Positions 1 to 64,000 of a stretch of DNA of 64,000 nt are shown in pieces; position 1 is the first letter of the stretch, and each line of letters opens with the position of its first letter. A model generated the notes under the pieces. It had not been told where the DNA came from. It made no database searches and was given only the letters and a program-made list of their open reading frames with translations. The stretch is taken from the NCBI RefSeq assembly GCF_011799805.1, contig NZ_WXUB01000001.1:1674001-1738000 (forward strand), given 5' to 3'. This DNA is from Maribellus sediminis (lineage in GTDB: Bacteria > Bacteroidota > Bacteroidia > Bacteroidales > Prolixibacteraceae). The position numbers were made by a program, and so were the translations under genes.

Positions 1-1568
1 TCGGTAATGGCATCGGGTGAAATACGGTTATCATCGGCAAGAGCATTAACAGCATTTAATATACCTGTTCCGTATTTTCCTTCGTGAACAAAAGTGAATC
101 TTTTGGTCGAGTTCAGAATAATACGGGTAAGATCGTCAGCTGTAAAATCTTCGCCACCAAATTTCGACAGTACCAGCGCTGCCACACCCGATACATGCGG
201 ACATGCCATTGATGTTCCTTCCATATAGCCGTACTGGTCGTTGGGCAGTGTACTTAAGATGCCTGCTTTTTCTCCATAATTTGTTGCATCGCCACCAGGA
301 GCTGCAATGTCGGCCCATTCGCCACGATTGGAATAGGGTGCCGGGTAACCTTCGGGGCCAAATGCAGTTACCGCAACTACTTCGTCAAATGCTGCAGGGT
401 AGCGTAATGCATCTTCAAGTCCTTCGTTTCCCGCCGCAAAGAATAATACCCCACCTTTCATCGGGCTACCTTCGTATTGCCCGGCTTCGGCTACAAAATA
501 CCGGATAGCATCCAGTACTTCCGGCTCGTAATAATTTGTTGTATTATAACCCCATGAATTTTGGGAAATTACAGCTCCGTTGTCGGCTCCATATACAATA
601 GCTGCTGCAAAATTACCTCCGTTAAAAGACCTGTTGTCAAATACCTGGCACGAGATCATTTTTACTCCGTTTCCATTGCCATCTCCACCGGCAACACCCG
701 ATACACCAATCCCGTTATTTGATACTGCACCAACGGTTCCGGCCACGTGCGTCCCGTGATCGCCTATGGAGAGTGCGCCATCCATTACGAAGTTATATCC
801 GTGATAATCATCGATATATCCGTTCTGGTCGTCGTCAACACCTTCAACCCCGTTAATTTCAGCTTCGTTGTTCCAAATATTTTTTTTCAGGTCTTCGTGC
901 TCAACATCAACTCCCTGGTCAACAATGGCAACAATAATATCTGAATTCCCGCTTGTTTGTTCCCAGGCCCCAAACAGATCTATGTCAACCGTATTTTCAA
1001 CAATGCTTCCGTTACTCTCGTAGTGCCACTGGTCAATCAATAGCGGGTCATTAAAAAAAGGTATATATGAATCCTGGCTTTGAGCCGATTTAACCGTGGT
1101 ATTTTTACTAACTACCTCAACATTGTATGGAACCGCTTTCTTATCCTGATCAATGCTTACTTTTTTGTAAACAGGCTTTGCATATTCCAACTCGCTTAAT
1201 CCTGTGTATTTATCAGCTACACTGCGCGGATCAATCGTTGGATCAAATTCAAGTTCAACCCAAAGGTGCAGGCCATATTCGCGGTGTTTGGCTTCATGTT
1301 TTGGCGAAAAGGGAAACACCCTTCTTAACCGTTGAATACCAACTTCCCTGCTCACCTGGTCAATACCCGGAACGCCAAGTTCAGAACCTTCAACTTCGGT
1401 GGAAAGCGTGGTTAAAAGATTCACACTTTTAAGTTGACTTTCTTTCAGTTTAATCCTTATCAGTCCTTCTACACAATCTTCCTGCTGAAGCTCGGTTGTT
1501 TGTCCGAAGACTGAACTAACTGCCACCAGCCAGGCGATAACTAAAAGGAATATTATCTTATTGCTCAT
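1..1568 (-). CDS. S8 family subtilisin-like serine peptidase, C-terminus cut by window edge
   Basis: The frame opens with an ATG at 1568 and stays open to base 1, so about 522 residues are visible and the C-terminus lies outside. A signal peptide (first ~22 residues, ending near VFGQ) sends it out of the cytoplasm. The subtilisin triad is readable: Asp217 in VDQGVD, His271 in DHGTHVAG and Ser453 in EGTSMACPHVSG. Residues ~25-160 form a pro-region-like segment rather than catalytic sequence. It is probably a secreted or surface protease; since Bacteroidota S8 proteins often carry a C-terminal sorting domain, the missing end would decide its location. It lies 51 bases downstream of the FISUMP lipoprotein on the same strand and may be the last gene of the SusC/SusD transcription unit. 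Confidence 0.93.
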   Translation of the reverse strand, partial: MSNKIIFLLVIAWLVAVSSVFGQTTELQQEDCVEGLIRIKLKESQLKSVNLLTTLSTEVEGSELGVPGIDQVSREVGIQRLRRVFPFSPKHEAKHREYGLHLWVELEFDPTIDPRSVADKYTGLSELEYAKPVYKKVSIDQDKKAVPYNVEVVSKNTTVKSAQSQDSYIPFFNDPLLIDQWHYESNGSIVENTVDIDLFGAWEQTSGNSDIIVAIVDQGVDVEHEDLKKNIWNNEAEINGVEGVDDDQNGYIDDYHGYNFVMDGALSIGDHGTHVAGTVGAVSNNGIGVSGVAGGDGNGNGVKMISCQVFDNRSFNGGNFAAAIVYGADNGAVISQNSWGYNTTNYYEPEVLDAIRYFVAEAGQYEGSPMKGGVLFFAAGNEGLEDALRYPAAFDEVVAVTAFGPEGYPAPYSNRGEWADIAAPGGDATNYGEKAGILSTLPNDQYGYMEGTSMACPHVSGVAALVLSKFGGEDFTADDLTRIILNSTKRFTFVHEGKYGTGILNAVNALADDNRISPDAIT

Positions 1569-1619
1569 TTTTATTTGATTCTGAGATTTTATTTTATCGA
1601 TTGCAATAATTTGCATGTA

Positions 1620-3077
1620 CTAATTCTCTTCCGCTATATCTCGTACATAACGGACAGACAGGGCGTAAAAATCTACCGGTAAAGAACTCAATGTCGGTTG
1701 AGATGCACCGGGCGAAACTTCAACCATGCTGGCATATCTGTATGTTTCACTATAATCTTTAAACCAAAATAAACCGTAATTATCCAGTTGATTACTCACA
1801 TTTCTGTATGCAGGGTCGGCAGAACTCGATTTTTCTATGTAACCCGCCAGGTTTAATTCGAGGCCGGTTTCTCCTCCTTCAAGAATATCGTCGAGGGCAT
1901 ATAATGGCCCACCTAAAGAGTTAACCAGCTCGCTGAATTCTTCTACCGAAGGCAAACGCCATCCATCGGGAGCCTGGTAGTTTGCTGCTTGCCAGGAATA
2001 TAACCTCCCGTAGTATTTTCTTTCCTCTTCGGTTTCCAATGCATGACCTGAATGGACAACACCGCGCTCGATTTGTCCGTAATACCACGAACCTTCGCCC
2101 GGACTTAGTGCATAGTTGTAATTGTCGGCCATCCATTCCATTCCGTTAATCTCTGCAAAACGATAGTTCTGTCCATCGCGGGGATCGGTCCATACTCCCC
2201 ATTTTCCCCTAAAACGAAGGTCTACCGTATCCGATGAAATGGTTTCACCGATAGTTACCGTCCATTTCAGTGAATAAAGTGTATCGGCAATACCACCGAA
2301 CAGGGAATTTCCACTGCCCTGATGATAAACTTTTCCACCTTCACCACTAAGAACTTCCCAGTTACCTTCGGCACCTGCGGGAAGAAATCCTTCGAGGGTG
2401 AAATATTTTTCAGTGTCTTTTAGTGTTTTTATATCAAGATTATCGTTTCCGGCCTGTGCATTTAGCTCATCGGTATAAAACGACAGCTCTTTTGAAACGG
2501 TTTTTGAACCGTATTTTAACGACCACCTAATGGTATATTCAGTAAACGGTGTACCAATAAACTGAGCTTTAGCATTGATGGCATCTACTATCCAGCCATC
2601 CTTACCATTTATAATCTCCCATTCTCCGCTTGCTCCAAACTTGGGCTCTTCTGCTTTCAGGGAAAGCGAAATGTTATTAAACAAGGTATCCTGAGGTGTA
2701 TTTAGAATAACCGGATTAAGAGGTTTAAATGTTACGTCGATGGTTGCGACTTTATATTCGTCTCCCTGGCTCAGTTCCCAGCCGAGTACATATTTCTCGC
2801 CGGGTTCTCCGTAAAAGTTGGATTCAGGATCGTTTACATCGTCAAATCGTCCGTTTTCGCCAATGTATATGCGCCAGGTTCCGCTTTGTCCTTCGGGAGC
2901 AGGCTCGGCATTTAGCCTTACCACATACCCGTCGTTTTCAATATCGAGAAAATCGGATCCCGGCATGGGATTCAGAACAACAATCACATCCTCATCCTTA
3001 TTACAGCCGGAAAGGGCAATAATCATTGCTGCAAAAAACAATATATATTTAATCGATTTATATTTCATGCGATTCAT
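1620..3077 (-). CDS. FISUMP-domain lipoprotein
   Basis: 485 residues (482 if the second ATG at 3068 is used). A lipoprotein signal ends at a Cys after ALSG, so it is membrane-anchored, probably surface exposed. Residues ~30-290 look like three related beta-sandwich (Ig/PKD-like) segments, each with a Gly-Trp or Gly-x-Trp-E/R motif (SGTWRIY, SGEWEII, EGNWEVL). The C-terminal ~190 residues match the Fibrobacter succinogenes major paralogous (FISUMP) domain, recognised by MEWMADNYNY, GRLYSWQAAN and GWRLPSVEEF. The molecular role of that domain is not known to me; it is common in Bacteroidota surface lipoproteins. It lies 13 bases after the SusD homologue, so it is likely co-transcribed and could be an accessory surface binding protein of that uptake system. 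Confidence 0.85.
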   Translation of the reverse strand: MNRMKYKSIKYILFFAAMIIALSGCNKDEDVIVVLNPMPGSDFLDIENDGYVVRLNAEPAPEGQSGTWRIYIGENGRFDDVNDPESNFYGEPGEKYVLGWELSQGDEYKVATIDVTFKPLNPVILNTPQDTLFNNISLSLKAEEPKFGASGEWEIINGKDGWIVDAINAKAQFIGTPFTEYTIRWSLKYGSKTVSKELSFYTDELNAQAGNDNLDIKTLKDTEKYFTLEGFLPAGAEGNWEVLSGEGGKVYHQGSGNSLFGGIADTLYSLKWTVTIGETISSDTVDLRFRGKWGVWTDPRDGQNYRFAEINGMEWMADNYNYALSPGEGSWYYGQIERGVVHSGHALETEEERKYYGRLYSWQAANYQAPDGWRLPSVEEFSELVNSLGGPLYALDDILEGGETGLELNLAGYIEKSSSADPAYRNVSNQLDNYGLFWFKDYSETYRYASMVEVSPGASQPTLSSLPVDFYALSVRYVRDIAEEN

Positions 3078-3090
3078 TTTTCAAATCCTA

Positions 3091-4515
3091 CTAATAACCC
3101 GTGTTTTGATCTGATTCTGAAATATTTGAATTGGCATCCAGCTCAGACTGAGGAATTGGAAATGTAAGGCGGTAATAATCTTCATCTTCCGGACCAATAT
3201 CAAATTTCACCCAGTGGTCGCCTTCTCTTGTAAACCGGCCTTGTGTACGTTTAATGTCGTTCCATCGGAATCCTTCGCCAAATAATTCTTTTCGGCGTTC
3301 CAACAGAATCTCATCTATCAATGCCTGTCCGGTTGAAGTACTTTTTCGCGCAATTGGATTTGCCCTTTTTTGAATGGTATAAAGTGCATCCTGTGCTTCG
3401 GCGTAATTGTTCAGATTTGCTTCGCATTCGGCTTCAATCAGGTACATTTCCGATGCTCTAATGCTAATACGTTCCGCGTTTCCTACTAATTGGTTGTGGC
3501 TAAATTTTACAATAAGATAGCGATTGGGATCGATTTGCGGCTCAAGCACAAAAGAATATCCTCTGATATCTGAGGTCGAGAAAAGATCAACAAAATTATT
3601 GTTAGCCCTCATCGAACTATAGCCTGAAACCGGGTAATAAAAAGAAGGAATACTGAGGTAAGTATTGTTGTCTTCGGGCGTGTAAGCAATCGTAAAAATT
3701 GTTTCAGAATTACGATAATTAAATCCTGATAATAATTCGGTGCCCGAAACTAAGTCCAAACCTGTGTATGCGTCAACGGCCATATTGCGGGCTTTTTCCC
3801 ATTGTTCCGTATTTAAATAGGCCCTGGCTAAAACGGCTTGCGCACCTCTTTTATCAAGAAACCCTTTATCATCGTTATCCTCTAAAAGGTTGATGGCCGA
3901 AATCAGGTCTTTTTCAATTTGTTCGTACACAGCAGAAAGTGGAGCGCGTGGTAAACTCTCGTCGTTGGCAGTAAGTGTTTTGTTAACCAACATAATCGAC
4001 AGAGCTTCCGGATTACGGGAATAAGCAGGGGCATACATTTCGACCAACTTTAGCATTACATAAGCCCGAAGTGCCTTGGCACCACCAAGCAGCTGATTCT
4101 TTTGTTCTTCAGTAGCATCAGGAATAGCCGGTGCGTTATCGATAATTTTGTTGGCATCAGCAATAACCTTATAACCTAACCACCAAGGACTTTCGGCAAA
4201 GACATAATTAGGCAGAACATTTAACTGATAAACGGCCACAAACCAGTTCCAGTTATCTACTGAGTTTATCATTACATCTTCGCCCATAATATCCGAAAGG
4301 ATCGGAACAAATAAGCCATCGAAAGTGTATCCGCTTAACTGGTCGTATGCTCCAATAAGTGCCGAGTTTGCACTCTCAAAACTACTGAACACTTGTTCTT
4401 CAGGTATCGAAGTGCTTGGGTCCAGATTGAGATAATCATTGCTGCACGAAGTAATGGTAAATAGCACTACTGCTGCCAGGCTGATTTTTATATATTTTAA
4501 AGTCATGTTCTTCAT
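3091..4515 (-). CDS. susD: RagB/SusD family substrate-binding lipoprotein
   Basis: 474 residues from the ATG at 4515; the frame is open three codons further up to a TTG at 4524, but the ATG gives the normal signal. Lipobox TITSC near residue 24, followed by the typical acidic SNDYLNLDPS start of SusD proteins. TPR-like helices (GGAKALRAYVMLKLVEMYAPAYS, RGAQAVLARAYLNTEQWEKA) and the C-terminal signature RRKELFGEGFRWNDIKR are visible. It should cap the SusC barrel and bind the ligand at the cell surface. The gene starts immediately after the SusC stop, as is usual for translationally linked SusC/SusD pairs. Substrate cannot be read from the sequence, and no glycoside hydrolase is adjacent. Confidence 0.95.
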   Translation of the reverse strand: MKNMTLKYIKISLAAVVLFTITSCSNDYLNLDPSTSIPEEQVFSSFESANSALIGAYDQLSGYTFDGLFVPILSDIMGEDVMINSVDNWNWFVAVYQLNVLPNYVFAESPWWLGYKVIADANKIIDNAPAIPDATEEQKNQLLGGAKALRAYVMLKLVEMYAPAYSRNPEALSIMLVNKTLTANDESLPRAPLSAVYEQIEKDLISAINLLEDNDDKGFLDKRGAQAVLARAYLNTEQWEKARNMAVDAYTGLDLVSGTELLSGFNYRNSETIFTIAYTPEDNNTYLSIPSFYYPVSGYSSMRANNNFVDLFSTSDIRGYSFVLEPQIDPNRYLIVKFSHNQLVGNAERISIRASEMYLIEAECEANLNNYAEAQDALYTIQKRANPIARKSTSTGQALIDEILLERRKELFGEGFRWNDIKRTQGRFTREGDHWVKFDIGPEDEDYYRLTFPIPQSELDANSNISESDQNTGY

Positions 4516-4527
4516 TTTTACCAAAAA

Positions 4528-7500
4528 TTATAAATCTAATTTCAGACCCATTGTAACTACCTTGACTCCGGGAATCGAATTACTTGTTGTTCCGTTTAAC
4601 GCTCCTTCAGGATCGAATCCTTTAAATTTGGAGAAGGTTAACATGTTTTCACCCGAAACGAATACACGCAGGCCCTGCAACTTTAATTTTGAATATAAAT
4701 TCTCGGGCAGATTGTATCCCAGCGAAATGTTTTTCAGGCGCAGGAAAGAAGCCTCTTCCAGGTAACGCGACGAAAGTTGCCCGCCCTGGTCGGTGCTGTT
4801 GGTTACATATCGTGGTACATCGGTATAACGGTTGTCTGGTGTCCAGGCATTTAATGCATCGGTTGACAGGTTTGTTCCGGGTTGGGTACCGTCGTGCATA
4901 TTGGAGGCATAATCGTTATTGTAAACACGGCCGCCAACACTGAAATAAAAATAGAAGTTCAAATCGAAATTCTTATAGGCAAAATTGTTGGTTAATCCTC
5001 CGAAATAATCAGGGAGTGATGTACCTAATCTTACACGCTCTGCATCGGTATAGTCACTGGTTACTTTACGTCCTGTTTCCAGGGGATCATCATAAGCTGA
5101 ATCAGGAATATCAGACGATTCGTCATCATCCGATTCGGCGTTTACAAACCACATCGGTTTCCCGTTGTCGGGATTAACACCTGCCCACTCAATCATATAA
5201 AACTGATAAATACTTTCGCCTTCTTCAATTAACTTGGTACCCGACACAATTTTATCAGTAGTTAAACTTAAAATGGTGTTTTTATTGGTTGAAATATTGA
5301 AGCCGACCGTATATTGAAAATTAGTGCGTTTAATTGCCTCGTAACTTACAGTAGCTTCGAAACCGGTATTTTTCATTGCTCCGAGGTTGGTTAAAATAGA
5401 ACCAAATCCTGTTCCGGCAGATAATGGTTTTGAAAACAGCAGGCCATCAGATTCTTTGATGTAATAGTCTACATTTGCGTCCAGACGGTTAAAGAACCTG
5501 GATTCAATTGCGATGTCTAAACTTGATATTTTTTCCCAGCTCAGATCGCGGTTTTCTTGTTGTACGGGACTTAGTCCGGGGAATCCGCCATAATTTGCCC
5601 CACTTCCGTACAGCCCAAGAGAAGCATAGTTGCCAAGGTTGTTATTTCCTGATGTTCCATAACTTCCCCTGAGTTTAAGATTATTAAGCCATTTTACCTG
5701 TGGCATCCAGCTTTCTTCGGTAAGTCGCCAACTGGCTCCCAGGGAGTAGAACAAACCGTATTTATTGTTTTTACCAAAACGCGAACTTCCGTCGCCCCTT
5801 AAACTGCCACTTAAATAGTAACGGCCTCCGTAATTGTATTTTACCTGCGACAGGTACGAAATCATATTCCACTCGGAGGTATAACTTCCAGGGGTTTCAG
5901 GTTTTGCCCCCCAGCTAAGGTCGGGGTAACCAGCTATTGAAAAATCGGTTACTCCCGCTGATAAAACTGAGTATGATTCGCCATGAGCTTCCTGTCCGGC
6001 AAGTACTTCAATATTCGATTCATTTTTTGTCCTTGTCCAGGTAAGGATGTTTGAGATGTTCCAGGCAAGGTTTTCGGTATTCGACATTGAGCTTCTTCCG
6101 TTTACGCCGGCTCCATTACCGTGGTACGGATTGTAGTAGTTTACGCCTTTATCGCTGCCATAGTCAATAGCTCCTGTTGTCCGGAACTTGAGAGAAGGTA
6201 AAATATCGAAATTAATATAGGCATTGGTCATTGCCCTTTTACCTTTGTATTCGTACAAGTCGAGTTCTGCCAAGCCAACAGGGTTAAAATCAAATACCGC
6301 TGTATTTTCCCAGTTATAACTTCCGTCGTTATTATATACCGGCGATGCTGCGTTAATAATTTCAGCAGAGCGGACCGGGTTCGCACCTTGTGTGCCGCCT
6401 GGAGGTGCATTGGTTACAGAATATGCCAGGTGGTTATTCATACCGGCAGTTATAAAACTGTTCACCTTGTGCGAAACATTAACTTTTGTGGTATAACGGG
6501 TAAAATCGGAACTCAGGGTGGTACCGTTATCGTTAAAATAACCCAGCGAGAAATATACTTTGGTGGCATCATTACCACCCGAAACGTTTAGATTGTAGTT
6601 TTGAATAATTCCGGTTTTATAAACTTCATCCCTCCAGTTGGTATCGGTTACTACCTTTGTTCCCGGTTTTAGAATGCCATCATTATCCAATGGATCGTCG
6701 ACTCCGAAAGGATTAAAGCCAACAATACTTTCTACATTTTCATGTGCATATATTTTAGCTTCGGCAGTGGTTTTGCCATCGAGCAGTGCTGTATTATAGA
6801 GTCCTTGCCAGGAGTGTTGGTAAAACTCGCTTGAATTCATCAAACTGTAACCATCCGATATTCGGGAAGCTACTCCCACCTGGGCATTGAAAGAGATACG
6901 TGTTTCTCCTGCACGACCATTTTTAGTTGTTATAATAATAACACCATTGGCCGCCCTTGATCCGTAAAGCGATGCAGCAGCGGCATCCTTTAGTACAGTT
7001 ATACTTTCAATATCGTTGGGGTTAATATCGGTTAAGGCATTGGCCATTGGTACGCCATCAATCACGTATAGCGGAGAACTGCCGGCACTAAGCGATCCAA
7101 TTCCCCTGATCCGAACGGTTGCTGATGTTCCGGGTTGTCCTGAGCTGCTGCTTACCAGCAATCCGGCGGTAGTACCTTGCAAAGCTTTTTCAAAAGATGT
7201 TACCGGCCTGTTCTCGATTATTTCATTGTCAACCACTTCGGCTGCACCTGTATAGGCTTCTTTTGTAGTTGTTCCGTAGGCAACAACCATTATGTCTTCC
7301 AGTTCGTGGCTGTCATCGGAAAGTGTAACGTCAATTACAGTACGCCCGTTTACAGGCTCTTTAACGGTTGTCATCCCGATAAACGAGAATACCAGAGTCG
7401 CTTCCGGTCCTGTTTCGAGGGTATAAAAACCTTCCATATTTGTTATGGCTCCGGTACTTGTACCTTCGATAAGGATATTTACTCCGGGAAGTGTTTCCCC

Positions 7501-7599
7501 ATTGCTGTCGGTGACCGTTCCGCTTACTGTAATGTTTTGTGCAGAGGCAAAGCCCGCAAACACTACAAGTACAATCAATACACTTAAAAGTCGTTTCAT
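4528..7599 (-). CDS. susC: SusC/RagA family TonB-linked outer-membrane transporter
   Basis: 1023 residues from the ATG at 7599; an upstream in-frame start at 7650 would add a non-signal tail before the clear MKRLLSVLIVLVVFAG signal peptide, so I prefer the later one. Order of parts: signal peptide ending at ASAQ, a carboxypeptidase-regulatory-like domain (VSGTVTDSNGETLPGVNI), a TonB-dependent plug (EKALQGTTAGLLV, RIRGIGS, PLYVIDGVPM, DIESITVLKDAAAASLYGSRAANGVI), then a long beta-barrel ending in GLKLDL. It imports a ligand handed over by the SusD partner using TonB energy. First gene after the terminator at 7714-7745, so it probably has its own promoter in the ~115 bases upstream; I could not pick a convincing -7 box there. 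Confidence 0.96.
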   Translation of the reverse strand: MKRLLSVLIVLVVFAGFASAQNITVSGTVTDSNGETLPGVNILIEGTSTGAITNMEGFYTLETGPEATLVFSFIGMTTVKEPVNGRTVIDVTLSDDSHELEDIMVVAYGTTTKEAYTGAAEVVDNEIIENRPVTSFEKALQGTTAGLLVSSSSGQPGTSATVRIRGIGSLSAGSSPLYVIDGVPMANALTDINPNDIESITVLKDAAAASLYGSRAANGVIIITTKNGRAGETRISFNAQVGVASRISDGYSLMNSSEFYQHSWQGLYNTALLDGKTTAEAKIYAHENVESIVGFNPFGVDDPLDNDGILKPGTKVVTDTNWRDEVYKTGIIQNYNLNVSGGNDATKVYFSLGYFNDNGTTLSSDFTRYTTKVNVSHKVNSFITAGMNNHLAYSVTNAPPGGTQGANPVRSAEIINAASPVYNNDGSYNWENTAVFDFNPVGLAELDLYEYKGKRAMTNAYINFDILPSLKFRTTGAIDYGSDKGVNYYNPYHGNGAGVNGRSSMSNTENLAWNISNILTWTRTKNESNIEVLAGQEAHGESYSVLSAGVTDFSIAGYPDLSWGAKPETPGSYTSEWNMISYLSQVKYNYGGRYYLSGSLRGDGSSRFGKNNKYGLFYSLGASWRLTEESWMPQVKWLNNLKLRGSYGTSGNNNLGNYASLGLYGSGANYGGFPGLSPVQQENRDLSWEKISSLDIAIESRFFNRLDANVDYYIKESDGLLFSKPLSAGTGFGSILTNLGAMKNTGFEATVSYEAIKRTNFQYTVGFNISTNKNTILSLTTDKIVSGTKLIEEGESIYQFYMIEWAGVNPDNGKPMWFVNAESDDDESSDIPDSAYDDPLETGRKVTSDYTDAERVRLGTSLPDYFGGLTNNFAYKNFDLNFYFYFSVGGRVYNNDYASNMHDGTQPGTNLSTDALNAWTPDNRYTDVPRYVTNSTDQGGQLSSRYLEEASFLRLKNISLGYNLPENLYSKLKLQGLRVFVSGENMLTFSKFKGFDPEGALNGTTSNSIPGVKVVTMGLKLDL

Positions 7600-7713
7600 T
7601 TTCTTTTTTTTTGCAATTCTATACTCAGAAAGCGGTATGCATTGTCGCAAAATTTGTAGCTGCTAATTGGCAACAAGAATATAGGATTGTATAATTCCGA
7701 TTGAAAGAAGAAA

Positions 7714-7745
7714 ATTCCTGCACCCCTTTTACAGGATGCAGGAAT
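7714..7745 (-). terminator. Rho-independent terminator after the surface lipoprotein gene
   Basis: Perfect 9-bp inverted repeat, ATTCCTGCA at 7714-7722 and TGCAGGAAT at 7737-7745, with a 14-base loop. Read on the minus strand it is followed by a T-rich run (TTTTCTTCTTTC). It sits 22 bases past the stop of the lipoprotein gene and upstream of the SusC homologue, so it should insulate or attenuate between the two. Confidence 0.85.
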
Positions 7746-7766
7746 GAGTGAGTATTCTATGAAAAA

Positions 7767-9452
7767 TTAATTCGAACAAGGTGCTAACAGTTGATCAATT
7801 GCAGTATTTGTGTCGATTGGATTGTTCCAACCGGCATTAAATACTAAGTTGTATTTTGTTGGATTATCTTTAATGATGGTAAAAAATGATTCCATGCTAC
7901 ACATACCAACACTTGTATCTGCAAACATTTCAACTTTTAAGTCTGTATCATACCCACTGATATGGTTAAGTGCTCCAAAAGCATTAAACTGTGTAACCGC
8001 CGGGCTGTAAAGAGAAAGCGACTTAGCCTCAGTCATTGCGTCAAATCCGTCAACACGCAAGGTTGTTCCCTGCTCCCATGTATTTGGGTCCTGAGTACGT
8101 GATAAATTCAGGTTAAGATCACCTGCTTTGGTAAGCATTTTAAATGCATCAAACCATTCAAGGTTTTGAAGAATACTAATATTTACATGATTCCATGATG
8201 AAACACCTGCGGTTTCGAGTTTATTGAACACATTCAAAACAGCCAATTGGAAACCACCGTTAGAAGTAATACTAATGCTGGAACCTGTAAAAGTGGTTAC
8301 ACTGTTAAATGCTTCAATAGAGGTAGATGTATTGCTCTCAATAACTACATCTCCTCCGATGGTTTCAAGTGCATCAAAAGCCGGGAAAACATCGAATGCG
8401 GCTGCTGATGAAGCAGATTTTTCAGCACTCCAACCTCCGGTTGATGAAGGGCCGTTTGATTGAATAGTAAGATTTCCTTCGATAGTAGTAATGTCAGTAA
8501 CATCAAGTGTTTCGAGTGCACTATTGTAAGAAACTACAAAATCGCCACCGATAACTGCCGAGGCTACGTCGATTGATGCTAACGATGTATTTTCGCATGT
8601 GAAACTTCCACCAACGTTACCAACAGTTAATTGGCCACCGCTTAGATATTGTACTTCAACATCGCCCAATACATCAGTATACGACAGATCGATGCTCGCA
8701 AGTGGTCCTGCACCATATGAACTTTCTACGTATCCGTTAATGTTTGCATTAGCCACCTGATCTAACATAGAAAGTGAAACTGAGTTTAACAATTCGTTGG
8801 CGGTGATGTTCAGATCATTGTTGATCAATATCAATGCGTCGGCAGAGAATGCTGACAAACCACTGTTTCCAACTACTTTTACATCTTGTCCAACTGATGC
8901 AAGGGCAGGCAACGATACTGAAACATCGGCAGTTGAAATACCGGTAACCGTTAAACTTCCACCTACCGACTGTAGCATATCAAATGCTATGGTCTCTGCA
9001 CCGGTAACCAGTAAGTCGCCGCCAATTAATTTAATGTTGGCCATAGCGCTGATATGAGCCGAGGTAACAGGCTGTGCTTTACCGGTTACAATTGTTGCAC
9101 CTTGTTCAAGAACTGCAGCAAAATCTGCATCGGTCAAAAGGTTTCCGTAATAAACGGCCGAAGCATTGTTATTTACTTCTTCTTCCAATAAACTCAAGTT
9201 ATTCAATAACGAGTTGTATTGTTCGTCCAGTTGATCGCTTAATTCAGTGTCTTTGTTCTGCAGGTTTGCAATTGAAGCTTGCAATGCAGCGATTTGGTTA
9301 AGCAGATTCTCGAGCTGTGTTTGTTCCAGATCATCAACTTTACTATTGAGGTCGTCAATTTGGTTTTGCAAATCGTCGATGTCGTCTCCAACACAACCTC
9401 CTAAAATGGCCAGTGCAGCCACAAATGCAATCGATAGAAGCTTTTTTTTCAT
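7767..9452 (-). CDS. Coiled-coil lipoprotein with L-domain/LRR-like repeats
   Basis: 561 residues from the ATG at 9452 (an upstream in-frame start at 9536 would put 28 odd residues before the signal). Lipobox AILGGC with Cys20. Residues ~22-90 are a strong heptad coiled coil (DDLQNQIDDLNSKVDDLEQTQ and on). Residues ~110-500 are repeated beta-strand turns with the pattern IGGDLLVTG, VGGSLTVTG, VGQDVKVVG, IEGNLTIQS, IGGDVVIES, which resembles receptor-L-domain or LRR solenoids. C-terminus has two Cys. Probably a trimeric stalk with a solenoid head on the outer surface, perhaps an adhesin or ligand receptor. Its gene is upstream of SusC on the same strand but separated by a terminator. Confidence 0.75.
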   Translation of the reverse strand: MKKKLLSIAFVAALAILGGCVGDDIDDLQNQIDDLNSKVDDLEQTQLENLLNQIAALQASIANLQNKDTELSDQLDEQYNSLLNNLSLLEEEVNNNASAVYYGNLLTDADFAAVLEQGATIVTGKAQPVTSAHISAMANIKLIGGDLLVTGAETIAFDMLQSVGGSLTVTGISTADVSVSLPALASVGQDVKVVGNSGLSAFSADALILINNDLNITANELLNSVSLSMLDQVANANINGYVESSYGAGPLASIDLSYTDVLGDVEVQYLSGGQLTVGNVGGSFTCENTSLASIDVASAVIGGDFVVSYNSALETLDVTDITTIEGNLTIQSNGPSSTGGWSAEKSASSAAAFDVFPAFDALETIGGDVVIESNTSTSIEAFNSVTTFTGSSISITSNGGFQLAVLNVFNKLETAGVSSWNHVNISILQNLEWFDAFKMLTKAGDLNLNLSRTQDPNTWEQGTTLRVDGFDAMTEAKSLSLYSPAVTQFNAFGALNHISGYDTDLKVEMFADTSVGMCSMESFFTIIKDNPTKYNLVFNAGWNNPIDTNTAIDQLLAPCSN

Positions 9453-9809
9453 ATTATTAATATTAAATGTTAAGTTTTTGAATATTCCGATACTTGTGCA
9501 CAATGGTATAAGCAATTGTTTTATTTGATGAAACAATGGCGGTTTTGCTGTGTCAATGCCTGCGATGAGACGGAATTTATTGGCACACCTGATTTTTATT
9601 ACTCAGAAAATGATCTGCTAAGTATCATTTATTCATGTGAATAGGCTCGTGCTGTTGGTTGAAATCCCGGAAATAGGTTAACCTACATCAATTTAAGGGA
9701 AATTAAATAAGAAGAATATTTGTAAATGACCTGAATTATACCATTGCTTAATTTTAGGGATTGTAAAATTCAGAAAGGGATTGCCCAAAAGTGTGTTTTT
9801 TATCTCGGC
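9453..9809. other. Intergenic region upstream of the surface lipoprotein gene
   Basis: 357 bases without a supported gene. It should hold the promoter for the minus-strand lipoprotein and the 3' end of the AraC gene. The only clear element is a perfect 12-bp palindrome, TAGGTTAACCTA at 9674-9685, 222 bases before the lipoprotein start. I see no convincing TAnnTTTG -7 box on the minus strand. Confidence 0.5.
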
Positions 9810-10937
9810 TTACAAATTGTTTTGCTGAATGTATTCGGTTGGAGTTTGCCCGGTGTATTTTTTGAATGTCCGGTTAAAAGTTGTTTTCGAATTAAATCCG
9901 GCTTGTTCGGCCAAATAGGGAAGTGTATGTTTTTTGTGGTAACCTTCTCGAATAAGCCTGAGTGCAGTCTGAAGCCGGTATTCATTAACCATGTCAAAAA
10001 ACGACTTTTCCAATTCGGTATTGAATATTTCTGAGATCCTTTTATAAGACAGGCCTGTGGCTTCTACCATGTCCTGCATTTTCAGATCAGGTTTGAGGTA
10101 TGGTTTTTCTTCTTCCAGGTATTTAATCAGTTGTTCTTTGTCATTTGGTTGGACACTTTTTTCTCCAACCTTGTCTATGCCAACCGAAAAATGTAAAATA
10201 TCTTCTTTTTCTGAAAAGAATTCAGGCCGCCGAATGGTAAATGCTCCCAGCACAAGTGTCAGCAAGGTTAGGGAGAGGTAAAAAAGAGCAAATAAATCAA
10301 TAGGAATATTAATCCCTGATATTTCAAGAAAAACACCGGCGGTTCCGATTGTCCACAAGATAACGTTTATGATTACAAATAAACGCAGCCACTTTAAGGA
10401 TTCCAGTTGAAACTTTGAAATCCGTGCCTGTCTGAAATACTGAAAATGATGCAATTTTCGCAAGGAAAGGATTGTATAAAAAATACCCTGAAAAATGATA
10501 ATAAGATTGAACACATTCTGCAGAGGACGAAACCAGCCAGGCAGATCGTTCTGAATCATTTTTATTTTAGTTTCTGTATCCTGAATAAAAAAGGGAGTAA
10601 AAATTATCAGATATAAAATCCCCGGAAGAAAATGCACCAGATTCTTCCGAATCTTCCTGGCATCAGTATATAAATAAGTTCGAATATATATATACATCAA
10701 GGGAAAGAACAGCAATACAAATACATCAAGTGATGCAAAAAAATGAGGAAATCTCAAAAAGAAATCAGATGACTGAACCATGTATGCAAATACGGTAACA
10801 GCCCATGAGAATATGAGAAATCCTAAAACCTTGTTTGCATAAAATCGGTTTGGATAAAATAGGAGGAAAATGGAAAATAGCAACGATAACACTGCTCCGA
10901 ACAATAGAAAAATACTGAAATAATTGTCGATTTCCAT
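9810..10937 (-). CDS. AraC-family regulator with N-terminal membrane domain
   Basis: 375 residues. The first ~240 residues contain about seven hydrophobic segments (for example YFSIFLLFGAVLSLLFSIFLLF and VLGFLIFSWAVTVFAYMV), the last ~100 are an AraC-type double helix-turn-helix (MQDMVEATGLSYKRISEIFN, then LPYLAEQAGFNSKTTFNRTFKKYTGQTPTEYI). This membrane-AraC architecture is common in Bacteroidota and probably senses a signal in or near the inner membrane while binding DNA in the cytoplasm. It is divergently oriented from the HTCS gene and lies upstream of the SusC/SusD region; it is a reasonable candidate to control the minus-strand genes, but there is no direct evidence. Confidence 0.88.
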   Translation of the reverse strand: MEIDNYFSIFLLFGAVLSLLFSIFLLFYPNRFYANKVLGFLIFSWAVTVFAYMVQSSDFFLRFPHFFASLDVFVLLFFPLMYIYIRTYLYTDARKIRKNLVHFLPGILYLIIFTPFFIQDTETKIKMIQNDLPGWFRPLQNVFNLIIIFQGIFYTILSLRKLHHFQYFRQARISKFQLESLKWLRLFVIINVILWTIGTAGVFLEISGINIPIDLFALFYLSLTLLTLVLGAFTIRRPEFFSEKEDILHFSVGIDKVGEKSVQPNDKEQLIKYLEEEKPYLKPDLKMQDMVEATGLSYKRISEIFNTELEKSFFDMVNEYRLQTALRLIREGYHKKHTLPYLAEQAGFNSKTTFNRTFKKYTGQTPTEYIQQNNL

Positions 10938-11258
10938 TCTTGTTTTTGTTAAAGCGCCTCTGTAAATAAGTTAGAGAACAATTCAGAAGCCTAAAAGCAA
11001 AGTTAAAAAGTATTGGCAAACAAGAAATACTATTTCAGAAAGTTCGAACGTATCCAACAATATCAACTTCACTTGCCAATTCTCGTTGTACAATCTCAAA
11101 TGATTGTCCCGATGTTATTTCTGCCTAACAATACATCTATAACAGAAGAAAACATAAAGAAAAACTGCGGTTCTACTAATTACTTTTCACAAAATTGAAC
11201 TGTTTTTATAAATCATTAGTTTTATTTTTAGTCTTTTCAACTCGAGTATAACACCAAT
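10938..11258. other. Divergent intergenic region between the two regulator genes
   Basis: 321 bases between the start of the membrane AraC gene (minus) and the HTCS gene (plus). It must carry both promoters. I looked for the AACRATARGTWAA half-sites found elsewhere and found only weak lookalikes (AACAATATC near 11055, AACAATACA near 11128) without the 21-bp pairing, so autoregulation of the HTCS through that site is not supported. Confidence 0.4.
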
Positions 11259-14200
11259 ATGAAATTTAAAATGCGTAAAATCAAGCATTTACTTTTAATA
11301 GCTATTTTTTTCTTAGGTACTCCGACCTTTATCCATGGAAACGATACCATTTCGTTTTCAGCATCTCCATCAGATAATTTTTCAGAGTTGTATATCTTGA
11401 GCGACGGTTTTGCAACACTCCACATTGACCAGGTTTTTGTTGACGCGAAAGGTAGAATGTGGATAAACCCGCGTGTTGACGATGCAAAAAATTTACGCCT
11501 GTCATTTTTCGAATACGACGGTACGCAGAGTTTTTTTTATGAATTAAAACCCAATTGGTTTAATGAAGAAAATGTGGTCCAGTGTTGGTATCTTTTGGGA
11601 CTCACACCAGATGGATTTCTACTTGGTGCAAATCGCGAAAACAATATTCTGTTTTACTGGCATCCCGATACTCAAGAACAATATTTTTTTAAGCTCGAAA
11701 ATGGCTTAACGCTTTTAAATATGGTTTCCGATCTAAAGGGAGGTATTCTGGTGCTTATGTTGAATGAGGAAATTAATACCTACACTGTATCTCGCCTTTA
11801 TCAGGACACCAAAGAAGATATTGCATCCATACAACTTCATTTTGATGATCCCATACGACTTCATTATGATGATCCCAAAAAAATAGCAACGACTCCAGGT
11901 TCGTTGACATACCCTTTTGAGATTAAAGGCGACTGGGCCTGGTTCTTTCATGAACGAAAAGGATTGGTTAAACTCAACCTAATTAATAAGACCATTTTTT
12001 TTACACCCTGGAGTGAATTTGAGAATATTCCACTTATACAAAAAATTGAAAGCGATGTGCCTCAGTTTCATCAAAAGGAATTTGTTTGGAAAATAATTGA
12101 CAAAAATAGCGATGAACTGCTGTTGTACCTTGGACAGCAAAATGGCTTTTTCAACCTAAACAATAACTCTCATAAACTTAGTGTTGAAACCCAACTCAAT
12201 ACATTAATGCTTAAGGGTGGTGGAGAAAATCCAGTTCTTGACGTGTATTTTGCCAAAGATTTAGAAAACAACCTTTTAATAGTATCAGGTTATTTTGATC
12301 CGTGGATACCTTCCAAAAAAATTACCAACCTGCAGGCTGTATTGATGGATAAGAAAGGGAATTGGCTCAACTACACTTCGCTTCTTCGTAAAATGGTTGA
12401 TACAAGCACTTATACAGATTTTTGGTATCAAGGAAAATTTTTTAGTGCTGATTATAGCCAGGAAATCGGTTCTACATTGACTGATAAGGGGATGAAATTG
12501 TTGAGTTTAACCCCTGATTTAGAAATAAAGACAATTAACTACTCCGAAAATTACAAATTGCGTTCTATGCTGCAATTAGACAGCACAAATTTATTGATCA
12601 ATTCAGCTCCACAAGTATTCCGGTTAAGACAGTTAAACGAAACTCTGGAAACTAATTCAAGCCATAGAGTTCTGGTAGTCCACGAAAAAGGGACTCACAG
12701 ACCTAATTCCGGCCGGCTTATTAATAATGGTTATCATATTCAAACAAGGGCTTATTCTTCAGTTGTTAGAAGTAACGGAAAAATCTGGATGTCGGCACGT
12801 TTTAATTTAGTAAATCGTACAGGCTTGCAGTGGTATGATCCGGTTAGAGATACCACCGATCATATTCCTACAGAAATATTCTTTGAAAAATTCGCCTTTA
12901 TCAATGATAAAGAAGTTGCACTGTTTGAGGACAACGGTGACTATACAAATATTGGAGATCTTCACATTTTCAATATCGAAACTAAAACGATGCGTCCTTT
13001 TCTCTATGAAGATATTCCGTTTACAGTGGGCGCAAAAGTGAACGACATTTATCAGCCTGAAGATAGTATTTTATGGCTTGGTGCCCAGAACGGACTGTGG
13101 CAGATAGATTTCAAAAGCGGCAAGGTACAGCAATATAACCAGGATGAAAACTTTAAAAACGCCAACATTATCTGCATTAATGAAGCTTCTGACAGTTTAC
13201 TTTGGTTAGGCAGCGGCAATTCAGGAATATTTATTCTTAACAAATCAAATAATTCTGTCAGGCAAATTACCATTGCTGGCGGGCTGTCCAACAACACCGT
13301 TGCAGGCATTCTTAGCGACGATCAGTTGAACAGATGGGTTTCCACTTCAGATGGCATAACGGTATTAAATTCCAAGGGAAAGATATTGTTTTATTTAAAG
13401 GAATTGGATGGTTTATGCAGCAACCAGTTTAACGAGAACTCCTGTGTGAAATTATACGATGGAAGAATGGTTTTTGGAAGTGACGCTTGTCTTAGTATTT
13501 TGCATCCTAACCATATTCTTCAAACGCTCGCCAAAAGGGAAAGTGAGAAGATCTATTTGACAGGATTAAAATATTACGACAATAAGAAGAAAGAGGATGT
13601 TGTGAGACAGGGTTCGTATACTACCACTGATTTTCTTCAAATTCCTGCTGCTCATAACTATATAAACCTTGATTTTGCAATTTCAAGTTATATTAACCTG
13701 CAGGAGCAAACCTACAGTTACCGGTTACTCCCATTTTCCGAATCGAATAAACAGGATGCGTCAATTGACTGGATAAACCTGGGAGCTGAATCACAGGTAA
13801 CGATCAACAACCTGCCTCCCGGAGAATTCATCGTTCAGGTTCGTGGTGCCGATGAGCATTCAATTCAAGTTGATGCTCCATTGGAAATACCAATATACGT
13901 ACACGATTTATTCTATCGTACCTGGTGGTTTTATTTGTTGAGTGCATTTAGTGCATTCATGATTGCTTTTATATGGATTAGAAGAATTATTTCGGAGAAA
14001 ACACGACTTGAACGTGAGGTGGAGCGGCGAACGTTGCAGATTCAAATAGACAAAGCTATTATTGAGCGACAAGCCGAAAAACTAAAAGAACTCGACCAGG
14101 CCAAATCGCGTTTTTTTACCAATATTTCGCATGAATTTCGTACTCCGCTTACTGTAATCCTGGGAATGGCCGGGCAAATAAAGGAGCAGACGAGAATCAG

Positions 14201-15626
14201 GAAACTGATCCAACGAAATGCACAGGTATTGTTACGCCTGATTAACCAAATTCTGGAATTGAGAAAACTGGAGACCGTTGGTTTAGAGGCCCAAATGATT
14301 CAGGGAGATATCGTTGCATTTATACGAAACATCACAGAATCCTTTCACTCCTTAGCCGATGACAGAGGTGTGTCATTGCAGTTCGAACCGCAACATGTGG
14401 AACTTGTATTGGATTTCGATTCAGAGAAATTACTCCACATTATATCCAATTTGCTCACCAATGCCGTTAAATTTACACCTGATGGAGGAGAGGTTAAAAT
14501 AATTGTTGAATCACCAAAAGATAAAGATGCTTCTGTTTTCCTAATTTCAGTTTCCGATACTGGAGCAGGGATTCCGGAAGAAAAATTACCACATATTTTC
14601 GACCGCTTTTACCAGGTGGATGATGAATTAAGCCGAACCGGAAGTGGCACCGGTATTGGTTTGGCTTTGGTAAAGGAACTGGTTAAACTCTTAGGCGGAG
14701 AAATTAGTGTTGAAAGCAAACTGAACAAAGGTACTACTTTTAAAGTGCAACTTCCTTATACCCAAAATGCCGAGTTAGCAGAAGATACCAGGGAAGTAAA
14801 CCCGAATTTCATTGAAGTGGATGAGGAACTTGCAGATCATGTGGCTGTAGAAACCGTGGATGGTAAAGAGCTACCCACTCTGCTGATTGTGGAAGATAAT
14901 CGGGATGTGGCAGAATATTTGTCCACATGTCTGGAAGAGAAATATAATCTGTTTTATGCCGTCAACGGTCAGGAAGGGATTGACATGGCCATTGAACATG
15001 TTCCGGATATAATCCTGAGCGATGTAATGATGCCCAAAGTGGATGGATTTACACTTTGCAACACCTTAAAGACAGATATTAAAACCAGCCACATTCCAAT
15101 AGTTCTGTTAACGGCCAAAGCTGATATCGACTCACGGATTCTTGGTTTACAACGCGGTGCAGATGCCTACTTAGCCAAGCCGTTTAATGAAAAAGAGTTG
15201 GAGGTTCAGCTGCAAAACCTGCTGCAGATCCGCATTCAATTACAACAGCGCTACGCGAACACTGATAATTTGGAGCCTAGCGAAGACATTGCTATTCAAC
15301 AGGAAGACCAATTTGTAATTCGTGTTCGTGAGGCCATACTTGAGAATATGGATCAGGAAAACTTCGGAGTTCCCGAGCTCTGTAAAATACTTTTTATGAG
15401 CCGCACACAATTGCACAATAAACTCAAATCGCTCACCGATAAATCTACTTCTCATTTTATTCGTTTCATTCGTCTGGAAAAAGCCTGTCAACTTTTGCGG
15501 GAATCTGATTTGAACATCAGCCAGGTTTCACTGGAAGTGGGCATTGAAAGCTTTCCTTATTTTTCTAGAATTTTTACGGAACATACCGGACTTTCTCCGA
15601 ATAAATACCGCGAGAAATACCACTAG
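11259..15626 (+). CDS. Hybrid two-component system (HTCS) sensor kinase / response regulator
   Basis: 1455 residues, full-length HTCS. Signal peptide (residues 1-27), a long periplasmic two-propeller sensor region (~30-790) with Reg_prop-type turns such as DSILWLGAQNGLWQID and DSLLWLGSGNSGIFIL, a Y_Y_Y-type immunoglobulin segment (LPPGEFIVQVRGAD), one membrane span (WWFYLLSAFSAFMIAFIWI), HisKA with phospho-acceptor His958 in NISHEFRTPL, HATPase (NLLTNAVKFTPDGG, DTGAGIP, GTGIGLALVKEL), a receiver with Asp1255 in LSDVMMPKVDGF, and a C-terminal AraC domain. It senses a periplasmic ligand and activates transcription. Its AraC domain is very close to the orphan protein at 26507-27085, and three promoters nearby share a two-half-site operator that fits it. 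Confidence 0.96.
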   Translation: MKFKMRKIKHLLLIAIFFLGTPTFIHGNDTISFSASPSDNFSELYILSDGFATLHIDQVFVDAKGRMWINPRVDDAKNLRLSFFEYDGTQSFFYELKPNWFNEENVVQCWYLLGLTPDGFLLGANRENNILFYWHPDTQEQYFFKLENGLTLLNMVSDLKGGILVLMLNEEINTYTVSRLYQDTKEDIASIQLHFDDPIRLHYDDPKKIATTPGSLTYPFEIKGDWAWFFHERKGLVKLNLINKTIFFTPWSEFENIPLIQKIESDVPQFHQKEFVWKIIDKNSDELLLYLGQQNGFFNLNNNSHKLSVETQLNTLMLKGGGENPVLDVYFAKDLENNLLIVSGYFDPWIPSKKITNLQAVLMDKKGNWLNYTSLLRKMVDTSTYTDFWYQGKFFSADYSQEIGSTLTDKGMKLLSLTPDLEIKTINYSENYKLRSMLQLDSTNLLINSAPQVFRLRQLNETLETNSSHRVLVVHEKGTHRPNSGRLINNGYHIQTRAYSSVVRSNGKIWMSARFNLVNRTGLQWYDPVRDTTDHIPTEIFFEKFAFINDKEVALFEDNGDYTNIGDLHIFNIETKTMRPFLYEDIPFTVGAKVNDIYQPEDSILWLGAQNGLWQIDFKSGKVQQYNQDENFKNANIICINEASDSLLWLGSGNSGIFILNKSNNSVRQITIAGGLSNNTVAGILSDDQLNRWVSTSDGITVLNSKGKILFYLKELDGLCSNQFNENSCVKLYDGRMVFGSDACLSILHPNHILQTLAKRESEKIYLTGLKYYDNKKKEDVVRQGSYTTTDFLQIPAAHNYINLDFAISSYINLQEQTYSYRLLPFSESNKQDASIDWINLGAESQVTINNLPPGEFIVQVRGADEHSIQVDAPLEIPIYVHDLFYRTWWFYLLSAFSAFMIAFIWIRRIISEKTRLEREVERRTLQIQIDKAIIERQAEKLKELDQAKSRFFTNISHEFRTPLTVILGMAGQIKEQTRIRKLIQRNAQVLLRLINQILELRKLETVGLEAQMIQGDIVAFIRNITESFHSLADDRGVSLQFEPQHVELVLDFDSEKLLHIISNLLTNAVKFTPDGGEVKIIVESPKDKDASVFLISVSDTGAGIPEEKLPHIFDRFYQVDDELSRTGSGTGIGLALVKELVKLLGGEISVESKLNKGTTFKVQLPYTQNAELAEDTREVNPNFIEVDEELADHVAVETVDGKELPTLLIVEDNRDVAEYLSTCLEEKYNLFYAVNGQEGIDMAIEHVPDIILSDVMMPKVDGFTLCNTLKTDIKTSHIPIVLLTAKADIDSRILGLQRGADAYLAKPFNEKELEVQLQNLLQIRIQLQQRYANTDNLEPSEDIAIQQEDQFVIRVREAILENMDQENFGVPELCKILFMSRTQLHNKLKSLTDKSTSHFIRFIRLEKACQLLRESDLNISQVSLEVGIESFPYFSRIFTEHTGLSPNKYREKYH

Positions 15627-15799
15627 ATTACCATGCTAATCTTTTTTCTCTTTGAATAAACGACTCATAACAAAAACAATTTAGAAATAAGACAGACCAT
15701 ACTGGAGACGGGAATCTATAATTTGATATATTTCTCATAGACCTTTGGAACAGAATGATGTCTGAGCCCACATGGTTATCGAAAATAATCTATTTTAGA

Positions 15800-15862
15800 A
15801 ACAATAGGTAAAAGATTCAGAACGATAAGTTAAAATCCCTAATGATTATTGTTTGACATTTG
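15800..15862 (+). promoter_or_regulatory. Paired 21-bp direct-repeat operator and -7 box, copy 1
   Basis: Half-sites AACAATAGGTAAA at 15800 and AACGATAAGTTAAA at 15821, exactly 21 bp (two helical turns) apart, followed by GACATTTG with its TTTG at 15859-15862, 38 bases after the start of half-site 2. Two other promoters in the window have the same arrangement. Direct half-sites two turns apart next to the core promoter are what AraC-type activators use. The HTCS encoded just upstream is the obvious candidate reader. Confidence 0.72.
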
Positions 15863-15949
15863 CAACAATGAGAGTTCTTTAAAATGTTTTAAATATGGTT
15901 GTTAAATGAACATATGATGGCTAATGCAGGCATTGAGACTAAGATTTTT

Positions 15950-15980
15950 CATTGTTTTGTATTGTGGTATTTTGTAACTT
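15950..15980 (+). promoter_or_regulatory. Conserved leader element, copy 1
   Basis: CATTGTTTTG, nine variable bases, then ATTTTGTAACTT. The same 31-base layout occurs at 27223-27253. It lies ~88 bases after the -7 box of the operator promoter, so it would be within the 5' leader; alternatively it is a second core promoter (TTTG plus ATTTTG). Function not known. Confidence 0.5.
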
Positions 15981-16093
15981 CTTCCTCTGAAATGAAAAAT
16001 GATGTGTGAGAATCTGTGGCTCAAGGCCGATAAACAAGAACAGGTTAACGTATTAGAATATAACACGAAAATTTAAATCTTAATTACCCAACA

Positions 16094-16263
16094 ATGAATA
16101 CAAAAACAAATATTACTGCAACATTCAATATGGTTTATCAGGTATTTTGGAACTTACACAAGATAAGGAACCGGGAACTCATATCTCCAATATTAAGGTT
16201 ATCGAAGAGATCACTGAAAACTTAGAAACTAGCTCAATTATTTATGCAATTTATAAGTCATAA
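16094..16263 (+). pseudogene. Broken small reading frame behind a duplicated promoter
   Basis: An ATG at 16094 follows TTAATTACCCAACAATGAA (16080-16098), the same 19 bases that surround the start of the first amidohydrolase (27370-27388). In the ATG frame translation stops after 43 codons with unlikely composition. The frame two bases on is open to TAA at 16263 and reads like protein (GILELTQDKEPGTHISNIKV, then IEEITENLE), suggesting one indel near 16140 that broke a gene of about 55 codons, or a larger gene already deleted. I do not recognise the peptide. Low confidence that it was ever functional. Confidence 0.35.
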
Positions 16264-16417
16264 TAGTAGGGATTAATTGATGCCTGTTGGCAAATGAATT
16301 AGACAACATTAAACGATTTGATTTTAAAAAATTATAATGGCTTTTCATTGTCTCTCATTAATGCTTGCTTTTAACAATCCACACCTTAATTGAAAACATT
16401 ATTTAATCATCCTGTAA

Positions 16418-19057
16418 ATGTCCATTTTAAAAACCCGCTTCCATAAACCAACGATCACTTCCAATATTATTCCGAGAAATCGGATTGTAGATTTGTTGAA
16501 TCAAAATTCAGAGAAATCTCTGATTTTGGTTTCTGCACCGGCTGGGTATGGTAAATCAACGGCTGTTAGTCAATGGCTTGAATTGCAGGAAAAACCCTAT
16601 GCATGGCTTTCTGTAGATCATATCTTTAATAATTTTACTGTTTTTCTTGAATATTTTGCACTAGCAATCAGTAGCTTTCGTTCTTTGGATGAAAAGAAAA
16701 TTCAAGACTTTGTAGAATCATCTTCGGTTTTAAGCCCGCATGCGATTGCCGAAAAAGTTTGCAATTACCTCAGTGAAAATATGGGACCAGGAATAATGGT
16801 GCTGGATGATTACCATAAAATTCAAAATCCCGACATTCACGAACTTATCAATTATCTGTTGAACTTTTGCCCTATTACGAAGCAGCTTATAGTTATTACG
16901 CGTTTCGACCCTCCTTTAAAATTAAATCAACATCGGTTATACGGAAGGCTTGCAGAGTTGAGAATTGCGGATCTTATCATCGATTCGCAAGAGTTTGAGA
17001 ACCTGATAAAATACAACGAAAGCGAATTATCAGAGAATAGTTCTCTCGTATTGGAAAAGTCAGAAGGCTGGATTTTGGGAATTTCTATGTTGCTTCAAAT
17101 TAATAGTACAGGTAAGCAAAATCTTGAGAATGTTCTGGCAGCTAATATGCTAACAGATATGGACTTTTTGCTTGGAGAGTATTTACCGCAGTTACCTGAA
17201 AGTTTTACCGAACCGCTTCTATTGGCAAGTATTTGTGAGCGCTTTAACGAAGAACTCCTGGAAGGATTGTTCCAAACACACCTTACACAAAAGGTAGATG
17301 TACAGGAATTTATTGCAAAACTAAAGGAATACAATCTTTTTCTTATTGCAGAAGATAATGTGAATGAATGGTTTCGTTTTCACCATTTGTTCAGTAGAGT
17401 ACTTCGTCGGCAGCAAAAAAAACTAACTTCCTTTAATACCGACAATGCCTTGTTATACGTAAGTGAATGGTTTGCCAGCAATGGTTATATCGATGAAGCC
17501 ATTTCATACGTACTTCGAAAAGGAGATTTAGAAACGGCCAGTGCTCTTGTTACCCAACATCGAAGAGAAGTCTTTAACCGGGGACAATGGTGGAGAGTAA
17601 AAGCTTGGCTGGATCAATTACCGGATAATTTGATTAAAACTAAACCTTCTTTATTAATCGCCTATGTTTGGGTACTTGAAAATTATTGGAATCTACCGGA
17701 GACTCATCAAGCACTATTTTTGTTGGGGCATGTAATTAAAAAAGGCGCGAACGATTTAGATATATCGGAATATTACTTCCATTTAAGTTTTCATACATTA
17801 TTCTTTCATTCTTCACCTGACAAAGCGCTTAAATATGCGGAGAAATCGAAAGCGTTGTTCGACGACGGTGAAATGTTGGGAGCCAGGCGAGAAATGGTTA
17901 TGGCGTTTTGCATGCAGATGCTGGGAAAGGGAAAAGAAGCGATAGAAATGCTGGAAGCAACAGAAAAAGCTTATGATCCGAGGGAAGTAATGCATTTGCG
18001 TTCCTATTCTTCAAGGCTCTTTGTTTTGCTTTTATCTGGTGAGTTTGTTGAGGCGAAGAATGTAAGTCAACGTTTTAACTATATCGTCCAAAATTCTTTC
18101 CGTTACCTGGAAGCATGGAATATATATTTGACGGCAAATATTGATTTTCAAAATTTTGATTCTCCCGAAGTTGTTGATTCCTTGCTAAACGCACGTGACT
18201 ATGAGGGAGCGATGGATTGGCGAGCTTATGTGGATTGTTATGCCGGTTTATGTCTTTATTATATTATTTCCAATAATGTTGATGCAGCCTTAGAAACCTT
18301 AAAGAACATGGAAACGAAGCAGCAACAAATTAAGGGAGGGCTTTTTTCCAAAAACTTTATATCTACTCAAATGAGAATAAATTGGCTACTGGGCGAAGAG
18401 CAAAAGGCTCTGGACTGGGCGAATGAAAAGCTGGAATTAGAAATGAATGCAGTGGATCCTTTTGTTACGATCGAGGTTCCGCCATTAACCCGTATTCGGA
18501 TACTGATTACTTTTGGTAACAGCGAACAGTTACAACATGGTCTGAACTTATTAGATTCGTTCGAGAAGTTGGTTCACAGCGTTTACAATTCTTATAATGA
18601 TATTGATATACTGTTGTTAAAGGCTTTAGCCTGGAAACGTCTAAAAGATGAGGATAGGGTAAATACATTTTTGAAGAAAGCATTTGACGTTTACGACATA
18701 CAGCGAATAACCAGACCGTTCAGGGAATTTACGATCCTGGCTCCCAATTTATTCGATGGGGTTGAAAATATCCCTCTAAATCTACAACACATTATTTCTG
18801 CAAAACCCAAAAAAATCCAAAAACTTCAGGTGTTTTCCAAAAACAGAGTCAATGACCATGAGGAACTGACTCGACGTGAGCAGGAAATTGTAAAATTAAT
18901 ATGTAGTGGGCTGCGAAATAAAGAAATTGCCGATCAGTTACACATTTCCACTACTACTGTAAAAAGCCACCTCACAAATATCTACGCAAAACTTAATGTT
19001 AGTAACCGTACATCAATGATACGAATGGTACAGAACATCGGTCAGGATTTTTTTTAA
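16418..19057 (+). CDS. MalT/LAL-type LuxR transcriptional regulator
   Basis: 879 residues. N-terminal P-loop ATPase of the STAND type: Walker A APAGYGKST (residues 40-48), Walker B region GIMVLDDYHKI (~125-135). The middle ~350-780 is TPR-like helical repeat, and the last 65 residues are a LuxR/GerE helix-turn-helix (LTRREQEIVKLICSGLRNKE, then TTTVKSHLTNIYAKL). Length and order match the MalT family of ATP- and ligand-responsive activators. It sits upstream of the small protein and the CoA operon on the same strand, so control of that operon is a sensible guess. Its own transcription may start at the operator promoter at 15.8 kb, which would give a leader of over 500 bases. Confidence 0.92.
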   Translation: MSILKTRFHKPTITSNIIPRNRIVDLLNQNSEKSLILVSAPAGYGKSTAVSQWLELQEKPYAWLSVDHIFNNFTVFLEYFALAISSFRSLDEKKIQDFVESSSVLSPHAIAEKVCNYLSENMGPGIMVLDDYHKIQNPDIHELINYLLNFCPITKQLIVITRFDPPLKLNQHRLYGRLAELRIADLIIDSQEFENLIKYNESELSENSSLVLEKSEGWILGISMLLQINSTGKQNLENVLAANMLTDMDFLLGEYLPQLPESFTEPLLLASICERFNEELLEGLFQTHLTQKVDVQEFIAKLKEYNLFLIAEDNVNEWFRFHHLFSRVLRRQQKKLTSFNTDNALLYVSEWFASNGYIDEAISYVLRKGDLETASALVTQHRREVFNRGQWWRVKAWLDQLPDNLIKTKPSLLIAYVWVLENYWNLPETHQALFLLGHVIKKGANDLDISEYYFHLSFHTLFFHSSPDKALKYAEKSKALFDDGEMLGARREMVMAFCMQMLGKGKEAIEMLEATEKAYDPREVMHLRSYSSRLFVLLLSGEFVEAKNVSQRFNYIVQNSFRYLEAWNIYLTANIDFQNFDSPEVVDSLLNARDYEGAMDWRAYVDCYAGLCLYYIISNNVDAALETLKNMETKQQQIKGGLFSKNFISTQMRINWLLGEEQKALDWANEKLELEMNAVDPFVTIEVPPLTRIRILITFGNSEQLQHGLNLLDSFEKLVHSVYNSYNDIDILLLKALAWKRLKDEDRVNTFLKKAFDVYDIQRITRPFREFTILAPNLFDGVENIPLNLQHIISAKPKKIQKLQVFSKNRVNDHEELTRREQEIVKLICSGLRNKEIADQLHISTTTVKSHLTNIYAKLNVSNRTSMIRMVQNIGQDFF

Positions 19058-19392
19058 TATCGTTATCGCAATTGAAAAGTCAATCCCCTTTTCCTTACAA
19101 AGGCAAGCGCTTATTCAGATTGGCATATTCAGTTGGTAATTGAGCAAGTTTGGTTATGCAAATAAAATAGCCTGAGGTATTGGTAAAATATTATCGGCAA
19201 GGTTATAAGTATCTCCTTTTTTATAGTCGGAGTGTTTTAAGTTGTACATAATCAGTGATTTATGTATTGTTGATGTGCCTTTATAAAAAAATCGCAAATT
19301 TTCAACTTTTTATTCCCCAAAGGCTTAAATCATACCTTTTTACGACTTTGGTATGATGTGCTGTAATACCTTTTTACCGGTACTTTGCCTCC
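19058..19392. other. Intergenic region before the CoA operon
   Basis: 335 bases between the LuxR gene and the small protein gene. The proximal half shows nothing. The distal 60 bases carry a repeat cluster (19331-19387, listed separately) that is probably the regulated promoter of the operon. Confidence 0.5.
19331..19387 (+). promoter_or_regulatory. Repeat-rich promoter region of the CoA operon
   Basis: ATACCTTTTTAC occurs at 19332-19343 and again at 19366-19377 (34 bp apart); each copy is followed within a few bases by ACTTTG. In addition CATACC (19331-19336) and GGTATG (19350-19355) form a 6-bp inverted repeat. TACTTTG at 19381-19387 resembles a -7 box and would place the transcript start almost at the ATG at 19393. 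This looks like an operator for a dimeric or repeat-reading regulator; the LuxR protein encoded upstream is a candidate. Confidence 0.5.
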
Positions 19393-19644
19393 ATGAAACA
19401 AACGATAAAAAATAGTATCAAAAAAGTGTATTCACAGGCATGTGTATATCATATAATACTCCAAGGCAAAATTACTCCAGCCTTGTTGGATTCCATCGAT
19501 GAAATGCAAATCCGTGAAAATGGGAAAGGGGAAATCAACCTGATTGGTTGGTTACCTGATCAATCTGCACTCATTGGACTACTGAATCACCTGAATGAAA
19601 TTCGCTACGGAATTCTTTCAGTTAAAGCACTAATGAATGAATAA
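19393..19644 (+). CDS. Small conserved protein of unknown function (83 aa)
   Basis: 83 residues, no signal peptide or membrane span. The layout (Y-x-I-x-LQGKI near residue 24, then GEINLIGWLPDQSALIGLLN, then GILSVKAL at the end) resembles a family of small proteins, known to me mainly from other phyla, that carry a G-x-L/V-x-DQ-x-AL-x-GLL motif. No biochemical role is known to me. It is 60 bases upstream of the CoA-transferase gene on the same strand and seems to be the first gene of the operon. If the -7 box at 19381 is real the message is nearly leaderless, or translation begins further in. Confidence 0.65.
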   Translation: MKQTIKNSIKKVYSQACVYHIILQGKITPALLDSIDEMQIRENGKGEINLIGWLPDQSALIGLLNHLNEIRYGILSVKALMNE

Positions 19645-19704
19645 CAAAATAGCACAGTAATAATTTTTAAAGTTTAATCAAAATTATAAAAGGAGAACAG
19701 AAAA

Positions 19705-20922
19705 ATGACAAAAGTATTAGAAGGAATCAAAGTAGTTGAAGTTGCCTCAATGGCAGCCGCCCCATCCGCAACAGTAATTCTTGCCGATCTTGGCGCAGAA
19801 GTAATCAAAGTTGAACCGCTTAGTGGTGACATGTGGAGATATGGAAACATGGTAGCCGGTATGCCACCGAGCAAGATTCAGTACACGACCTACATTCAAA
19901 ACCGTACGAAGAAGTCGGTTGCACTTAACCTGAAGAAACCTGAAGCACAAGAAGCGCTGCACAAGCTGGTAGCTGATGCGGATGTTTTTCTTACCAATTC
20001 GCCACGCAAAGTACAACAGGAGCTGAAACACACCTATGATGATATTAAGGCAATTAAGCCAGATGTGGTTTACGCATGGATCAATGGTTTCGGTTTAGAA
20101 GGACCCGACAAAGACGCTCCGGGATTTGATATGACCGCCTGGTATGCACGCTCGGGTATGATGGAAGAATTGCGTCCGAAGGATGGTAGTCCTGTACCAC
20201 TGCCTGTTGGAGGTGGAGACTTAAACACTGCAGTGTCGTTGTTTGGTGCAGTTATGACAGGGCTCTTTCATCGCGAACGCACCGGAAAAGGATCATTTGT
20301 ATCAACATCATTAATGAATATGGGAATATGGGCGAACTCAAGTATGATGCAGGCCGCACTGGTAGGTGCACCACCAATGCAGAAGTTTCATCGCACAGAA
20401 TGGCCAAACCCGGTTAGTGGTGGAGTTTATAAAACCAAGGACGACCGCTACATCATTATCGTTGAGTTAAATCCAAATAATGTGGACAATTTACGAGATG
20501 CATTTGGTGCCGACCACTTAAAAGGCGACGAGCGCTTTGCAACACCTGAATTACGCGCTAAGAACCACCAGGCATTGTTCGACGAAATGGAAAAAATTGT
20601 TGGACAACATAACCTTTCTGAGGTTTCAGAACGCCTTAAAAAGTACCGCGTAAACTTCAGCGTGGTACAAACCACCGAAGAATGCACCCGCGACGAGCAC
20701 ATGATGGCCAACGGCTGCTTCCCTGAAGTTGAAGGCGCAAATGGCATTCGCACTATCGACAGTCCGATCCAAATTTTGGGTGATGGCCTCGAAAAAGTGA
20801 AGCCACAAAATCCGCCGGCTGTCGGTGAACACACTGTATCTCAACTAACAGCTCTGGGATACACCGAGGAAGAACTTAAAGCATTGGCTGAGGCTCATGT
20901 AATCGGTTTGCCCCGCAACTAA
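19705..20922 (+). CDS. CaiB/BaiF family (class III) CoA-transferase
   Basis: 405 residues, the usual length. Family III features: start VLEGIKVVEVASMAAAPSAT, ADLGAEVIKVEPLSGD, KKSVALNLKKPEAQEAL, and the catalytic Asp142 in PGFDMTAWYARSGMM. It should move CoA between a thioester and a free carboxylic acid in the cytoplasm, priming the acid for beta-oxidation-like chemistry. A strong Shine-Dalgarno-like AAAGGAG precedes the ATG, which is unusual for this phylum. It heads the enzyme part of an operon with an acyl-CoA ligase, two hydratase/isomerase-type crotonases and two MaoC proteins, similar in content to carnitine (cai) or bile-acid (bai) side-chain CoA pathways; substrate not determined. 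Confidence 0.93.
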   Translation: MTKVLEGIKVVEVASMAAAPSATVILADLGAEVIKVEPLSGDMWRYGNMVAGMPPSKIQYTTYIQNRTKKSVALNLKKPEAQEALHKLVADADVFLTNSPRKVQQELKHTYDDIKAIKPDVVYAWINGFGLEGPDKDAPGFDMTAWYARSGMMEELRPKDGSPVPLPVGGGDLNTAVSLFGAVMTGLFHRERTGKGSFVSTSLMNMGIWANSSMMQAALVGAPPMQKFHRTEWPNPVSGGVYKTKDDRYIIIVELNPNNVDNLRDAFGADHLKGDERFATPELRAKNHQALFDEMEKIVGQHNLSEVSERLKKYRVNFSVVQTTEECTRDEHMMANGCFPEVEGANGIRTIDSPIQILGDGLEKVKPQNPPAVGEHTVSQLTALGYTEEELKALAEAHVIGLPRN

Positions 20923-21035
20923 TAAAAGTGAGAAATATTTTCGGAGGCGTTTATAGCGCCTCCGAACCAACTGATTATTTAGTAATTAAAACATTTACAA
21001 AAAAGAATTTTAAATTTTTAAAAAAACATAATGTT

Positions 21036-21497
21036 ATGAAAGAAGAAGATAAATTTTACGAAGACTTTGAAATAGGCGAATCTTATATGACTGCCGGCAG
21101 AACCATTACTGAAACTGATATTGTGATCCATGCCATGCATTCGGGCGACTGGCAGCCTCATCATACTAACGAGGAATTCGCCAAGTCGCAACCAATTAAG
21201 CACCGTATTGCACACGGAAACCTGACCTTCTGCGTGAGTACAGGGTTAATTTTTCAGGCAGAAAAACCAAACCCAAACATCATGGCTTATGGTTACAACA
21301 AAATCCGTTATCCCGCTTCTGTTTATGCAGGCGACACCATCAAAACAGAGGTGAAAATCACCGACAAGAAGCCTCATCCAAAGCATAAAACACATGGTTT
21401 GTTAACCCAAACAGAGACAACCACAAACCAGCGGGGAGAAACAGTCGCTTTTGTTGAGCACATACTATATGCAAAAAGGAGAAATCCTGGAGAGTAA
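21036..21497 (+). CDS. MaoC-like acyl-CoA (de)hydratase, copy 1
   Basis: 153 residues from the ATG at 21036; the frame extends upstream to 20928 but that part is not protein-like and the paralogue at 24926 begins at the same MKEE-FYEDFEIGE position. Single hotdog domain with the hydratase-2 type motif HSGDWQPHHTNEEF followed by RIAHGNLT, giving the Asp/His pair used for (R)-specific hydration of enoyl-CoA. About 60 percent identical by eye to the second MaoC gene of the operon, so this is an old duplication. It probably hydrates or dehydrates an acyl-CoA intermediate made by the neighbouring ligase/transferase. Confidence 0.9.
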   Translation: MKEEDKFYEDFEIGESYMTAGRTITETDIVIHAMHSGDWQPHHTNEEFAKSQPIKHRIAHGNLTFCVSTGLIFQAEKPNPNIMAYGYNKIRYPASVYAGDTIKTEVKITDKKPHPKHKTHGLLTQTETTTNQRGETVAFVEHILYAKRRNPGE

Positions 21498-21543
21498 AAA
21501 GAAGAGTAACAATCTAATAGAGTAAAAAAAAGGAAAGAATCTG

Positions 21544-23130
21544 ATGAAAAAGAACGAAAACAAATTTTCTAAACTTGATGCGTTTCGCGACATGGATGTA
21601 ATTTGGCTTCTTGAGCAGTGGGTTGAAAGGCAGCCAGATAAAACCTTTGTTGTTTGGGCTCCGTTCGAGGGGTCTGAGCGTCAATGGAGTTATGCCGAAA
21701 TGGCGGGTTATGCTAAACAATTTGCTTCAGGATTACATGCCCGGGGCGTCAGGGCAGGGGATTTCGTTCTTATTCATTCAGATAATTCTCCTTATTTTCT
21801 AACGGCCTGGTTTGGCTGTGCCTATGTTGGCGCTGTTCCGGTTACAATCAACACCCGTTCTGTAGCCGATAACGTTAAGTATTTTGCTGAAGTTATGGAG
21901 CCTGTTTGCGCCATTGCTCAGCCCGGTTATGCAAAAATGGTACGGGAAGCCTGTGGCGAAGACACTAAGCTAATCATAACCGGTGAACCAATCACCGGTG
22001 ACGAAGTTAAGGGACTGGAATTCGAATCTTTCGCTGATATTTTTTCTAATGATTCCCTTCCAGCATTACCAACAGATCCGGAACGGAACTTTGCCGTACA
22101 ATTCACATCAGGAACTACATCGCGTCCAAAACCTACAGTGTGGACAAATGCCAATGCCCTTTGGGGTGGCAAATCCATGTCAATGAACATGCGGCTAAGG
22201 CGAGAAGATGTCACACTGATTTCTATGCCACTATTTCATGCCAATGCCCAGATCACTTTGCTCACCGCCCTTTGGTCGGGAGGAAGTGTTGTAGTGCATC
22301 CCAAGTTCTCGGCCTCACGGTTCTGGAGTACCTGTGCGAAACATGGTGTAACCTGGGTGTCGATGATTCCTTTTGCTTTTAAAGCCTTGAAAGGAAGACC
22401 CGTGCCGGAACACAAAGTTCGGATAATGATGGGATTGGAACGCTTGCCGGAAGCCGAAAAAGAATTCGGAGTTCAAACCATGGCACTCTGGGGAATGACC
22501 GAAACAGTCGCTTCCAGTATTGTAACTGATCCTGATCATCCGGGGCCAGCCGGAACAATGGGACGACCATCACCACTATATGGCGTAGAAGTCCGTAAGA
22601 AAGATGGCTCTCAGGCCGGACCTGGAGAGGAAGGCCTGCTGTTTATCCACGGAGAAAGAGGAGTATCGGTCTTCAAAGAGTACTATAAACACCCTGAAGA
22701 AACGCAAAAGGCATTTGACGAAAATGGTGCCTTGGACACTGGAGATGTAGTTCGTATTGATGAGAATGGCTGGATGTACTTCGTTAATCGCGACAAAGAT
22801 ATGCTTCGTGTGGGCGGAGAAAATGTGGCCGCACGGGAAATTGAAATTGCTATTAACGATAGTGGTTTGGTGATGGAAAGTGCTGTTGTTGCTCAGAAAC
22901 ACTATATGTTGGGAGACGTACCCGCCGCCTTTATTTCATTAAACGAGGCTGGAAAGGTGCTTACGGAAGAGGAAGTAAAGAACAAGATTATGGCTGTTTG
23001 CAAAGAGGAACTCGCCGATTTCAAAGTACCAAGATCGGTGCACATCGTTAACGATTTTCCTCGTTCAACGCTCGATCGAATAGCAAAGAACAAACTGCGG
23101 GATCAATTACCATGTATTGAATCAGACTAA
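21544..23130 (+). CDS. Acyl-CoA synthetase (AMP-forming), CaiC-like
   Basis: 528 residues. ANL superfamily: P-loop-like FTSGTTSRPKPTVWTN (~180-195), A5-type motif ALWGMTETVASS (~310-322), ALDTGDVVRIDENGWMYFVNR (~398-418), hinge and KVPRSVHIVNDFPRSTLDRIAKNKLR at the end with the catalytic Lys. It activates a carboxylic acid with ATP and CoA. Overall layout resembles crotonobetaine/carnitine-CoA ligase (CaiC) and related acyl ligases more than long-chain FadD, but substrate cannot be assigned. 46 bases after the first MaoC gene; preceded by a purine-rich AAAGGAAAG. Confidence 0.92.
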   Translation: MKKNENKFSKLDAFRDMDVIWLLEQWVERQPDKTFVVWAPFEGSERQWSYAEMAGYAKQFASGLHARGVRAGDFVLIHSDNSPYFLTAWFGCAYVGAVPVTINTRSVADNVKYFAEVMEPVCAIAQPGYAKMVREACGEDTKLIITGEPITGDEVKGLEFESFADIFSNDSLPALPTDPERNFAVQFTSGTTSRPKPTVWTNANALWGGKSMSMNMRLRREDVTLISMPLFHANAQITLLTALWSGGSVVVHPKFSASRFWSTCAKHGVTWVSMIPFAFKALKGRPVPEHKVRIMMGLERLPEAEKEFGVQTMALWGMTETVASSIVTDPDHPGPAGTMGRPSPLYGVEVRKKDGSQAGPGEEGLLFIHGERGVSVFKEYYKHPEETQKAFDENGALDTGDVVRIDENGWMYFVNRDKDMLRVGGENVAAREIEIAINDSGLVMESAVVAQKHYMLGDVPAAFISLNEAGKVLTEEEVKNKIMAVCKEELADFKVPRSVHIVNDFPRSTLDRIAKNKLRDQLPCIESD

Positions 23131-23232
23131 TGGTCATATCAAAATCTTGATTGAACAAAATACACTTGCCAAATAAATAAAAGAGAAGCAAACATAAAAG
23201 TTTATAAATATTAATAGAAGACAGAATATAAA

Positions 23233-24009
23233 ATGAAAGAGTATAAGTATATGAAAACCGAGCGAAAAGGAAACGTTGGAATCGTTACCTTCAATCGCCC
23301 TGAGGCACTAAATGCGCTTAATGAACAAGTTGAAATAGAAGTTACCGATGCTTTAATGGAATTTGATGCCGATGACAGTATTGGCTGTATGATCCTTGCC
23401 GGTGGTGAAAAGGCGTTTTGTGCCGGAGCCGACCTGAAATGGATCGCATCACAGGATTTTGAGAGTGCTTATCGTACCGACCTGGCAGCATATATGGATA
23501 AAGTTGCTGAACTACGCAAACCGGTAATTGCAGCCGTTAAAGGATATGCATTCGGAGGCGGCACTGAAATATCGTTAATGTGTGATATGATTATTGCAGA
23601 TACAACTGCAAAATTTGGCTTGACTGAAGTCACATTAGGTGTTATCCCCGGTGGTGGTGGGCCTGCTCGTTTGGCTGCTGCTGTTGGAAAAGCAAAAGCA
23701 ATGTATTATGTATTGACAGGTAAACCTTTTAGTGCCGAAGAAGCCGAGCGAATTGGTATGATTACAAAGGTTGTGGAAGATGGTAAGCTGATGGATGAAG
23801 CACTTAAGGTTGCAACTACCATTGCCAACAATCCACGATTAGCAGTTTTGGCCGGTAAGGAATCTGTAAACCAACAGGCGGAAACTCCTCTTATTCCTGC
23901 ACTGAAAGTGGCACGTCGACTTTTCCACGGGCTGTTCAGTACATCTGATCAAAAAGAGGGAATGACAGCCTTTGCAGAAAAGCGTAACCCCAATTATCAA
24001 AAATATTAG
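23233..24009 (+). CDS. Enoyl-CoA hydratase/isomerase (crotonase) A
   Basis: 258 residues, standard crotonase length. Oxyanion-hole segments AFCAGADLKW (~61-70) and YAFGGGTEIS (~105-113) are present, and both hydratase glutamates are kept: Glu112 in GGGTE and Glu132 in LTEVTLG. So a true hydratase activity is likely rather than only isomerase. C-terminal EGMTAFAEKRNPNY is typical. Part of the CoA operon, 102 bases after the ligase. Cytoplasmic; would hydrate a 2-enoyl-CoA, comparable in position to CaiD of carnitine pathways. Confidence 0.92.
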   Translation: MKEYKYMKTERKGNVGIVTFNRPEALNALNEQVEIEVTDALMEFDADDSIGCMILAGGEKAFCAGADLKWIASQDFESAYRTDLAAYMDKVAELRKPVIAAVKGYAFGGGTEISLMCDMIIADTTAKFGLTEVTLGVIPGGGGPARLAAAVGKAKAMYYVLTGKPFSAEEAERIGMITKVVEDGKLMDEALKVATTIANNPRLAVLAGKESVNQQAETPLIPALKVARRLFHGLFSTSDQKEGMTAFAEKRNPNYQKY

Positions 24010-24106
24010 AATGCTTAACTACCACAGGAGTAGTTTTCAGAAAATCCATATTTGAAAAGTGGAATAATCGATTGAATAATAAAGTTTAATAAAAAAAGAA
24101 TAAGAA

Positions 24107-24862
24107 ATGAAAAAAGTAATTGTTGAAAAAAAAGGTGGTATAATCTACGTAAAAATTAACCGCCCTGATGTATTGAATGCCTGTGATGGCGATACCTATA
24201 ATGCCATTGCTGATGCATGGGAAGAGCTTGAAAATGATCCCAATTTACGAGTAGGAATTGTAAGTGGTGAAGGTCGTGCATTTTGTGTTGGTACTGATGT
24301 TAAATGGGTGAAGTCGCCCGAGGCCGATGGATACGTAGATCGTTTGTACCCACGCATGTTAAACCTGACCAAGCCCGTGATTGCCGCTGTTCATGGTCAT
24401 TGCAACGGTGGCGGACTGGAACAGGCATTAGCCTGTGATATTAGAGTATCTACCGAAGATGCCCACTTTGGCTCTGGTGAAATTCGATTGGGTTGGATTC
24501 CTGGAGGTTATGGAACTCAACGTTTACCGCGTGTAATTCCTTTGGGTAGTGCACTTGAATTGTTGTACACCGGTGGCCGTGTCGATGCACAGGAAGCTTA
24601 TCGTATAGGTCTTGTAAATCATTTGGTGCCAGCCGATAAATTGATGGAAACCTGCGAAAAAATTGCCGGAGAGATTATTAAAAGCGCTCCGCTTGCTGTG
24701 CAGAAAATGAAGGCTGTGGTTATGCAGGGACTTGATATGCCACTTACACAGGCTGTGAGACTGGAAAAGGAGTATTTTGACTGGCTGATGCGAACCGAAG
24801 ACTCGAAAGAAGGTGCCCTGGCTTTTGCTGAAAAACGCGCTCCAAACTGGAAAGCTAAATAG
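24107..24862 (+). CDS. Enoyl-CoA hydratase/isomerase (crotonase) B
   Basis: 251 residues; same fold as crotonase A but clearly divergent, so the two are unlikely to be redundant. Oxyanion-hole segments AFCVGTDVKW (~58-67) and HCNGGGLEQA (~98-107), with Glu105 and Glu125 in the two catalytic positions (GGGLE and GSGEIRLG). IPGGYGTQRLPRVI follows. Cytoplasmic enoyl-CoA hydratase or related lyase/isomerase in the same operon, between crotonase A and the second MaoC gene. Confidence 0.92.
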   Translation: MKKVIVEKKGGIIYVKINRPDVLNACDGDTYNAIADAWEELENDPNLRVGIVSGEGRAFCVGTDVKWVKSPEADGYVDRLYPRMLNLTKPVIAAVHGHCNGGGLEQALACDIRVSTEDAHFGSGEIRLGWIPGGYGTQRLPRVIPLGSALELLYTGGRVDAQEAYRIGLVNHLVPADKLMETCEKIAGEIIKSAPLAVQKMKAVVMQGLDMPLTQAVRLEKEYFDWLMRTEDSKEGALAFAEKRAPNWKAK

Positions 24863-24925
24863 TACTTTTCTTTTCTACGTTAACCCCCAAGTAAAACAAA
24901 TAGTAATCTAAAAAATTAAAAAATT

Positions 24926-25381
24926 ATGAAAGAAGAAGCGAAATTTTACGAGGACTTTGAGATAGGTGAAACCAAAATGACACCAGCTAGGACGATCACG
25001 GAAACCGATATTGTGATGCATGCTATGCACTCAGGCGACTGGATGCCCCATCATACAGATGCAGAATGGTGTAAAGATCAGCCTTTTAAAAAGCCCATAA
25101 TGCATGGTAATGGAACCTTTAGTATTAGTACTGGTCTTACTTTTCTGGGTGAGAAATTGAATCCACATGCCATGTCGTACGGATATAACAAAATTCGTTA
25201 TCCGAACAATGTGTTCGCAGGTGATACTATAAAGGTTGAAACAAAGGTTATCAGCAAACAAGAGCATCCCAAGCGTCCAACACATGGCTTGGTTACGGAA
25301 GCGAAGACAACACTTAACCAGAAAGGCGAATGTGTGTGCTATGCCGAGCACATTCTTTTTGTGGAAAAGAGGAATCCTTAA
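24926..25381 (+). CDS. MaoC-like acyl-CoA (de)hydratase, copy 2
   Basis: 151 residues, hotdog fold with HSGDWMPHHTDAEW and PIMHGNGT supplying the hydratase-2 Asp/His. Paralogue of the gene at 21036-21497; the region FYEDFEIGE, TITETDIV, HAMHSGDW, YGYNKIRYP and AGDTIKVET is nearly shared. Two MaoC and two crotonase genes in one operon suggest at least two hydration/dehydration steps, or handling of both stereoisomers of the hydroxyacyl-CoA. Confidence 0.9.
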   Translation: MKEEAKFYEDFEIGETKMTPARTITETDIVMHAMHSGDWMPHHTDAEWCKDQPFKKPIMHGNGTFSISTGLTFLGEKLNPHAMSYGYNKIRYPNNVFAGDTIKVETKVISKQEHPKRPTHGLVTEAKTTLNQKGECVCYAEHILFVEKRNP

Positions 25382-25590
25382 GACTGTAGCGCATATGGAT
25401 GCATTCAAATTGAACCAGCTTTAGAAAATTTTGCAGATCAGTCATTTTCGGAGAATTCAATAAAATTTTATGAAAGGCCCCGTGAAATTTTCTAAGCTTT
25501 TTTATTAAAACCTGGTGCAAGAACTGCTTCCAGCGATCAATAACAACATTCGAATTCAAACAATAAAAATGACGAGAAAGGAGAAATACA

Positions 25591-26220
25591 ATGACCCTAA
25601 AGTTTATTGATGTATTTATGATTCTTTTTATCACCATGGGGCCGCTTAAACCTGCCATTGTGTATGTTACATTAACAGCCAAGTCAGATGCTGCTTTCAG
25701 GCGAAAAGTGGCTCTGCGGACTGCAATAACAGCAAGCATTGTGGCAATACTTTTTGTTGTAGCCGGCGAATTTTTGCTGAGTGCCTTCCATGTATCAATT
25801 CCTGCATTAAAAATGGCCGGAGGTTTAATATTACTATTGTATGCCTTAGAAATGATAATTGGCGGTGATAAGAAAGAAGATAGCAGTATCGATTCCGGAC
25901 CGTCAACAAACATTTCGATATACCCGCTGGCTTTGCCTTTAATGGCAACGCCACAGGGTCTTGTAGCGGTTACAACTTTTGCGGCTGCCGACCCAAATAT
26001 GAGTGACACGCTAATGGTTGTTGGAACAATATTGGGCTTAATGGCCTTCAACTTCGTTTTTTTGCTCGGTGCCCATAAAATCCTGAAATTAATAGGCCCT
26101 GCTGCATTAAAAGTGGTGTCTGTTGTTGTGGGATTGCTGCTTGCCGCTTTGGCAATTCAGTTAATGATCTGGGGGATGACTGATCTTGGTGTATTGGAGG
26201 AATTTGTTGCCACGGGGTAA
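25591..26220 (+). CDS. MarC family integral membrane protein
   Basis: 209 residues with about six membrane segments; family hallmarks are the N-terminal DVFMILFITMGPLKPAIVYV and the central MAGGLILLLYALEMI and PLALPLMATPQGL. MarC/UPF0056 proteins are inner-membrane proteins of unsettled function, with transport roles proposed. A good Shine-Dalgarno-like AAAGGAG precedes the ATG. It follows the CoA operon after a 209-base gap and before a large hairpin, so it is probably the last gene of that unit; a transport role for the operon's substrate or product is only a guess. Confidence 0.88.
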   Translation: MTLKFIDVFMILFITMGPLKPAIVYVTLTAKSDAAFRRKVALRTAITASIVAILFVVAGEFLLSAFHVSIPALKMAGGLILLLYALEMIIGGDKKEDSSIDSGPSTNISIYPLALPLMATPQGLVAVTTFAAADPNMSDTLMVVGTILGLMAFNFVFLLGAHKILKLIGPAALKVVSVVVGLLLAALAIQLMIWGMTDLGVLEEFVATG

Positions 26221-26274
26221 CATTTTATCAAAGCATGAGAAAAAAATTTGTAAAACGCTTTAGATAGGAATAAT

Positions 26275-26340
26275 GGAAAACATGGTTTGAAGACTTTCAT
26301 GTGTGTATGGATGGAACTATGAAAGTCTTCCCTGTTTTCC
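26275..26340 (+). terminator. Large two-part hairpin after the MarC gene
   Basis: Inner stem AAGACTTTCAT (26290-26300) with ATGAAAGTCTT (26319-26329), 11 bp; outer stem GGAAAACA (26275-26282) with TGTTTTCC (26333-26340), 8 bp. It lies 54 bases past the MarC stop. The run after it (AATTATTTG) is only weakly T-rich, so it may be a terminator or an mRNA 3'-end stabiliser. Confidence 0.6.
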
Positions 26341-26400
26341 AATTATTTGTACCAAACGATCCGCGTATTCTGAAAACCAAAACCGCGAGAAGCATAATTT

Positions 26401-26463
26401 AACAATAGGTTAAATAAACGGAACAATAGATTAAGTGCCTCCTGTACCGGGCATGTACATTTG
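26401..26463 (+). promoter_or_regulatory. Paired 21-bp direct-repeat operator and -7 box, copy 2
   Basis: Half-sites AACAATAGGTTAA at 26401 and AACAATAGATTAA at 26422, 21 bp apart; a consensus -7 box TACATTTG lies at 26456-26463 with TTTG 38 bases after the start of half-site 2. This is the best core promoter of the three copies. It drives the orphan AraC gene, whose first usable ATG is at 26507, about 37 bases after the expected start of transcription. Confidence 0.78.
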
Positions 26464-26506
26464 TATAACACTAAACAAAAATAAGCACCTAACAATTAAC
26501 AGCGAA

Positions 26507-27085
26507 ATGATAATTCTTAAAAATATGCTGTTAAAGCCGGCTAACTTTTACGTGGTTGTATACAAGGTAAAAACCGATTTTGCTACCTATTTGAAAGTAT
26601 TACAGCTAAAATTAAATGAATTCTTCAACAATTTATTTATGCCTATTAAATGGCGAATGTTAATTCATAAACAAGTTCGGCTTAACAGCCAGGATGAGAA
26701 TGGATTAAAGTATAGTAGTAGCAAAAGCTGGAATGAAATTCGTGAAAAGCATACTGAGGAATTTGTTGTGCTAGTCCGCAAAACCATTATTGAAAATATG
26801 AAAGCAGACGGATTCGGTGTTTGTATGTTGTGTAAAAAAATAGGCATGAGCCGAACTCAATTGCACATTAAACTAAAATTAGTCACCAATAGATCAACTT
26901 CTCATTATATCAGGTTTGTTCGCATACAAAAAGCCACTCAACTTCTTCGTGAAACCAATTTAAATATCACCCAGGTTTCATTGGAAGTTGGAATTGACAG
27001 TCTTCCCTATTTCTCTCGGATTTTTAGAGCCGAAGTTGGCTTAAGTCCGCAGAAATATCGCAAGATATATCGCTTGGAACAATAG
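26507..27085 (+). CDS. Orphan HTCS-type AraC output domain
   Basis: 192 residues from the ATG at 26507; an in-frame GTG at 26435 precedes the predicted transcription start and is rejected. The last ~110 residues are an AraC double helix-turn-helix almost the same as the HTCS C-terminus (shared stretches: MSRTQLH, RSTSHYIRF versus KSTSHFIRF, ITQVSLEVGIDS versus ISQVSLEVGIES, PYFSRIF). The first ~70 residues match nothing certain; part may be what is left of a receiver-to-AraC linker. There is no phosphorylation domain, so it could act constitutively, compete with the HTCS, or be a remnant. It has its own copy of the operator, and its stop codon TAG lies inside the next operator copy. Confidence 0.82.
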   Translation: MIILKNMLLKPANFYVVVYKVKTDFATYLKVLQLKLNEFFNNLFMPIKWRMLIHKQVRLNSQDENGLKYSSSKSWNEIREKHTEEFVVLVRKTIIENMKADGFGVCMLCKKIGMSRTQLHIKLKLVTNRSTSHYIRFVRIQKATQLLRETNLNITQVSLEVGIDSLPYFSRIFRAEVGLSPQKYRKIYRLEQ

Positions 27086-27140
27086 GTTAAATAATCGGAA
27101 CGATAAGTAAAACTCCGCTTTCATCTAATTCGGAGATTTG
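27078..27140 (+). promoter_or_regulatory. Paired 21-bp direct-repeat operator and -7 box, copy 3
   Basis: Half-sites AACAATAGGTTAAA at 27078 and AACGATAAGTAAAA at 27099, 21 bp apart; GAGATTTG follows with TTTG at 27137-27140, again 38 bases after the start of half-site 2. It overlaps the last codons of the orphan AraC gene. This is the likely promoter of the 21-kb hydrolase/porin cluster and implies a ~235-base 5' leader before the first ATG at 27384. Confidence 0.76.
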
Positions 27141-27222
27141 TAGTACGAAAAGCAACAAGTTCTGTGAAAATAAGGTATTGATATAATGGTTTAAATAGAT
27201 TGTTATAAAACATTTGTTTATT

Positions 27223-27253
27223 CATTGATTTGCGGTGTGAAATTTTGTAACTT
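27223..27253 (+). promoter_or_regulatory. Conserved leader element, copy 2
   Basis: CATTGATTTG, nine variable bases, then ATTTTGTAACTT; same length and layout as 15950-15980 and at the same distance from its operator (83 versus 88 bases from the -7 TTTG). It is either a second core promoter or an element of the long leader. Confidence 0.5.
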
Positions 27254-27383
27254 TTATTAACTGCATGAATATGAGTATTCTAAATTATTTTCATTCGACA
27301 TTTATTCGAAGTTTTATAACATTTTAAGATGACCAAATACCACAGAAATAATTATCGATATTATAAATTTTAATTACCCAACA

Positions 27384-28853
27384 ATGAAAAAAACAGCAAT
27401 CTTTATTTTAACAGCAATTGTGCTGGTAGCAATGAGTTTTACAGCTTATTCGCAAGATGAAGAAACGGTTACACTAATTACCAACGTTAATATTTTCGAC
27501 GGAGAAAACGAGAAATTACTGGAAGACTACGATGTTCTTGTAGTTAAAAACCTGATTAAAAAAATCGATAAGGATATCAAAATTGCTAGTTCTTATGAAA
27601 TTGATGTAAAAACCGGTGGTTTAAAAGTGATGCCGGGTGCACATGCCAATGATCTTTCAGTATCCGGAGATCAGACCGTAATGGTGTACGAACCTGAAAA
27701 AGATGTTAAAAAAGAAGTAACGGTAAAAGTTATTGATGGAGGAGGCCGGACTTTAATTCCAGGCTTAATCGATGCCCACTGGCATACAACCTATGCATCA
27801 ACGCCGGCCCAAATTCTTTTACTGAACCAGGGTGATATGCCCGAAGTGGCCATTCTGAGTATGACGGCCGCCGAAGAAACACTGTTACGCGGATTTACTA
27901 CCGTTAGAGATATGGGAGGTAATCCCTTCGCCATTAAAAAACTTATTGATTCCGGAAAATATCCGGGGCATCGTATTGTACCTGCCGGCCCGTTTATGAG
28001 CCCTACTGCCGGCCATGCCGATCATTACGATGTTCCAACAGAAACACCCAGAGACAAACGTTTCCTCAACTATTGGGAACGAAATATGATGTCAATGACT
28101 TCTGACGGAGTTGCTGAAGTTCAGCTACGCACCCGCGATATTTTAAAATACGGTGCTTCTCAAATTAAGATCTGTACCGGTGGGGGTGTATCTTCATTAT
28201 ATGACCCCCTGGATGTTAGTGAATACTCGATTGCCGAAGTAAAAGCTGCTGTGGAAGAAGCCACAAACTACAATACTTATGTGGCCTCACACGTAATGAC
28301 CGATAAAGGAGTTCGCACCTCGGTAGAAGCCGGAGTGATGTCTATTGAGCATGGTTTTTTTGCTACAAAAGAAACCTTGGAATTGATGAAAGAAAAAGAT
28401 GCCTGGTTAAGTCCTCAGCCCATGAAAGAAGAAGATATGGTATGGGCTAACCCAATAAGTGCTGCCAAATACAAACAAGTAACTGATGCTGTAGCGGCGT
28501 TGTACCCAATGGCAAAAGAAGTGGGTGTTAACCTCGCTTTTGGAACCGACCAACTCATGGATGCCTCAAAAGCACATCAGCAGAGCGATTATTTGGTACG
28601 ATTAGGAGAATGGTTTACACCCTATGAGACATTGAAAATGGCAACCTCTGAAAATGCTCGCTTACTGCAGTTATCAGGTCCCAGACTTCCATATCAGGAA
28701 GGCCCACTAGGCGTGATTAAAGAAGGAGCTTATGCCGATCTAATTATTGTTGATGGCAATCCACTTGAAGACCTTGAATTGGTAGGAGATCCGGGTAAAA
28801 ACTTCGTGCTGATCATGAAGGATGGAAAGGTATATAAGAATACATTGAAATAA
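27384..28853 (+). CDS. Exported metal-dependent amidohydrolase, copy 1
   Basis: 489 residues; signal peptide ending near AYSQ, so periplasmic or secreted. Amidohydrolase superfamily with a full set of metal ligands: His132-x-His134 in IDAHWH, Lys262 in QIKICTGGG (the position of the bridging, usually carboxylated Lys), His303 in ASHVMTD, His323 in SIEHGFF and Asp389 in FGTD. C-terminal urease-like beta sandwich with SENARLLQLSGPRLPY and AYADLIIVDGNPLEDL. The closest relatives by eye are imidazolonepropionase-like and Xaa-Pro/Xaa-Arg dipeptidase-type enzymes; ochratoxinase-type amidases have a similar plan. It should cleave an amide bond. First gene of a 21-kb same-strand cluster and first of three tandem paralogues. 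Confidence 0.9.
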   Translation: MKKTAIFILTAIVLVAMSFTAYSQDEETVTLITNVNIFDGENEKLLEDYDVLVVKNLIKKIDKDIKIASSYEIDVKTGGLKVMPGAHANDLSVSGDQTVMVYEPEKDVKKEVTVKVIDGGGRTLIPGLIDAHWHTTYASTPAQILLLNQGDMPEVAILSMTAAEETLLRGFTTVRDMGGNPFAIKKLIDSGKYPGHRIVPAGPFMSPTAGHADHYDVPTETPRDKRFLNYWERNMMSMTSDGVAEVQLRTRDILKYGASQIKICTGGGVSSLYDPLDVSEYSIAEVKAAVEEATNYNTYVASHVMTDKGVRTSVEAGVMSIEHGFFATKETLELMKEKDAWLSPQPMKEEDMVWANPISAAKYKQVTDAVAALYPMAKEVGVNLAFGTDQLMDASKAHQQSDYLVRLGEWFTPYETLKMATSENARLLQLSGPRLPYQEGPLGVIKEGAYADLIIVDGNPLEDLELVGDPGKNFVLIMKDGKVYKNTLK

Positions 28854-28876
28854 TCGAATTAATAAATCAAAATGTT

Positions 28877-30343
28877 ATGAAAAAGCTAAAAAGTATGTTA
28901 ACTGTTGTTATCCTGTTTTTTGCAACAGGTTTTTTAGCAAATGCACAGAATGAAGAAGTAACCTTAATTACCAACGTCAATATTTTTGATGGTGTAAACG
29001 AACAACTACTGGAAGGTTATGATGTTTTGGTGGTGAAAAACCTGATTAAAAAAATCGACAAAGACATCAAAATTGCCAAAAATTATGAGATTGATGTAAA
29101 AACCGGTGGATACAAAGCCATGACCGGAGGATACCTTACTGATCTCTCGCCCTATGGAGAGAAAAATGCTGTAATGGTTTACGAACCCGAAAAGAATGTG
29201 ACAATACAGGTATCGGTGAATGTTATCGATGGAGAAGGCCGCACTTTAATCCCAGGCTTAATCGATGCCCACTGGCACATGGCTTTGGCGGAACTGCCAA
29301 TGAGTTCAATAATGACAGGTGACGCATTTGAGGTGGGAATTCGAATGTCCAAGGCTGCTCCTCATACATTACTGCGAGGATTTACTACTGTTAGAGACAT
29401 GGGTGGCAATACATTTAGTCTCAAAAAACTAATCGATGCCGGAGTGGTTGAAGGACCGCGTATACTTCCTGCCGGACCAATGATAAGCCAAACAGGAGGG
29501 CACTTCGACTATCGTTTGCCTAATCAAGTACCTAATAGGTCGGGTCTAATAGATTACTGGGAACGAGTGGCGATTAACGCAGTAGCTGATGGTACCACCG
29601 AAGTTCGGAAGCGGGCTCGCGAAGCATTTATGTTGGGTGCAACCCAGGTTAAAATTGCCGGCGGTGGTGGAGTTGCTTCCAGCTATGACCCAATAGATGT
29701 GCGCCAGTATTCGCTTGAAGAAATGAAAGCTGTTGTTGATGTTGCTAACAGTTACAATAGCTATGTAGGTGCGCACATCTTTACAGATGATGCAGTTCAA
29801 ACCGCAGTAAAAGCAGGAATTAAAAGTATTGAACATGGTATGCTCATTGGTCGGGAAACCATGCAGATGATGAAGGATAACGATGTTTGGTTGAGTATCC
29901 AACCTATATTAAACGATGAAGACGCAGAAACGTTTCCAAATCCTGAGTCGAACAAAAAGTTCGTAGAAGTAACAAAAGGAACCGAAACAGTATATCGTTT
30001 AGCCAAAGAAATGGGCGTAAAAATGGCCTTTGGAACGGATCTTTTTATGAGTGCAGAGGCTACTGCCAAGCAGGGTAAGTTACTATCCAAGCTCGATCGT
30101 TGGTTTACTCCTTATGAGGCGCTGAAAATGGCAACATCAGAGAATGCCGAACTGATGGAGTTATCTGGTCCGAGACATCCGTACAAGGAAGGTCCTTTGG
30201 GTGAAATAACAGAAGGCGCTTATGCCGACTTAATTATCGTAGATGGAAATCCACTGGAAGATTTGAGTTTAGTGGCCGATCCGGAAAAGAACTTTGTGGT
30301 AATTATGAAGGATGGCAAGGTATATAAGAACACTCTGAAATAA
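28877..30343 (+). CDS. Exported metal-dependent amidohydrolase, copy 2
   Basis: 488 residues, signal peptide ending at ANAQ. Same fold and ligand set as copy 1: IDAHWHMALAE, QVKIAGGGG, GAHIFTD, SIEHGML and FGTDLFMS. The catalytic half diverges most among the three, with a different segment after the first HxH (ELPMSSIMTGDAFEVG), suggesting a different substrate pocket. It follows copy 1 after 23 bases; that spacer is nearly the same as the one before copy 3. Confidence 0.9.
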   Translation: MKKLKSMLTVVILFFATGFLANAQNEEVTLITNVNIFDGVNEQLLEGYDVLVVKNLIKKIDKDIKIAKNYEIDVKTGGYKAMTGGYLTDLSPYGEKNAVMVYEPEKNVTIQVSVNVIDGEGRTLIPGLIDAHWHMALAELPMSSIMTGDAFEVGIRMSKAAPHTLLRGFTTVRDMGGNTFSLKKLIDAGVVEGPRILPAGPMISQTGGHFDYRLPNQVPNRSGLIDYWERVAINAVADGTTEVRKRAREAFMLGATQVKIAGGGGVASSYDPIDVRQYSLEEMKAVVDVANSYNSYVGAHIFTDDAVQTAVKAGIKSIEHGMLIGRETMQMMKDNDVWLSIQPILNDEDAETFPNPESNKKFVEVTKGTETVYRLAKEMGVKMAFGTDLFMSAEATAKQGKLLSKLDRWFTPYEALKMATSENAELMELSGPRHPYKEGPLGEITEGAYADLIIVDGNPLEDLSLVADPEKNFVVIMKDGKVYKNTLK

Positions 30344-30366
30344 TCAAACTTAAAAATCAAAATGTT

Positions 30367-31833
30367 ATGAAAAAATTAAGAAGTATGTTAACTGTTGTTA
30401 TCCTGTTTTTTGCAACAGGATTTATAGTAAATGCTCAGAATGAGGAAGTTACCTTAATCAAAAACGTCAACATCTTTGATGGTGTAAATGAACAACTACT
30501 GGAAGGTTATGATGTTTTGGTGGTAAAAAACCTGATCAAGAAAATCGAAAAGGATATTAAAATCGCAAAATCTTACGAAATTGATGTAAAAACAGGAGGC
30601 TTAAAGGAAAGACCCGGAGGATACCTCAATGATTTTTCTACCTCAGGAGATCAGGTTGTTATGGTATACGAGCCCGAAAAAAATGAAAAGAAAGAAGTTA
30701 ATGTTAATGTTATCGATGGTGCAGGTCGTACATTAATGCCAGGGCTTATCGATGCACATTGGCACACAACTTATGCTTACACTCCTGCACCGGTTCTATT
30801 TCTAAATCAAGGCGATATGCCAGAAGTGGCAATTCGTAGCATCACAGGGGCTGAAGAAACCTTATTGCGTGGATTCACGACAGTTAGAGATCCGGGAGGA
30901 AATCCGTTTGCTATCAAAAAACTAATTGATTCAGGTGAATATCCGGGACACCGCATTCTTCCTTCGGGACCATTTATGAGTCCAAATTCCGGTCATGCTG
31001 ACTACAATGATAGACTGGATACGCCAAAAGATAAACGATTCCTCAACTATTGGGAAAGGAATATGATGGCAATGACTTCGGATGGAGTTGCAGAAGTTCA
31101 GCTTCGAACACGCGACATTCTGAAGTATGGTGCTACGCAAATTAAAATTTGTACAGGTGGTGGTGTTGCTTCTTTATACGACCCTTTAGATGTGAGTGAA
31201 TACTCGGCAAGTGAAGTGAAAGCGGCCGTTGAGGAAGCCACTAACTACAACACTTACGTGCATTCGCATGTATATACCGACGAAGGAGTTCGGTCGTCTG
31301 TTGAAAACGGGGTAATGTGTATTGAGCATGGATTTTTCGCTTCGGAAGCCACCTTAAAGTTAATGAAAGAAAAGGGAGCTTGGATTAGTTTACAGCCTGT
31401 TGCCTTAGAAGACATGAAATGGGATGATCCAATCAGTCAGGCCAAGTTTGAGCAAATTATTGAAGGCATCGATTACGTATTTCGTACAGCAAAAAAAGTA
31501 GGTGTCAATATTGCTGTTGGTAAAGACCATCTTTTTAGTGCTGAGACGGCAGACCAACAAAGCGAATACGTAGTTCGTCTGGGAAAATGGTTTACGCCTT
31601 ATGAAGCTTTGAAAATATATACTTCTGAAAATGCTCGCCTTTTGGAAATGAGTGGCCCCCGCCACCCTTACCAGGAAGGACCACTTGGGGTGGTAAAAGA
31701 AGGCGCGTATGCCGATTTGATTATGGTAGATGGAAATCCGCTTGAGAACCTTGAATTGGTGGGAAACCCGGCTAAGAATTTTGTAATGATAATGAAGGAC
31801 GGCAAGGTGTATAAGAATACAATATCAGAATAA
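30367..31833 (+). CDS. Exported metal-dependent amidohydrolase, copy 3 (mosaic of copies 1 and 2)
   Basis: 488 residues. The signal peptide and first ~70 residues follow copy 2 almost exactly (MKKLRSMLTVVILFFATGF, 38 identical bases in this stretch), while the catalytic centre follows copy 1 (HWHTTYA, NQGDMPEVAI, HADYND, ERNMMAMTSDGVAEVQLRTR). Metal ligands are kept (IDAHWH, QIKICTGGG, HSHVYTD, CIEHGFF), but the final motif reads VGKDHLFS instead of FGTD, so the Thr beside the catalytic Asp is replaced by Lys; the Asp is kept. This may alter activity. Exported like the others. Confidence 0.9.
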   Translation: MKKLRSMLTVVILFFATGFIVNAQNEEVTLIKNVNIFDGVNEQLLEGYDVLVVKNLIKKIEKDIKIAKSYEIDVKTGGLKERPGGYLNDFSTSGDQVVMVYEPEKNEKKEVNVNVIDGAGRTLMPGLIDAHWHTTYAYTPAPVLFLNQGDMPEVAIRSITGAEETLLRGFTTVRDPGGNPFAIKKLIDSGEYPGHRILPSGPFMSPNSGHADYNDRLDTPKDKRFLNYWERNMMAMTSDGVAEVQLRTRDILKYGATQIKICTGGGVASLYDPLDVSEYSASEVKAAVEEATNYNTYVHSHVYTDEGVRSSVENGVMCIEHGFFASEATLKLMKEKGAWISLQPVALEDMKWDDPISQAKFEQIIEGIDYVFRTAKKVGVNIAVGKDHLFSAETADQQSEYVVRLGKWFTPYEALKIYTSENARLLEMSGPRHPYQEGPLGVVKEGAYADLIMVDGNPLENLELVGNPAKNFVMIMKDGKVYKNTISE

Positions 31834-31875
31834 GATTTTGATTGATAGTTAATTACATCTGTTAATTATTAGGAT

Positions 31876-33285
31876 ATGATTATAAATAATAAACTAAGAT
31901 TTTTATTAGTCTTAACAATCGCGATAATTTTGAATGCCTGCTCACAGGTCGAAAATAATAAGACCGAAGATATTTCAACCAATGATGAAATGGCTGCTAA
32001 ATATGCAGGTGAAAAGTCAACACTCACGGTTGCAGATCATAAAAAGTTGTTGGAAGAGGGGTATCCTATTCATCTTGTTCGAAGAGCAAAAGATCTGTTC
32101 TCCTTCCGACACTTCTCGGTAGATGCATTGGACCATAAGGAAACAGCTGAAGATGATGCCTTGTACTATTTTAACTTTATGTGGGAATTTCTTCCGAGTG
32201 CGGTTGTGCCGGCATCTAAGAACACATTCGAATTGCCAAGAGTATTAAATCCGGAATTGGATAACCTTACATACTCGGATGTTGAAGGTAATTCATTCCC
32301 AACCCTAAAAGAATTTATTGATTCTCCTGAATCCAAACTTCAGGCCATCATGATGATTCATAAAGGCAATGTTGTGTACGAAGAGTATCCCGGCATGCGC
32401 CCCGAGGACAAACATCTGTGGATGTCGGTAACAAAGGCTCTTTCGGGTACATTGATGCTCGACTTGATTCAAAGTGGCAAAGTAGATTCTGAGGCACCCA
32501 TAACCCAATATGTTCCAAGACTCAAGGGAAGTGCATGGGATGGTGTTCCTGTTCGGTCTGTACTTACCATGACTACAGGGCTTAATTTAGATGATATAGC
32601 TGGCAACATGTATAAATCAGGCACAATGGAACAGCGGTATTATAAGGCATCGTTCGGAGACTACTACAATGGAAAAAAAGAGGACTGGATTGAAGTTATC
32701 CGGGAAGCAGAAAAGATTGCGGAGCCTTATACCAAGTATCAGTATGCCAGCCTGAATACACAGGTATTAAGTGTTGCCATCGAGAACGTTACGGGTAAGA
32801 AATTTGTTGATTACCTCTACGAACGATTCCTTCAGTATGCGGGTACCGGAGAAATGGTGGCAAACCTGTTTCCCGATGGAAGTATTCATGCTGCTACCGC
32901 TATGAACTCCACATTAGAAGACATGGGCAGGTTTGGTCTTCTTTTCACTCCAACCTTCAAGAAAATTACAGGTAAGGAAGTAGCCTCTCCAAAGCTTGCG
33001 GAATATATGTTCGACTTTATGGTACCCTATGATATACTCTATGAAAGTGCCGTAGGTAAAACGGCCTATACATACCTCGGAACCCAGGATTTTTACGGTG
33101 GTGGCGCACAGTTCGATTTCTTGTGGGAAGATGGTGCCTTTTGCAAATTAGGACATAATAACCAGGGCATCTACATCGATCCGAAGCGTGAGTTTGTTGG
33201 AGTTTACTTTAGCGCATCGCTTGCGCCTAACCTTCCAATTGGGTTTATAAGAGCTGCAGCTTTAGCGTTGGATAAAAATGAATAA
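31876..33285 (+). CDS. Serine hydrolase of the class C beta-lactamase family (lipoprotein)
   Basis: 469 residues with lipobox ILNAC (Cys22), so probably anchored in a membrane facing the periplasm or outside. Catalytic SxxK is Ser184-V-T-Lys187 in LWMSVTKALSG, and the YxS/N motif is Tyr290-A-Ser292. The family includes class C beta-lactamases, DD-peptidases, esterases and 6-aminohexanoate-dimer (nylon oligomer) hydrolases. With the amidohydrolases next to it, an amidase or esterase role on the same substrate is more likely than antibiotic resistance, but the sequence does not decide. 42 bases after amidohydrolase 3. Confidence 0.9.
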   Translation: MIINNKLRFLLVLTIAIILNACSQVENNKTEDISTNDEMAAKYAGEKSTLTVADHKKLLEEGYPIHLVRRAKDLFSFRHFSVDALDHKETAEDDALYYFNFMWEFLPSAVVPASKNTFELPRVLNPELDNLTYSDVEGNSFPTLKEFIDSPESKLQAIMMIHKGNVVYEEYPGMRPEDKHLWMSVTKALSGTLMLDLIQSGKVDSEAPITQYVPRLKGSAWDGVPVRSVLTMTTGLNLDDIAGNMYKSGTMEQRYYKASFGDYYNGKKEDWIEVIREAEKIAEPYTKYQYASLNTQVLSVAIENVTGKKFVDYLYERFLQYAGTGEMVANLFPDGSIHAATAMNSTLEDMGRFGLLFTPTFKKITGKEVASPKLAEYMFDFMVPYDILYESAVGKTAYTYLGTQDFYGGGAQFDFLWEDGAFCKLGHNNQGIYIDPKREFVGVYFSASLAPNLPIGFIRAAALALDKNE

Positions 33286-33305
33286 TACTCTAAAAACACG
33301 AATCT

Positions 33306-34217
33306 ATGAAAAAACTTTACACGATATCACTGCTGCTGTGCATGCAACTTTGCATATTTAGCTTATCTACAAATGCACAAGAAGATGAATCGGTACCTAA
33401 AAGTGAAGCCGAAATCGCGAAAGAGTTATCTAATCCGAATACAACGCTTGGAACCATGGCTTTTCCCATCGATTATATTCATTACAATGGTGATTTGCCT
33501 GGTGCTTCAAGCCAAAACGGATTTTTGCTCAATTTTCAACCCAGTTTACCTATTCCTTTATCCGAAGGGGTGAATTTATTTGTGCGACCTTTAATTCCAA
33601 TCTATTTAAGCCAACCGGTATTTGGTGATAATGGTTTCGAGAATAAAGGAGTTAACTTAGGAAATATTAGCGCCGATGTTGCGGTTGGAAAAACGTGGCC
33701 TTCAAAAACTATTACCATTGTTGGCGTATTTGGTGGGTTTCCTACCGCCACGAACAAACAATTGCGTTCGAAATTTACAACAGTTGGCCCTGAGTTTATG
33801 GTGGCACAGATGTTTAACTGGGGGGTTTTGGGTGTCATGTTCAACCATGCCTGGAGCGTAAATAGTTACACTCCTGAAGATGACGTAGTCCTTGCAGCAA
33901 CTCCAGATCAATTCTGGATTTCAACTGCCAATAAGCAAACGGCAAGTGTTACAGCTGGACAATATTTTTATGTTGTTAATTTAAAAAATGCCTGGCAAAT
34001 TACCGGGCAACCGACTTTTGCCTATAATCATAAAGCAGAAAAAGGAAGCCGCTTTACATTTCCAGTTGGAACGGGTGTTAATAAAGTGACCCGATTTGGA
34101 AAATTACCTGTAAAACTTAGTGTTCAGTACTGGTACTACCTGGCGAGACCAGATGCTTTTGGCCCGCAACACCAGGTTCGTGTGCAAATTGCACCGGTTA
34201 TTCCTTTGCCTTGGTAA
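33306..34217 (+). CDS. Outer-membrane transporter-like barrel (MetA phenol-pathway type)
   Basis: 303 residues, signal peptide ending near TNAQ. Repeated amphipathic strands (SEGVNLFVRPLIPIYLS, NISADVAVGKTWPSKTITIV, VLGVMFNHAWSV) and the C-terminal VRVQIAPVIPLPW fit the family annotated as MetA-pathway of phenol degradation transporter, thought to be outer-membrane channels for small hydrophobic or aromatic compounds. 20 bases after the serine hydrolase. Function inferred from family only. Confidence 0.72.
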   Translation: MKKLYTISLLLCMQLCIFSLSTNAQEDESVPKSEAEIAKELSNPNTTLGTMAFPIDYIHYNGDLPGASSQNGFLLNFQPSLPIPLSEGVNLFVRPLIPIYLSQPVFGDNGFENKGVNLGNISADVAVGKTWPSKTITIVGVFGGFPTATNKQLRSKFTTVGPEFMVAQMFNWGVLGVMFNHAWSVNSYTPEDDVVLAATPDQFWISTANKQTASVTAGQYFYVVNLKNAWQITGQPTFAYNHKAEKGSRFTFPVGTGVNKVTRFGKLPVKLSVQYWYYLARPDAFGPQHQVRVQIAPVIPLPW

Positions 34218-34268
34218 GAGTGATAAATCAACGCATTAAAATGATTCTAATAACGTAAGATCTATAAA

Positions 34269-35501
34269 ATGAAATCTAATAAAAAACATTTATGTAAGTA
34301 CTTTTTTCAAATCTTATTAGGAGTGCTTTTTATGTTGCAATCAGCTGTTGCACAGGATAATTATTCAAAATTACGTGGTAGTCCGGAAGACAGTTTGTTA
34401 ACCAGGAACTTTCCGGGAGCATGGAATTTGCCCGGAACAGATTTATATATGAAAATTGGTGGTTATTTTCGATTAGATGCCCTTTATGATTTTAACGGTG
34501 CAGGAAGCAGAAACCAGTTGTTAATTGGTCAAATACCTGTTGATGGAACTGAAGCTGCTAATGCCGGGCCATTCTTTAACATGCATGTGCGCGAAACCCG
34601 TTTTAACCTGGACATAAGACGTACCACGGAATTGGGCAGACCTTTAAAGTTTTTTATTGAATTTGATTTCTTTGATGAATCGCTTAGTGCTGCCCAGCCT
34701 CGTATGCGTCATGCCTTTGTAAAATACGGGAATGTACTTGTAGGGCAAACATGGACAAATTTATCCGATTTGCGTGTGTTTCCTTTTATAATGGACTTTT
34801 CAGCCGGTGATGCGTTGTTTGGTGGTAGATCTGTTCAGGTGCGTTACGAAAAATATTTTAAAAAGCACTGGCAGTATAGTTTTGCTTTGGAAATGCCCGG
34901 ACTCAATGGTATATATGCCCCTGATAACGATGCTGGTGCAAAGATGCCGACATTGCCACTCTTTTCAGCAAGGTTAAGCAATGAACGCGATAAAGGCATG
35001 CTCATGTTGGGTGGTCAGGCTGAACAATTACGATGGGATGGAAGAAAACAAGGTCCGGATGCCACAGCTTTAGGCTGGGGAGTGGTTTTCAATGGGCGAC
35101 AATTTTTCACGAATCGGTTGTTTGCTACCTGGCACAGTTCTTATAATGTAGGTATGATTAGCCAAATTCTTGTTTTTGGTGGAACAGATCAGGGAGCAGT
35201 TTTATTACCGGATGGTGAACTATACCTTGAAGATGCAATTACACTTGCTATCGGTGGAGGATACCAATTGTCTAAATCCGTTTCCACCAATATTGCGTAT
35301 GCCTACTTAAAACGAGGAAATTTAACTTATCGCCCCGAAGATGCCTTAGAAAAAGGAGGCATGGGGCATTTTAACCTTATCTGGCAAATCGATCCCAAAG
35401 CAACTGCTGGTATTGAGTATGCCTGGGGGAAGGTACATACGCTTGAGAACTCCAAAGGAAATGCATCCAGACTTCAGGTAATGGTAAAATATGCGTTTTA
35501 G
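34269..35501 (+). CDS. DcaP-like outer-membrane porin
   Basis: 410 residues with a signal peptide ending at AVAQ. The opening GGYFRLDALYDFNGAG, then HVRETRFNLDIRRTTELGR and KFFIEFDFFD, and the long barrel ending KYAF are characteristic of DcaP-like porins, named after a dicarboxylate-related channel of Acinetobacter. It probably lets a small anionic molecule cross the outer membrane. A second porin of another family (37119) lies in the same cluster. Confidence 0.85.
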   Translation: MKSNKKHLCKYFFQILLGVLFMLQSAVAQDNYSKLRGSPEDSLLTRNFPGAWNLPGTDLYMKIGGYFRLDALYDFNGAGSRNQLLIGQIPVDGTEAANAGPFFNMHVRETRFNLDIRRTTELGRPLKFFIEFDFFDESLSAAQPRMRHAFVKYGNVLVGQTWTNLSDLRVFPFIMDFSAGDALFGGRSVQVRYEKYFKKHWQYSFALEMPGLNGIYAPDNDAGAKMPTLPLFSARLSNERDKGMLMLGGQAEQLRWDGRKQGPDATALGWGVVFNGRQFFTNRLFATWHSSYNVGMISQILVFGGTDQGAVLLPDGELYLEDAITLAIGGGYQLSKSVSTNIAYAYLKRGNLTYRPEDALEKGGMGHFNLIWQIDPKATAGIEYAWGKVHTLENSKGNASRLQVMVKYAF

Positions 35502-35584
35502 CCATTTGAAAATGCATCGCTGGCTGGCAGGTTTGAAAGTTATGGTACTGAGTATTATTTAATAATGAATAAGATAAATAAAAT

Positions 35585-36364
35585 ATGAACTTAAAACTGT
35601 TGAAACAACTGGTAGTTTTTATTTTTGCTTCAATCCCTGTACTGACAGGGAATAGCGTATCTGCACAACAATTTAATTGCGATAATTACCTCACCATGCC
35701 TCACGGTACTGGTACTTTTGTTTTGTCAGCCGGCGAACGTAATTCAGCCCTGTATGCCACTTTTAGCTTACTCCCCAGGTTTGAGCTGAATTTTTCAACT
35801 GCAATGTTTTGGGAAGACGAAAAAATAAATTCACCACAACATTTTAGCACAAATGTATTTGGAAAGTATATGTTTTGGGTAAATGGCAGCAATACTGGGG
35901 GAGGTGGAGTTTTTCTGGGAATTGGTAAATCTCCAGGATATTATAATAAAACCGGCTATTCGGCATTTCACAAAAATTACTGGACCTCAGTTCCGGTGAC
36001 CTTCCCTTTGTTTCAAAATGCCATTTCGTGGGACATAATGCCTGGAGCCATGGTTGATTTTGACCACGGAAATAACAATGAAACAGCTTGGGGTTTTACA
36101 TGGTCAACACGATTGGCCATCTATAAAATTGTTCCCGAAACAGCGATTGTTGTCGAGGCTTATGGAACCGAAGGCAAGGCCTACTCAAAACCGGAGTATA
36201 AAATTGGACTAAGATGGGAACCCAACGATTATATCATCCCGGCGATATCTTACGGAGCCTGCTTCGACGGTAGCCAAGCCGCTGGCTTTGAAATTGGAAT
36301 AATAATATTTACACCTCAATTTCTTAAAAAGGATTTCATTAAAAATAACCACATAATTTATTGA
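35585..36364 (+). CDS. Putative outer-membrane beta-barrel protein
   Basis: 259 residues, signal peptide ending near VSAQ. Alternating strand pattern (ALYATFSLLPRFELNFSTAMF, TAWGFTWSTRLAIYKIVPET, AIVVEAYGTEGKAY) suggests a 10-12-strand barrel. I do not recognise the family. The opening NYLTMPHGTGTFVLSAGERN is distinctive and could be used for searches. Part of the hydrolase/porin cluster. Confidence 0.65.
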   Translation: MNLKLLKQLVVFIFASIPVLTGNSVSAQQFNCDNYLTMPHGTGTFVLSAGERNSALYATFSLLPRFELNFSTAMFWEDEKINSPQHFSTNVFGKYMFWVNGSNTGGGGVFLGIGKSPGYYNKTGYSAFHKNYWTSVPVTFPLFQNAISWDIMPGAMVDFDHGNNNETAWGFTWSTRLAIYKIVPETAIVVEAYGTEGKAYSKPEYKIGLRWEPNDYIIPAISYGACFDGSQAAGFEIGIIIFTPQFLKKDFIKNNHIIY

Positions 36365-36425
36365 GGTTCCTTATTGAATTAAATCATGTGCGAGAAAGAA
36401 ACAAATTTATGCAATTAAATAAACT

Positions 36426-37076
36426 ATGAGAATTGTTTTTACCATAATCGCATTGAGCTTGTATAGCCTGGTAAACGCTCAGGACTGTAAGGAGATTTTG
36501 TGGGAAGATCTGGTGCGAAAAATTGAATTTGATGATCCTTTTACAAAATTGAGCAGAAGTCAATTGGTAAAACTTGCACGCGTTGCCAGATTTCGTGATA
36601 TGAAAGCGCTACCAAACATAGAAATTACTGATATGGAACAGGCTAAAAACGATAGTATTGAAAAACTATTAGAGGATGAAAATGTGGATATCGATGGGCT
36701 TTTAGCACGGCGACATGAGATTGAATTACTAAGGCAAAAAAAAGTAGAAATGGTTAATAACAGATTTAACCAACAAAATGTAGCTATAAACGGCTACATA
36801 TTGCCACTTAATTTGGTAGACGAGAAGGTGTCCGAGTTTTTGTTGGTTCCCTGGGTTGGAGCCTGCATACATACACCACCACCACCCAAAAATCAAATTA
36901 TTTATCTTGAATTGGCTGAGCCGGTAAAACCCACTAAACCCTTTCAGGCAGTTACGGTAAAGGGCACTATAGCTACCAATACAAAGGTAAGTGATTTGTA
37001 TTTGGTTGATGGACGAAGTCCAATAACATCAGGTTATAGCATGAAGAATGCCGACATAAAACTTTATATAAATTAA
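36426..37076 (+). CDS. DUF3299 protein, copy A
   Basis: 216 residues with signal peptide ending at VNAQ, so periplasmic. Helical first half (EFDDPFTKLSRSQLVKLARV), then the DUF3299 core: YILPLNLVDEKVSEFLLVPW, GACIHTPPPPKNQIIYL. The invariant Cys-x-His in GACIHTPPPP is a plausible metal or redox site. In some bacteria DUF3299 genes lie beside FtsX-type ABC transporters in zinc-linked operons (from memory of the Vibrio Zrg system). The paralogue at 47673-48323 has exactly the same length. Confidence 0.82.
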   Translation: MRIVFTIIALSLYSLVNAQDCKEILWEDLVRKIEFDDPFTKLSRSQLVKLARVARFRDMKALPNIEITDMEQAKNDSIEKLLEDENVDIDGLLARRHEIELLRQKKVEMVNNRFNQQNVAINGYILPLNLVDEKVSEFLLVPWVGACIHTPPPPKNQIIYLELAEPVKPTKPFQAVTVKGTIATNTKVSDLYLVDGRSPITSGYSMKNADIKLYIN

Positions 37077-37118
37077 TACTACAAAAGAGGGACAGTAGGA
37101 ATACTTTAAACTAAGCGT

Positions 37119-38372
37119 ATGAGAAAACAAAAGATTCTGGTTCTTTCCTTTGCTTTTCTTTTGTCCACAGTACTGGTGTACGGACAGGAACAGAAGCAAC
37201 GGGAAACCAACGATATTGCCGGTCCTTCTTCAGTAGGTAATCAAATGAAATCGGATATAATTTCCAGAAAAGCCAAAGTAGGATGGTATTTTCTCGATAG
37301 CCTCGATGCAGCAAAGGACCGTTTTTACGACAAAACCGGATTCAAGGCAAATCTGGATTATAACTCACAAATTATGGGGGTTACAAAAGCCATCGGTAAC
37401 AACATTGGAGCCAGTGGCGTATTGCGACTCTATGGGAAATGGGACTTTGTACGACGAGGTACTCCGTTTCAAGGGGGCTTAGTATTTAATCTGGAACACC
37501 GCCATAAATATACCGAGAATCCACTCAGAGAATATGGAATTCTTGATGTTGGTTACGCCGGATTGATACAATCTGTATATAACGACGATAAATTCAGAGT
37601 TACAAACCTTTATTGGCGTCAAACCTTTGGCACTAATAAAGTAGTTGTTTATGCCGGGTTTGTGGATATGACTGACTGGACCGATATACATGCCGCTGCG
37701 AGTCCCTGGTCGAGTTTTAATAACATGGTATTTGCCACAGGTTCCGTAACAATTGGAGGTGGTTATCCGGGTGGCTCTTTGGGGCTGATGGTAAGTGCAT
37801 GGCTGACAAAACAGTTATATGTAGTGGGCAGCTTTACCGACATAAATGGAAAAGCTACCGAGTTTTGGAAAGGTTTTGATACTTTTTTTAACAAGTTCGA
37901 AACTGTAAAAACTTTAGAGCTGGGCTATACCCCGGGTTTAGAATATGTATTCTTTAAGAATGCTCACCTTACATTTTGGCAGGTGGACAAACAAACAGGA
38001 ACAGGAATACCGAGTGGGTGGGGTATAGCAGGATCTGTTAGTTGGGGAATCGGAGAGAAACATCTGCCATTTATCAGAGGAGGATATGCAAACGAGGGAG
38101 GAGCATTTTATAAAGGCTCTGTAAGCGTAGGATATTCATACAATATTGCCGGCCCAAATACATTCGGTATTGGATTTAACTGGAACCGGCCAAATCCGGG
38201 CATATTTGGTGATGGTTTGAAAGATCAACATAGCTCAGAAATATTTTTCAAATGGCAGGTAACGCACCATTCTGAGCTTACGCCGAATATTCAGTTAATT
38301 GGAAACCCCGCTTTTAACTCAAAGGATAATTTCACTACCCTCTTTGGCTTACGGGCAAGAGTGTTTATTTAG
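37119..38372 (+). CDS. OprB-like carbohydrate-selective porin
   Basis: 417 residues, signal peptide ending near VYGQ. OprB family pattern: KTGFKANLDYNSQIMGVTKA, RLYGKWDFVRRGTPFQGGLVF, WRQTFGTNKVVVYAGFVDMT, and the repeat-rich barrel GIGFNWNRPNPGIF. OprB porins pass sugars or small neutral molecules. The cluster thus encodes at least three kinds of outer-membrane channel, which suggests passage of a small soluble molecule by diffusion rather than SusCD-type uptake. Confidence 0.83.
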   Translation: MRKQKILVLSFAFLLSTVLVYGQEQKQRETNDIAGPSSVGNQMKSDIISRKAKVGWYFLDSLDAAKDRFYDKTGFKANLDYNSQIMGVTKAIGNNIGASGVLRLYGKWDFVRRGTPFQGGLVFNLEHRHKYTENPLREYGILDVGYAGLIQSVYNDDKFRVTNLYWRQTFGTNKVVVYAGFVDMTDWTDIHAAASPWSSFNNMVFATGSVTIGGGYPGGSLGLMVSAWLTKQLYVVGSFTDINGKATEFWKGFDTFFNKFETVKTLELGYTPGLEYVFFKNAHLTFWQVDKQTGTGIPSGWGIAGSVSWGIGEKHLPFIRGGYANEGGAFYKGSVSVGYSYNIAGPNTFGIGFNWNRPNPGIFGDGLKDQHSSEIFFKWQVTHHSELTPNIQLIGNPAFNSKDNFTTLFGLRARVFI

Positions 38373-38397
38373 TTTTCAAAATTTTAAAACAATACTT

Positions 38398-40059
38398 ATG
38401 AAATCAATTGATGTTTTTTTGCAAAAGGTGTTCAGATTAACTTTGTTTGTACTATTGGCTTTTTTGTTCGGTGGGACTTTATTTGCACAAGATTATGATC
38501 TTGTAATTCTTAATGGACGGGTTATGGATCCGGAAACGATGCTGGATCAAGTTCTCAATGTAGGTGTGAAAGATGGCAATATTGTAATCATTACTTCAAA
38601 GAAAATTGAAGGAAAGGAAACCATTGATGCAAGCGGACTGGTTGTTGCTCCCGGCTTTATTGATACACATTTTCATGCCTTAGATGGTTTGTCGATGAAG
38701 ATGGCAGCACGCGATGGAATAACTTCTGGTATGGATTTGGAAATTGGTGCTACCGGAGTGGCAGCCTGGTACAAAGCAAAAGAAGGTGCCTGGCCAATAA
38801 ATTATGGAACAGGAGTAAGTCATGAAGGAGTACGTATTCTGGTTCATGATCCGGAAGTGGATATGCCGGAATGGGCGGATTGCCCCGGATTCCTTGGGAA
38901 ATACAGAGCTGAGGCTTGTGAGGATGGAGTATGCGGTTGGCAGGATACCGAAAGTGATGCGGAACATCTTAATGAAATCTTAAAAATTATGGATGAGGGT
39001 TATCAGGAAGGAGCTCTCGGTTTTTGCTCTACTGTGGGTTATATGGTAAAAGGAGTGACAACATTTGAGATGTATAAGTGCCAGGAATTGGCTGCTAAAT
39101 ATGGTCGTTTATCAGAGGCTCATGTTCGATTTCATGCCAATCCGAGTCATCCACAGGGATCATTAGGTACAGATGAAATCCTGGCCAATGCACTTAGTTT
39201 GAATGCACCGCTTATTGTTGCGCACAACAACGAATTTGGTTGGTGGGAAAACGAAGAAAAACTCCAAAAGGCGCGTAAGCAGGGGTACAATGTATGGTCA
39301 GAGTATTATCCATACGAGGCTGCTTCCACTTCCATTTCGTCAAGTTTTTTTGAGCCCGAATTGTACAAAAATGTTTTTGGTTTGGTTTACGAAGAGACCA
39401 TGTATGATCCGGTAGATGATAAGTTCCTGACTCAGGAGGAATTCCTTAAAACCAGAAAAGAAGATCCAAGCAGATTAATGGTAATATTTAGTCCCGACCG
39501 TAAAAAGTGGATGCCTAATTTCTTGCGTATGCCACATATGACAGCTGCTTCAGATGCTATTTTTTCAGGAAGAGGAATTGATTCGTGGGATGTACCCTAC
39601 GAAGAATACCAGGGACACCCCAGAACTGCCGGAACAAGAGGTACTGTATTAAGGTTAGCACGAGAACAAGGTGTGCCTTTAATGTTTACTTTATCACAAT
39701 TATCCTACTGGTCAGCCAAACATCTCGGAGATGCGGGTATAGAAGCCATGCAGAAAAGAGGTCGTATGCAAGAAGGTATGGTAGCAGATATTGTAATTTT
39801 TGACGCTAAAAACGTTACCGATAATTCTACTTACAAAAGTGGTTCGCAAGGATTGCCAACTACGGGTATACCCTATGTGATTGTGAATGGCCAAATGGTG
39901 GTGAAGGAAAATAAGTTTCAAAAAATATGGGCTGGTCAGCCAATTCGTTATGAGCCAACCGACAAAAGTAGATATGTGCCCATTACCGCCGAGGATTGGA
40001 AGAAACAACATACTATCACAACCATCACAATTGATGATGGAGGTGCAGCTGGTAAATAG
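38398..40059 (+). CDS. Exported N-acyl-D-amino-acid deacylase-like amidohydrolase
   Basis: 553 residues from the ATG at 38398, 25 bases after the porin; an upstream in-frame ATG at 38299 lies inside the porin gene and is rejected. Signal peptide ending at LFAQ. D-aminoacylase family layout: YDLVILNGRVMDPETMLDQV, GLVVAPGFIDTHFHA with the HxH metal pair, EAHVRFHANPSHP, IVAHNNEFGWW, and the C-terminal MQEGMVADIVIFDAKNV. It would cleave N-acyl amino acids in the periplasm, or a related amide. A fourth amidohydrolase-superfamily enzyme in one cluster strengthens the idea that amide bonds are the target. Confidence 0.88.
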   Translation: MKSIDVFLQKVFRLTLFVLLAFLFGGTLFAQDYDLVILNGRVMDPETMLDQVLNVGVKDGNIVIITSKKIEGKETIDASGLVVAPGFIDTHFHALDGLSMKMAARDGITSGMDLEIGATGVAAWYKAKEGAWPINYGTGVSHEGVRILVHDPEVDMPEWADCPGFLGKYRAEACEDGVCGWQDTESDAEHLNEILKIMDEGYQEGALGFCSTVGYMVKGVTTFEMYKCQELAAKYGRLSEAHVRFHANPSHPQGSLGTDEILANALSLNAPLIVAHNNEFGWWENEEKLQKARKQGYNVWSEYYPYEAASTSISSSFFEPELYKNVFGLVYEETMYDPVDDKFLTQEEFLKTRKEDPSRLMVIFSPDRKKWMPNFLRMPHMTAASDAIFSGRGIDSWDVPYEEYQGHPRTAGTRGTVLRLAREQGVPLMFTLSQLSYWSAKHLGDAGIEAMQKRGRMQEGMVADIVIFDAKNVTDNSTYKSGSQGLPTTGIPYVIVNGQMVVKENKFQKIWAGQPIRYEPTDKSRYVPITAEDWKKQHTITTITIDDGGAAGK

Positions 40060-40202
40060 AATAAAATTGTTTAGATCGGTTTTAAATAATGGTCGTATAG
40101 TTATGGGAAATCCTGTAAATAATGAGTATTTTTAAACAAACGCATAAAATCGTAACTGCAGATGTCGTCTGTTTTATACGGCAATGCTTAAACAGAACAT
40201 AC

Positions 40203-41357
40203 ATGAATAAATATTTACTCTTATTCCTGTTTTTATTTTCTGGTGTATGTTCGCATGCGCAAAGCGATTCTACCGCTACAGAAAAAAATAAAAAGAAGTT
40301 TTCGTTGCGCGACCCGGAAGACAATGCCATTGATTTAAGTTCGTATCTCATCGATTTTAAAGGCGTTATGCCCGTGCCGATTATCATTACCGAACCGGCA
40401 GTGGGATACGGGGGAGGTGTCGCACTTATCTATTTTCACAATCGTAAGAAGAAATACAATAGCTATGTAGCCCCTAATCTGACCGGTGTTGCCGGTTTGG
40501 GTACGCAAAACAAAACCTGGGGAGCAGCTGCATTTCATACCCACATTTTTGGCGAAAACCGTGTTCGTACTACCACGGCATTTATTCTGCCCAAGATCCG
40601 TTACGATTATTATGGAAATAACAGCGAATTGTTAAGCAAGAATCCGGTAACTGTTAGGTTAAATTCGTGGGGTATATTTCAAGAGGCAGAGCTCCGAATT
40701 GCTGAGTCGAAATTTTATGCCGGCTTGGCTTATATGTACTTTAAAAGCAATGTATCGTTTGACACAATACCCGGAAAACCTTTAGTAAATTTAATATTGA
40801 GTCGGCTTAATAGTAATTCGGTAATAAGCACCATTAAACCCATGCTTGTTTACGATAGCCGCGACAATAATTTCACACCAACAAAAGGGATTAATTCGGA
40901 ATTATCCATTAGTCATTCTGCTAAATGGTTAGGGTCAGATGATAAGTACAGTACGCTTAAAACCGATTTTTACGGATATTGGCCTATCGGCTCAAAGGTT
41001 TTCTCAGGCTGGCGTTTTAATGGGAGTTACATGCTTGGTGAAGGTCCTTTTTACGCTTATCCTTTTGTGTCGTTGCGGGGAATTCCGGCAATGCGCTATC
41101 AAAGCGACAATGTGCTTGTGGCAGAAACAGAATGGCGGTATAATTTTTACAGGCGCTGGTCGGTTGTTGGTTTCACGGGTGTAGGCAAAGCATTTAAAGA
41201 TTTGGACACATTTAATGATATTGATTTCACCTATACTGTAGGTAGCGGAATCCGTTATAAACTGGCACGTATGCTGGGCCTTCATTCAGGAGTGGATTTT
41301 GCCATGGGGAATGGAAAAGATTTTGCCTTTTATATCGTATTCGGAAGTTCGTGGTAG
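40203..41357 (+). CDS. BamA/TamA-like surface-antigen barrel without POTRA domains, copy A
   Basis: 384 residues from the ATG at 40203, which begins a clean signal peptide (MNKYLLLFLFLFSGVCSHAQ); the frame runs upstream but without protein character. The mature protein begins almost at once with the family motif MPVPIIITEPAVGYGGGVAL and continues as a Bac_surface_Ag barrel (KTDFYGYWPIGSKVF, VSLRGIPAMRYQSDNVLVAE) ending GSSW. There is no room for POTRA domains, so it is not a canonical assembly machine. Paralogue of 44436-45653. Confidence 0.82.
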   Translation: MNKYLLLFLFLFSGVCSHAQSDSTATEKNKKKFSLRDPEDNAIDLSSYLIDFKGVMPVPIIITEPAVGYGGGVALIYFHNRKKKYNSYVAPNLTGVAGLGTQNKTWGAAAFHTHIFGENRVRTTTAFILPKIRYDYYGNNSELLSKNPVTVRLNSWGIFQEAELRIAESKFYAGLAYMYFKSNVSFDTIPGKPLVNLILSRLNSNSVISTIKPMLVYDSRDNNFTPTKGINSELSISHSAKWLGSDDKYSTLKTDFYGYWPIGSKVFSGWRFNGSYMLGEGPFYAYPFVSLRGIPAMRYQSDNVLVAETEWRYNFYRRWSVVGFTGVGKAFKDLDTFNDIDFTYTVGSGIRYKLARMLGLHSGVDFAMGNGKDFAFYIVFGSSW

Positions 41358-41396
41358 GCGAATAATGTAAAAAATGAATATTAATTAGATAGAGTT

Positions 41397-43355
41397 ATGA
41401 TTGGAAAAATAAGTTTAATGCTGTTAACAGTGGTGCTGGTTTTTGTTTCTTGTGAGCAACCCATGGACCCGGTAATAAAATCGGTTGAACAAACCAAAGC
41501 ACTGTTGCATGCCCATCACTGGCATGTTGATGATTTTAGCGTTGAAGTAAAGGATAAAGACATCCCTCCTCCCATATTGTGGAATCTGGCCGATTCTTTG
41601 AGTATGGCCGGGATATTCGATCTGGATGATATGGTTTTTGATGCTTCCGAAATGCGAAAAATGATTGTAGAATTTACGCCTGACGGTAAAATTGTCCCTT
41701 TAAATGAGGAAACACAATGGCTGAAAACAGACGACGAACACATTGCCAGCTATTTTGTGATTAACGACCAATCATTGCGGATTAAAAACGACAAAGTCAC
41801 GCTGCATTACAAGTATTTTTACTATTCCGATGAAAACCAGTTGTTGCTTACCGTTACCGAAAATGAGGCTGCATCATTAATCTCGGATATCAACAAAAAA
41901 CTTATCGATCGTATTTCAAATCAATCGCCAGATAAATTGGCAGATATTATTACATCGATACTTTATAATAATGAAGCGCTTCACGAAATTATTAATAACG
42001 CACTTGTAGATATGATTTCGGGGAAACTTGATTTTATTAATGACATCAATCCCGATGAAGCTTCGAAATATTTGGCTGAAGAAATCTTAATGGCACTTCA
42101 GTCCATCGATTGGGAGACAAAACTTACGGAAATCCTAAAAGAAGAACTGGAGAAAATTACCGGCATTGATGCCGAAGCCGTGGCGCAGCAAATGTCGACC
42201 GCCATTGCCTTAAAAATCAACGAATCACTTAGTGTTGAAAATATTTATGATTTCGTACTTCCGTATCTCGATAATCTGGTTTCGAATCCCGAACAAAGTT
42301 CGGAGCAAATTGCCCAGCTTATTGTGCAACTGTTTTTTACGGTTTTTAACCAGGATAACCTGCAAGCAATAATTTCACATGCCTGGGCCGATTTTACCAT
42401 GTTAGAAGATGAGCGTGTAGCAGAAATATCGTCGAAACTCACCAATATTGTTCAGGATTTATGGATAAACGAAGATGCTTTGGTTTCACTATTATTGCCG
42501 TTTACCCTGAAAATTGATGAGACTTCGATACTTAAAATGGGTGAGCTAGCAGACCAGGCTACCGAATCAATTAGAGTGGTGGTAGGCAAAATAAATGAAA
42601 CCTTCCCCGACCTGAATTTGACGCCTGACTACGAAAATTTAAACAGTTCGATTAAAACGATTTTTATTGCCGCTAAGCCGGCCATTGGTTTGGCAGGTGG
42701 CCCAGAAAAAGCTGCCCAGGGTGTAGCCAATATCGTGTTGGATAACTTCATCACAACAGAATTGTTGAACAACACATTTAGCTCTACTATAAAATACCTG
42801 CAAACCATTGATGCCGATATGGTTGGCGAAAAGATAGCAAGCTGGTTGGTGAACCTCGAAGAGAAACTTGCACCGGAAATTATTGAAAATCTAAAGCAAT
42901 TGTTTGGGCCAATTCTTGAAAATATAAATCCTGAGTTTACCGCCTTTAAAATTGCCAAAGCTTTAAATGGTTTTATTGGCGAATCAGTAACGCCGGAGGC
43001 ATTGAACAGTCTGATTTACCCAATTCTTAAAGCATTTACCGAAATTAATGCCGAGGCAGTAGCCAACTTTATAGCCGTAAAACTTTTGGAATCCGACCTT
43101 ATTAATGGCATCATAAATCAAGAAAATTTGGTACAAATACTATTGCCTGTTTTAACAGCCATTTCGGATTCAGACACTAAAGAAATTGCTCAAAGCCTGA
43201 TAAATGCAATTCTAAACACAGGAATCTTTGAAGATATTCTTACTGAGGAAAGAGCATCAACCCTTATTGCTGTGTTAATTTATAATGCATCCTGGGAAGA
43301 AGTAAAAATCGTAAACAATTTTAAAGAAGCAACCATAATCCTGCGTCATGAATAA
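41397..43355 (+). CDS. Lipoprotein with ~40-residue helical tandem repeats
   Basis: 652 residues; lipobox VFVSC with Cys19. Residues ~33-155 form a lipocalin-like beta region starting LLHAHHWHVDDF. From residue 177 on there are about ten repeats of 39-42 residues, beginning at about 177, 218, 258, 297, 337, 435, 472, 511, 551 and 593, each with a start such as NPEQ, DAEA or NPEF, then A-x-x-I-A-x-x-L and a second helix around E-x-L-x-x-I. Period and pattern suggest a HEAT/ARM-like solenoid, unusual in a bacterial lipoprotein. I do not recognise the family. The gene overlaps the next (barrel) gene by 8 bases, so the two products probably work together. Confidence 0.7.
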   Translation: MIGKISLMLLTVVLVFVSCEQPMDPVIKSVEQTKALLHAHHWHVDDFSVEVKDKDIPPPILWNLADSLSMAGIFDLDDMVFDASEMRKMIVEFTPDGKIVPLNEETQWLKTDDEHIASYFVINDQSLRIKNDKVTLHYKYFYYSDENQLLLTVTENEAASLISDINKKLIDRISNQSPDKLADIITSILYNNEALHEIINNALVDMISGKLDFINDINPDEASKYLAEEILMALQSIDWETKLTEILKEELEKITGIDAEAVAQQMSTAIALKINESLSVENIYDFVLPYLDNLVSNPEQSSEQIAQLIVQLFFTVFNQDNLQAIISHAWADFTMLEDERVAEISSKLTNIVQDLWINEDALVSLLLPFTLKIDETSILKMGELADQATESIRVVVGKINETFPDLNLTPDYENLNSSIKTIFIAAKPAIGLAGGPEKAAQGVANIVLDNFITTELLNNTFSSTIKYLQTIDADMVGEKIASWLVNLEEKLAPEIIENLKQLFGPILENINPEFTAFKIAKALNGFIGESVTPEALNSLIYPILKAFTEINAEAVANFIAVKLLESDLINGIINQENLVQILLPVLTAISDSDTKEIAQSLINAILNTGIFEDILTEERASTLIAVLIYNASWEEVKIVNNFKEATIILRHE

Positions 43356-44409
43356 ATACCTAACCATTTTTACAATAGCATTAATTTTTGGGCTTTTTGC
43401 TACGCGTGCAAACGGACAAGGTTCTGTTCCCAATAGAGCGCTCAGCGATGTATATAAAGAATACACCGATAGTTTAAAACGTACTCCTTACCGTTGGCAT
43501 TGGCCTCTCATGGGGGCAAAATTGAGGAAGCTTGGCTTCGATCTGCCCTATCCCAACGGTTTGATGATAAATTATGCCTATTCACAGCAATACCTAACCC
43601 TGAGTGATGTTCATGTTGGCTTTGATCCTAATAATTTAACACCAATTGATGGATTTGCCCGGTTTGGCCAAATAAAGGCAAATGTTAATGCGATTTCTGT
43701 TCGATATGATTTTTGGTTACTTCCCTTTGTAAATTTTTCAATACTTGGAGGACGTATAAATGCAGATACGAATGTTGATCTTGGTTTACCTTTCGAAGCC
43801 AGTTTTGTGGCTCATTCACAAGGTACATCCTTAGGTTGGAATGTAGTTGGAGCCGGTGGTCTTGGGCCAATTGTTGTTAACGGAGATTTTACGCAGGTTT
43901 TTACCTGGACTGCCAACACCGAAAAACCCTCGAAAACCAATGTAATTGGTGCAAGGTTAGGACATATGTTTCGCTTCAAAAAAACGCCTTATCGTAACTT
44001 TGTGGTACTTGCCGGGGGGCAATACCTAAAACTGAATAAAGCAAGTACGGGGATGGCAGATTTAGAAAAAGTGGCAGGTATTACACCCGAAGACAAAGTT
44101 CGTATAAGCGAACAATTGGACGATTGGTATTTTGGTCTTCCGGGCAGGGAGCAGGAGATTTTAGGTGGACTATATCAAGGCTTGGACTCCTGGTTAAATA
44201 ACACAGGGGGAACGAACTTACATTACTCCTTTAATAAAAAATTACAATATCCGTGGAGTATGACGGTTGGATTTAACTATCAGCATAACAAACGTTACCA
44301 GTTTACAGGAATATACAGTTTTTTAGGTAGCCGTAATCAGTTTGCTTTCGGAATTACTTATCGTTTTGGCTTCAGAGGTAAAAATTATTTGCAAGGACTT
44401 ACATTGTAA
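43348..44409 (+). CDS. Putative outer-membrane beta-barrel protein
   Basis: 353 residues, signal peptide ending at ANGQ. Strand-rich (NGLMINYAYSQQYLTLSD, NVIGARLGHMFRFKKT, SMTVGFNYQHNKRYQFTGIY) with a final barrel strand FAFGITYRFGF. Family not recognised; it resembles outer-membrane proteins of the Phe-rich C-terminal type. Start overlaps the end of the helical-repeat lipoprotein gene (8 bases), arguing for coupled translation. Confidence 0.68.
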   Translation: MNKYLTIFTIALIFGLFATRANGQGSVPNRALSDVYKEYTDSLKRTPYRWHWPLMGAKLRKLGFDLPYPNGLMINYAYSQQYLTLSDVHVGFDPNNLTPIDGFARFGQIKANVNAISVRYDFWLLPFVNFSILGGRINADTNVDLGLPFEASFVAHSQGTSLGWNVVGAGGLGPIVVNGDFTQVFTWTANTEKPSKTNVIGARLGHMFRFKKTPYRNFVVLAGGQYLKLNKASTGMADLEKVAGITPEDKVRISEQLDDWYFGLPGREQEILGGLYQGLDSWLNNTGGTNLHYSFNKKLQYPWSMTVGFNYQHNKRYQFTGIYSFLGSRNQFAFGITYRFGFRGKNYLQGLTL

Positions 44410-44435
44410 TACTAAAGTGGTCTAAAACAAAATAA

Positions 44436-45653
44436 ATGATTTTTCACACTCATATCTTTATAAAGAACATCGTTTATCGATGGTGGGGAAGCATTTGTTC
44501 AACAGTTATCCTAAAAGTTCTGTTACTGTTGTTTTTCATGCTGAACCTTTCATCCTTAACGCATGCTCAGCGTCCCGGACAAAACATTCGGAAAATGAAC
44601 AAGATGATGGATGAGTTGTACTACGACGAATCTGATACAAGCAGGCTTAGCAATCAACAAAAAGGCATACTCCCAATTCCAATTATAGTTACCGAACCCG
44701 CGTTGGGCGGATTTGGAGGCGGTGTGGCACTTGGATATCTGCACTCAAACAAACGTAGTTTGAGAAAAGATACACCTGCAAACGTTACGGGCATTTTTGG
44801 AGGAATGACTATGAACAAGTCGTGGTTATATGGGGTAGCACATTCGGGAACCATTCTCAACGACCACATCCGATATACAGGGGGACTGATGGATTCGAGA
44901 GTAAACATTGCCTTTTACAGAGAGTTTTTATCCGTAACCATTCCGCTGAAAGTTAGAATGGATATTTGGGGTACAGCGCATAAATTGTTATTCCGGCTTG
45001 GCGAGACAGACCTGTTTTTGGGGCCGCGGTATATTTTTTCGAAAACCGTGAGCCACCCTGATATATCTACAGATAATCCTGGTCTTGATTCTTTAATCAA
45101 TAGTATAACCGGTAAATCTAAGTTGGGCCTCTTGGGTTTAGTATTCAGCTTTAAGAATGTAAAAAATACCTTTTCGCCGGATAAGGGATTTGATGTAGGT
45201 ATATATATCGATTATAATGCCACTTTTTTTGGGGGTGATGAAAATTTTCTAAAAACTGAAACTTATGCCAAGTACTATTTTGAACCTGTATCAAAAATCT
45301 ATGGCGCCATACGTTTGGAAGGACAATTTATCGAAAGTAACGCGCCGTTTTATGCCATCCCTTATGTAGATTTACGTGGAGTTCCTGCTATGCGATACCA
45401 GGGAGAAAATGTGATTTTGGCAGAAACGCAGTGGAGATGGGCTTTTTATAAAGATTTGTCGGTACTTGGTTTTGTAGGAGGTGCAAAGGCGATGAATAAT
45501 TTTTCGAATTTCAAAGATGCTGAATGGATTTACAACTATGGGGGTGGGGTAAGATTTGCACTAAAAAAACTATTTCGGATAAGGCTTGGCATTGACACGG
45601 CTTGGAGTAATGAGGATTTTGCCTGGTATATTTCCGTTGGCAGCTCATTTTAA
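44436..45653 (+). CDS. BamA/TamA-like surface-antigen barrel without POTRA domains, copy B
   Basis: 405 residues, with a long N-terminal region before the hydrophobic signal (VLLLLFFMLNLSSLTHAQ), so the true start may be slightly later. Carries the same opening as copy A, LPIPIIVTEPALGGFGGGVAL, and the same central motif YVDLRGVPAMRYQGENVILAE, ending SVGSSF. The two copies flank the helical-repeat lipoprotein and the other barrel, an arrangement that looks like a paired export or surface-display module. Confidence 0.82.
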   Translation: MIFHTHIFIKNIVYRWWGSICSTVILKVLLLLFFMLNLSSLTHAQRPGQNIRKMNKMMDELYYDESDTSRLSNQQKGILPIPIIVTEPALGGFGGGVALGYLHSNKRSLRKDTPANVTGIFGGMTMNKSWLYGVAHSGTILNDHIRYTGGLMDSRVNIAFYREFLSVTIPLKVRMDIWGTAHKLLFRLGETDLFLGPRYIFSKTVSHPDISTDNPGLDSLINSITGKSKLGLLGLVFSFKNVKNTFSPDKGFDVGIYIDYNATFFGGDENFLKTETYAKYYFEPVSKIYGAIRLEGQFIESNAPFYAIPYVDLRGVPAMRYQGENVILAETQWRWAFYKDLSVLGFVGGAKAMNNFSNFKDAEWIYNYGGGVRFALKKLFRIRLGIDTAWSNEDFAWYISVGSSF

Positions 45654-45668
45654 ATCATGTGAAATTTT

Positions 45669-46391
45669 ATGGAACAGTTAAAAATAAAAGACCTTGAATT
45701 TAAATGGAACGGACAAGAAAATCCACTCCTAAGAATTGACCATTTGAGGATTGAAAAAGGTGAACGCTTTTTTTTGCAGGGAGAAAGTGGAAGTGGAAAA
45801 ACTTCGCTGTTAAGTTTGCTGGCAGGAATAACTACTCCGCAAAAAGGAGCCATTGAATTGCTGGGACAGCTGATAAACAAAATGAAAGCGGGCGAACGCG
45901 ATGAGTTCCGTGCCAGCTATATGGGCTATATTTTTCAACAGTTTAATCTGGTTCCGTACCTCTCGGTTATCGAAAATGTTACACTTCCATGCCAGTTCTC
46001 AAACCACCGGAATAAGGCAGTTTTGGCATCTGGGAGCAATGCCAGGGATGAAGCCATTCGTTTGCTTGATCATGTTGGTTTGGCCGGTAAAGAAGTTCTG
46101 CATAAACCGGTAACTGAATTAAGTATGGGGCAACAACAACGTGTTGCAGCTTGCCGTGCCCTTATCGGAAGCCCGGAGATTATTATTGCCGACGAACCCA
46201 CTTCTTCGTTGGATGAGAAAGCTCAACAAGCTTTTATTCGTTTGCTTTTGGCAGAATGCTCAGCCAACCAAGCTACACTGGTGTTTGTGAGTCACGATGC
46301 CAAATTTTCGCATCTTTTTGATAAAAGTGCGCGCCTTGAAAACGGTGGAATTATTTATACCGAACAAAAAAGCAAAGGAGGTGCAAAATGA
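45669..46391 (+). CDS. ABC transporter ATP-binding protein, LolD/MacB type
   Basis: 240 residues. Walker A GESGSGKTS, Q-loop YIFQQFNLVPYLSV, ABC signature LSMGQQQRVAACRAL, Walker B IIIADEPTSSLD, H-loop FVSHDAKF: a complete ATPase of the LolD/FtsE/MacB group. It ends with ATGA overlap into the permease gene. Partners of this group move lipoproteins or peptides, or do mechanical work, rather than classical import. Confidence 0.93.
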   Translation: MEQLKIKDLEFKWNGQENPLLRIDHLRIEKGERFFLQGESGSGKTSLLSLLAGITTPQKGAIELLGQLINKMKAGERDEFRASYMGYIFQQFNLVPYLSVIENVTLPCQFSNHRNKAVLASGSNARDEAIRLLDHVGLAGKEVLHKPVTELSMGQQQRVAACRALIGSPEIIIADEPTSSLDEKAQQAFIRLLLAECSANQATLVFVSHDAKFSHLFDKSARLENGGIIYTEQKSKGGAK

Positions 46392-47662
46392 AATTCATTT
46401 TAAAGCTTGCACTAAAAAGTATCCGCTATCGGAAAGCCACACTTTTGCTTAGCATTCTCTCCATCTCTTTAAGCGTTATTCTATTACTCGGCGTTGAGCG
46501 TATCCGTTCGGGAATTCACGATAGTTTTACCAGTACCATTTCAGGAACCGATCTTGTGGTGGGAGCCAGAACCGGAAATATTTCGTTGTTGTTATCTACC
46601 GTTTTTCATATTGGTTACACCAATCAGAATGTCAGTTGGGAAAGTTATGAAGCTATTTCTTCCTCACCTGAAGTGTCGTGGGGTATTCCGCTTTCGCTGG
46701 GTGATTCGCATAGAGGATTTCCAGTGTTGGGAACGACTGCTGATTTTTTCACCCATTATAAATACGGTCATAACCTTGCTGTTCAACCAAAAACTGGAAA
46801 CACTAACATCGGGGAAATGAATTGTGTTCTTGGATCAAAAGTGGCAAAGGAACTGGGTTATGAAGTTGGCGACAATGTGGTGGTAACGCATGGCATGGGG
46901 AAAGAAGAATTTATGAAACACGATGATGAACAATTTGTGGTAACCGGAATATTGAGTTCTACCGGTACACCGGTTGACCAAACCGTTTTTGTTTCGCTGT
47001 TTGCCATGGATGCTATACATTCGCATTTTTACGGACAAGAAACAGAAGAACACGATGTTTTTGAAGATGTCTTAAATAGCCACGAGGGACATCAGCATGA
47101 AAAGGAACCCAATTCTATTACCGGCTTTTTTATGGGACTTAAAAATCCTGCAGATATACTGGCTGTTCAACGTAAAATAAATAACTATAAAAGTGAACCT
47201 TTAACTGCAATTATGCCCGTGGTTACTTTAACTGAACTTTGGAACATTGTTCGGCCCGTTGAAAAAATGCTGATAGTTATTTCTGTTTTGGTTTTAATTG
47301 TCGCGCTTGGAGGAATTCTGGCCACTTTAATTACCAGCTTAAATGATCGAAGACGCGAGATGGCCATTTTACGTTCGACAGGTGCAAAACCCAAACATAT
47401 TTTCGGATTGATACTAATCGAAACCATTGCGGTAATTTTAAGTGGGATACTTACCGGAATAATAATCTTACAAGCGGTGGCTATACTAAGTAAAAACCTT
47501 GTGGCTGAAAAATTAGGACTAATGATACCTATGGAATGGTTCACCATAAACGAACTGCTTTTGTTGTTTAGCATAATACTGCTTGGCACTTTGGTGGGTA
47601 TACTACCTGCTTATCAATCGTATAAAAAATCAATGTCGGATGGACTTACCGTCAAAAAATAA
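46388..47662 (+). CDS. FtsX/MacB-type ABC permease with a His-rich periplasmic loop
   Basis: 424 residues. One membrane span near residues 17-36, a large periplasmic domain, and three spans at the C-terminus (LIVALGGILATLITSL, LILIETIAVILSGILTGIII, LLLLFSIILLGTLVGILPAY) with the FtsX motif RREMAILRSTGAKPKHIF. The periplasmic domain has six His within residues 211-237 (HSH at 211-213, then 222, 232, 235, 237), a likely metal-binding loop. Overlaps the ATPase gene by 4 bases and is followed after 10 bases by a DUF3299 gene. Confidence 0.9.
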   Translation: MKFILKLALKSIRYRKATLLLSILSISLSVILLLGVERIRSGIHDSFTSTISGTDLVVGARTGNISLLLSTVFHIGYTNQNVSWESYEAISSSPEVSWGIPLSLGDSHRGFPVLGTTADFFTHYKYGHNLAVQPKTGNTNIGEMNCVLGSKVAKELGYEVGDNVVVTHGMGKEEFMKHDDEQFVVTGILSSTGTPVDQTVFVSLFAMDAIHSHFYGQETEEHDVFEDVLNSHEGHQHEKEPNSITGFFMGLKNPADILAVQRKINNYKSEPLTAIMPVVTLTELWNIVRPVEKMLIVISVLVLIVALGGILATLITSLNDRRREMAILRSTGAKPKHIFGLILIETIAVILSGILTGIIILQAVAILSKNLVAEKLGLMIPMEWFTINELLLLFSIILLGTLVGILPAYQSYKKSMSDGLTVKK

Positions 47663-47672
47663 AAACGTAAAT

Positions 47673-48323
47673 ATGAAATTAATTGGAATAATTTTTATTG
47701 TAATAACAGGCCTTGTAGGCAAGGCGCAGGATGTTAAAGAACTATCGTGGTACGACCTTGCGCCAAAAGTAGAATTTGATGATCCCTTTACAAGATTATC
47801 AACTGAACAGTTGCACAGTTTAAGCCAGATAGCGAAATACCGGGAAAAAGTTGCGCCAATCGATACTGATTCGAGGATAAAAAAACAAACTAAAATTGAT
47901 AGTCTGGAACAGGTATTAATTGCTGAAAATGTAAATATTGACAGTCTGTTAAGTTTACGGGCCAAAATTACCCAGTTGCGCAAAGAAAAGGCAGAAGTAG
48001 TAAACGATGAACTTGACAGCACCGAAATAAGCATCTCTGGTTATTTACTACCTTTAAATTATGTAGATAATAAAACAACCGAATTTTTGTTGGTGCCTTG
48101 GGTTGGAGCTTGTATACATACTCCGCCACCACCCAAAAACCAAATTGTTTACCTAACATCGGAGAAAGGTTATGAGGTGAATTCTCGTTTCGAAGCAGTG
48201 ACAATAAAAGGCCATATGCAGTTAAAAGACAAAACCGCTTTGCTTTTTTTAGTCGATGGATCTGATAATATTTCAACCGGTTATTCGGTGTTGGATGCTG
48301 AAATTTTGAAATATGGACAATAA
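47673..48323 (+). CDS. DUF3299 protein, copy B
   Basis: 216 residues from the ATG at 47673, directly after the permease; the longer frame from 47583 is not used because it overlaps the permease and lacks a signal. Signal peptide ending at GKAQ, then KVEFDDPFTRLSTEQL, a helical stretch, YLLPLNYVDNKTTEFLLVPW and GACIHTPPPPKNQIVYL. Same domain and length as copy A at 36426. Its tight linkage to the ABC pair suggests it is the periplasmic partner of that transporter. Last gene of the 21-kb cluster. Confidence 0.85.
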   Translation: MKLIGIIFIVITGLVGKAQDVKELSWYDLAPKVEFDDPFTRLSTEQLHSLSQIAKYREKVAPIDTDSRIKKQTKIDSLEQVLIAENVNIDSLLSLRAKITQLRKEKAEVVNDELDSTEISISGYLLPLNYVDNKTTEFLLVPWVGACIHTPPPPKNQIVYLTSEKGYEVNSRFEAVTIKGHMQLKDKTALLFLVDGSDNISTGYSVLDAEILKYGQ

Positions 48324-48414
48324 TAGGTTCTCAAAAAGGAATTTTGATATTTATTCAATAGTAGGATACAATTTTTGCAAATAGGGAAAGCGTATAATCT
48401 TAAATTTTAAAATT

Positions 48415-48930
48415 ATGAAAAAAGTAAATTACATCTTATTCATTCTGTTCTCTTTCATGATTATTTCCTGTACCAATCAGAAACAATCAATTCGGGAAAA
48501 TTTAGAAATTGTGGAGAAATTTCAAAAAGCGTTTGTGGATCACGACATTGAAACTATAAAGTCATTATTGGCTGACGATTATGTTGGATATGGTCCTTCT
48601 ATTGGCGATTCGATTCGCAAAGATGATGCATTACTAATTTGGGATCAGAATCTGGAATACATGTATGATAAAGTAGAGATGAATGTGGCCGAGAATATAG
48701 CTATATCAAATGTTAATGTGAAAGATGGCGGGCAATGGATTTCCAGTTGGGGTACTTTAACTTTGAAATTTCAAAATTATGGTAACGAAGCAGTCATTCT
48801 GGCTAATCAAATCTTTTTGATAAAAGATGGAAAGATAAAGAAGACCATTATTTTTTACAACGAAGCAGATGCGTTGCGTCAGGCAGGTTATCATTATGTT
48901 TTCAAAGAACCAATCCATTCTAATGAATAG
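48415..48930 (+). CDS. SnoaL/NTF2-like lipoprotein
   Basis: 171 residues with lipobox MIISC. The remainder is one NTF2-like (SnoaL-type) cone domain: LEIVEKFQKAFVDHDIETIK, SLLADDYVGYGPS, and the strand-rich end KDGKIKKTIIFYNEADAL. Such domains bind small ligands or act as isomerases; no catalytic residue is decisive. 91 bases after the cluster, same strand, so it may be an outlying member. Confidence 0.78.
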   Translation: MKKVNYILFILFSFMIISCTNQKQSIRENLEIVEKFQKAFVDHDIETIKSLLADDYVGYGPSIGDSIRKDDALLIWDQNLEYMYDKVEMNVAENIAISNVNVKDGGQWISSWGTLTLKFQNYGNEAVILANQIFLIKDGKIKKTIIFYNEADALRQAGYHYVFKEPIHSNE

Positions 48931-49086
48931 TGTTTCTCTAATTTTTTATTGAAGAGAGCTTTCAAAGTAGTTATACGTTGAGGTGGCTACAGTAGAAGAC
49001 TTAAGTCAGTTCTATTTTTTTTATCTATAGCACAGATAATCTTCATTAGGCTAATAAGTAACATATCAAAATTTTAAAAAAAAGTA

Positions 49087-49563
49087 ATGAAAAAAAAGAG
49101 TGCTGAAATTATTGTTAGTCACAGACAGGTATTTCCCAACGATGCCAATCCTTCCGGAAATATGTTTGGTGGTCGTATCATGGAAATCATGGACGTTACC
49201 GCGAGTATTACGGCTAGTCGATATGCTTCGAATGCTCATCACTGTGTAACAGCTTCAGTAGAAACGGTTCAGTTTAACCTTCCTGTTCATATTGGTGATA
49301 TTTTGAAGTTCGTTAGTCAAGTGGTTCATACAGGGCATAGTTCTATGGTCATTCGTGTTATTGTTCAACGTTATAACCGCAATACTCAGTTAGATGAAAT
49401 ATGCACCAGTGCGCATCTGATATTTGTTGCTATGAATGCAGATGATAAGCCTATCGCAGTACCTGAATTAGACGTTAGTTCTCCTGCGGCTAAAAGAGCC
49501 TGGGAAATTGGTTCAAAGGTACGCGAGAAATCATTAAAGATTAAATCGATGAATGAGTCTTGA
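49087..49563 (+). CDS. Acyl-CoA thioesterase (YciA/hotdog type)
   Basis: 158 residues, single hotdog domain with the family motif FPNDANPSGNMFGGRIMEIMD and VETVQFNLPVHIGDILKF. It would hydrolyse acyl-CoA in the cytoplasm. Not in an obvious operon; 156 bases after the SnoaL lipoprotein. It could release the CoA intermediate pool of the CoA operon, but YciA-type proteins are widespread. Confidence 0.88.
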   Translation: MKKKSAEIIVSHRQVFPNDANPSGNMFGGRIMEIMDVTASITASRYASNAHHCVTASVETVQFNLPVHIGDILKFVSQVVHTGHSSMVIRVIVQRYNRNTQLDEICTSAHLIFVAMNADDKPIAVPELDVSSPAAKRAWEIGSKVREKSLKIKSMNES

Positions 49564-49758
49564 TAAGACATAATCGAGTTAGAGCTAGAGTTGGAACCCG
49601 AATAATTTAGAATTCAGTGACCTTTGTAGACTTGCTAACAGGGTGTTTTTCGATGTAAGTTTTTCGTAAGTAAGATGTTTATGCTTGGGGATGAAAGAAA
49701 GGGAAAAGCTAAACGTTTGAGTTGTAACCTTTCCCCTTGTCAAGCAACTGAATAATGA

Positions 49759-50223
49759 TCAGTTAAACGATAATAAGGATTTATAATCTTTATCGTAATC
49801 AACCGTTGTTTTATAAGTAATGGCAGATTGTGCTTTCTTTTCATGTTTCTGTTGGTTTATTAAATCAAAGTCTGCCAATTCGGCCCAATGTGTTGAGATA
49901 ATTCGATTTTCTTTAATAATTTCAGGCTTAAGTGCTGTGTGATCGATACGATTTATTGCTATGGCATCAAAAATGAAATCTGAATTATTGCCCTTTTCAT
50001 TTGCAAAAGCGGCATTCTCGGCATCAAGGTCGAATAAAGTGTAGAATTCGTTATCTTCTTTCTGAATATAACCCGTTTGGTTTAAATGCATGTCTTCTAA
50101 AGGCCGGTTTGGATTTGAAAAGGTTGCCACAAGTGACATTTTTCTTTTGTTTGAAATACGTTTTAATTCAGAGGTACCATTTAGGGTAAATAGCATAAAA
50201 ATGTTTTGAATACTTCTTTTCAT
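49759..50223 (-). CDS. Small protein of unknown function (154 aa)
   Basis: 154 residues from the ATG at 50223; an in-frame ATG at 50304 adds 27 residues without clear meaning. The N-terminus MKRSIQNIFMLFTLNG is only weakly hydrophobic. No motif I recognise; it is acidic and hydrophilic with many Asn/Asp. Convergent with the thioesterase gene. Confidence 0.5.
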   Translation of the reverse strand: MKRSIQNIFMLFTLNGTSELKRISNKRKMSLVATFSNPNRPLEDMHLNQTGYIQKEDNEFYTLFDLDAENAAFANEKGNNSDFIFDAIAINRIDHTALKPEIIKENRIISTHWAELADFDLINQQKHEKKAQSAITYKTTVDYDKDYKSLLSFN

Positions 50224-50371
50224 ATTTATTTGTTTTTTATTGTTATTACTGATACAAAAATAGGCCTGTAATCTCTTCATTTCAGTCCATTTTGGCTCGT
50301 TCATTGTCCCTTTTAGCTCAACATTTACTACATTCTTAGGATGATGATTCTAACGATGATACAATTACGGA

Positions 50372-50402
50372 AGAGAGACAGCCCGCAAAGGACTGCCTCT
50401 CT
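50372..50402. terminator. Hairpin between two minus-strand genes
   Basis: AGAGAGACAG (50372-50381) pairs with CTGCCTCTCT (50393-50402) with one mismatch, loop of 11 bases, flanked by seven T on the plus strand (seven A as read on the minus strand). It lies 104 bases past the stop of the minus-strand gene at 50506-52491. The T-run favours plus-strand termination, the position favours the minus-strand gene. Confidence 0.55.
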
Positions 50403-50505
50403 TTTTTTAATAATAGTAATAACAATAAATAGTAACTATTATGTTCTTATTTCATTGTGTTTCACCTGATCCTGGACAACAGATTGTTTGCATTTCTGAT
50501 TCAAA

Positions 50506-52491
50506 TCATCTCATTCGTGCCGAACTAGGCATTGGTCGTGTCAAAGGCTGTGATGGCCTTGACGGACGCATTGCCGGTTGACTAGGCCTGGCGACGGGGT
50601 TTGAAGGTCGTACGCTCGGTTGAACCGGTCTTGTAGCCGGCCGGGTCGGTCGCACATTTGGCCTTTCAGGCGTAACCGAAGGGCGAGATGGTCTTGTTAC
50701 CGGACGGCTTGGTCGGGTACCTTCTTCTATCGGTATGATAGATGGCTGTCCTGGCCGACCTGGTCTGTCAATAGGGCGATCTGGCCGTTGTCCATATGGC
50801 GGACGATGATGTGGAGGTTTATGATGTGGTGGCTGATGGTATGGCGGACGATACATGGGAGGTCTGTAGCTATACCAGTTCCAGCGCCAGTTCCAATGCC
50901 AATAAAACGAAGAACTATACCAGGGCGAATAAATAGGCACCCATCCATAAAACGAATCGTAGAAATATCCAGCTCCATAGGTCATCGGGTGATGATAGTA
51001 ATGTCCATACCAACCGCGGTAATGGAATCCGGTTCCAAATACTATTGTTGGTCCATTAATGTATGATCCTGTATATCCCGATGTATATCCCGAGTAAACT
51101 GTTCTGTCAGTATTTTTATAAACATATACATGTTTAATGTTATAGAGTGGATTGTCAGCCGGAATATTTTCAACACCTTCCGGACGTTGAGTGGCTATTT
51201 GCCATGGACCATTAGGTGTTGATGAAGAGTACCATACTGCATCATCTACTAAATAATATTTACTGTTCCATAATAGTATCGAGCTCGACGTATTTACAGC
51301 ATATTTTAATGGGGTTCCCACAATTTCTGAAAATTCAGGGTTTCCATTGTATTCTATCTTTTTATCCAGCGTTGTAGAGATATCTTTCTTTGTAACTTGA
51401 GGAATCTGAGCATCTCTCACTGCATCTATAGCAGCTTTAGTCCCGGGTACGCTTACCAGTACACTGCTTTTTTTGTGATCTTCCGGAATTTTGGCAAAAT
51501 CTTTAGGTAAATCATCTGGCGCGACATATTGCCATTTTCCTTCCAATTTATCCGATACAAACCATCTACCCGAAAACAGAGAGTAAAAGTTATTGGTATT
51601 TAAATCCTTAAAAACTTCTGCATCGGAATTTTCAACAAAAGCGAGATTTGTATTAGGAATAAATACGTATTTAGGAGAGCCTTCTGTTGAGATAAGAACG
51701 GACGGTTCGGTAGTTACAATTATATCAGGAACGATTTTGGCCTGAACTTGCTCATTTTGCATGCTGTCATATAAGTCAGGTGCATGTTTTTTTACTACTC
51801 GTTTAGTGCCACTAGGCACTTTATTTGTGTATTCCCATCCGCTTTGTATATTTTCTGACGAAAACCATAGGCCTCCACCATACATGTAGTGCAGGCCATT
51901 TTTGTTGTCTTTGATAATAAACGCGGCTGCATTCGAAACCTTCGAATATCTTTTGTCAAGTTCTTCGTAATAGGGTTCTCCATCTACAACAACTAATGCC
52001 GAAGGATTATTGCTGTATATAACGGGAGGAGCTTCATTGTTAAGCTCTGAATCAATGAAATTGTCTGAAGATTTCAATACTTCATCAATTTTACTTTTCG
52101 GAAGTTCACTGAAAAGCGTCTCTAAATTATTATATAGAGTTTTTTCGATTTTCTCTTTTTCCTCCGTCGATAGTTCTTCTGCCATTCGAATGTCAATTAC
52201 ATTCCAGTTTTCAACTTCGTAAACTTCAGCTGAGTTTTCTCCTTTCAGTTCAAATTCTGCCCAAAATGAGCCGAATAACTCTTCTGATGAATCATTTTGC
52301 TTTGTAATAAAAGCACTGCTCATCTCAATCTTTCCATTTTCGCCTTCCTTAAATTCAGGTGATGGGCCAAGTATTTCTACTGAAATTTCTTGTTTTATGC
52401 TTTTTGTCTCATTGTCCCCAGCACTTCGTGGTGATGCAAGGAGACCAACTGAAAGCATTGTTGCCAGGATCATTCCTACTAATGTTTTCAT
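50506..52491 (-). CDS. Secreted triple-repeat protein with Pro/Arg-rich tail
   Basis: 661 residues, signal peptide MKTLVGMILATMLSVGLLAS. Three related segments follow, each with a G-x-P-x-Y start, a hydrophobic pair of strands, a W-F/Y-x-S motif (GGLWFSSENIQSGWEY, SGRWFVSDKLEGKWQY, DAVWYSSSTPNGPWQI) and a closing I-P-x-x-P. Then a Gly/Tyr/Trp-rich stretch (YRGWYGHYYHHPMTYG) and a tail of ~120 residues made of Arg-Pro and His-Pro repeats. Similar proteins are annotated carbohydrate-binding family V/XII, though this is weakly supported. Likely cell-surface or matrix protein. Confidence 0.75.
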   Translation of the reverse strand: MKTLVGMILATMLSVGLLASPRSAGDNETKSIKQEISVEILGPSPEFKEGENGKIEMSSAFITKQNDSSEELFGSFWAEFELKGENSAEVYEVENWNVIDIRMAEELSTEEKEKIEKTLYNNLETLFSELPKSKIDEVLKSSDNFIDSELNNEAPPVIYSNNPSALVVVDGEPYYEELDKRYSKVSNAAAFIIKDNKNGLHYMYGGGLWFSSENIQSGWEYTNKVPSGTKRVVKKHAPDLYDSMQNEQVQAKIVPDIIVTTEPSVLISTEGSPKYVFIPNTNLAFVENSDAEVFKDLNTNNFYSLFSGRWFVSDKLEGKWQYVAPDDLPKDFAKIPEDHKKSSVLVSVPGTKAAIDAVRDAQIPQVTKKDISTTLDKKIEYNGNPEFSEIVGTPLKYAVNTSSSILLWNSKYYLVDDAVWYSSSTPNGPWQIATQRPEGVENIPADNPLYNIKHVYVYKNTDRTVYSGYTSGYTGSYINGPTIVFGTGFHYRGWYGHYYHHPMTYGAGYFYDSFYGWVPIYSPWYSSSFYWHWNWRWNWYSYRPPMYRPPYHQPPHHKPPHHRPPYGQRPDRPIDRPGRPGQPSIIPIEEGTRPSRPVTRPSRPSVTPERPNVRPTRPATRPVQPSVRPSNPVARPSQPAMRPSRPSQPLTRPMPSSARMR

Positions 52492-52754
52492 GACTTAATA
52501 TTTTAATTGTTATTGCTGATGCAAATATGAGGGTTTGCATCCTCCTATACTGCTCGAAATAGCCCAGCCTAAACCCCTAATGGCCCAAATAGAATCCCAA
52601 AGAGTTCAATACTTATCTAATGGATTTCTTGATAATAAATGAGTCCCGCCAATAGTTGCAAAGACTTGTAAAAAACGACAAGACAAAGAATTGAGAGGCT
52701 ACTCTAAAAATGTTATATTAGCTTATATAACTTTCAATAACAGGATACTTACTA

Positions 52755-53741
52755 ATGGAAACAACATCAGAGCATGTAATTAACATTCAGGAAGGGAGCA
52801 TTCAAAAAATTTTGAATGCTTTGGAACAATACTTTACCGGAACAAATTCAGGGAATATCTATGATTTCAGGAAAGGTTCCAGCCATATTCATTTGGCATA
52901 TTATAACATTCTCGAAGAATTTGAATTGTTTTTGCTTCGAGTAGTATTTGAAAATTCAACATTGGTTAAACGGCTGCCTGATAACCGTGCTGATATTTTT
53001 TATCTCACACTTATAAAAGAAGGTAAAATTTACATGCAATACCAAAATCAACAACAATATGCTGAAGCCGGTTCTTCATTGGGTATTTTTTTGCATAACG
53101 GACTTTTTACTCTAGATTCTTCATATAGCCCGCAAATGAATTTACGATCAGTAAATATAAAATTCTCAAAAGCCGCAATGGAAAAAATTATTCCAGAAGC
53201 CATACCATTACTATCATACCTTTTCGCCGACAATGAACCTAAAGCTTATCATACTCATATTAGTCCTGAAGTGGAGAATATGATTGACGACTTATTTTTT
53301 TACGAAAATGTTGATTTCGGCAGTAAGGCTCTCGTTATAGGTCGTGGTCTTGAACTGTATACTTTATTAATGAGTTTGATAAAAAAGCGATTAGAAGCTA
53401 AGGATTTGCATGGTCTGCATGTTGACGATTATAACCGCCTTTTGGAAATTAAAAATTACGTTCTAAACAACCTTGACCAGAAAGTAAATATGGATGCTAT
53501 TTGCCTACAATTTGGCATTAGTATATCAAAGCTTAAACGTGATTTTAAAACATTATTTGATTGCTCTCTTGGGCAATTTTACACACATGCAAGAATGGAC
53601 GAAGCATACCGCCGACTTAAAACCGGTAAGTATTCCGTAATGGAAGTTGGCTACGATATGGGGTACCAAAACCTGTCGAAGTTTTCACAGATGTTTAAAA
53701 AGGTAAAGGGGATTAATCCGAACGAAGTTATACCTGTATAA
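52755..53741 (+). CDS. AraC-family transcriptional regulator
   Basis: 328 residues. The N-terminal ~220 residues have no recognised domain; the C-terminus is an AraC HTH (MDAICLQFGISISKLKRDFK, TGKYSVMEVGYDMGYQNLSKFS). This type (single AraC domain, PchR-like) is a soluble ligand-binding regulator. Divergent from the triple-repeat protein gene with 263 bases between, so it might control that gene. Unlike the HTCS-type AraC proteins in the window, its HTH is quite different in sequence. Confidence 0.88.
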   Translation: METTSEHVINIQEGSIQKILNALEQYFTGTNSGNIYDFRKGSSHIHLAYYNILEEFELFLLRVVFENSTLVKRLPDNRADIFYLTLIKEGKIYMQYQNQQQYAEAGSSLGIFLHNGLFTLDSSYSPQMNLRSVNIKFSKAAMEKIIPEAIPLLSYLFADNEPKAYHTHISPEVENMIDDLFFYENVDFGSKALVIGRGLELYTLLMSLIKKRLEAKDLHGLHVDDYNRLLEIKNYVLNNLDQKVNMDAICLQFGISISKLKRDFKTLFDCSLGQFYTHARMDEAYRRLKTGKYSVMEVGYDMGYQNLSKFSQMFKKVKGINPNEVIPV

Positions 53742-53859
53742 GGTATTGATATTCATTTTTAGGAAGGCTTATTTACGGTAATATTCTAGGGACTTTTATA
53801 CCAATATCCCTTTAAATACATCTATTTTGCTAGTTTTTTAGGTCTTTTTTTGATGTGTT

Positions 53860-53881
53860 TTTTGTGCAAATTTTGTGCAAA
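53860..53881. repeat. Perfect tandem repeat of TTTTGTGCAAA
   Basis: The 11-base unit TTTTGTGCAAA occurs twice without spacing at 53860-53870 and 53871-53881, just before the hairpin next to tRNA-Met. It could be a recombinase or protein binding site left by an integration event near the tRNA; there is no integrase beside it. Confidence 0.5.
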
Positions 53882-53887
53882 TAAAAA

Positions 53888-53917
53888 GGGCTCACAACTT
53901 AATTCGGTTGTGAACCC
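53888..53917 (-). terminator. Bidirectional-type terminator next to tRNA-Met
   Basis: GGG-C-TCACAAC (53888-53898) pairs with GTTGTGA-A-CCC (53907-53917), one mismatch. On the minus strand the stem is followed by TTTTTAT, fitting termination of tRNA-Met; on the plus strand by TTTATTTATTT, fitting the end of the AraC gene transcript. Confidence 0.8.
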
Positions 53918-53928
53918 CTTTATTTATT

Positions 53929-54005
53929 TGGTAGCGAGAGGCGGGCTTGAACCGCCGACCTCATGATTATGAATCATGCGCTCTAACCAGCTGAGCTACC
54001 TCGCC
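53929..54005 (-). tRNA. tRNA-Met (CAT), elongator type
   Basis: 77 bases including an encoded CCA. Acceptor GGCGAGG pairs with TCTCGCT with G-U pairs at both ends; D-arm GCTC...GAGC; anticodon arm CATGA-TTCATAA-TCATG with CAT at positions 34-36; T-arm GGCGG-TTCAAGC-CCGCC. The G-U first pair and TTCAAGC loop suggest an elongator Met rather than initiator; a tRNA-Ile with lysidine-modified CAT is the other option. Confidence 0.93.
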
Positions 54006-54028
54006 GTTTTGCCTCTAAAAAGGCGGTG

Positions 54029-54036
54029 CAAATATA
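54029..54036 (-). promoter_or_regulatory. -7 box of tRNA-Met
   Basis: TATATTTG on the minus strand, a match to the Bacteroidota TAnnTTTG -7 consensus, followed by CACC as at the other tRNA promoters in this window. It is 23 bases upstream of the mature 5' end. Confidence 0.65.
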
Positions 54037-54153
54037 GTATTTATTTTTATTTCGATCCTATTTTCAAAGAAAATTTCAAAAGAAGTTTTGTTGCCCCAAA
54101 TTTAGCGTTTGTTAGTTCCGTTCTTATTAATTATATTGCCGAAAATCAGACTT

Positions 54154-54531
54154 ATGACAAAAGTAAAATTGCAACTGGAATACCTTATAAACTGCTCACC
54201 TAAAGTTTTATACAATCGGCTAAGTACTGCCTCCGGACTGACCGAGTGGTTTGCCGACGATGTGCGCGTTAGAGGTAAGAAATATACTTTTATTTGGGAT
54301 AACTCTGAGCAAACCGCTGAAATGACACTTCACAAGGAAAACCGCTTGGTACGTTACAACTGGCTTGACGATGATGATGAAACCTATTTTGAGTTTAAAA
54401 TTACCCGCGACGAATTAACCAACGATGTGTCGTTGTTGATTACTGATTTTACGGAAGAAGGAGAAGAAGATGAGACACGTGGATTGTGGGACACACAGAT
54501 CGCCGATCTGAAACACGTGGTCGGTTCGTAA
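54154..54531 (+). CDS. START-like domain protein
   Basis: 125 residues from the ATG at 54154; the longer frame from 54109 is not needed. Matches the Bacteroidota START-like (SRPBCC/AHSA1-type) family: KLQLEYLINCSPKVLYNRLS, SGLTEWFADDV, YTFIWDNSEQTAEM, GLWDTQIADLKHVVGS. The fold binds hydrophobic ligands; function not known. It is upstream of the LptF/G permease gene on the same strand but that gene seems to have its own promoter. Confidence 0.85.
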   Translation: MTKVKLQLEYLINCSPKVLYNRLSTASGLTEWFADDVRVRGKKYTFIWDNSEQTAEMTLHKENRLVRYNWLDDDDETYFEFKITRDELTNDVSLLITDFTEEGEEDETRGLWDTQIADLKHVVGS

Positions 54532-54614
54532 AACACCTCTTCAATAAGCCCCGGCAAATGCATTTTCGGTAACCATTATTAACTTTTTTTACTTTTCTAA
54601 TTCCCAAAATAACT

Positions 54615-54622
54615 TAGCTTTG
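54615..54622 (+). promoter_or_regulatory. Likely -7 box of the LptF/G-type permease gene
   Basis: TAGCTTTG, fitting TAnnTTTG, 29 bases before the ATG at 54652. No good -33 TTTG at the expected distance, so moderate support only. Confidence 0.45.
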
Positions 54623-54651
54623 TACACGTTTCAGAAAAGGAAGCACATTAC

Positions 54652-56133
54652 ATGAAACGCTTACATTTATACGTTATACGATCGTTTATCGGGCCATTTA
54701 TAATGACCTTTTTTATCGTGCTGTTCATTCTGCTTATGCAGTTTTTGTGGAAGTACGTTGACGACCTTGTAGGAAAAGGGCTCGATTTTGCAGTGCTTGC
54801 AGAAATGATGTTTTATGCCTCGTTTGCACTCTTGCCACTTGCATTCCCGCTCGCCATGCTGCTGGCGTCGATCATGACATTTGGCTCTCTGGGAGAAAAT
54901 TACGAACTGGTGGCAATGAAGGCTTCCGGAATTTCATTGTTCAGGATTATGAAGCCACTGGTTGTAATTGCAGTGATCATAACGGGAATGGCCTTTTATT
55001 TTTCGAATAATGTGATCCCAAAAACCAATCTGAAATTTTCAACCCTACTTTATAGTGTAAAGCAGCAAAAACCTGAACTGATTGTACAGCCCGGGGTGTT
55101 TACCAACGAAATGGACGGTTACAGTATTAAAGTCAGCCGCAGGGACAGCAAAACTAAAATGCTGTACGACGTAATGATCTACGATCACACCAAAGCACAG
55201 GCCAACGAAAGTGTTACGGTAGCCGATTCAGGTTTTATGAGGATTACCGAAGACAAAAAGTTCATGGTGTTGACCCTCTTCGACGGGATTAATTACCAGG
55301 AGGATGAAACGAAAGGAGCTCGAAACAAGGACAACCATGGATTTCACCGCAGAAAATTTGAAGAGCAGACCATTCGGATTGCACTACGGGGTTTTGACTT
55401 TAACCGCCGCGATGAAAGCATTTTCCGGAACCAGTACCGAATGCTGAACACTACCGAATTGAAGTTAATGCAAGATACACTTGCTCTCGACTACAGGGAC
55501 AGGCTCGAAAAATACATGATACAGCTTTCAGCCAATCAAACGATTTCCAGGAAAATGATCAACCTGATAGCTTTGGACGACTCATTGAAACGAGATATAG
55601 ATGTGCCGGCAGCTGATTCGGTTTTCGATTTCGATGCCTATTTCTCGGGGCTGGATAAATGGGTGCAGGCCGAAATTGCACGAACGGCTTTGCAGAATGC
55701 CCGGTCGAACATGCAAACCATAAACATGTATCAGGGTCAGCTCTATGTAAAAAAGAAAACCCTAAACAAATACCTCATGGAATTGCACCGGAAATATACC
55801 CTTTCAATAGCGGTGCTCATTTTCTTTTTCATCGGGGCACCTTTAGGAGCCATCATCCGAAAAGGAGGACTTGGAATGCCGGTTATTGTTTCGATACTGC
55901 TTTTTATATTTTATTATATACTATCAATGAGTGGCGAAAAATCGGCTCGTGAAGACGCGTGGTCGATGGTGAGCGGAATGTGGTTTTCTTCCTTTGTGTT
56001 CCTTCCTTTGGGCGTTTGGCTGACCTATAAAGCTGTAACCGATTCAGCAATAATGTCGGCGGAAACCTATACCCGCTTTTTTAGTCGCCTCGGATTAACA
56101 AAACTATTTGGCAAGAAAAAAGAAACGGAATAA
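54652..56133 (+). CDS. LptF/LptG family permease
   Basis: 493 residues. Three N-terminal spans (FIGPFIMTFFIVLFILLMQF, MFYASFALLPLAFPLAMLLA, PLVVIAVIITGMAFYF), a large periplasmic region, and three C-terminal spans (LSIAVLIFFFIGAPLGAIIRKG, GMPVIVSILLFIFYYILS, MWFSSFVFLPLGVWLTYKA). KGGLGMPV and the position of the spans fit YjgP/YjgQ (LptF/G), which with LptB extract lipopolysaccharide from the inner membrane. Longer than E. coli LptF (~360), as is typical in Bacteroidota due to a bigger periplasmic insertion. 9 bases before a glycosyltransferase gene. Confidence 0.9.
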   Translation: MKRLHLYVIRSFIGPFIMTFFIVLFILLMQFLWKYVDDLVGKGLDFAVLAEMMFYASFALLPLAFPLAMLLASIMTFGSLGENYELVAMKASGISLFRIMKPLVVIAVIITGMAFYFSNNVIPKTNLKFSTLLYSVKQQKPELIVQPGVFTNEMDGYSIKVSRRDSKTKMLYDVMIYDHTKAQANESVTVADSGFMRITEDKKFMVLTLFDGINYQEDETKGARNKDNHGFHRRKFEEQTIRIALRGFDFNRRDESIFRNQYRMLNTTELKLMQDTLALDYRDRLEKYMIQLSANQTISRKMINLIALDDSLKRDIDVPAADSVFDFDAYFSGLDKWVQAEIARTALQNARSNMQTINMYQGQLYVKKKTLNKYLMELHRKYTLSIAVLIFFFIGAPLGAIIRKGGLGMPVIVSILLFIFYYILSMSGEKSAREDAWSMVSGMWFSSFVFLPLGVWLTYKAVTDSAIMSAETYTRFFSRLGLTKLFGKKKETE

Positions 56134-56142
56134 CCTGTTTTT

Positions 56143-57345
56143 ATGAGAATATTACAGCTGAGCAATAAAGTTCCGTATCCGACCAAAGACGGTGGAGCCA
56201 TAGCCTCTATGAACCTGATCAAAGGCTTTTCTCACTTAAGGCACGAGGTTACGGTGCTATCTATGAGTACCGTGAAACATCGAATTACGGTTGATGAATT
56301 GCCCGAGTCGGTTTCCGATCTGGCAGATTTTCGCTTTGTTGATGTACCCGCTCGTATTAGCGCCATCAAGGCTTTGTCCAATCTGCTTTTCTCGAGCTTG
56401 CCATACAATGCTGCACGTTTTATCAATATCGATTTTTCAAAAGCTCTGAGCAAATTGCTCGAGGAGAAAGAGTTCGATGTGATTCAGCTTGAAGGATTAT
56501 ACGTTTGTCCTTACATTCCGTTGATCAGGCGAAAATCGAAGGCAATGATTGTTTATCGCGCTCACAACGTTGAGTTTGAGATTTGGGAGCGTACAGCAAA
56601 AATGTCGAAAGGATTGCTGAAGTTTTACCTGAAAAATCTGGCAAGGCGGATTAAAAAATTTGAGCTTTCGGTGTTGAATACCTACGATTTGCTGGTTCCC
56701 ATTACTGAACGCGACAATAGCATATTAAACAAACTGGGGAATAAACAACCATCGCAGGTTTCGCAAACAGGTATCGACAGTTCGGTGCTTGTGCCTAACG
56801 CACGAAACCTTGAATATCCATCCGTTTTTCACATTGGGTCGATGGAGTGGTCTCCAAACCAGGAAGGGCTTTTATGGTTTGTCCAAAATTGTTGGCCGGC
56901 ACTCAACAAAAAATATCCCGATCTGAAATTCTATGTGGCCGGTCGGGGTACACCTGAATGGCTCGAAAAGAAATTGAAACAATCGAATGTTGAATTTTTA
57001 GGCGAAGTGGAAGATGCCTATAATTTTATGAATTCAAAAGCTATTATGGTGGTCCCCTTGTTTTCAGGAAGTGGAATGCGAATAAAGATCATTGAAGGTA
57101 TGGCGCTGGGGAAAAGCATTGTTTCATCGCCAATCGGGGCCGAAGGTATTGAAATTGAGCCGGGAAAACACCTGCTGATCGCCGAAACTCCATCCGAATT
57201 TGTTGATGCCATTTCAAACCTGGTGGAGGATAAAGATATGTTCACGAAGCTCGGCGAAAATGCCATCGGCTTCATACACGAAAAATTTGATAACTTAGCA
57301 ACAGCAGGCAAACTTATTGATTTCTATAAACAGCATCAGCAATGA
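56143..57345 (+). CDS. Glycosyltransferase family 4 protein
   Basis: 400 residues, GT-B fold. N-terminal ILQLSNKVPYPTKDGGAIAS, MIVYRAHNVEFEIWER, then the C-terminal donor site GSGMRIKIIEGMALGKSIVS with the E-x7-E type arrangement and PIGAEGIE. Transfers an activated sugar, probably in polysaccharide or LPS synthesis. Overlaps the next gene by 4 bases (ATGA). Confidence 0.92.
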   Translation: MRILQLSNKVPYPTKDGGAIASMNLIKGFSHLRHEVTVLSMSTVKHRITVDELPESVSDLADFRFVDVPARISAIKALSNLLFSSLPYNAARFINIDFSKALSKLLEEKEFDVIQLEGLYVCPYIPLIRRKSKAMIVYRAHNVEFEIWERTAKMSKGLLKFYLKNLARRIKKFELSVLNTYDLLVPITERDNSILNKLGNKQPSQVSQTGIDSSVLVPNARNLEYPSVFHIGSMEWSPNQEGLLWFVQNCWPALNKKYPDLKFYVAGRGTPEWLEKKLKQSNVEFLGEVEDAYNFMNSKAIMVVPLFSGSGMRIKIIEGMALGKSIVSSPIGAEGIEIEPGKHLLIAETPSEFVDAISNLVEDKDMFTKLGENAIGFIHEKFDNLATAGKLIDFYKQHQQ

Positions 57346-58532
57346 TCTTAACCGCGCTTTTCTGGCTCTTGTTATTTATTTTGTTTTATACCTACGCGGG
57401 TTATGGTATTGTGTTGTGGGTGCTGGTTGGGTTAAAAAATCTGTTTGTAAAAAAAGATAAAGGCAGCTTCGATGAGACTTTTGAGCCTGAGGTTTGCCTT
57501 TTTGTAACGGCATTTAATGAGAAAGACTACATCAAACAAAAAGTAGAGAATTCCTTTTCTCTCGATTATCCAAAAGAAAAGATTCAGTACGTATGGGTAA
57601 CCGATGGTTCCGATGATGGAACTCCTGACATACTGCAGCAATATACGGAGCTGGAAGTTTATCACCAGCCTGAACGACGCGGTAAAATGCATGCCATGAA
57701 CCGCGGAATGAAATTCGTGAAAGCTCCGATCGTTATTTTTTCCGACACAAATACAATTCTTGGCCGGGACTCGATAAAGGAAATAGTCCGGCAGTTTAGT
57801 AATAAAAGGGTAGGCTGTGTTGCGGGCGAAAAAAGAATAATTGAACACGATGCTGAAAGTGCTGCCGGGGCAGGAGAGGGCCTGTACTGGAAACTGGAGT
57901 CGTGGATAAAAAAGCACGACGCGGAATTGAATACAGCCGTTGGTGCAGTGGGTGAATTGTTTGCAGTGCGAACTGCTCTTTTCGAAGATGTGGAAACCGA
58001 TACGATTCTCGATGACTTTATAATTTCGTTGCGAATTGCTCAACGAGGTTACAAAATTGCCTACTCGCCTGAAGCATATGCTCAGGAAACAGCTTCGTTG
58101 AATGTAAAAGAAGAGTTGAAACGAAAAGTGAGGATAGCAGCCGGAGGTGTACAAACTATTTTTCGGTTGAAATCGCTGCTGAATTGCTTTAAATACGGCT
58201 TATTAACCTGGCAGTATATTTCACATAAAGTTTTAAGATGGACAGTAACTCCAATTTCCTTATTTCTGCTTTATATTGTTAACTTTTTTATCGTGCTGGA
58301 GGATGCCAACTGGTCGCCGAATGATTTCTACACCATCTTTTTCTATATTCAGACAATGTGTTATTATGTTGCCTTAATGGGCTGGTACTTCGAGAATAAG
58401 AAAATCAGAATGAAGTTATTTTTTGCACCTTACTATTTTGTGATGATCAATTATGCAGCTATCCTTGGGATTATCCGGTATTTTAAAGGGCATCAGTCAG
58501 TTAATTGGGAGAAATCGAAGCGAGCAGCCTAG
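57342..58532 (+). CDS. Glycosyltransferase family 2 membrane protein
   Basis: 396 residues. N-terminal span (FWLLLFILFYTYAGYGIVLW), GT-A domain with CLFVTAFNEKDYIKQKVENS, WVTDGSDDGTPDILQQY, IVIFSDTNTILGRDSIKEIV and an acceptor-site EDVETDTILDDFIISLRIA, then two or three C-terminal spans. Layout like cellulose-synthase/HasA type processive or single-transfer enzymes. Co-translated with the GT4 gene; its end overlaps convergently by 4 bases with the methyltransferase gene. Confidence 0.92.
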   Translation: MILTALFWLLLFILFYTYAGYGIVLWVLVGLKNLFVKKDKGSFDETFEPEVCLFVTAFNEKDYIKQKVENSFSLDYPKEKIQYVWVTDGSDDGTPDILQQYTELEVYHQPERRGKMHAMNRGMKFVKAPIVIFSDTNTILGRDSIKEIVRQFSNKRVGCVAGEKRIIEHDAESAAGAGEGLYWKLESWIKKHDAELNTAVGAVGELFAVRTALFEDVETDTILDDFIISLRIAQRGYKIAYSPEAYAQETASLNVKEELKRKVRIAAGGVQTIFRLKSLLNCFKYGLLTWQYISHKVLRWTVTPISLFLLYIVNFFIVLEDANWSPNDFYTIFFYIQTMCYYVALMGWYFENKKIRMKLFFAPYYFVMINYAAILGIIRYFKGHQSVNWEKSKRAA

Positions 58533-59212
58533 TTATTTTTCGTTTTACTCTTCATGAATCGCTGTTCAATCAATTCGCTTCTTTTAAGACTTCTTCTGAT
58601 CCATTCCAGTTTTAAATCGTCTTTTTCTTCATCCGTTAATTTCCAGTTAATTGTTTCATCCTGCCGCATTCTCAATGTCAGGTGATGAAGTATAATTGCA
58701 GCCGAAACCGATATATTGAAACTTTCGGTAAAACCGTACATTGGAATTTTCAGGAATTCGTCGGCTTCCTCCGCAATCGTGTCGGTAACTCCTGGAAGTT
58801 CCGATCCAAAAACCAAAGCGGCTTTACCCTTTGTTAAATCAAAATCGTGCAGTGCCTGATCATTAATGTGTGGTGTGGTAGCTACAATCCGGTAACCTTG
58901 ATCCTTTAAACTTCTGATAGCTTCAAGACTGTTTTGTTCTTCTTCATTGTATTTTTTAAGCGTTAACCATTTTGAAGACCCCATGGCTACTTCTCTATCC
59001 ACTTTAAAATTATTACGGTTTTCAATAATGTGTACATTCTGAATCCCGAAGCAATCGCAGGTGCGCAAAACCGCACTGGCATTTTGTGGCTGGAAAATGT
59101 CTTCAAGTACAACTGTAAGGTAGTTTGTACGTTCTTCGATTACCTGGTTAAACAAATTCAGTCGTTGCGGAGTAAGGTATCCCGATAAATATTCAAGCAG
59201 TTCTTTGGTCAT
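58529..59212 (-). CDS. TrmH/SpoU family 2'-O-ribose RNA methyltransferase
   Basis: 227 residues from the ATG at 59212; a longer frame to 59284 would run through the terminator of the HU gene. SPOUT fold: motif 1 IFQPQNASAVLRTCDCFGIQ with the catalytic Arg, motif 2 GKAALVFGSELPGVTD, motif 3 KIPMYGFTESFNISVSAAI. Resembles tRNA Gm18 methyltransferase TrmH. Confidence 0.92.
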   Translation of the reverse strand: MTKELLEYLSGYLTPQRLNLFNQVIEERTNYLTVVLEDIFQPQNASAVLRTCDCFGIQNVHIIENRNNFKVDREVAMGSSKWLTLKKYNEEEQNSLEAIRSLKDQGYRIVATTPHINDQALHDFDLTKGKAALVFGSELPGVTDTIAEEADEFLKIPMYGFTESFNISVSAAIILHHLTLRMRQDETINWKLTDEEKDDLKLEWIRRSLKRSELIEQRFMKSKTKNN

Positions 59213-59241
59213 GGTTTTTATCTTAGGAGTACAAAAATAAA

Positions 59242-59266
59242 AAAGGGAAGCAAAATGCTTCCCTTT
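59242..59266 (-). terminator. Terminator of the HU gene
   Basis: Perfect 11-bp stem, AAAGGGAAGCA (59242-59252) with TGCTTCCCTTT (59256-59266), 3-base loop, followed on the minus strand by TTTTATTTTT. It sits 26 bases after the HU stop and before the methyltransferase start. Confidence 0.93.
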
Positions 59267-59291
59267 ATAAATTTCTTTTTGCAAGGTATCG

Positions 59292-59564
59292 TTATGATAC
59301 TGCGTCAGCTAATTCAGCACCAGCTTTAAATTTAACCACCTTTTTAGCAGGGATTTGAATTTCTTTACCAGTTTGTGGGTTTCTACCAGTTCTGGCACCA
59401 CGTTCAGAAATTGCGAAGGAACCGAATCCGATAAGAGCTACTCTGTCACCACCTTTAAGAGCGTCAGTAGTTGCATCAACAAATGCGTCTAAAGCTTTTT
59501 TTGCATCGGCTTTGCTAAGGCCAGCTTTATCGGCCATTGCTTCAATTAATTGTGCTTTATTCAT
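59292..59564 (-). CDS. HU family DNA-binding protein
   Basis: 90 residues, classic HU/IHF length and sequence: [57 protein letters not shown]. Nucleoid protein that bends DNA as a dimer. Stand-alone gene with its own terminator. Confidence 0.97.
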
Positions 59565-59808
59565 AAGGCAAAATTTAAAAAATTAATTAAGTGATTGAAA
59601 TTAAAATACTTAGTATTTGTAATTTGTTATAACATAAGTTTCGTTTAGTCCTGAATATCTGTCTGTAATTCTTTCAAACAATCAGTAAAATCAAGCCTTT
59701 CAGATAACTTTGTTTAAGGCTTAGCTAAATTCAGAAATAAGTTTTAAAAAACCAAACCCTGAAACCCTTTTTTTTTCAGCATATTCAGAAATTTTTCTGA
59801 AAAACTGT

Positions 59809-59838
59809 TTTGAGGTTTAAAAAAATCGTATACTTTTG
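59809..59838 (+). promoter_or_regulatory. Promoter of tRNA-Ser
   Basis: TTTG at 59809-59812 and TACTTTTG at 59831-59838 with 18 bases between: a good match to the Bacteroidota -33/-7 pattern. Mature tRNA begins 10 bases after the -7 box. Confidence 0.75.
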
Positions 59839-59848
59839 CACCGCATCT

Positions 59849-59933
59849 GGAGAGATGGCAGAGTGGTCGAATGCGGCGGTCTTGAAAACCGTTGTACCGC
59901 AAGGTACCGGGGGTTCGAATCCCTCTCTCTCCG
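59849..59933 (+). tRNA. tRNA-Ser (TGA)
   Basis: 85 bases. Acceptor GGAGAGA with TCTCTCC, anticodon stem CGGTC...AACCG region with loop holding TGA, long variable arm (TTGTACCGCAAGGTACCG) as expected for class II tRNAs, T-arm GGGGG-TTCGAAT-CCCTC. CCA is not encoded. Confidence 0.95.
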
Positions 59934-59937
59934 CAGA

Positions 59938-59970
59938 AGGTTCACCGAAGTGACGGTGGACCTTTTTCTT
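59938..59970 (+). terminator. Terminator after tRNA-Ser
   Basis: AGGTTCACCG (59938-59947) pairs with CGGTGGACCT (59954-59963), one G-U pair, 6-base loop, then TTTTTCTTTT. Confidence 0.9.
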
Positions 59971-60095
59971 TTATATCCTGTTGATAACTTTTTTGGCTAA
60001 GCAGCCCTGTAATGCTGCATTTTATAGGATTTCTGATTGAAAATATATTTCCTAAAATAAATTTTACTCAGCTTAGGTAATTTAGAATGAATTAT

Positions 60096-60103
60096 TATAT
60101 TTG
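60096..60103 (+). promoter_or_regulatory. -7 box of tRNA-Trp
   Basis: TATATTTG, exact TAnnTTTG match, followed by CAC as in the other two tRNA promoters; 37 bases before the mature 5' end. No clear -33 box. Confidence 0.6.
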
Positions 60104-60140
60104 CACTCGCTAAAGCGAAAGGGGTGTTAAGCTCCGGAAT

Positions 60141-60213
60141 ACGGGTGTAGCTCAGTTGGTAGAGCACTGGTCTCCAAAACCAGGTGTCGGGCGTTCGAGT
60201 CGCTCCTCCCGTG
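60141..60213 (+). tRNA. tRNA-Trp (CCA)
   Basis: 73 bases. Acceptor ACGGGTG with CTCCCGT (one mismatch), D-arm GCTC...GAGC, anticodon stem CTGGT...ACCAG with loop containing CCA, T-arm GGGCG-TTCGAGT-CGCTC. CCA end not encoded. Its 3' end is 122 bases from a tyrosine-recombinase gene and is a candidate attachment site. Confidence 0.94.
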
Positions 60214-60335
60214 CAACGAAAATACTTTAAAAACAGGGATTTTACAGGAGTTGTAGAGTCCCTGTCTTTTTTTGTCTTACCCCAAAAACCTACCTTTATT
60301 TCCATTGTGTTTATAAATAGTTTAAAATTTTAAAC

Positions 60336-61580
60336 ATGTCAACTTTCAAAGCTACGTTGCTAAAAGGTGGGAATCAAGGTAAGAAAGACGGAACTTTCAA
60401 TATCAAGATTAGGGTTACCCACAACAGGAAATCTATTTATGTTGCTACCGACCTTTATGTGTTATGGAATGATTTTGACCGGGACACTGGAACAGCTAAA
60501 TCTGGGGCAAACAAAGACTTTATAAACCTGCGTTTAACGGAAAAGCTTTTGGAGTACCGAAAAAAGGATATTGAGCTTGGAGACAGAAGAGAGTTCATGT
60601 CTGTTGGCGATATTAAGGAGCACCTATTGGGAAAGAATATCACTTCTAAACAAATCGACTTCTTTGTTTTTATCGAAGAATTCATTGCCACTGTTTCCAA
60701 TACTGGTACTAAGGAACAATATTTCGCATTGCTGGAAAGCTTAAAATCATATACAGGCCCTAAGCTTTCGGTTTCGAAGATTAACCTGAATTTTTTACTT
60801 GGTTATGAATTGTTCCTTAAAAATAGGGGAGTTAAAAACGGCGTAATTAATTACATGCGAACGTTCCGGGCTCTATTTAATAAATGTAGGGATAAATACA
60901 ATGAAGAAGAAATCGGGCGAATACTAATACCGAATTATCCTTTTAGAAAATATAATTTTCCGAAACGTGTTGCCAAAAGCAAGGAACATGTTTTAACGTT
61001 GGAAGAATTGAAACTTCTCATTGGCTACGTTCCTGAAAATGATGGTGAAAAATTTGCTCGACACATGTTCTTGCTGATGTTTTATCTTGTTGGCATTGAA
61101 TCTAAGGATTTGTTTTACGCAGGTAAACCCAACATGGGGCGTTTACTTTTTGATCGGTTCAAAACCGGTCGGAGTTTTTCAATTCGAGTCGAAAACGAAG
61201 CTTTAGCAATAATTAAGCAATACGAGGGACATAATTATTTATTGAATGTTTGTGAAAGGTTTAAATACAACAAAAGTTTCTATCGTTACATAAACAACTA
61301 TTTGTCAGGAGAGGAGGCCCATAATATCCGCGGTATTTTCCCGAAACTGGGGATTCAAAAGAAGGTCACTACCAAGTGGGCCCGGCATACCTGGGCTACG
61401 ATAGCCCGTAATGATTGCAGGATAAGTAAAGATGATGTTGCCTTTGCGCTCGGTCATGTTGATATGAGTAACCGTGTTACGGATATGTATATAAAATTTG
61501 ATTACTCCATTGTTGATGATTGCAATCGAAAAGTGCTTGACCTTATAAAATTTCAGGAGCGATTCAGCAAGACTGCATAA
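60336..61580 (+). CDS. Tyrosine recombinase (phage/ICE-type integrase)
   Basis: 414 residues with the Bacteroidota layout: Arm-DNA-binding start STFKATLLKGGNQGKKDGTF, SAM-like core-binding domain (~100-205), catalytic domain from ~215. Visible: Lys in DRFKTGRSF, KWARHTWATIARN (Arg with Lys in the usual His position), ALGHVDMSNRVTDMYIKFDYS with the Tyr nucleophile. The box I Arg is missing: FYLVGIESKDL has Val there, as also known for IntDOT-like enzymes, which lack one catalytic Arg. It most likely inserts a genomic island at the adjacent tRNA-Trp. Confidence 0.92.
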   Translation: MSTFKATLLKGGNQGKKDGTFNIKIRVTHNRKSIYVATDLYVLWNDFDRDTGTAKSGANKDFINLRLTEKLLEYRKKDIELGDRREFMSVGDIKEHLLGKNITSKQIDFFVFIEEFIATVSNTGTKEQYFALLESLKSYTGPKLSVSKINLNFLLGYELFLKNRGVKNGVINYMRTFRALFNKCRDKYNEEEIGRILIPNYPFRKYNFPKRVAKSKEHVLTLEELKLLIGYVPENDGEKFARHMFLLMFYLVGIESKDLFYAGKPNMGRLLFDRFKTGRSFSIRVENEALAIIKQYEGHNYLLNVCERFKYNKSFYRYINNYLSGEEAHNIRGIFPKLGIQKKVTTKWARHTWATIARNDCRISKDDVAFALGHVDMSNRVTDMYIKFDYSIVDDCNRKVLDLIKFQERFSKTA

Positions 61581-61610
61581 GTCGTCCGATGCCGGGGCGA
61601 CTTTTTTTAC
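61579..61610 (+). terminator. Terminator of the integrase gene
   Basis: AAGTCG (61579-61584) pairs with CGACTT (61598-61603), extended inward by T-G, C-G, C-G pairs; seven-T run at 61602-61608. The stem overlaps the integrase stop codon. Confidence 0.8.
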
Positions 61611-61632
61611 TTTAGACGATATTTCTTCCAAA

Positions 61633-61699
61633 CCTACTCCTGCGACCAGTAATAACTGGCGTAGGTACATGCCCATATAAAGCCCCGTGACCTGCGGGC
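61633..61699 (+). other. Two hairpins in the leader of the RadC-like gene
   Basis: First: outer CCTAC (61633-61637) with GTAGG (61661-61665), inner CCAGT (61646-61650) with ACTGG (61655-61659) and a four-base loop AATA. Second: GCCC (61682-61685) with GGGC (61696-61699). No T-run follows, so these are not terminators. They could be a structured leader of the RadC gene or protein-binding sites. Confidence 0.45.
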
Positions 61700-61706
61700 A
61701 CACATT

Positions 61707-62168
61707 ATGTCTACTTGTGATTTAAACTCGCTGAAAATAGCTGAAATCGAGGTCAAATACAGCACTAGCATCAAGCCCTCGGAACGTGTAAAGATTACTG
61801 GCTCTAAGGATGCTGCGGATGCATTTCGTACAGTTTGGAGACAGCCCCTGGAGTTAAAAGAATGCTTTTACGCCATGTTTTTGAACCGTGGCAACAAGGT
61901 ACTCGGTACGTTATTAATTTCCGAAGGAGGAATTGCCGGAACTGTTGTCGATGTACGGTCAATCTTTTCCGCTGCCCTGAAAGCAAACACCTGTTCCATT
62001 ATTTTGGCGCATAACCATCCCAGTGGTAACGGTTCTCCTTCCGATGCTGACCTCCGAATAACTACCAAGATAAAAAATGCCGGAGAATTGTTGGATATTC
62101 AGGTACTCGACCACATAATCCTTTTACCTGATGGTTACACCTCATTCGCCGATGATGGTCATTTATAA
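61707..62168 (+). CDS. RadC-like JAB/MPN domain protein
   Basis: 153 residues: the short form found on mobile elements, lacking the N-terminal helix-hairpin-helix of chromosomal RadC. JAMM metalloprotease-like motif H-x-H-x7-x2-D in LAHNHPSGNGSPSDADLR, plus LDHIILLPDGYTSFADDG. Role unsettled despite the old DNA-repair name. Between the integrase and a restriction-modification locus, which fits an island. Confidence 0.9.
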   Translation: MSTCDLNSLKIAEIEVKYSTSIKPSERVKITGSKDAADAFRTVWRQPLELKECFYAMFLNRGNKVLGTLLISEGGIAGTVVDVRSIFSAALKANTCSIILAHNHPSGNGSPSDADLRITTKIKNAGELLDIQVLDHIILLPDGYTSFADDGHL

Positions 62169-62213
62169 TTTGGCAGTGCAATGGTTTAGTGATGATGTAT
62201 TAAGGTAAATTTA

Positions 62214-62909
62214 CTAAGTCGTTGCACTTTTATTCTCGGAGTGCTTGCTTTCCTTCTCTTTTTTCGGATTATTGTATTCAAATGTTCTTTTTGTAAATGA
62301 AAATAACACTTCTCCGTATTTGTTTTTTGTCACTTCCCTCTCTGATTTTCTTTTTTCTTTCCGCATTACAATTGCGAATACTAAAGTTAACATAGTGAAG
62401 GCAATTGTAATGTAGTCTATGTTTTGGATTGCACCTTTAAATGTTATGTTTTGAATCCAATAATTTATTGCAAGCATGATCCATATGGCAATTACAAATT
62501 GGCTTATCCTGATGTTCAATTTTGAAACTGAGTAAGCTGATTTATCTAGAACTGTTTTATATATTGGACCTGTCACTTCATCCTCCAGCATATCAATATG
62601 CTTTTCCCAGTTTTCCTGCCATTTTTTACTGCCAATATTCGCAAAGTACCATGCTATTGAAAAAATTAGACCAAGACAGGTTACTATATATTCTGCTTGC
62701 GGAAAATTATATTCTGACCCTACAATTATAAAGTACCCTGCAAAAGCGGCTGCAATAAATCCCCAGAAATATGTTGCTCTTTTCCAGTAAAGTTCAATTT
62801 CAAAATCTCTATTCTTCCATGCTCTTTCTAAAGCTTTGTAATGTTTGGATTCTTCGTCTTCTGAAACTCCTTTATATTGATTCAAATAATCAGTCTTGCT
62901 TAAATGCAT
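62214..62909 (-). CDS. Membrane protein of unknown function next to type I restriction genes
   Basis: 231 residues with four hydrophobic segments: ATYFWGFIAAAFAGYFIIVG, YIVTCLGLIFSIAWYFANIG, FVIAIWIMLAINYWI, ITIAFTMLTLVFAIVM. N-terminal acidic helix (SEDEESKHYKALERAWKNRD) and a Lys/Glu-rich cytoplasmic tail. I do not recognise a named domain; similar four-span proteins of ~200-250 residues do occur beside restriction-modification and other defence genes. Starts 25 bases after hsdM on the same strand, so likely co-transcribed with it. Confidence 0.7.
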   Translation of the reverse strand: MHLSKTDYLNQYKGVSEDEESKHYKALERAWKNRDFEIELYWKRATYFWGFIAAAFAGYFIIVGSEYNFPQAEYIVTCLGLIFSIAWYFANIGSKKWQENWEKHIDMLEDEVTGPIYKTVLDKSAYSVSKLNIRISQFVIAIWIMLAINYWIQNITFKGAIQNIDYITIAFTMLTLVFAIVMRKEKRKSEREVTKNKYGEVLFSFTKRTFEYNNPKKEKESKHSENKSATT

Positions 62910-62934
62910 GTTATCCTTATTTTTCGGAAGTTTT

Positions 62935-64000
62935 CTATATTGGTGGTAATCTTAATTCTTTTAAAAACTCATTGTGTTTTTCAGTATTTACTTTAATTCT
63001 TTCCTCTATTGTTTTTAGTTTTTCATTTACCGCTTTCAAATCAATCTTTTCTTCCTCTTCTGCGGTGCTTACATATCTTGAAATATTCAAATTAAATCCA
63101 TTCTTTTCAATTTCTTCCATTGAAACCTTACGAGCATAGCGTTTTATTTTCTCAGGACGGTATTTATATGTCTCAACTATTTTTTTGATATGTTTTTCAT
63201 CAAGGGTGTTTTGTCTTTTATCTTTAACAAATTCTTCACTTGCATTGATAAAAAGTACATCGTCTTCCTTTTTGCATTTCTTTAAAACAAGTATACAAAC
63301 AGGAATACCTGTTGAATAGAATAAATTGGCTGGCAAACCGATTACCGTATCAATATTGTTATCTTTTAATAGTTTGGTACGAATTCTTTCTTCTGCACCT
63401 CCACGGAATAAAACACCATGTGGTAAAATAATAGCCATTGTCCCCTCACTGCTTAGAAAATGAAAACCATGTAACAAAAAAGCAAAATCGGCTGCCGATT
63501 TCGGAGCTAAACCGTAACTCTTAAAACGAAAATCCTCTGCTAATGTATCATTTGGCTCCCATCGTAAGCTAAAAGGTGGATTAGCTACAATAGCATCAAA
63601 TTCTAATTTCTTGGACGGATTCATTTCATTGAGTATATCCCATTGATTAAGTAACGTGTCACCATGAAAAATCTCAAATTCGGTATCTTTCATGCCATGC
63701 AACAGCATGTTCATTCGGGCAAGGTTGTAAGTGGTAATATTCTTTTCCTGACCGTAAATTTTTCCAATGCTGCCGTTATTCTCTTTGATTCGTTTACGTA
63801 CATTTAGTAATAGAGAACCCGAACCACAGGCAAAATCTAAAATTTTATTCAGTTTCTTTTTAGGCCCGGTTGGACTTGACGGGTTATGACTGTCTAAAGT
63901 TACTATTTCAGAAAGTATGGTGGAAACTTGTTGAGGGGTATAGAATTCACCTGCTTTTTTGCCTGAACCTGCTGCAAACTGACCAATCAAATATTCATAA
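62935..64000 (-). CDS. hsdM: Type I restriction-modification methyltransferase subunit HsdM, N-terminus outside window
   Basis: About 355 residues visible; the frame is open through the right edge, so the N-terminal helical HsdM_N domain lies outside and a TTG at 63990 is not the real start. Visible: YLIGQFAAGSGKKAGEFYTP, SAM motif ILDFACGSGSLLLNVRKRI, catalytic NPPF in IVANPPFSLRWEP, then SEGTMAIILPHGVLFRGG. C-terminal coiled-coil (NEKLKTIEERIKVNTEKHNE). Adenine-N6 methylation subunit of a type I system; hsdS and hsdR are not in the window. Confidence 0.95.
   Translation of the reverse strand, partial: YEYLIGQFAAGSGKKAGEFYTPQQVSTILSEIVTLDSHNPSSPTGPKKKLNKILDFACGSGSLLLNVRKRIKENNGSIGKIYGQEKNITTYNLARMNMLLHGMKDTEFEIFHGDTLLNQWDILNEMNPSKKLEFDAIVANPPFSLRWEPNDTLAEDFRFKSYGLAPKSAADFAFLLHGFHFLSSEGTMAIILPHGVLFRGGAEERIRTKLLKDNNIDTVIGLPANLFYSTGIPVCILVLKKCKKEDDVLFINASEEFVKDKRQNTLDEKHIKKIVETYKYRPEKIKRYARKVSMEEIEKNGFNLNISRYVSTAEEEEKIDLKAVNEKLKTIEERIKVNTEKHNEFLKELRLPPI

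Follow-up and report, generated by a model that had tools for sequence, protein, structure and literature searches.

The window analysed here is a stretch of 64,000 nucleotides from the genome of Maribellus sediminis (C5:1674001-1738000; 5,595,594 bases on 13 contigs in all). Along its plus strand lie a gene for a hybrid two-component regulator (HTCS), a decayed reading frame, a gene for a MalT-like LuxR-family regulator, a gene for a short AraC-type protein (hereafter the orphan) and a cluster of hydrolase and porin genes, with three promoters of closely similar design among them (Table 1).

The cluster behind promoter 3 encodes three amidohydrolases, a beta-lactamase-fold hydrolase, DcaP and OprB porins and a further amidohydrolase, together with Omp85-type proteins (one above and one below the Pfam cut-off), an ABC/MacB-type transporter, two DUF3299 proteins and proteins without a Pfam match. 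SusC and SusD found no Pfam match among the 19 cluster proteins or among the six proteins of a related Mangrovimonas operon described below, and the susC/susD pair that marks the regulated operon of a polysaccharide utilization locus is absent. A separate TonB-plug/SusD locus on the minus strand (3091-7650) contains none of the sites discussed here. A PDB search with a 303-residue protein returned one match (E 0.25).

Table 1. Features of the locus (positions are those of the window)
Feature	Position	Strand	Remarks
HTCS, 1455 aa	11259..15626	+	Y_Y_Y, HisKA, HATPase_c, receiver and AraC-type DNA-binding domain (Pfam)
Relic 1, decayed 3' end of an AraC DNA-binding domain, nearest to the orphan tail	15673..15784	+	DNA alignment, tblastn
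Operator, promoter 1	15800..15833	+	AACAATAGGTAAA / AACGATAAGTTAA, 21 bp apart; conserved in D. aestuarii
-7 box, promoter 1	15855..15862	+	GACATTTG, TTTG at +38 from half-site 2
Decayed reading frame behind promoter 1	16094..16276	+	No long open frame in either species
MalT-like LuxR-family regulator gene	16418..19057	+	NCBIfam MalT model, below cut-off
Relic 2, decayed 3' end of a DNA-binding domain, nearest to the HTCS tail	26283..26391	+	DNA alignment, tblastn
Operator, promoter 2	26401..26434	+	AACAATAGGTTAA / AACAATAGATTAA, 21 bp apart
-7 box, promoter 2	26456..26463	+	TACATTTG, fits TAnnTTTG
Orphan, 192 aa	26507..27085	+	AraC DNA-binding domain behind a receiver remnant lacking the phospho-acceptor Asp
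Operator, promoter 3	27078..27111	+	AACAATAGGTTAA / AACGATAAGTAAA; half-site 1 contains the orphan stop codon
-7 box, promoter 3	27133..27140	+	GAGATTTG
Target cluster	27384..48930	+	Behind promoter 3; operon extent inferred

Operators and -7 boxes

Each operator is a direct repeat of two half-sites, the spacing of about 21 bp being that of HTCS operators; the half-site starts are 21 bp apart in all three pairs (15800/15821, 26401/26422 and 27078/27099) and a TTTG begins 38 bases past the start of half-site 2 at every promoter, so that the positions and both distances given in a preliminary description of this DNA were confirmed in full. The same description had all six half-sites fitting one consensus. 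Five of the six do match AACRATARGTWAA; the sixth, at 26422 (AACAATAGATTAA), is one base off, with an A at position 9. A scan of both strands of the window at spacings from 13 to 39, with up to four mismatches in total, returned the three pairs at spacing 21 and one other match, at spacing 32 (26390), which overlaps site 2. A search for a third half-site in register upstream of the window pairs found none within its limits.

The pattern xAnnTTTG occupies a fixed place in all three promoters. The full TAnnTTTG is present at promoter 2, and promoters 1 and 3 are one base off, with G in place of the first T. No clear -33 TTTG was seen by eye at the three promoters, as would be expected where an activator stands in for that element. 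At araBAD of E. coli, the I1-I2 half-sites of AraC are likewise direct and 21 bp apart, the promoter-proximal one lying against the upstream promoter element; the present arrangement differs in its membrane-bound HTCS regulator and its promoter of the Bacteroidetes type.

The operator design itself is already known, as a published HTCS direct repeat combined with a Bacteroidetes -7 box. According to the available part of a study of B. thetaiotaomicron, 16 predicted HTCS regulons share a direct repeat of two conserved sites at a mean distance of 21 bp, which was read as two monomers on one face of the DNA two turns apart, with related DNA-binding domains (DBDs) having related motifs (PMC3878776). 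The window operators resemble these in their direct repeat at 21 bp. Those regulons were sought for HTCS genes co-localized with susC/susD-like genes, whereas the window cluster is without SusC/SusD; the -7 distance rule, the DBD-only paralogue and the regulator-tail relics described below are features of the window that do not appear in the available part of that study (PMC3878776). Promoters of the Bacteroidetes primary sigma factor are described, in the accessible portion of a second source, as carrying TAnnTTTG at -7 and TTTG near -33; the window promoters agree with this at -7 (in full at TACATTTG) and depart from it in the leading G of promoters 1 and 3 and in the -33 element (PMC7366714).

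Rarity, conservation and distribution of the sites

With position 9 left free and up to three mismatches allowed, a scan of the M. sediminis genome found six places and its reversed control found one. The three window sites are the only pairs without mismatch; the remaining three have two, three and three mismatches, and none of these near misses is followed by a TTTG at 38 or 39. Many equally good pairs across the genome would have told against the preliminary description, and the search returned none as good as the three of the window. Within one mismatch, the pair is absent from all 394 other Bacteroidota genomes in a set of 395, in which only the genome of origin matches, and when the DNA following half-site 2 was shuffled 20,000 times, a TTTG distance common to the three promoters never arose. 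A chance origin of the sites is rejected by these results together with the window spacing scan, and the earlier expectation that such rigid geometry is hard to obtain by chance was borne out, the genome scan and the shuffles placing it far above chance. Among relatives, matches with one or two mismatches occur at 27 places in 18 of 61 genomes (the genome of origin included), six of the 27 being the exact ones of the genome of origin and of G007; these looser matches look like background, because the reversed control yields 24 places.

Draconibacterium aestuarii retains all three sites. Its half-sites differ from those of the window at three of 78 bases, none of them at promoter 2, compared with 27 of 77 columns in a gapped alignment of the DNA that separates half-site 2 from TTTG (33 of 72 ungapped; Fisher p 4e-7 for 3/78 versus 27/77).

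A scan for the exact pattern through a collection of 84,980 species (contigs of at least 3 kb) gave 11 stretches. Two belong to D. aestuarii and three, from Mangrovimonas, Algoriphagus and an uncultured Bacteroidetes, adjoin an HTCS gene of the same DBD subfamily whose recognition helices are similar, so that nearness to an HTCS gene, as expected of an HTCS operator, is found in other genomes too. The other six of the nine non-Draconibacterium stretches have no DBD of the subfamily within the 6-8 kb examined, and in none of the six is there a TTTG at 38 or 39. The site abuts the end of the HTCS gene in Algoriphagus lutimaris (L064) and Mangrovimonas sp. ST2L15 (L069); the uncultured Bacteroidetes (L072) has an HTCS tail, cut by the contig end, that is followed by two sites at distances of ~1 kb and ~5 kb.

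The search was also run from the protein side, with a DBD profile against 395 genomes of the class (the genome of origin included) at E 1e-38 or better. It gave five loci outside the genome of origin, in three of the 395 genomes. The best-scoring of these DBDs (L091, 157 bits) has a pair 110 bp past its stop codon, with half-site 2 exact, three mismatches in half-site 1 and TTTG at +38; fewer than five mismatches in total were reached in 0 of 100 shuffles, which were mononucleotide shuffles only. The other four loci, whose helices are more divergent, have no pair within six mismatches. Taking both searches together, the seven DBD-adjacent sites outside Draconibacterium, three of which carry mismatches, have TTTG at 38 (three sites), at 39 (two sites) or at neither distance (two of the three Algoriphagus pairs). 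The distance of 38 bases, which had been described as fixed, thus stands for all three promoters of the window but not everywhere else, since one of the D. aestuarii promoters and the two sites from the uncultured Bacteroidetes have 39 instead.

In Mangrovimonas, an HTCS 73% identical to that of the window lies directly upstream of an operator of four half-sites (spaced 20, 21 and 21 bp, with TTTG at +38) and of an operon that is a short version of the window cluster. This operon encodes an M20 peptidase; its two amidohydrolases have 46 and 52% identity to a window amidohydrolase, its beta-lactamase-fold hydrolase and DcaP porin have 28 and 38% identity to their window counterparts, and a 304-residue protein is 73% identical to the product of 33306-34217. 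When the flavobacterial family was searched for the HTCS, with two candidates scored per genome, one of 349 genomes had it, namely Mangrovimonas itself. The patchy distribution and high identity suggest horizontal spread.

The HTCS and the orphan

The HTCS of the window combines a sensor region, HisKA/HATPase, a receiver and a C-terminal AraC-type DBD in one chain, which is the arrangement that defines its class; within the sensor part, expected to be periplasmic and of the COG3292 type, Pfam matched only Y_Y_Y (E 0.001). Four proteins of the window contain HTH_18. A DBD-subfamily profile built with the HTCS and without the orphan scores these two proteins at 207 and 154 bits and the other two at 44 and 12 bits, so that the earlier count of two matching AraC domains in the window is in essence correct; the profile includes the site-bearing sequences from the exact-pattern scan, and their own high scores are partly by construction. 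The motifs RTQLH and YFSRI are common to the HTCS, the orphan and the site-adjacent HTCS genes of the exact-pattern scan and are missing from all nine other DBDs drawn from 40 further HTH_18 matches in the genome. With similar recognition helices beside the sites in three other lineages and a matching site behind one DBD from the protein-side search, the assignment of the sites to the HTCS, proposed earlier from AraC/HTCS biology, is now well supported. Judged from the DNA and the encoded proteins, a single membrane-anchored sensor-regulator very probably docks at all three sites.

We consider it likely that the three sites are activator operators of a single HTCS lineage, of shared descent, which control the cluster, the orphan and perhaps the MalT-like gene, and that the orphan is a truncated HTCS. 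In the mechanism that we infer, the two AraC-type DBDs of a phosphorylated HTCS dimer would bind side by side on the half-sites, on the same face and two helical turns apart, with half-site 2 covering the -33 region or lying immediately upstream of it. RNA polymerase carrying the primary sigma factor of the Bacteroidetes would then be positioned on the -7 box, at a distance that hardly varies, in a class-II-like activation. The HTCS would in this manner control the amidohydrolase/porin cluster through promoter 3, the orphan through promoter 2 and perhaps the MalT-like gene through promoter 1; the orphan, made from one of the sites, would amplify or prolong the response, a brake by competition being the main alternative. 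A clean, testable pairing of DBD and site is thereby offered for an HTCS subfamily whose target cluster is without SusC/SusD, and the distance from half-site 2 to the -7 box, mostly 38-39 bp, is usable as a rule to predict HTCS promoters. By title and abstract opening, a scope outside which most subscription papers fall, no report was found of a receiver-less HTCS paralogue, of HTCS control of amidohydrolases or of duplication of an operator with a regulator tail; at that level, the cluster without SusC/SusD, the paralogue that lacks a receiver and has a copy of the operator ahead of its gene, the tail relics and the distance rule across lineages were not met in the literature and appear to be new.

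By its sequence, the orphan is a truncated second HTCS that has kept the DNA-reading helices. Its best other match in the genome is the DBD of the HTCS (143 bits; next 76), with 43% identity over 185 residues. Pfam recognizes neither a receiver nor a sensor domain in it, and the marks of a functional response regulator are lacking. The first 80 residues are collinear with the latter half of the receiver of the HTCS (0 and 2 of 3000 shuffles in the two species, with a hand-chosen segment start), and free local alignment of the N-terminus to the receiver is weak (80 and 162 of 2000 shuffles). Asn occupies the position of the phospho-acceptor Asp and the SHIP motif is lost. As the Asp is missing and the receiver is only a remnant, the orphan should therefore not be switchable by phosphorylation. 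AlphaFold2 models a confident DBD from residues 81 to 190 (block means 81-96), preceded by a part at or below 50. The protein is 78% identical in D. aestuarii, with an open frame in both species.

In HTCS response regulators, as the accessible part of one report describes, the receiver keeps the DBD inactive through S/CHIP-DK contacts; the window HTCS is like these in its architecture and in the SHIP motif of its receiver, and the orphan is unlike them in the loss of both that motif and the phospho-acceptor Asp (PMC11253607). Without the S/CHIP-DK partner, the DBD of the orphan should therefore escape inhibition by a receiver. On grounds of homology only, the orphan most likely binds the same sites as the HTCS. 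As a paralogue that has no receiver and whose gene follows a copy of the operator, it constitutes a natural test of a free HTCS DBD in the cell.

The orphan could also act as a brake, if a DBD that lacks a functional receiver is unable to pair or to recruit polymerase and so competes with the HTCS in a negative feedback. Such a role would suit a protein in which no receiver is recognized and whose N-terminus is a remnant, and promoter 2 would put it under the same control, as in a feedback loop; AraC-type DBDs can, however, activate on their own, as MarA and SoxS do. The findings would suit a brake or an amplifier alike, and we regard the brake as possible but on the unlikely side.

That the HTCS uses the sites while the orphan is a dying, functionless gene fragment seems fairly unlikely. 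Truncation with a receiver remnant, an N-terminal part that is less constrained (dN/dS between the two species of 0.39) and mostly below pLDDT 50, and two sister tails that have decayed completely would all fit a fragment on its way out, but the DBD has a dN/dS of 0.21 (0.15 for the HTCS), the frame is open in both species and the half-sites of promoter 2 are identical between them.

Regulation of the three sites by the orphan rather than the HTCS, that is, by a self-activating one-component AraC protein with the HTCS acting elsewhere, is quite improbable. Its location between two of the sites, its HTCS-like DNA-reading helices and its 78% identity between species speak for such a role; in Mangrovimonas, however, the sites adjoin an HTCS with no second such DBD in 39 kb (202 bits; next 84), only the HTCS-type DBD scores highly in the Algoriphagus and uncultured Bacteroidetes stretches, and the orphan has no sensor domain recognized by Pfam. 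The Mangrovimonas locus and the DBD profile scores make the orphan unlikely as sole regulator.

Regulator-tail relics and the genes behind promoter 1

Decayed 3' ends of DBD genes precede promoters 1 and 2. Relic 1 aligns with the end of the orphan gene at a level reached in 0 of 500 shuffles, and tblastn with the orphan tail, run against seven short stretches, gives E 1e-8 for the window and 5e-11 for D. aestuarii. Relic 2 aligns with HTCS ends at scores of 25-30 and 0 of 500 shuffles in both species; tblastn gives E 2.6e-4 in the window and no same-strand match in D. aestuarii. Over all relic comparisons, 11 of 24 reached 0/500 and 13 fell short; 1 of 40 control comparisons reached 0/300. 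The overlap of the orphan stop codon with the operator of promoter 3 is paralleled in Mangrovimonas and Algoriphagus, where the HTCS stop codon also overlaps a half-site. Promoters 1 and 3 belong to cassettes that can be aligned over ~430 bp, from the tail as far as the start codon of the following gene, with the closest agreement in the tail, in the operator and at the end of the leader; being duplicates, these two promoters are not independent witnesses of the geometry. No convincing tail relic was found before Algoriphagus sites 2 and 3, the two uncultured Bacteroidetes sites or the L091 site (one comparison gave 2/300).

Each of the three sites lies directly behind a copy or a decayed relic of the regulator's DNA-binding end, which suggests a route by which new promoters come under one regulator. 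An operator at the 3' end of a regulator gene would have been duplicated along with the tail, the coding part then decaying ahead of promoters 1 and 2. A simple history would start from tandem HTCS copies with an operator at each stop codon; one copy would have shed its sensor and kinase to become the orphan, behind the operator of the preceding copy, and later insertions may have split the pieces. That all three sites are alike only as functionless residue of duplication is barely credible: the cassettes of promoters 1 and 3 do look like duplicates, leader end included, but the half-sites have hardly changed where the promoter DNA next to them has diverged, a footprint that largely contradicts this reading, and other lineages have the same site, at the same spacing, next to homologous HTCS genes.

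For the preferred reading, in which the sites are working operators of one HTCS lineage, a wider and tentative proposal is that operators in regulator gene tails serve as portable cassettes, the regulon growing by shed broken copies of the regulator, and that the truncated copy is a cassette-expressed, phosphorylation-blind DBD that latches or amplifies the HTCS signal for a catabolic cluster of amide/peptide type rather than glycan type. A copied HTCS gene end would bring a ready operator and promoter, after which the coding part decays and selection keeps the site. Where operators lie at the 3' end of a regulator gene, tail duplications can seed new promoters.

The leader end and start codon of the decayed frame at 16094 resemble those of the amidohydrolase gene at 27384, and DNA and translated comparison with the window, D. 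aestuarii, Mangrovimonas, L064 and L080 revealed little beyond this shared region. The frame is broken in both species, yet the operator is retained. No xAnnTTTG box occurs at 15863-16420 and the terminator scan lists no plus-strand terminator between 15860 and 16418; promoter 1 may therefore read into the MalT-like gene at 16418, which would make that gene its likely beneficiary. Of the regulon previously proposed (the orphan, the hydrolase/porin cluster and a decayed gene), it is the last member that needs amendment: the decayed gene is perhaps not what promoter 1 is kept for, the MalT-like gene being a possible substitute. A PADLOC search with three proteins gave matches for one of them, the MalT-like protein, whose LuxR-type end matched two CARF models. 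The MalT-like gene is followed by genes for a CoA-transferase, a hydratase and a CoA-ligase at 19705-25381.

Silent-site divergence along the regulator gene

Compared with its counterpart in Draconibacterium aestuarii, a relative that keeps all three operators, the gene of the hybrid two-component regulator (HTCS) shows abrupt steps in silent-site divergence, with a dS of 0.29 in the sensor part, ∼1.0 in the kinase-receiver part and 1.2 in the DBD. Two genes of the target cluster have values of 0.1–0.2 in the same comparison. This uneven dS, in the HTCS gene and the two cluster genes, looks as if parts had been exchanged by recombination.

In Mangrovimonas, the stop codon of the HTCS gene overlaps the first of four half-sites, which lie in tandem with spacings of 20, 21 and 21 bp.

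Cluster proteins and neighbouring loci

Features in the window
Feature	Position	Strand	Remark
TonB-plug and SusD proteins, locus	1620–9536	minus	
AraC protein	9810–10937		adjoins the TonB-plug/SusD locus
HTCS gene	11259–15626	plus	
Inverted repeat	26289–26330		12 bp, perfect
Amidohydrolase genes	27384–31833		three in tandem
303-aa protein	33306–34217		no Pfam match
652-aa protein	41397–43355		no Pfam match

The 303-aa protein is 73% identical to a Mangrovimonas protein of 304 aa, and its gene has a dN/dS of 0.03 against D. aestuarii. The search for the 652-aa protein found it in one of 393 genomes of the order, namely its own; that set evidently did not include D. aestuarii, where the corresponding position holds a frame of 652 aa.

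The scan of the window for operator sites found none in the TonB-plug/SusD locus. The inverted repeat, with the MarC gene on one side and promoter 2 on the other, lies within the decayed DBD 3′ end (relic 2). D. aestuarii has an additional, fourth amidohydrolase (446 aa) among those matching the tandem genes.
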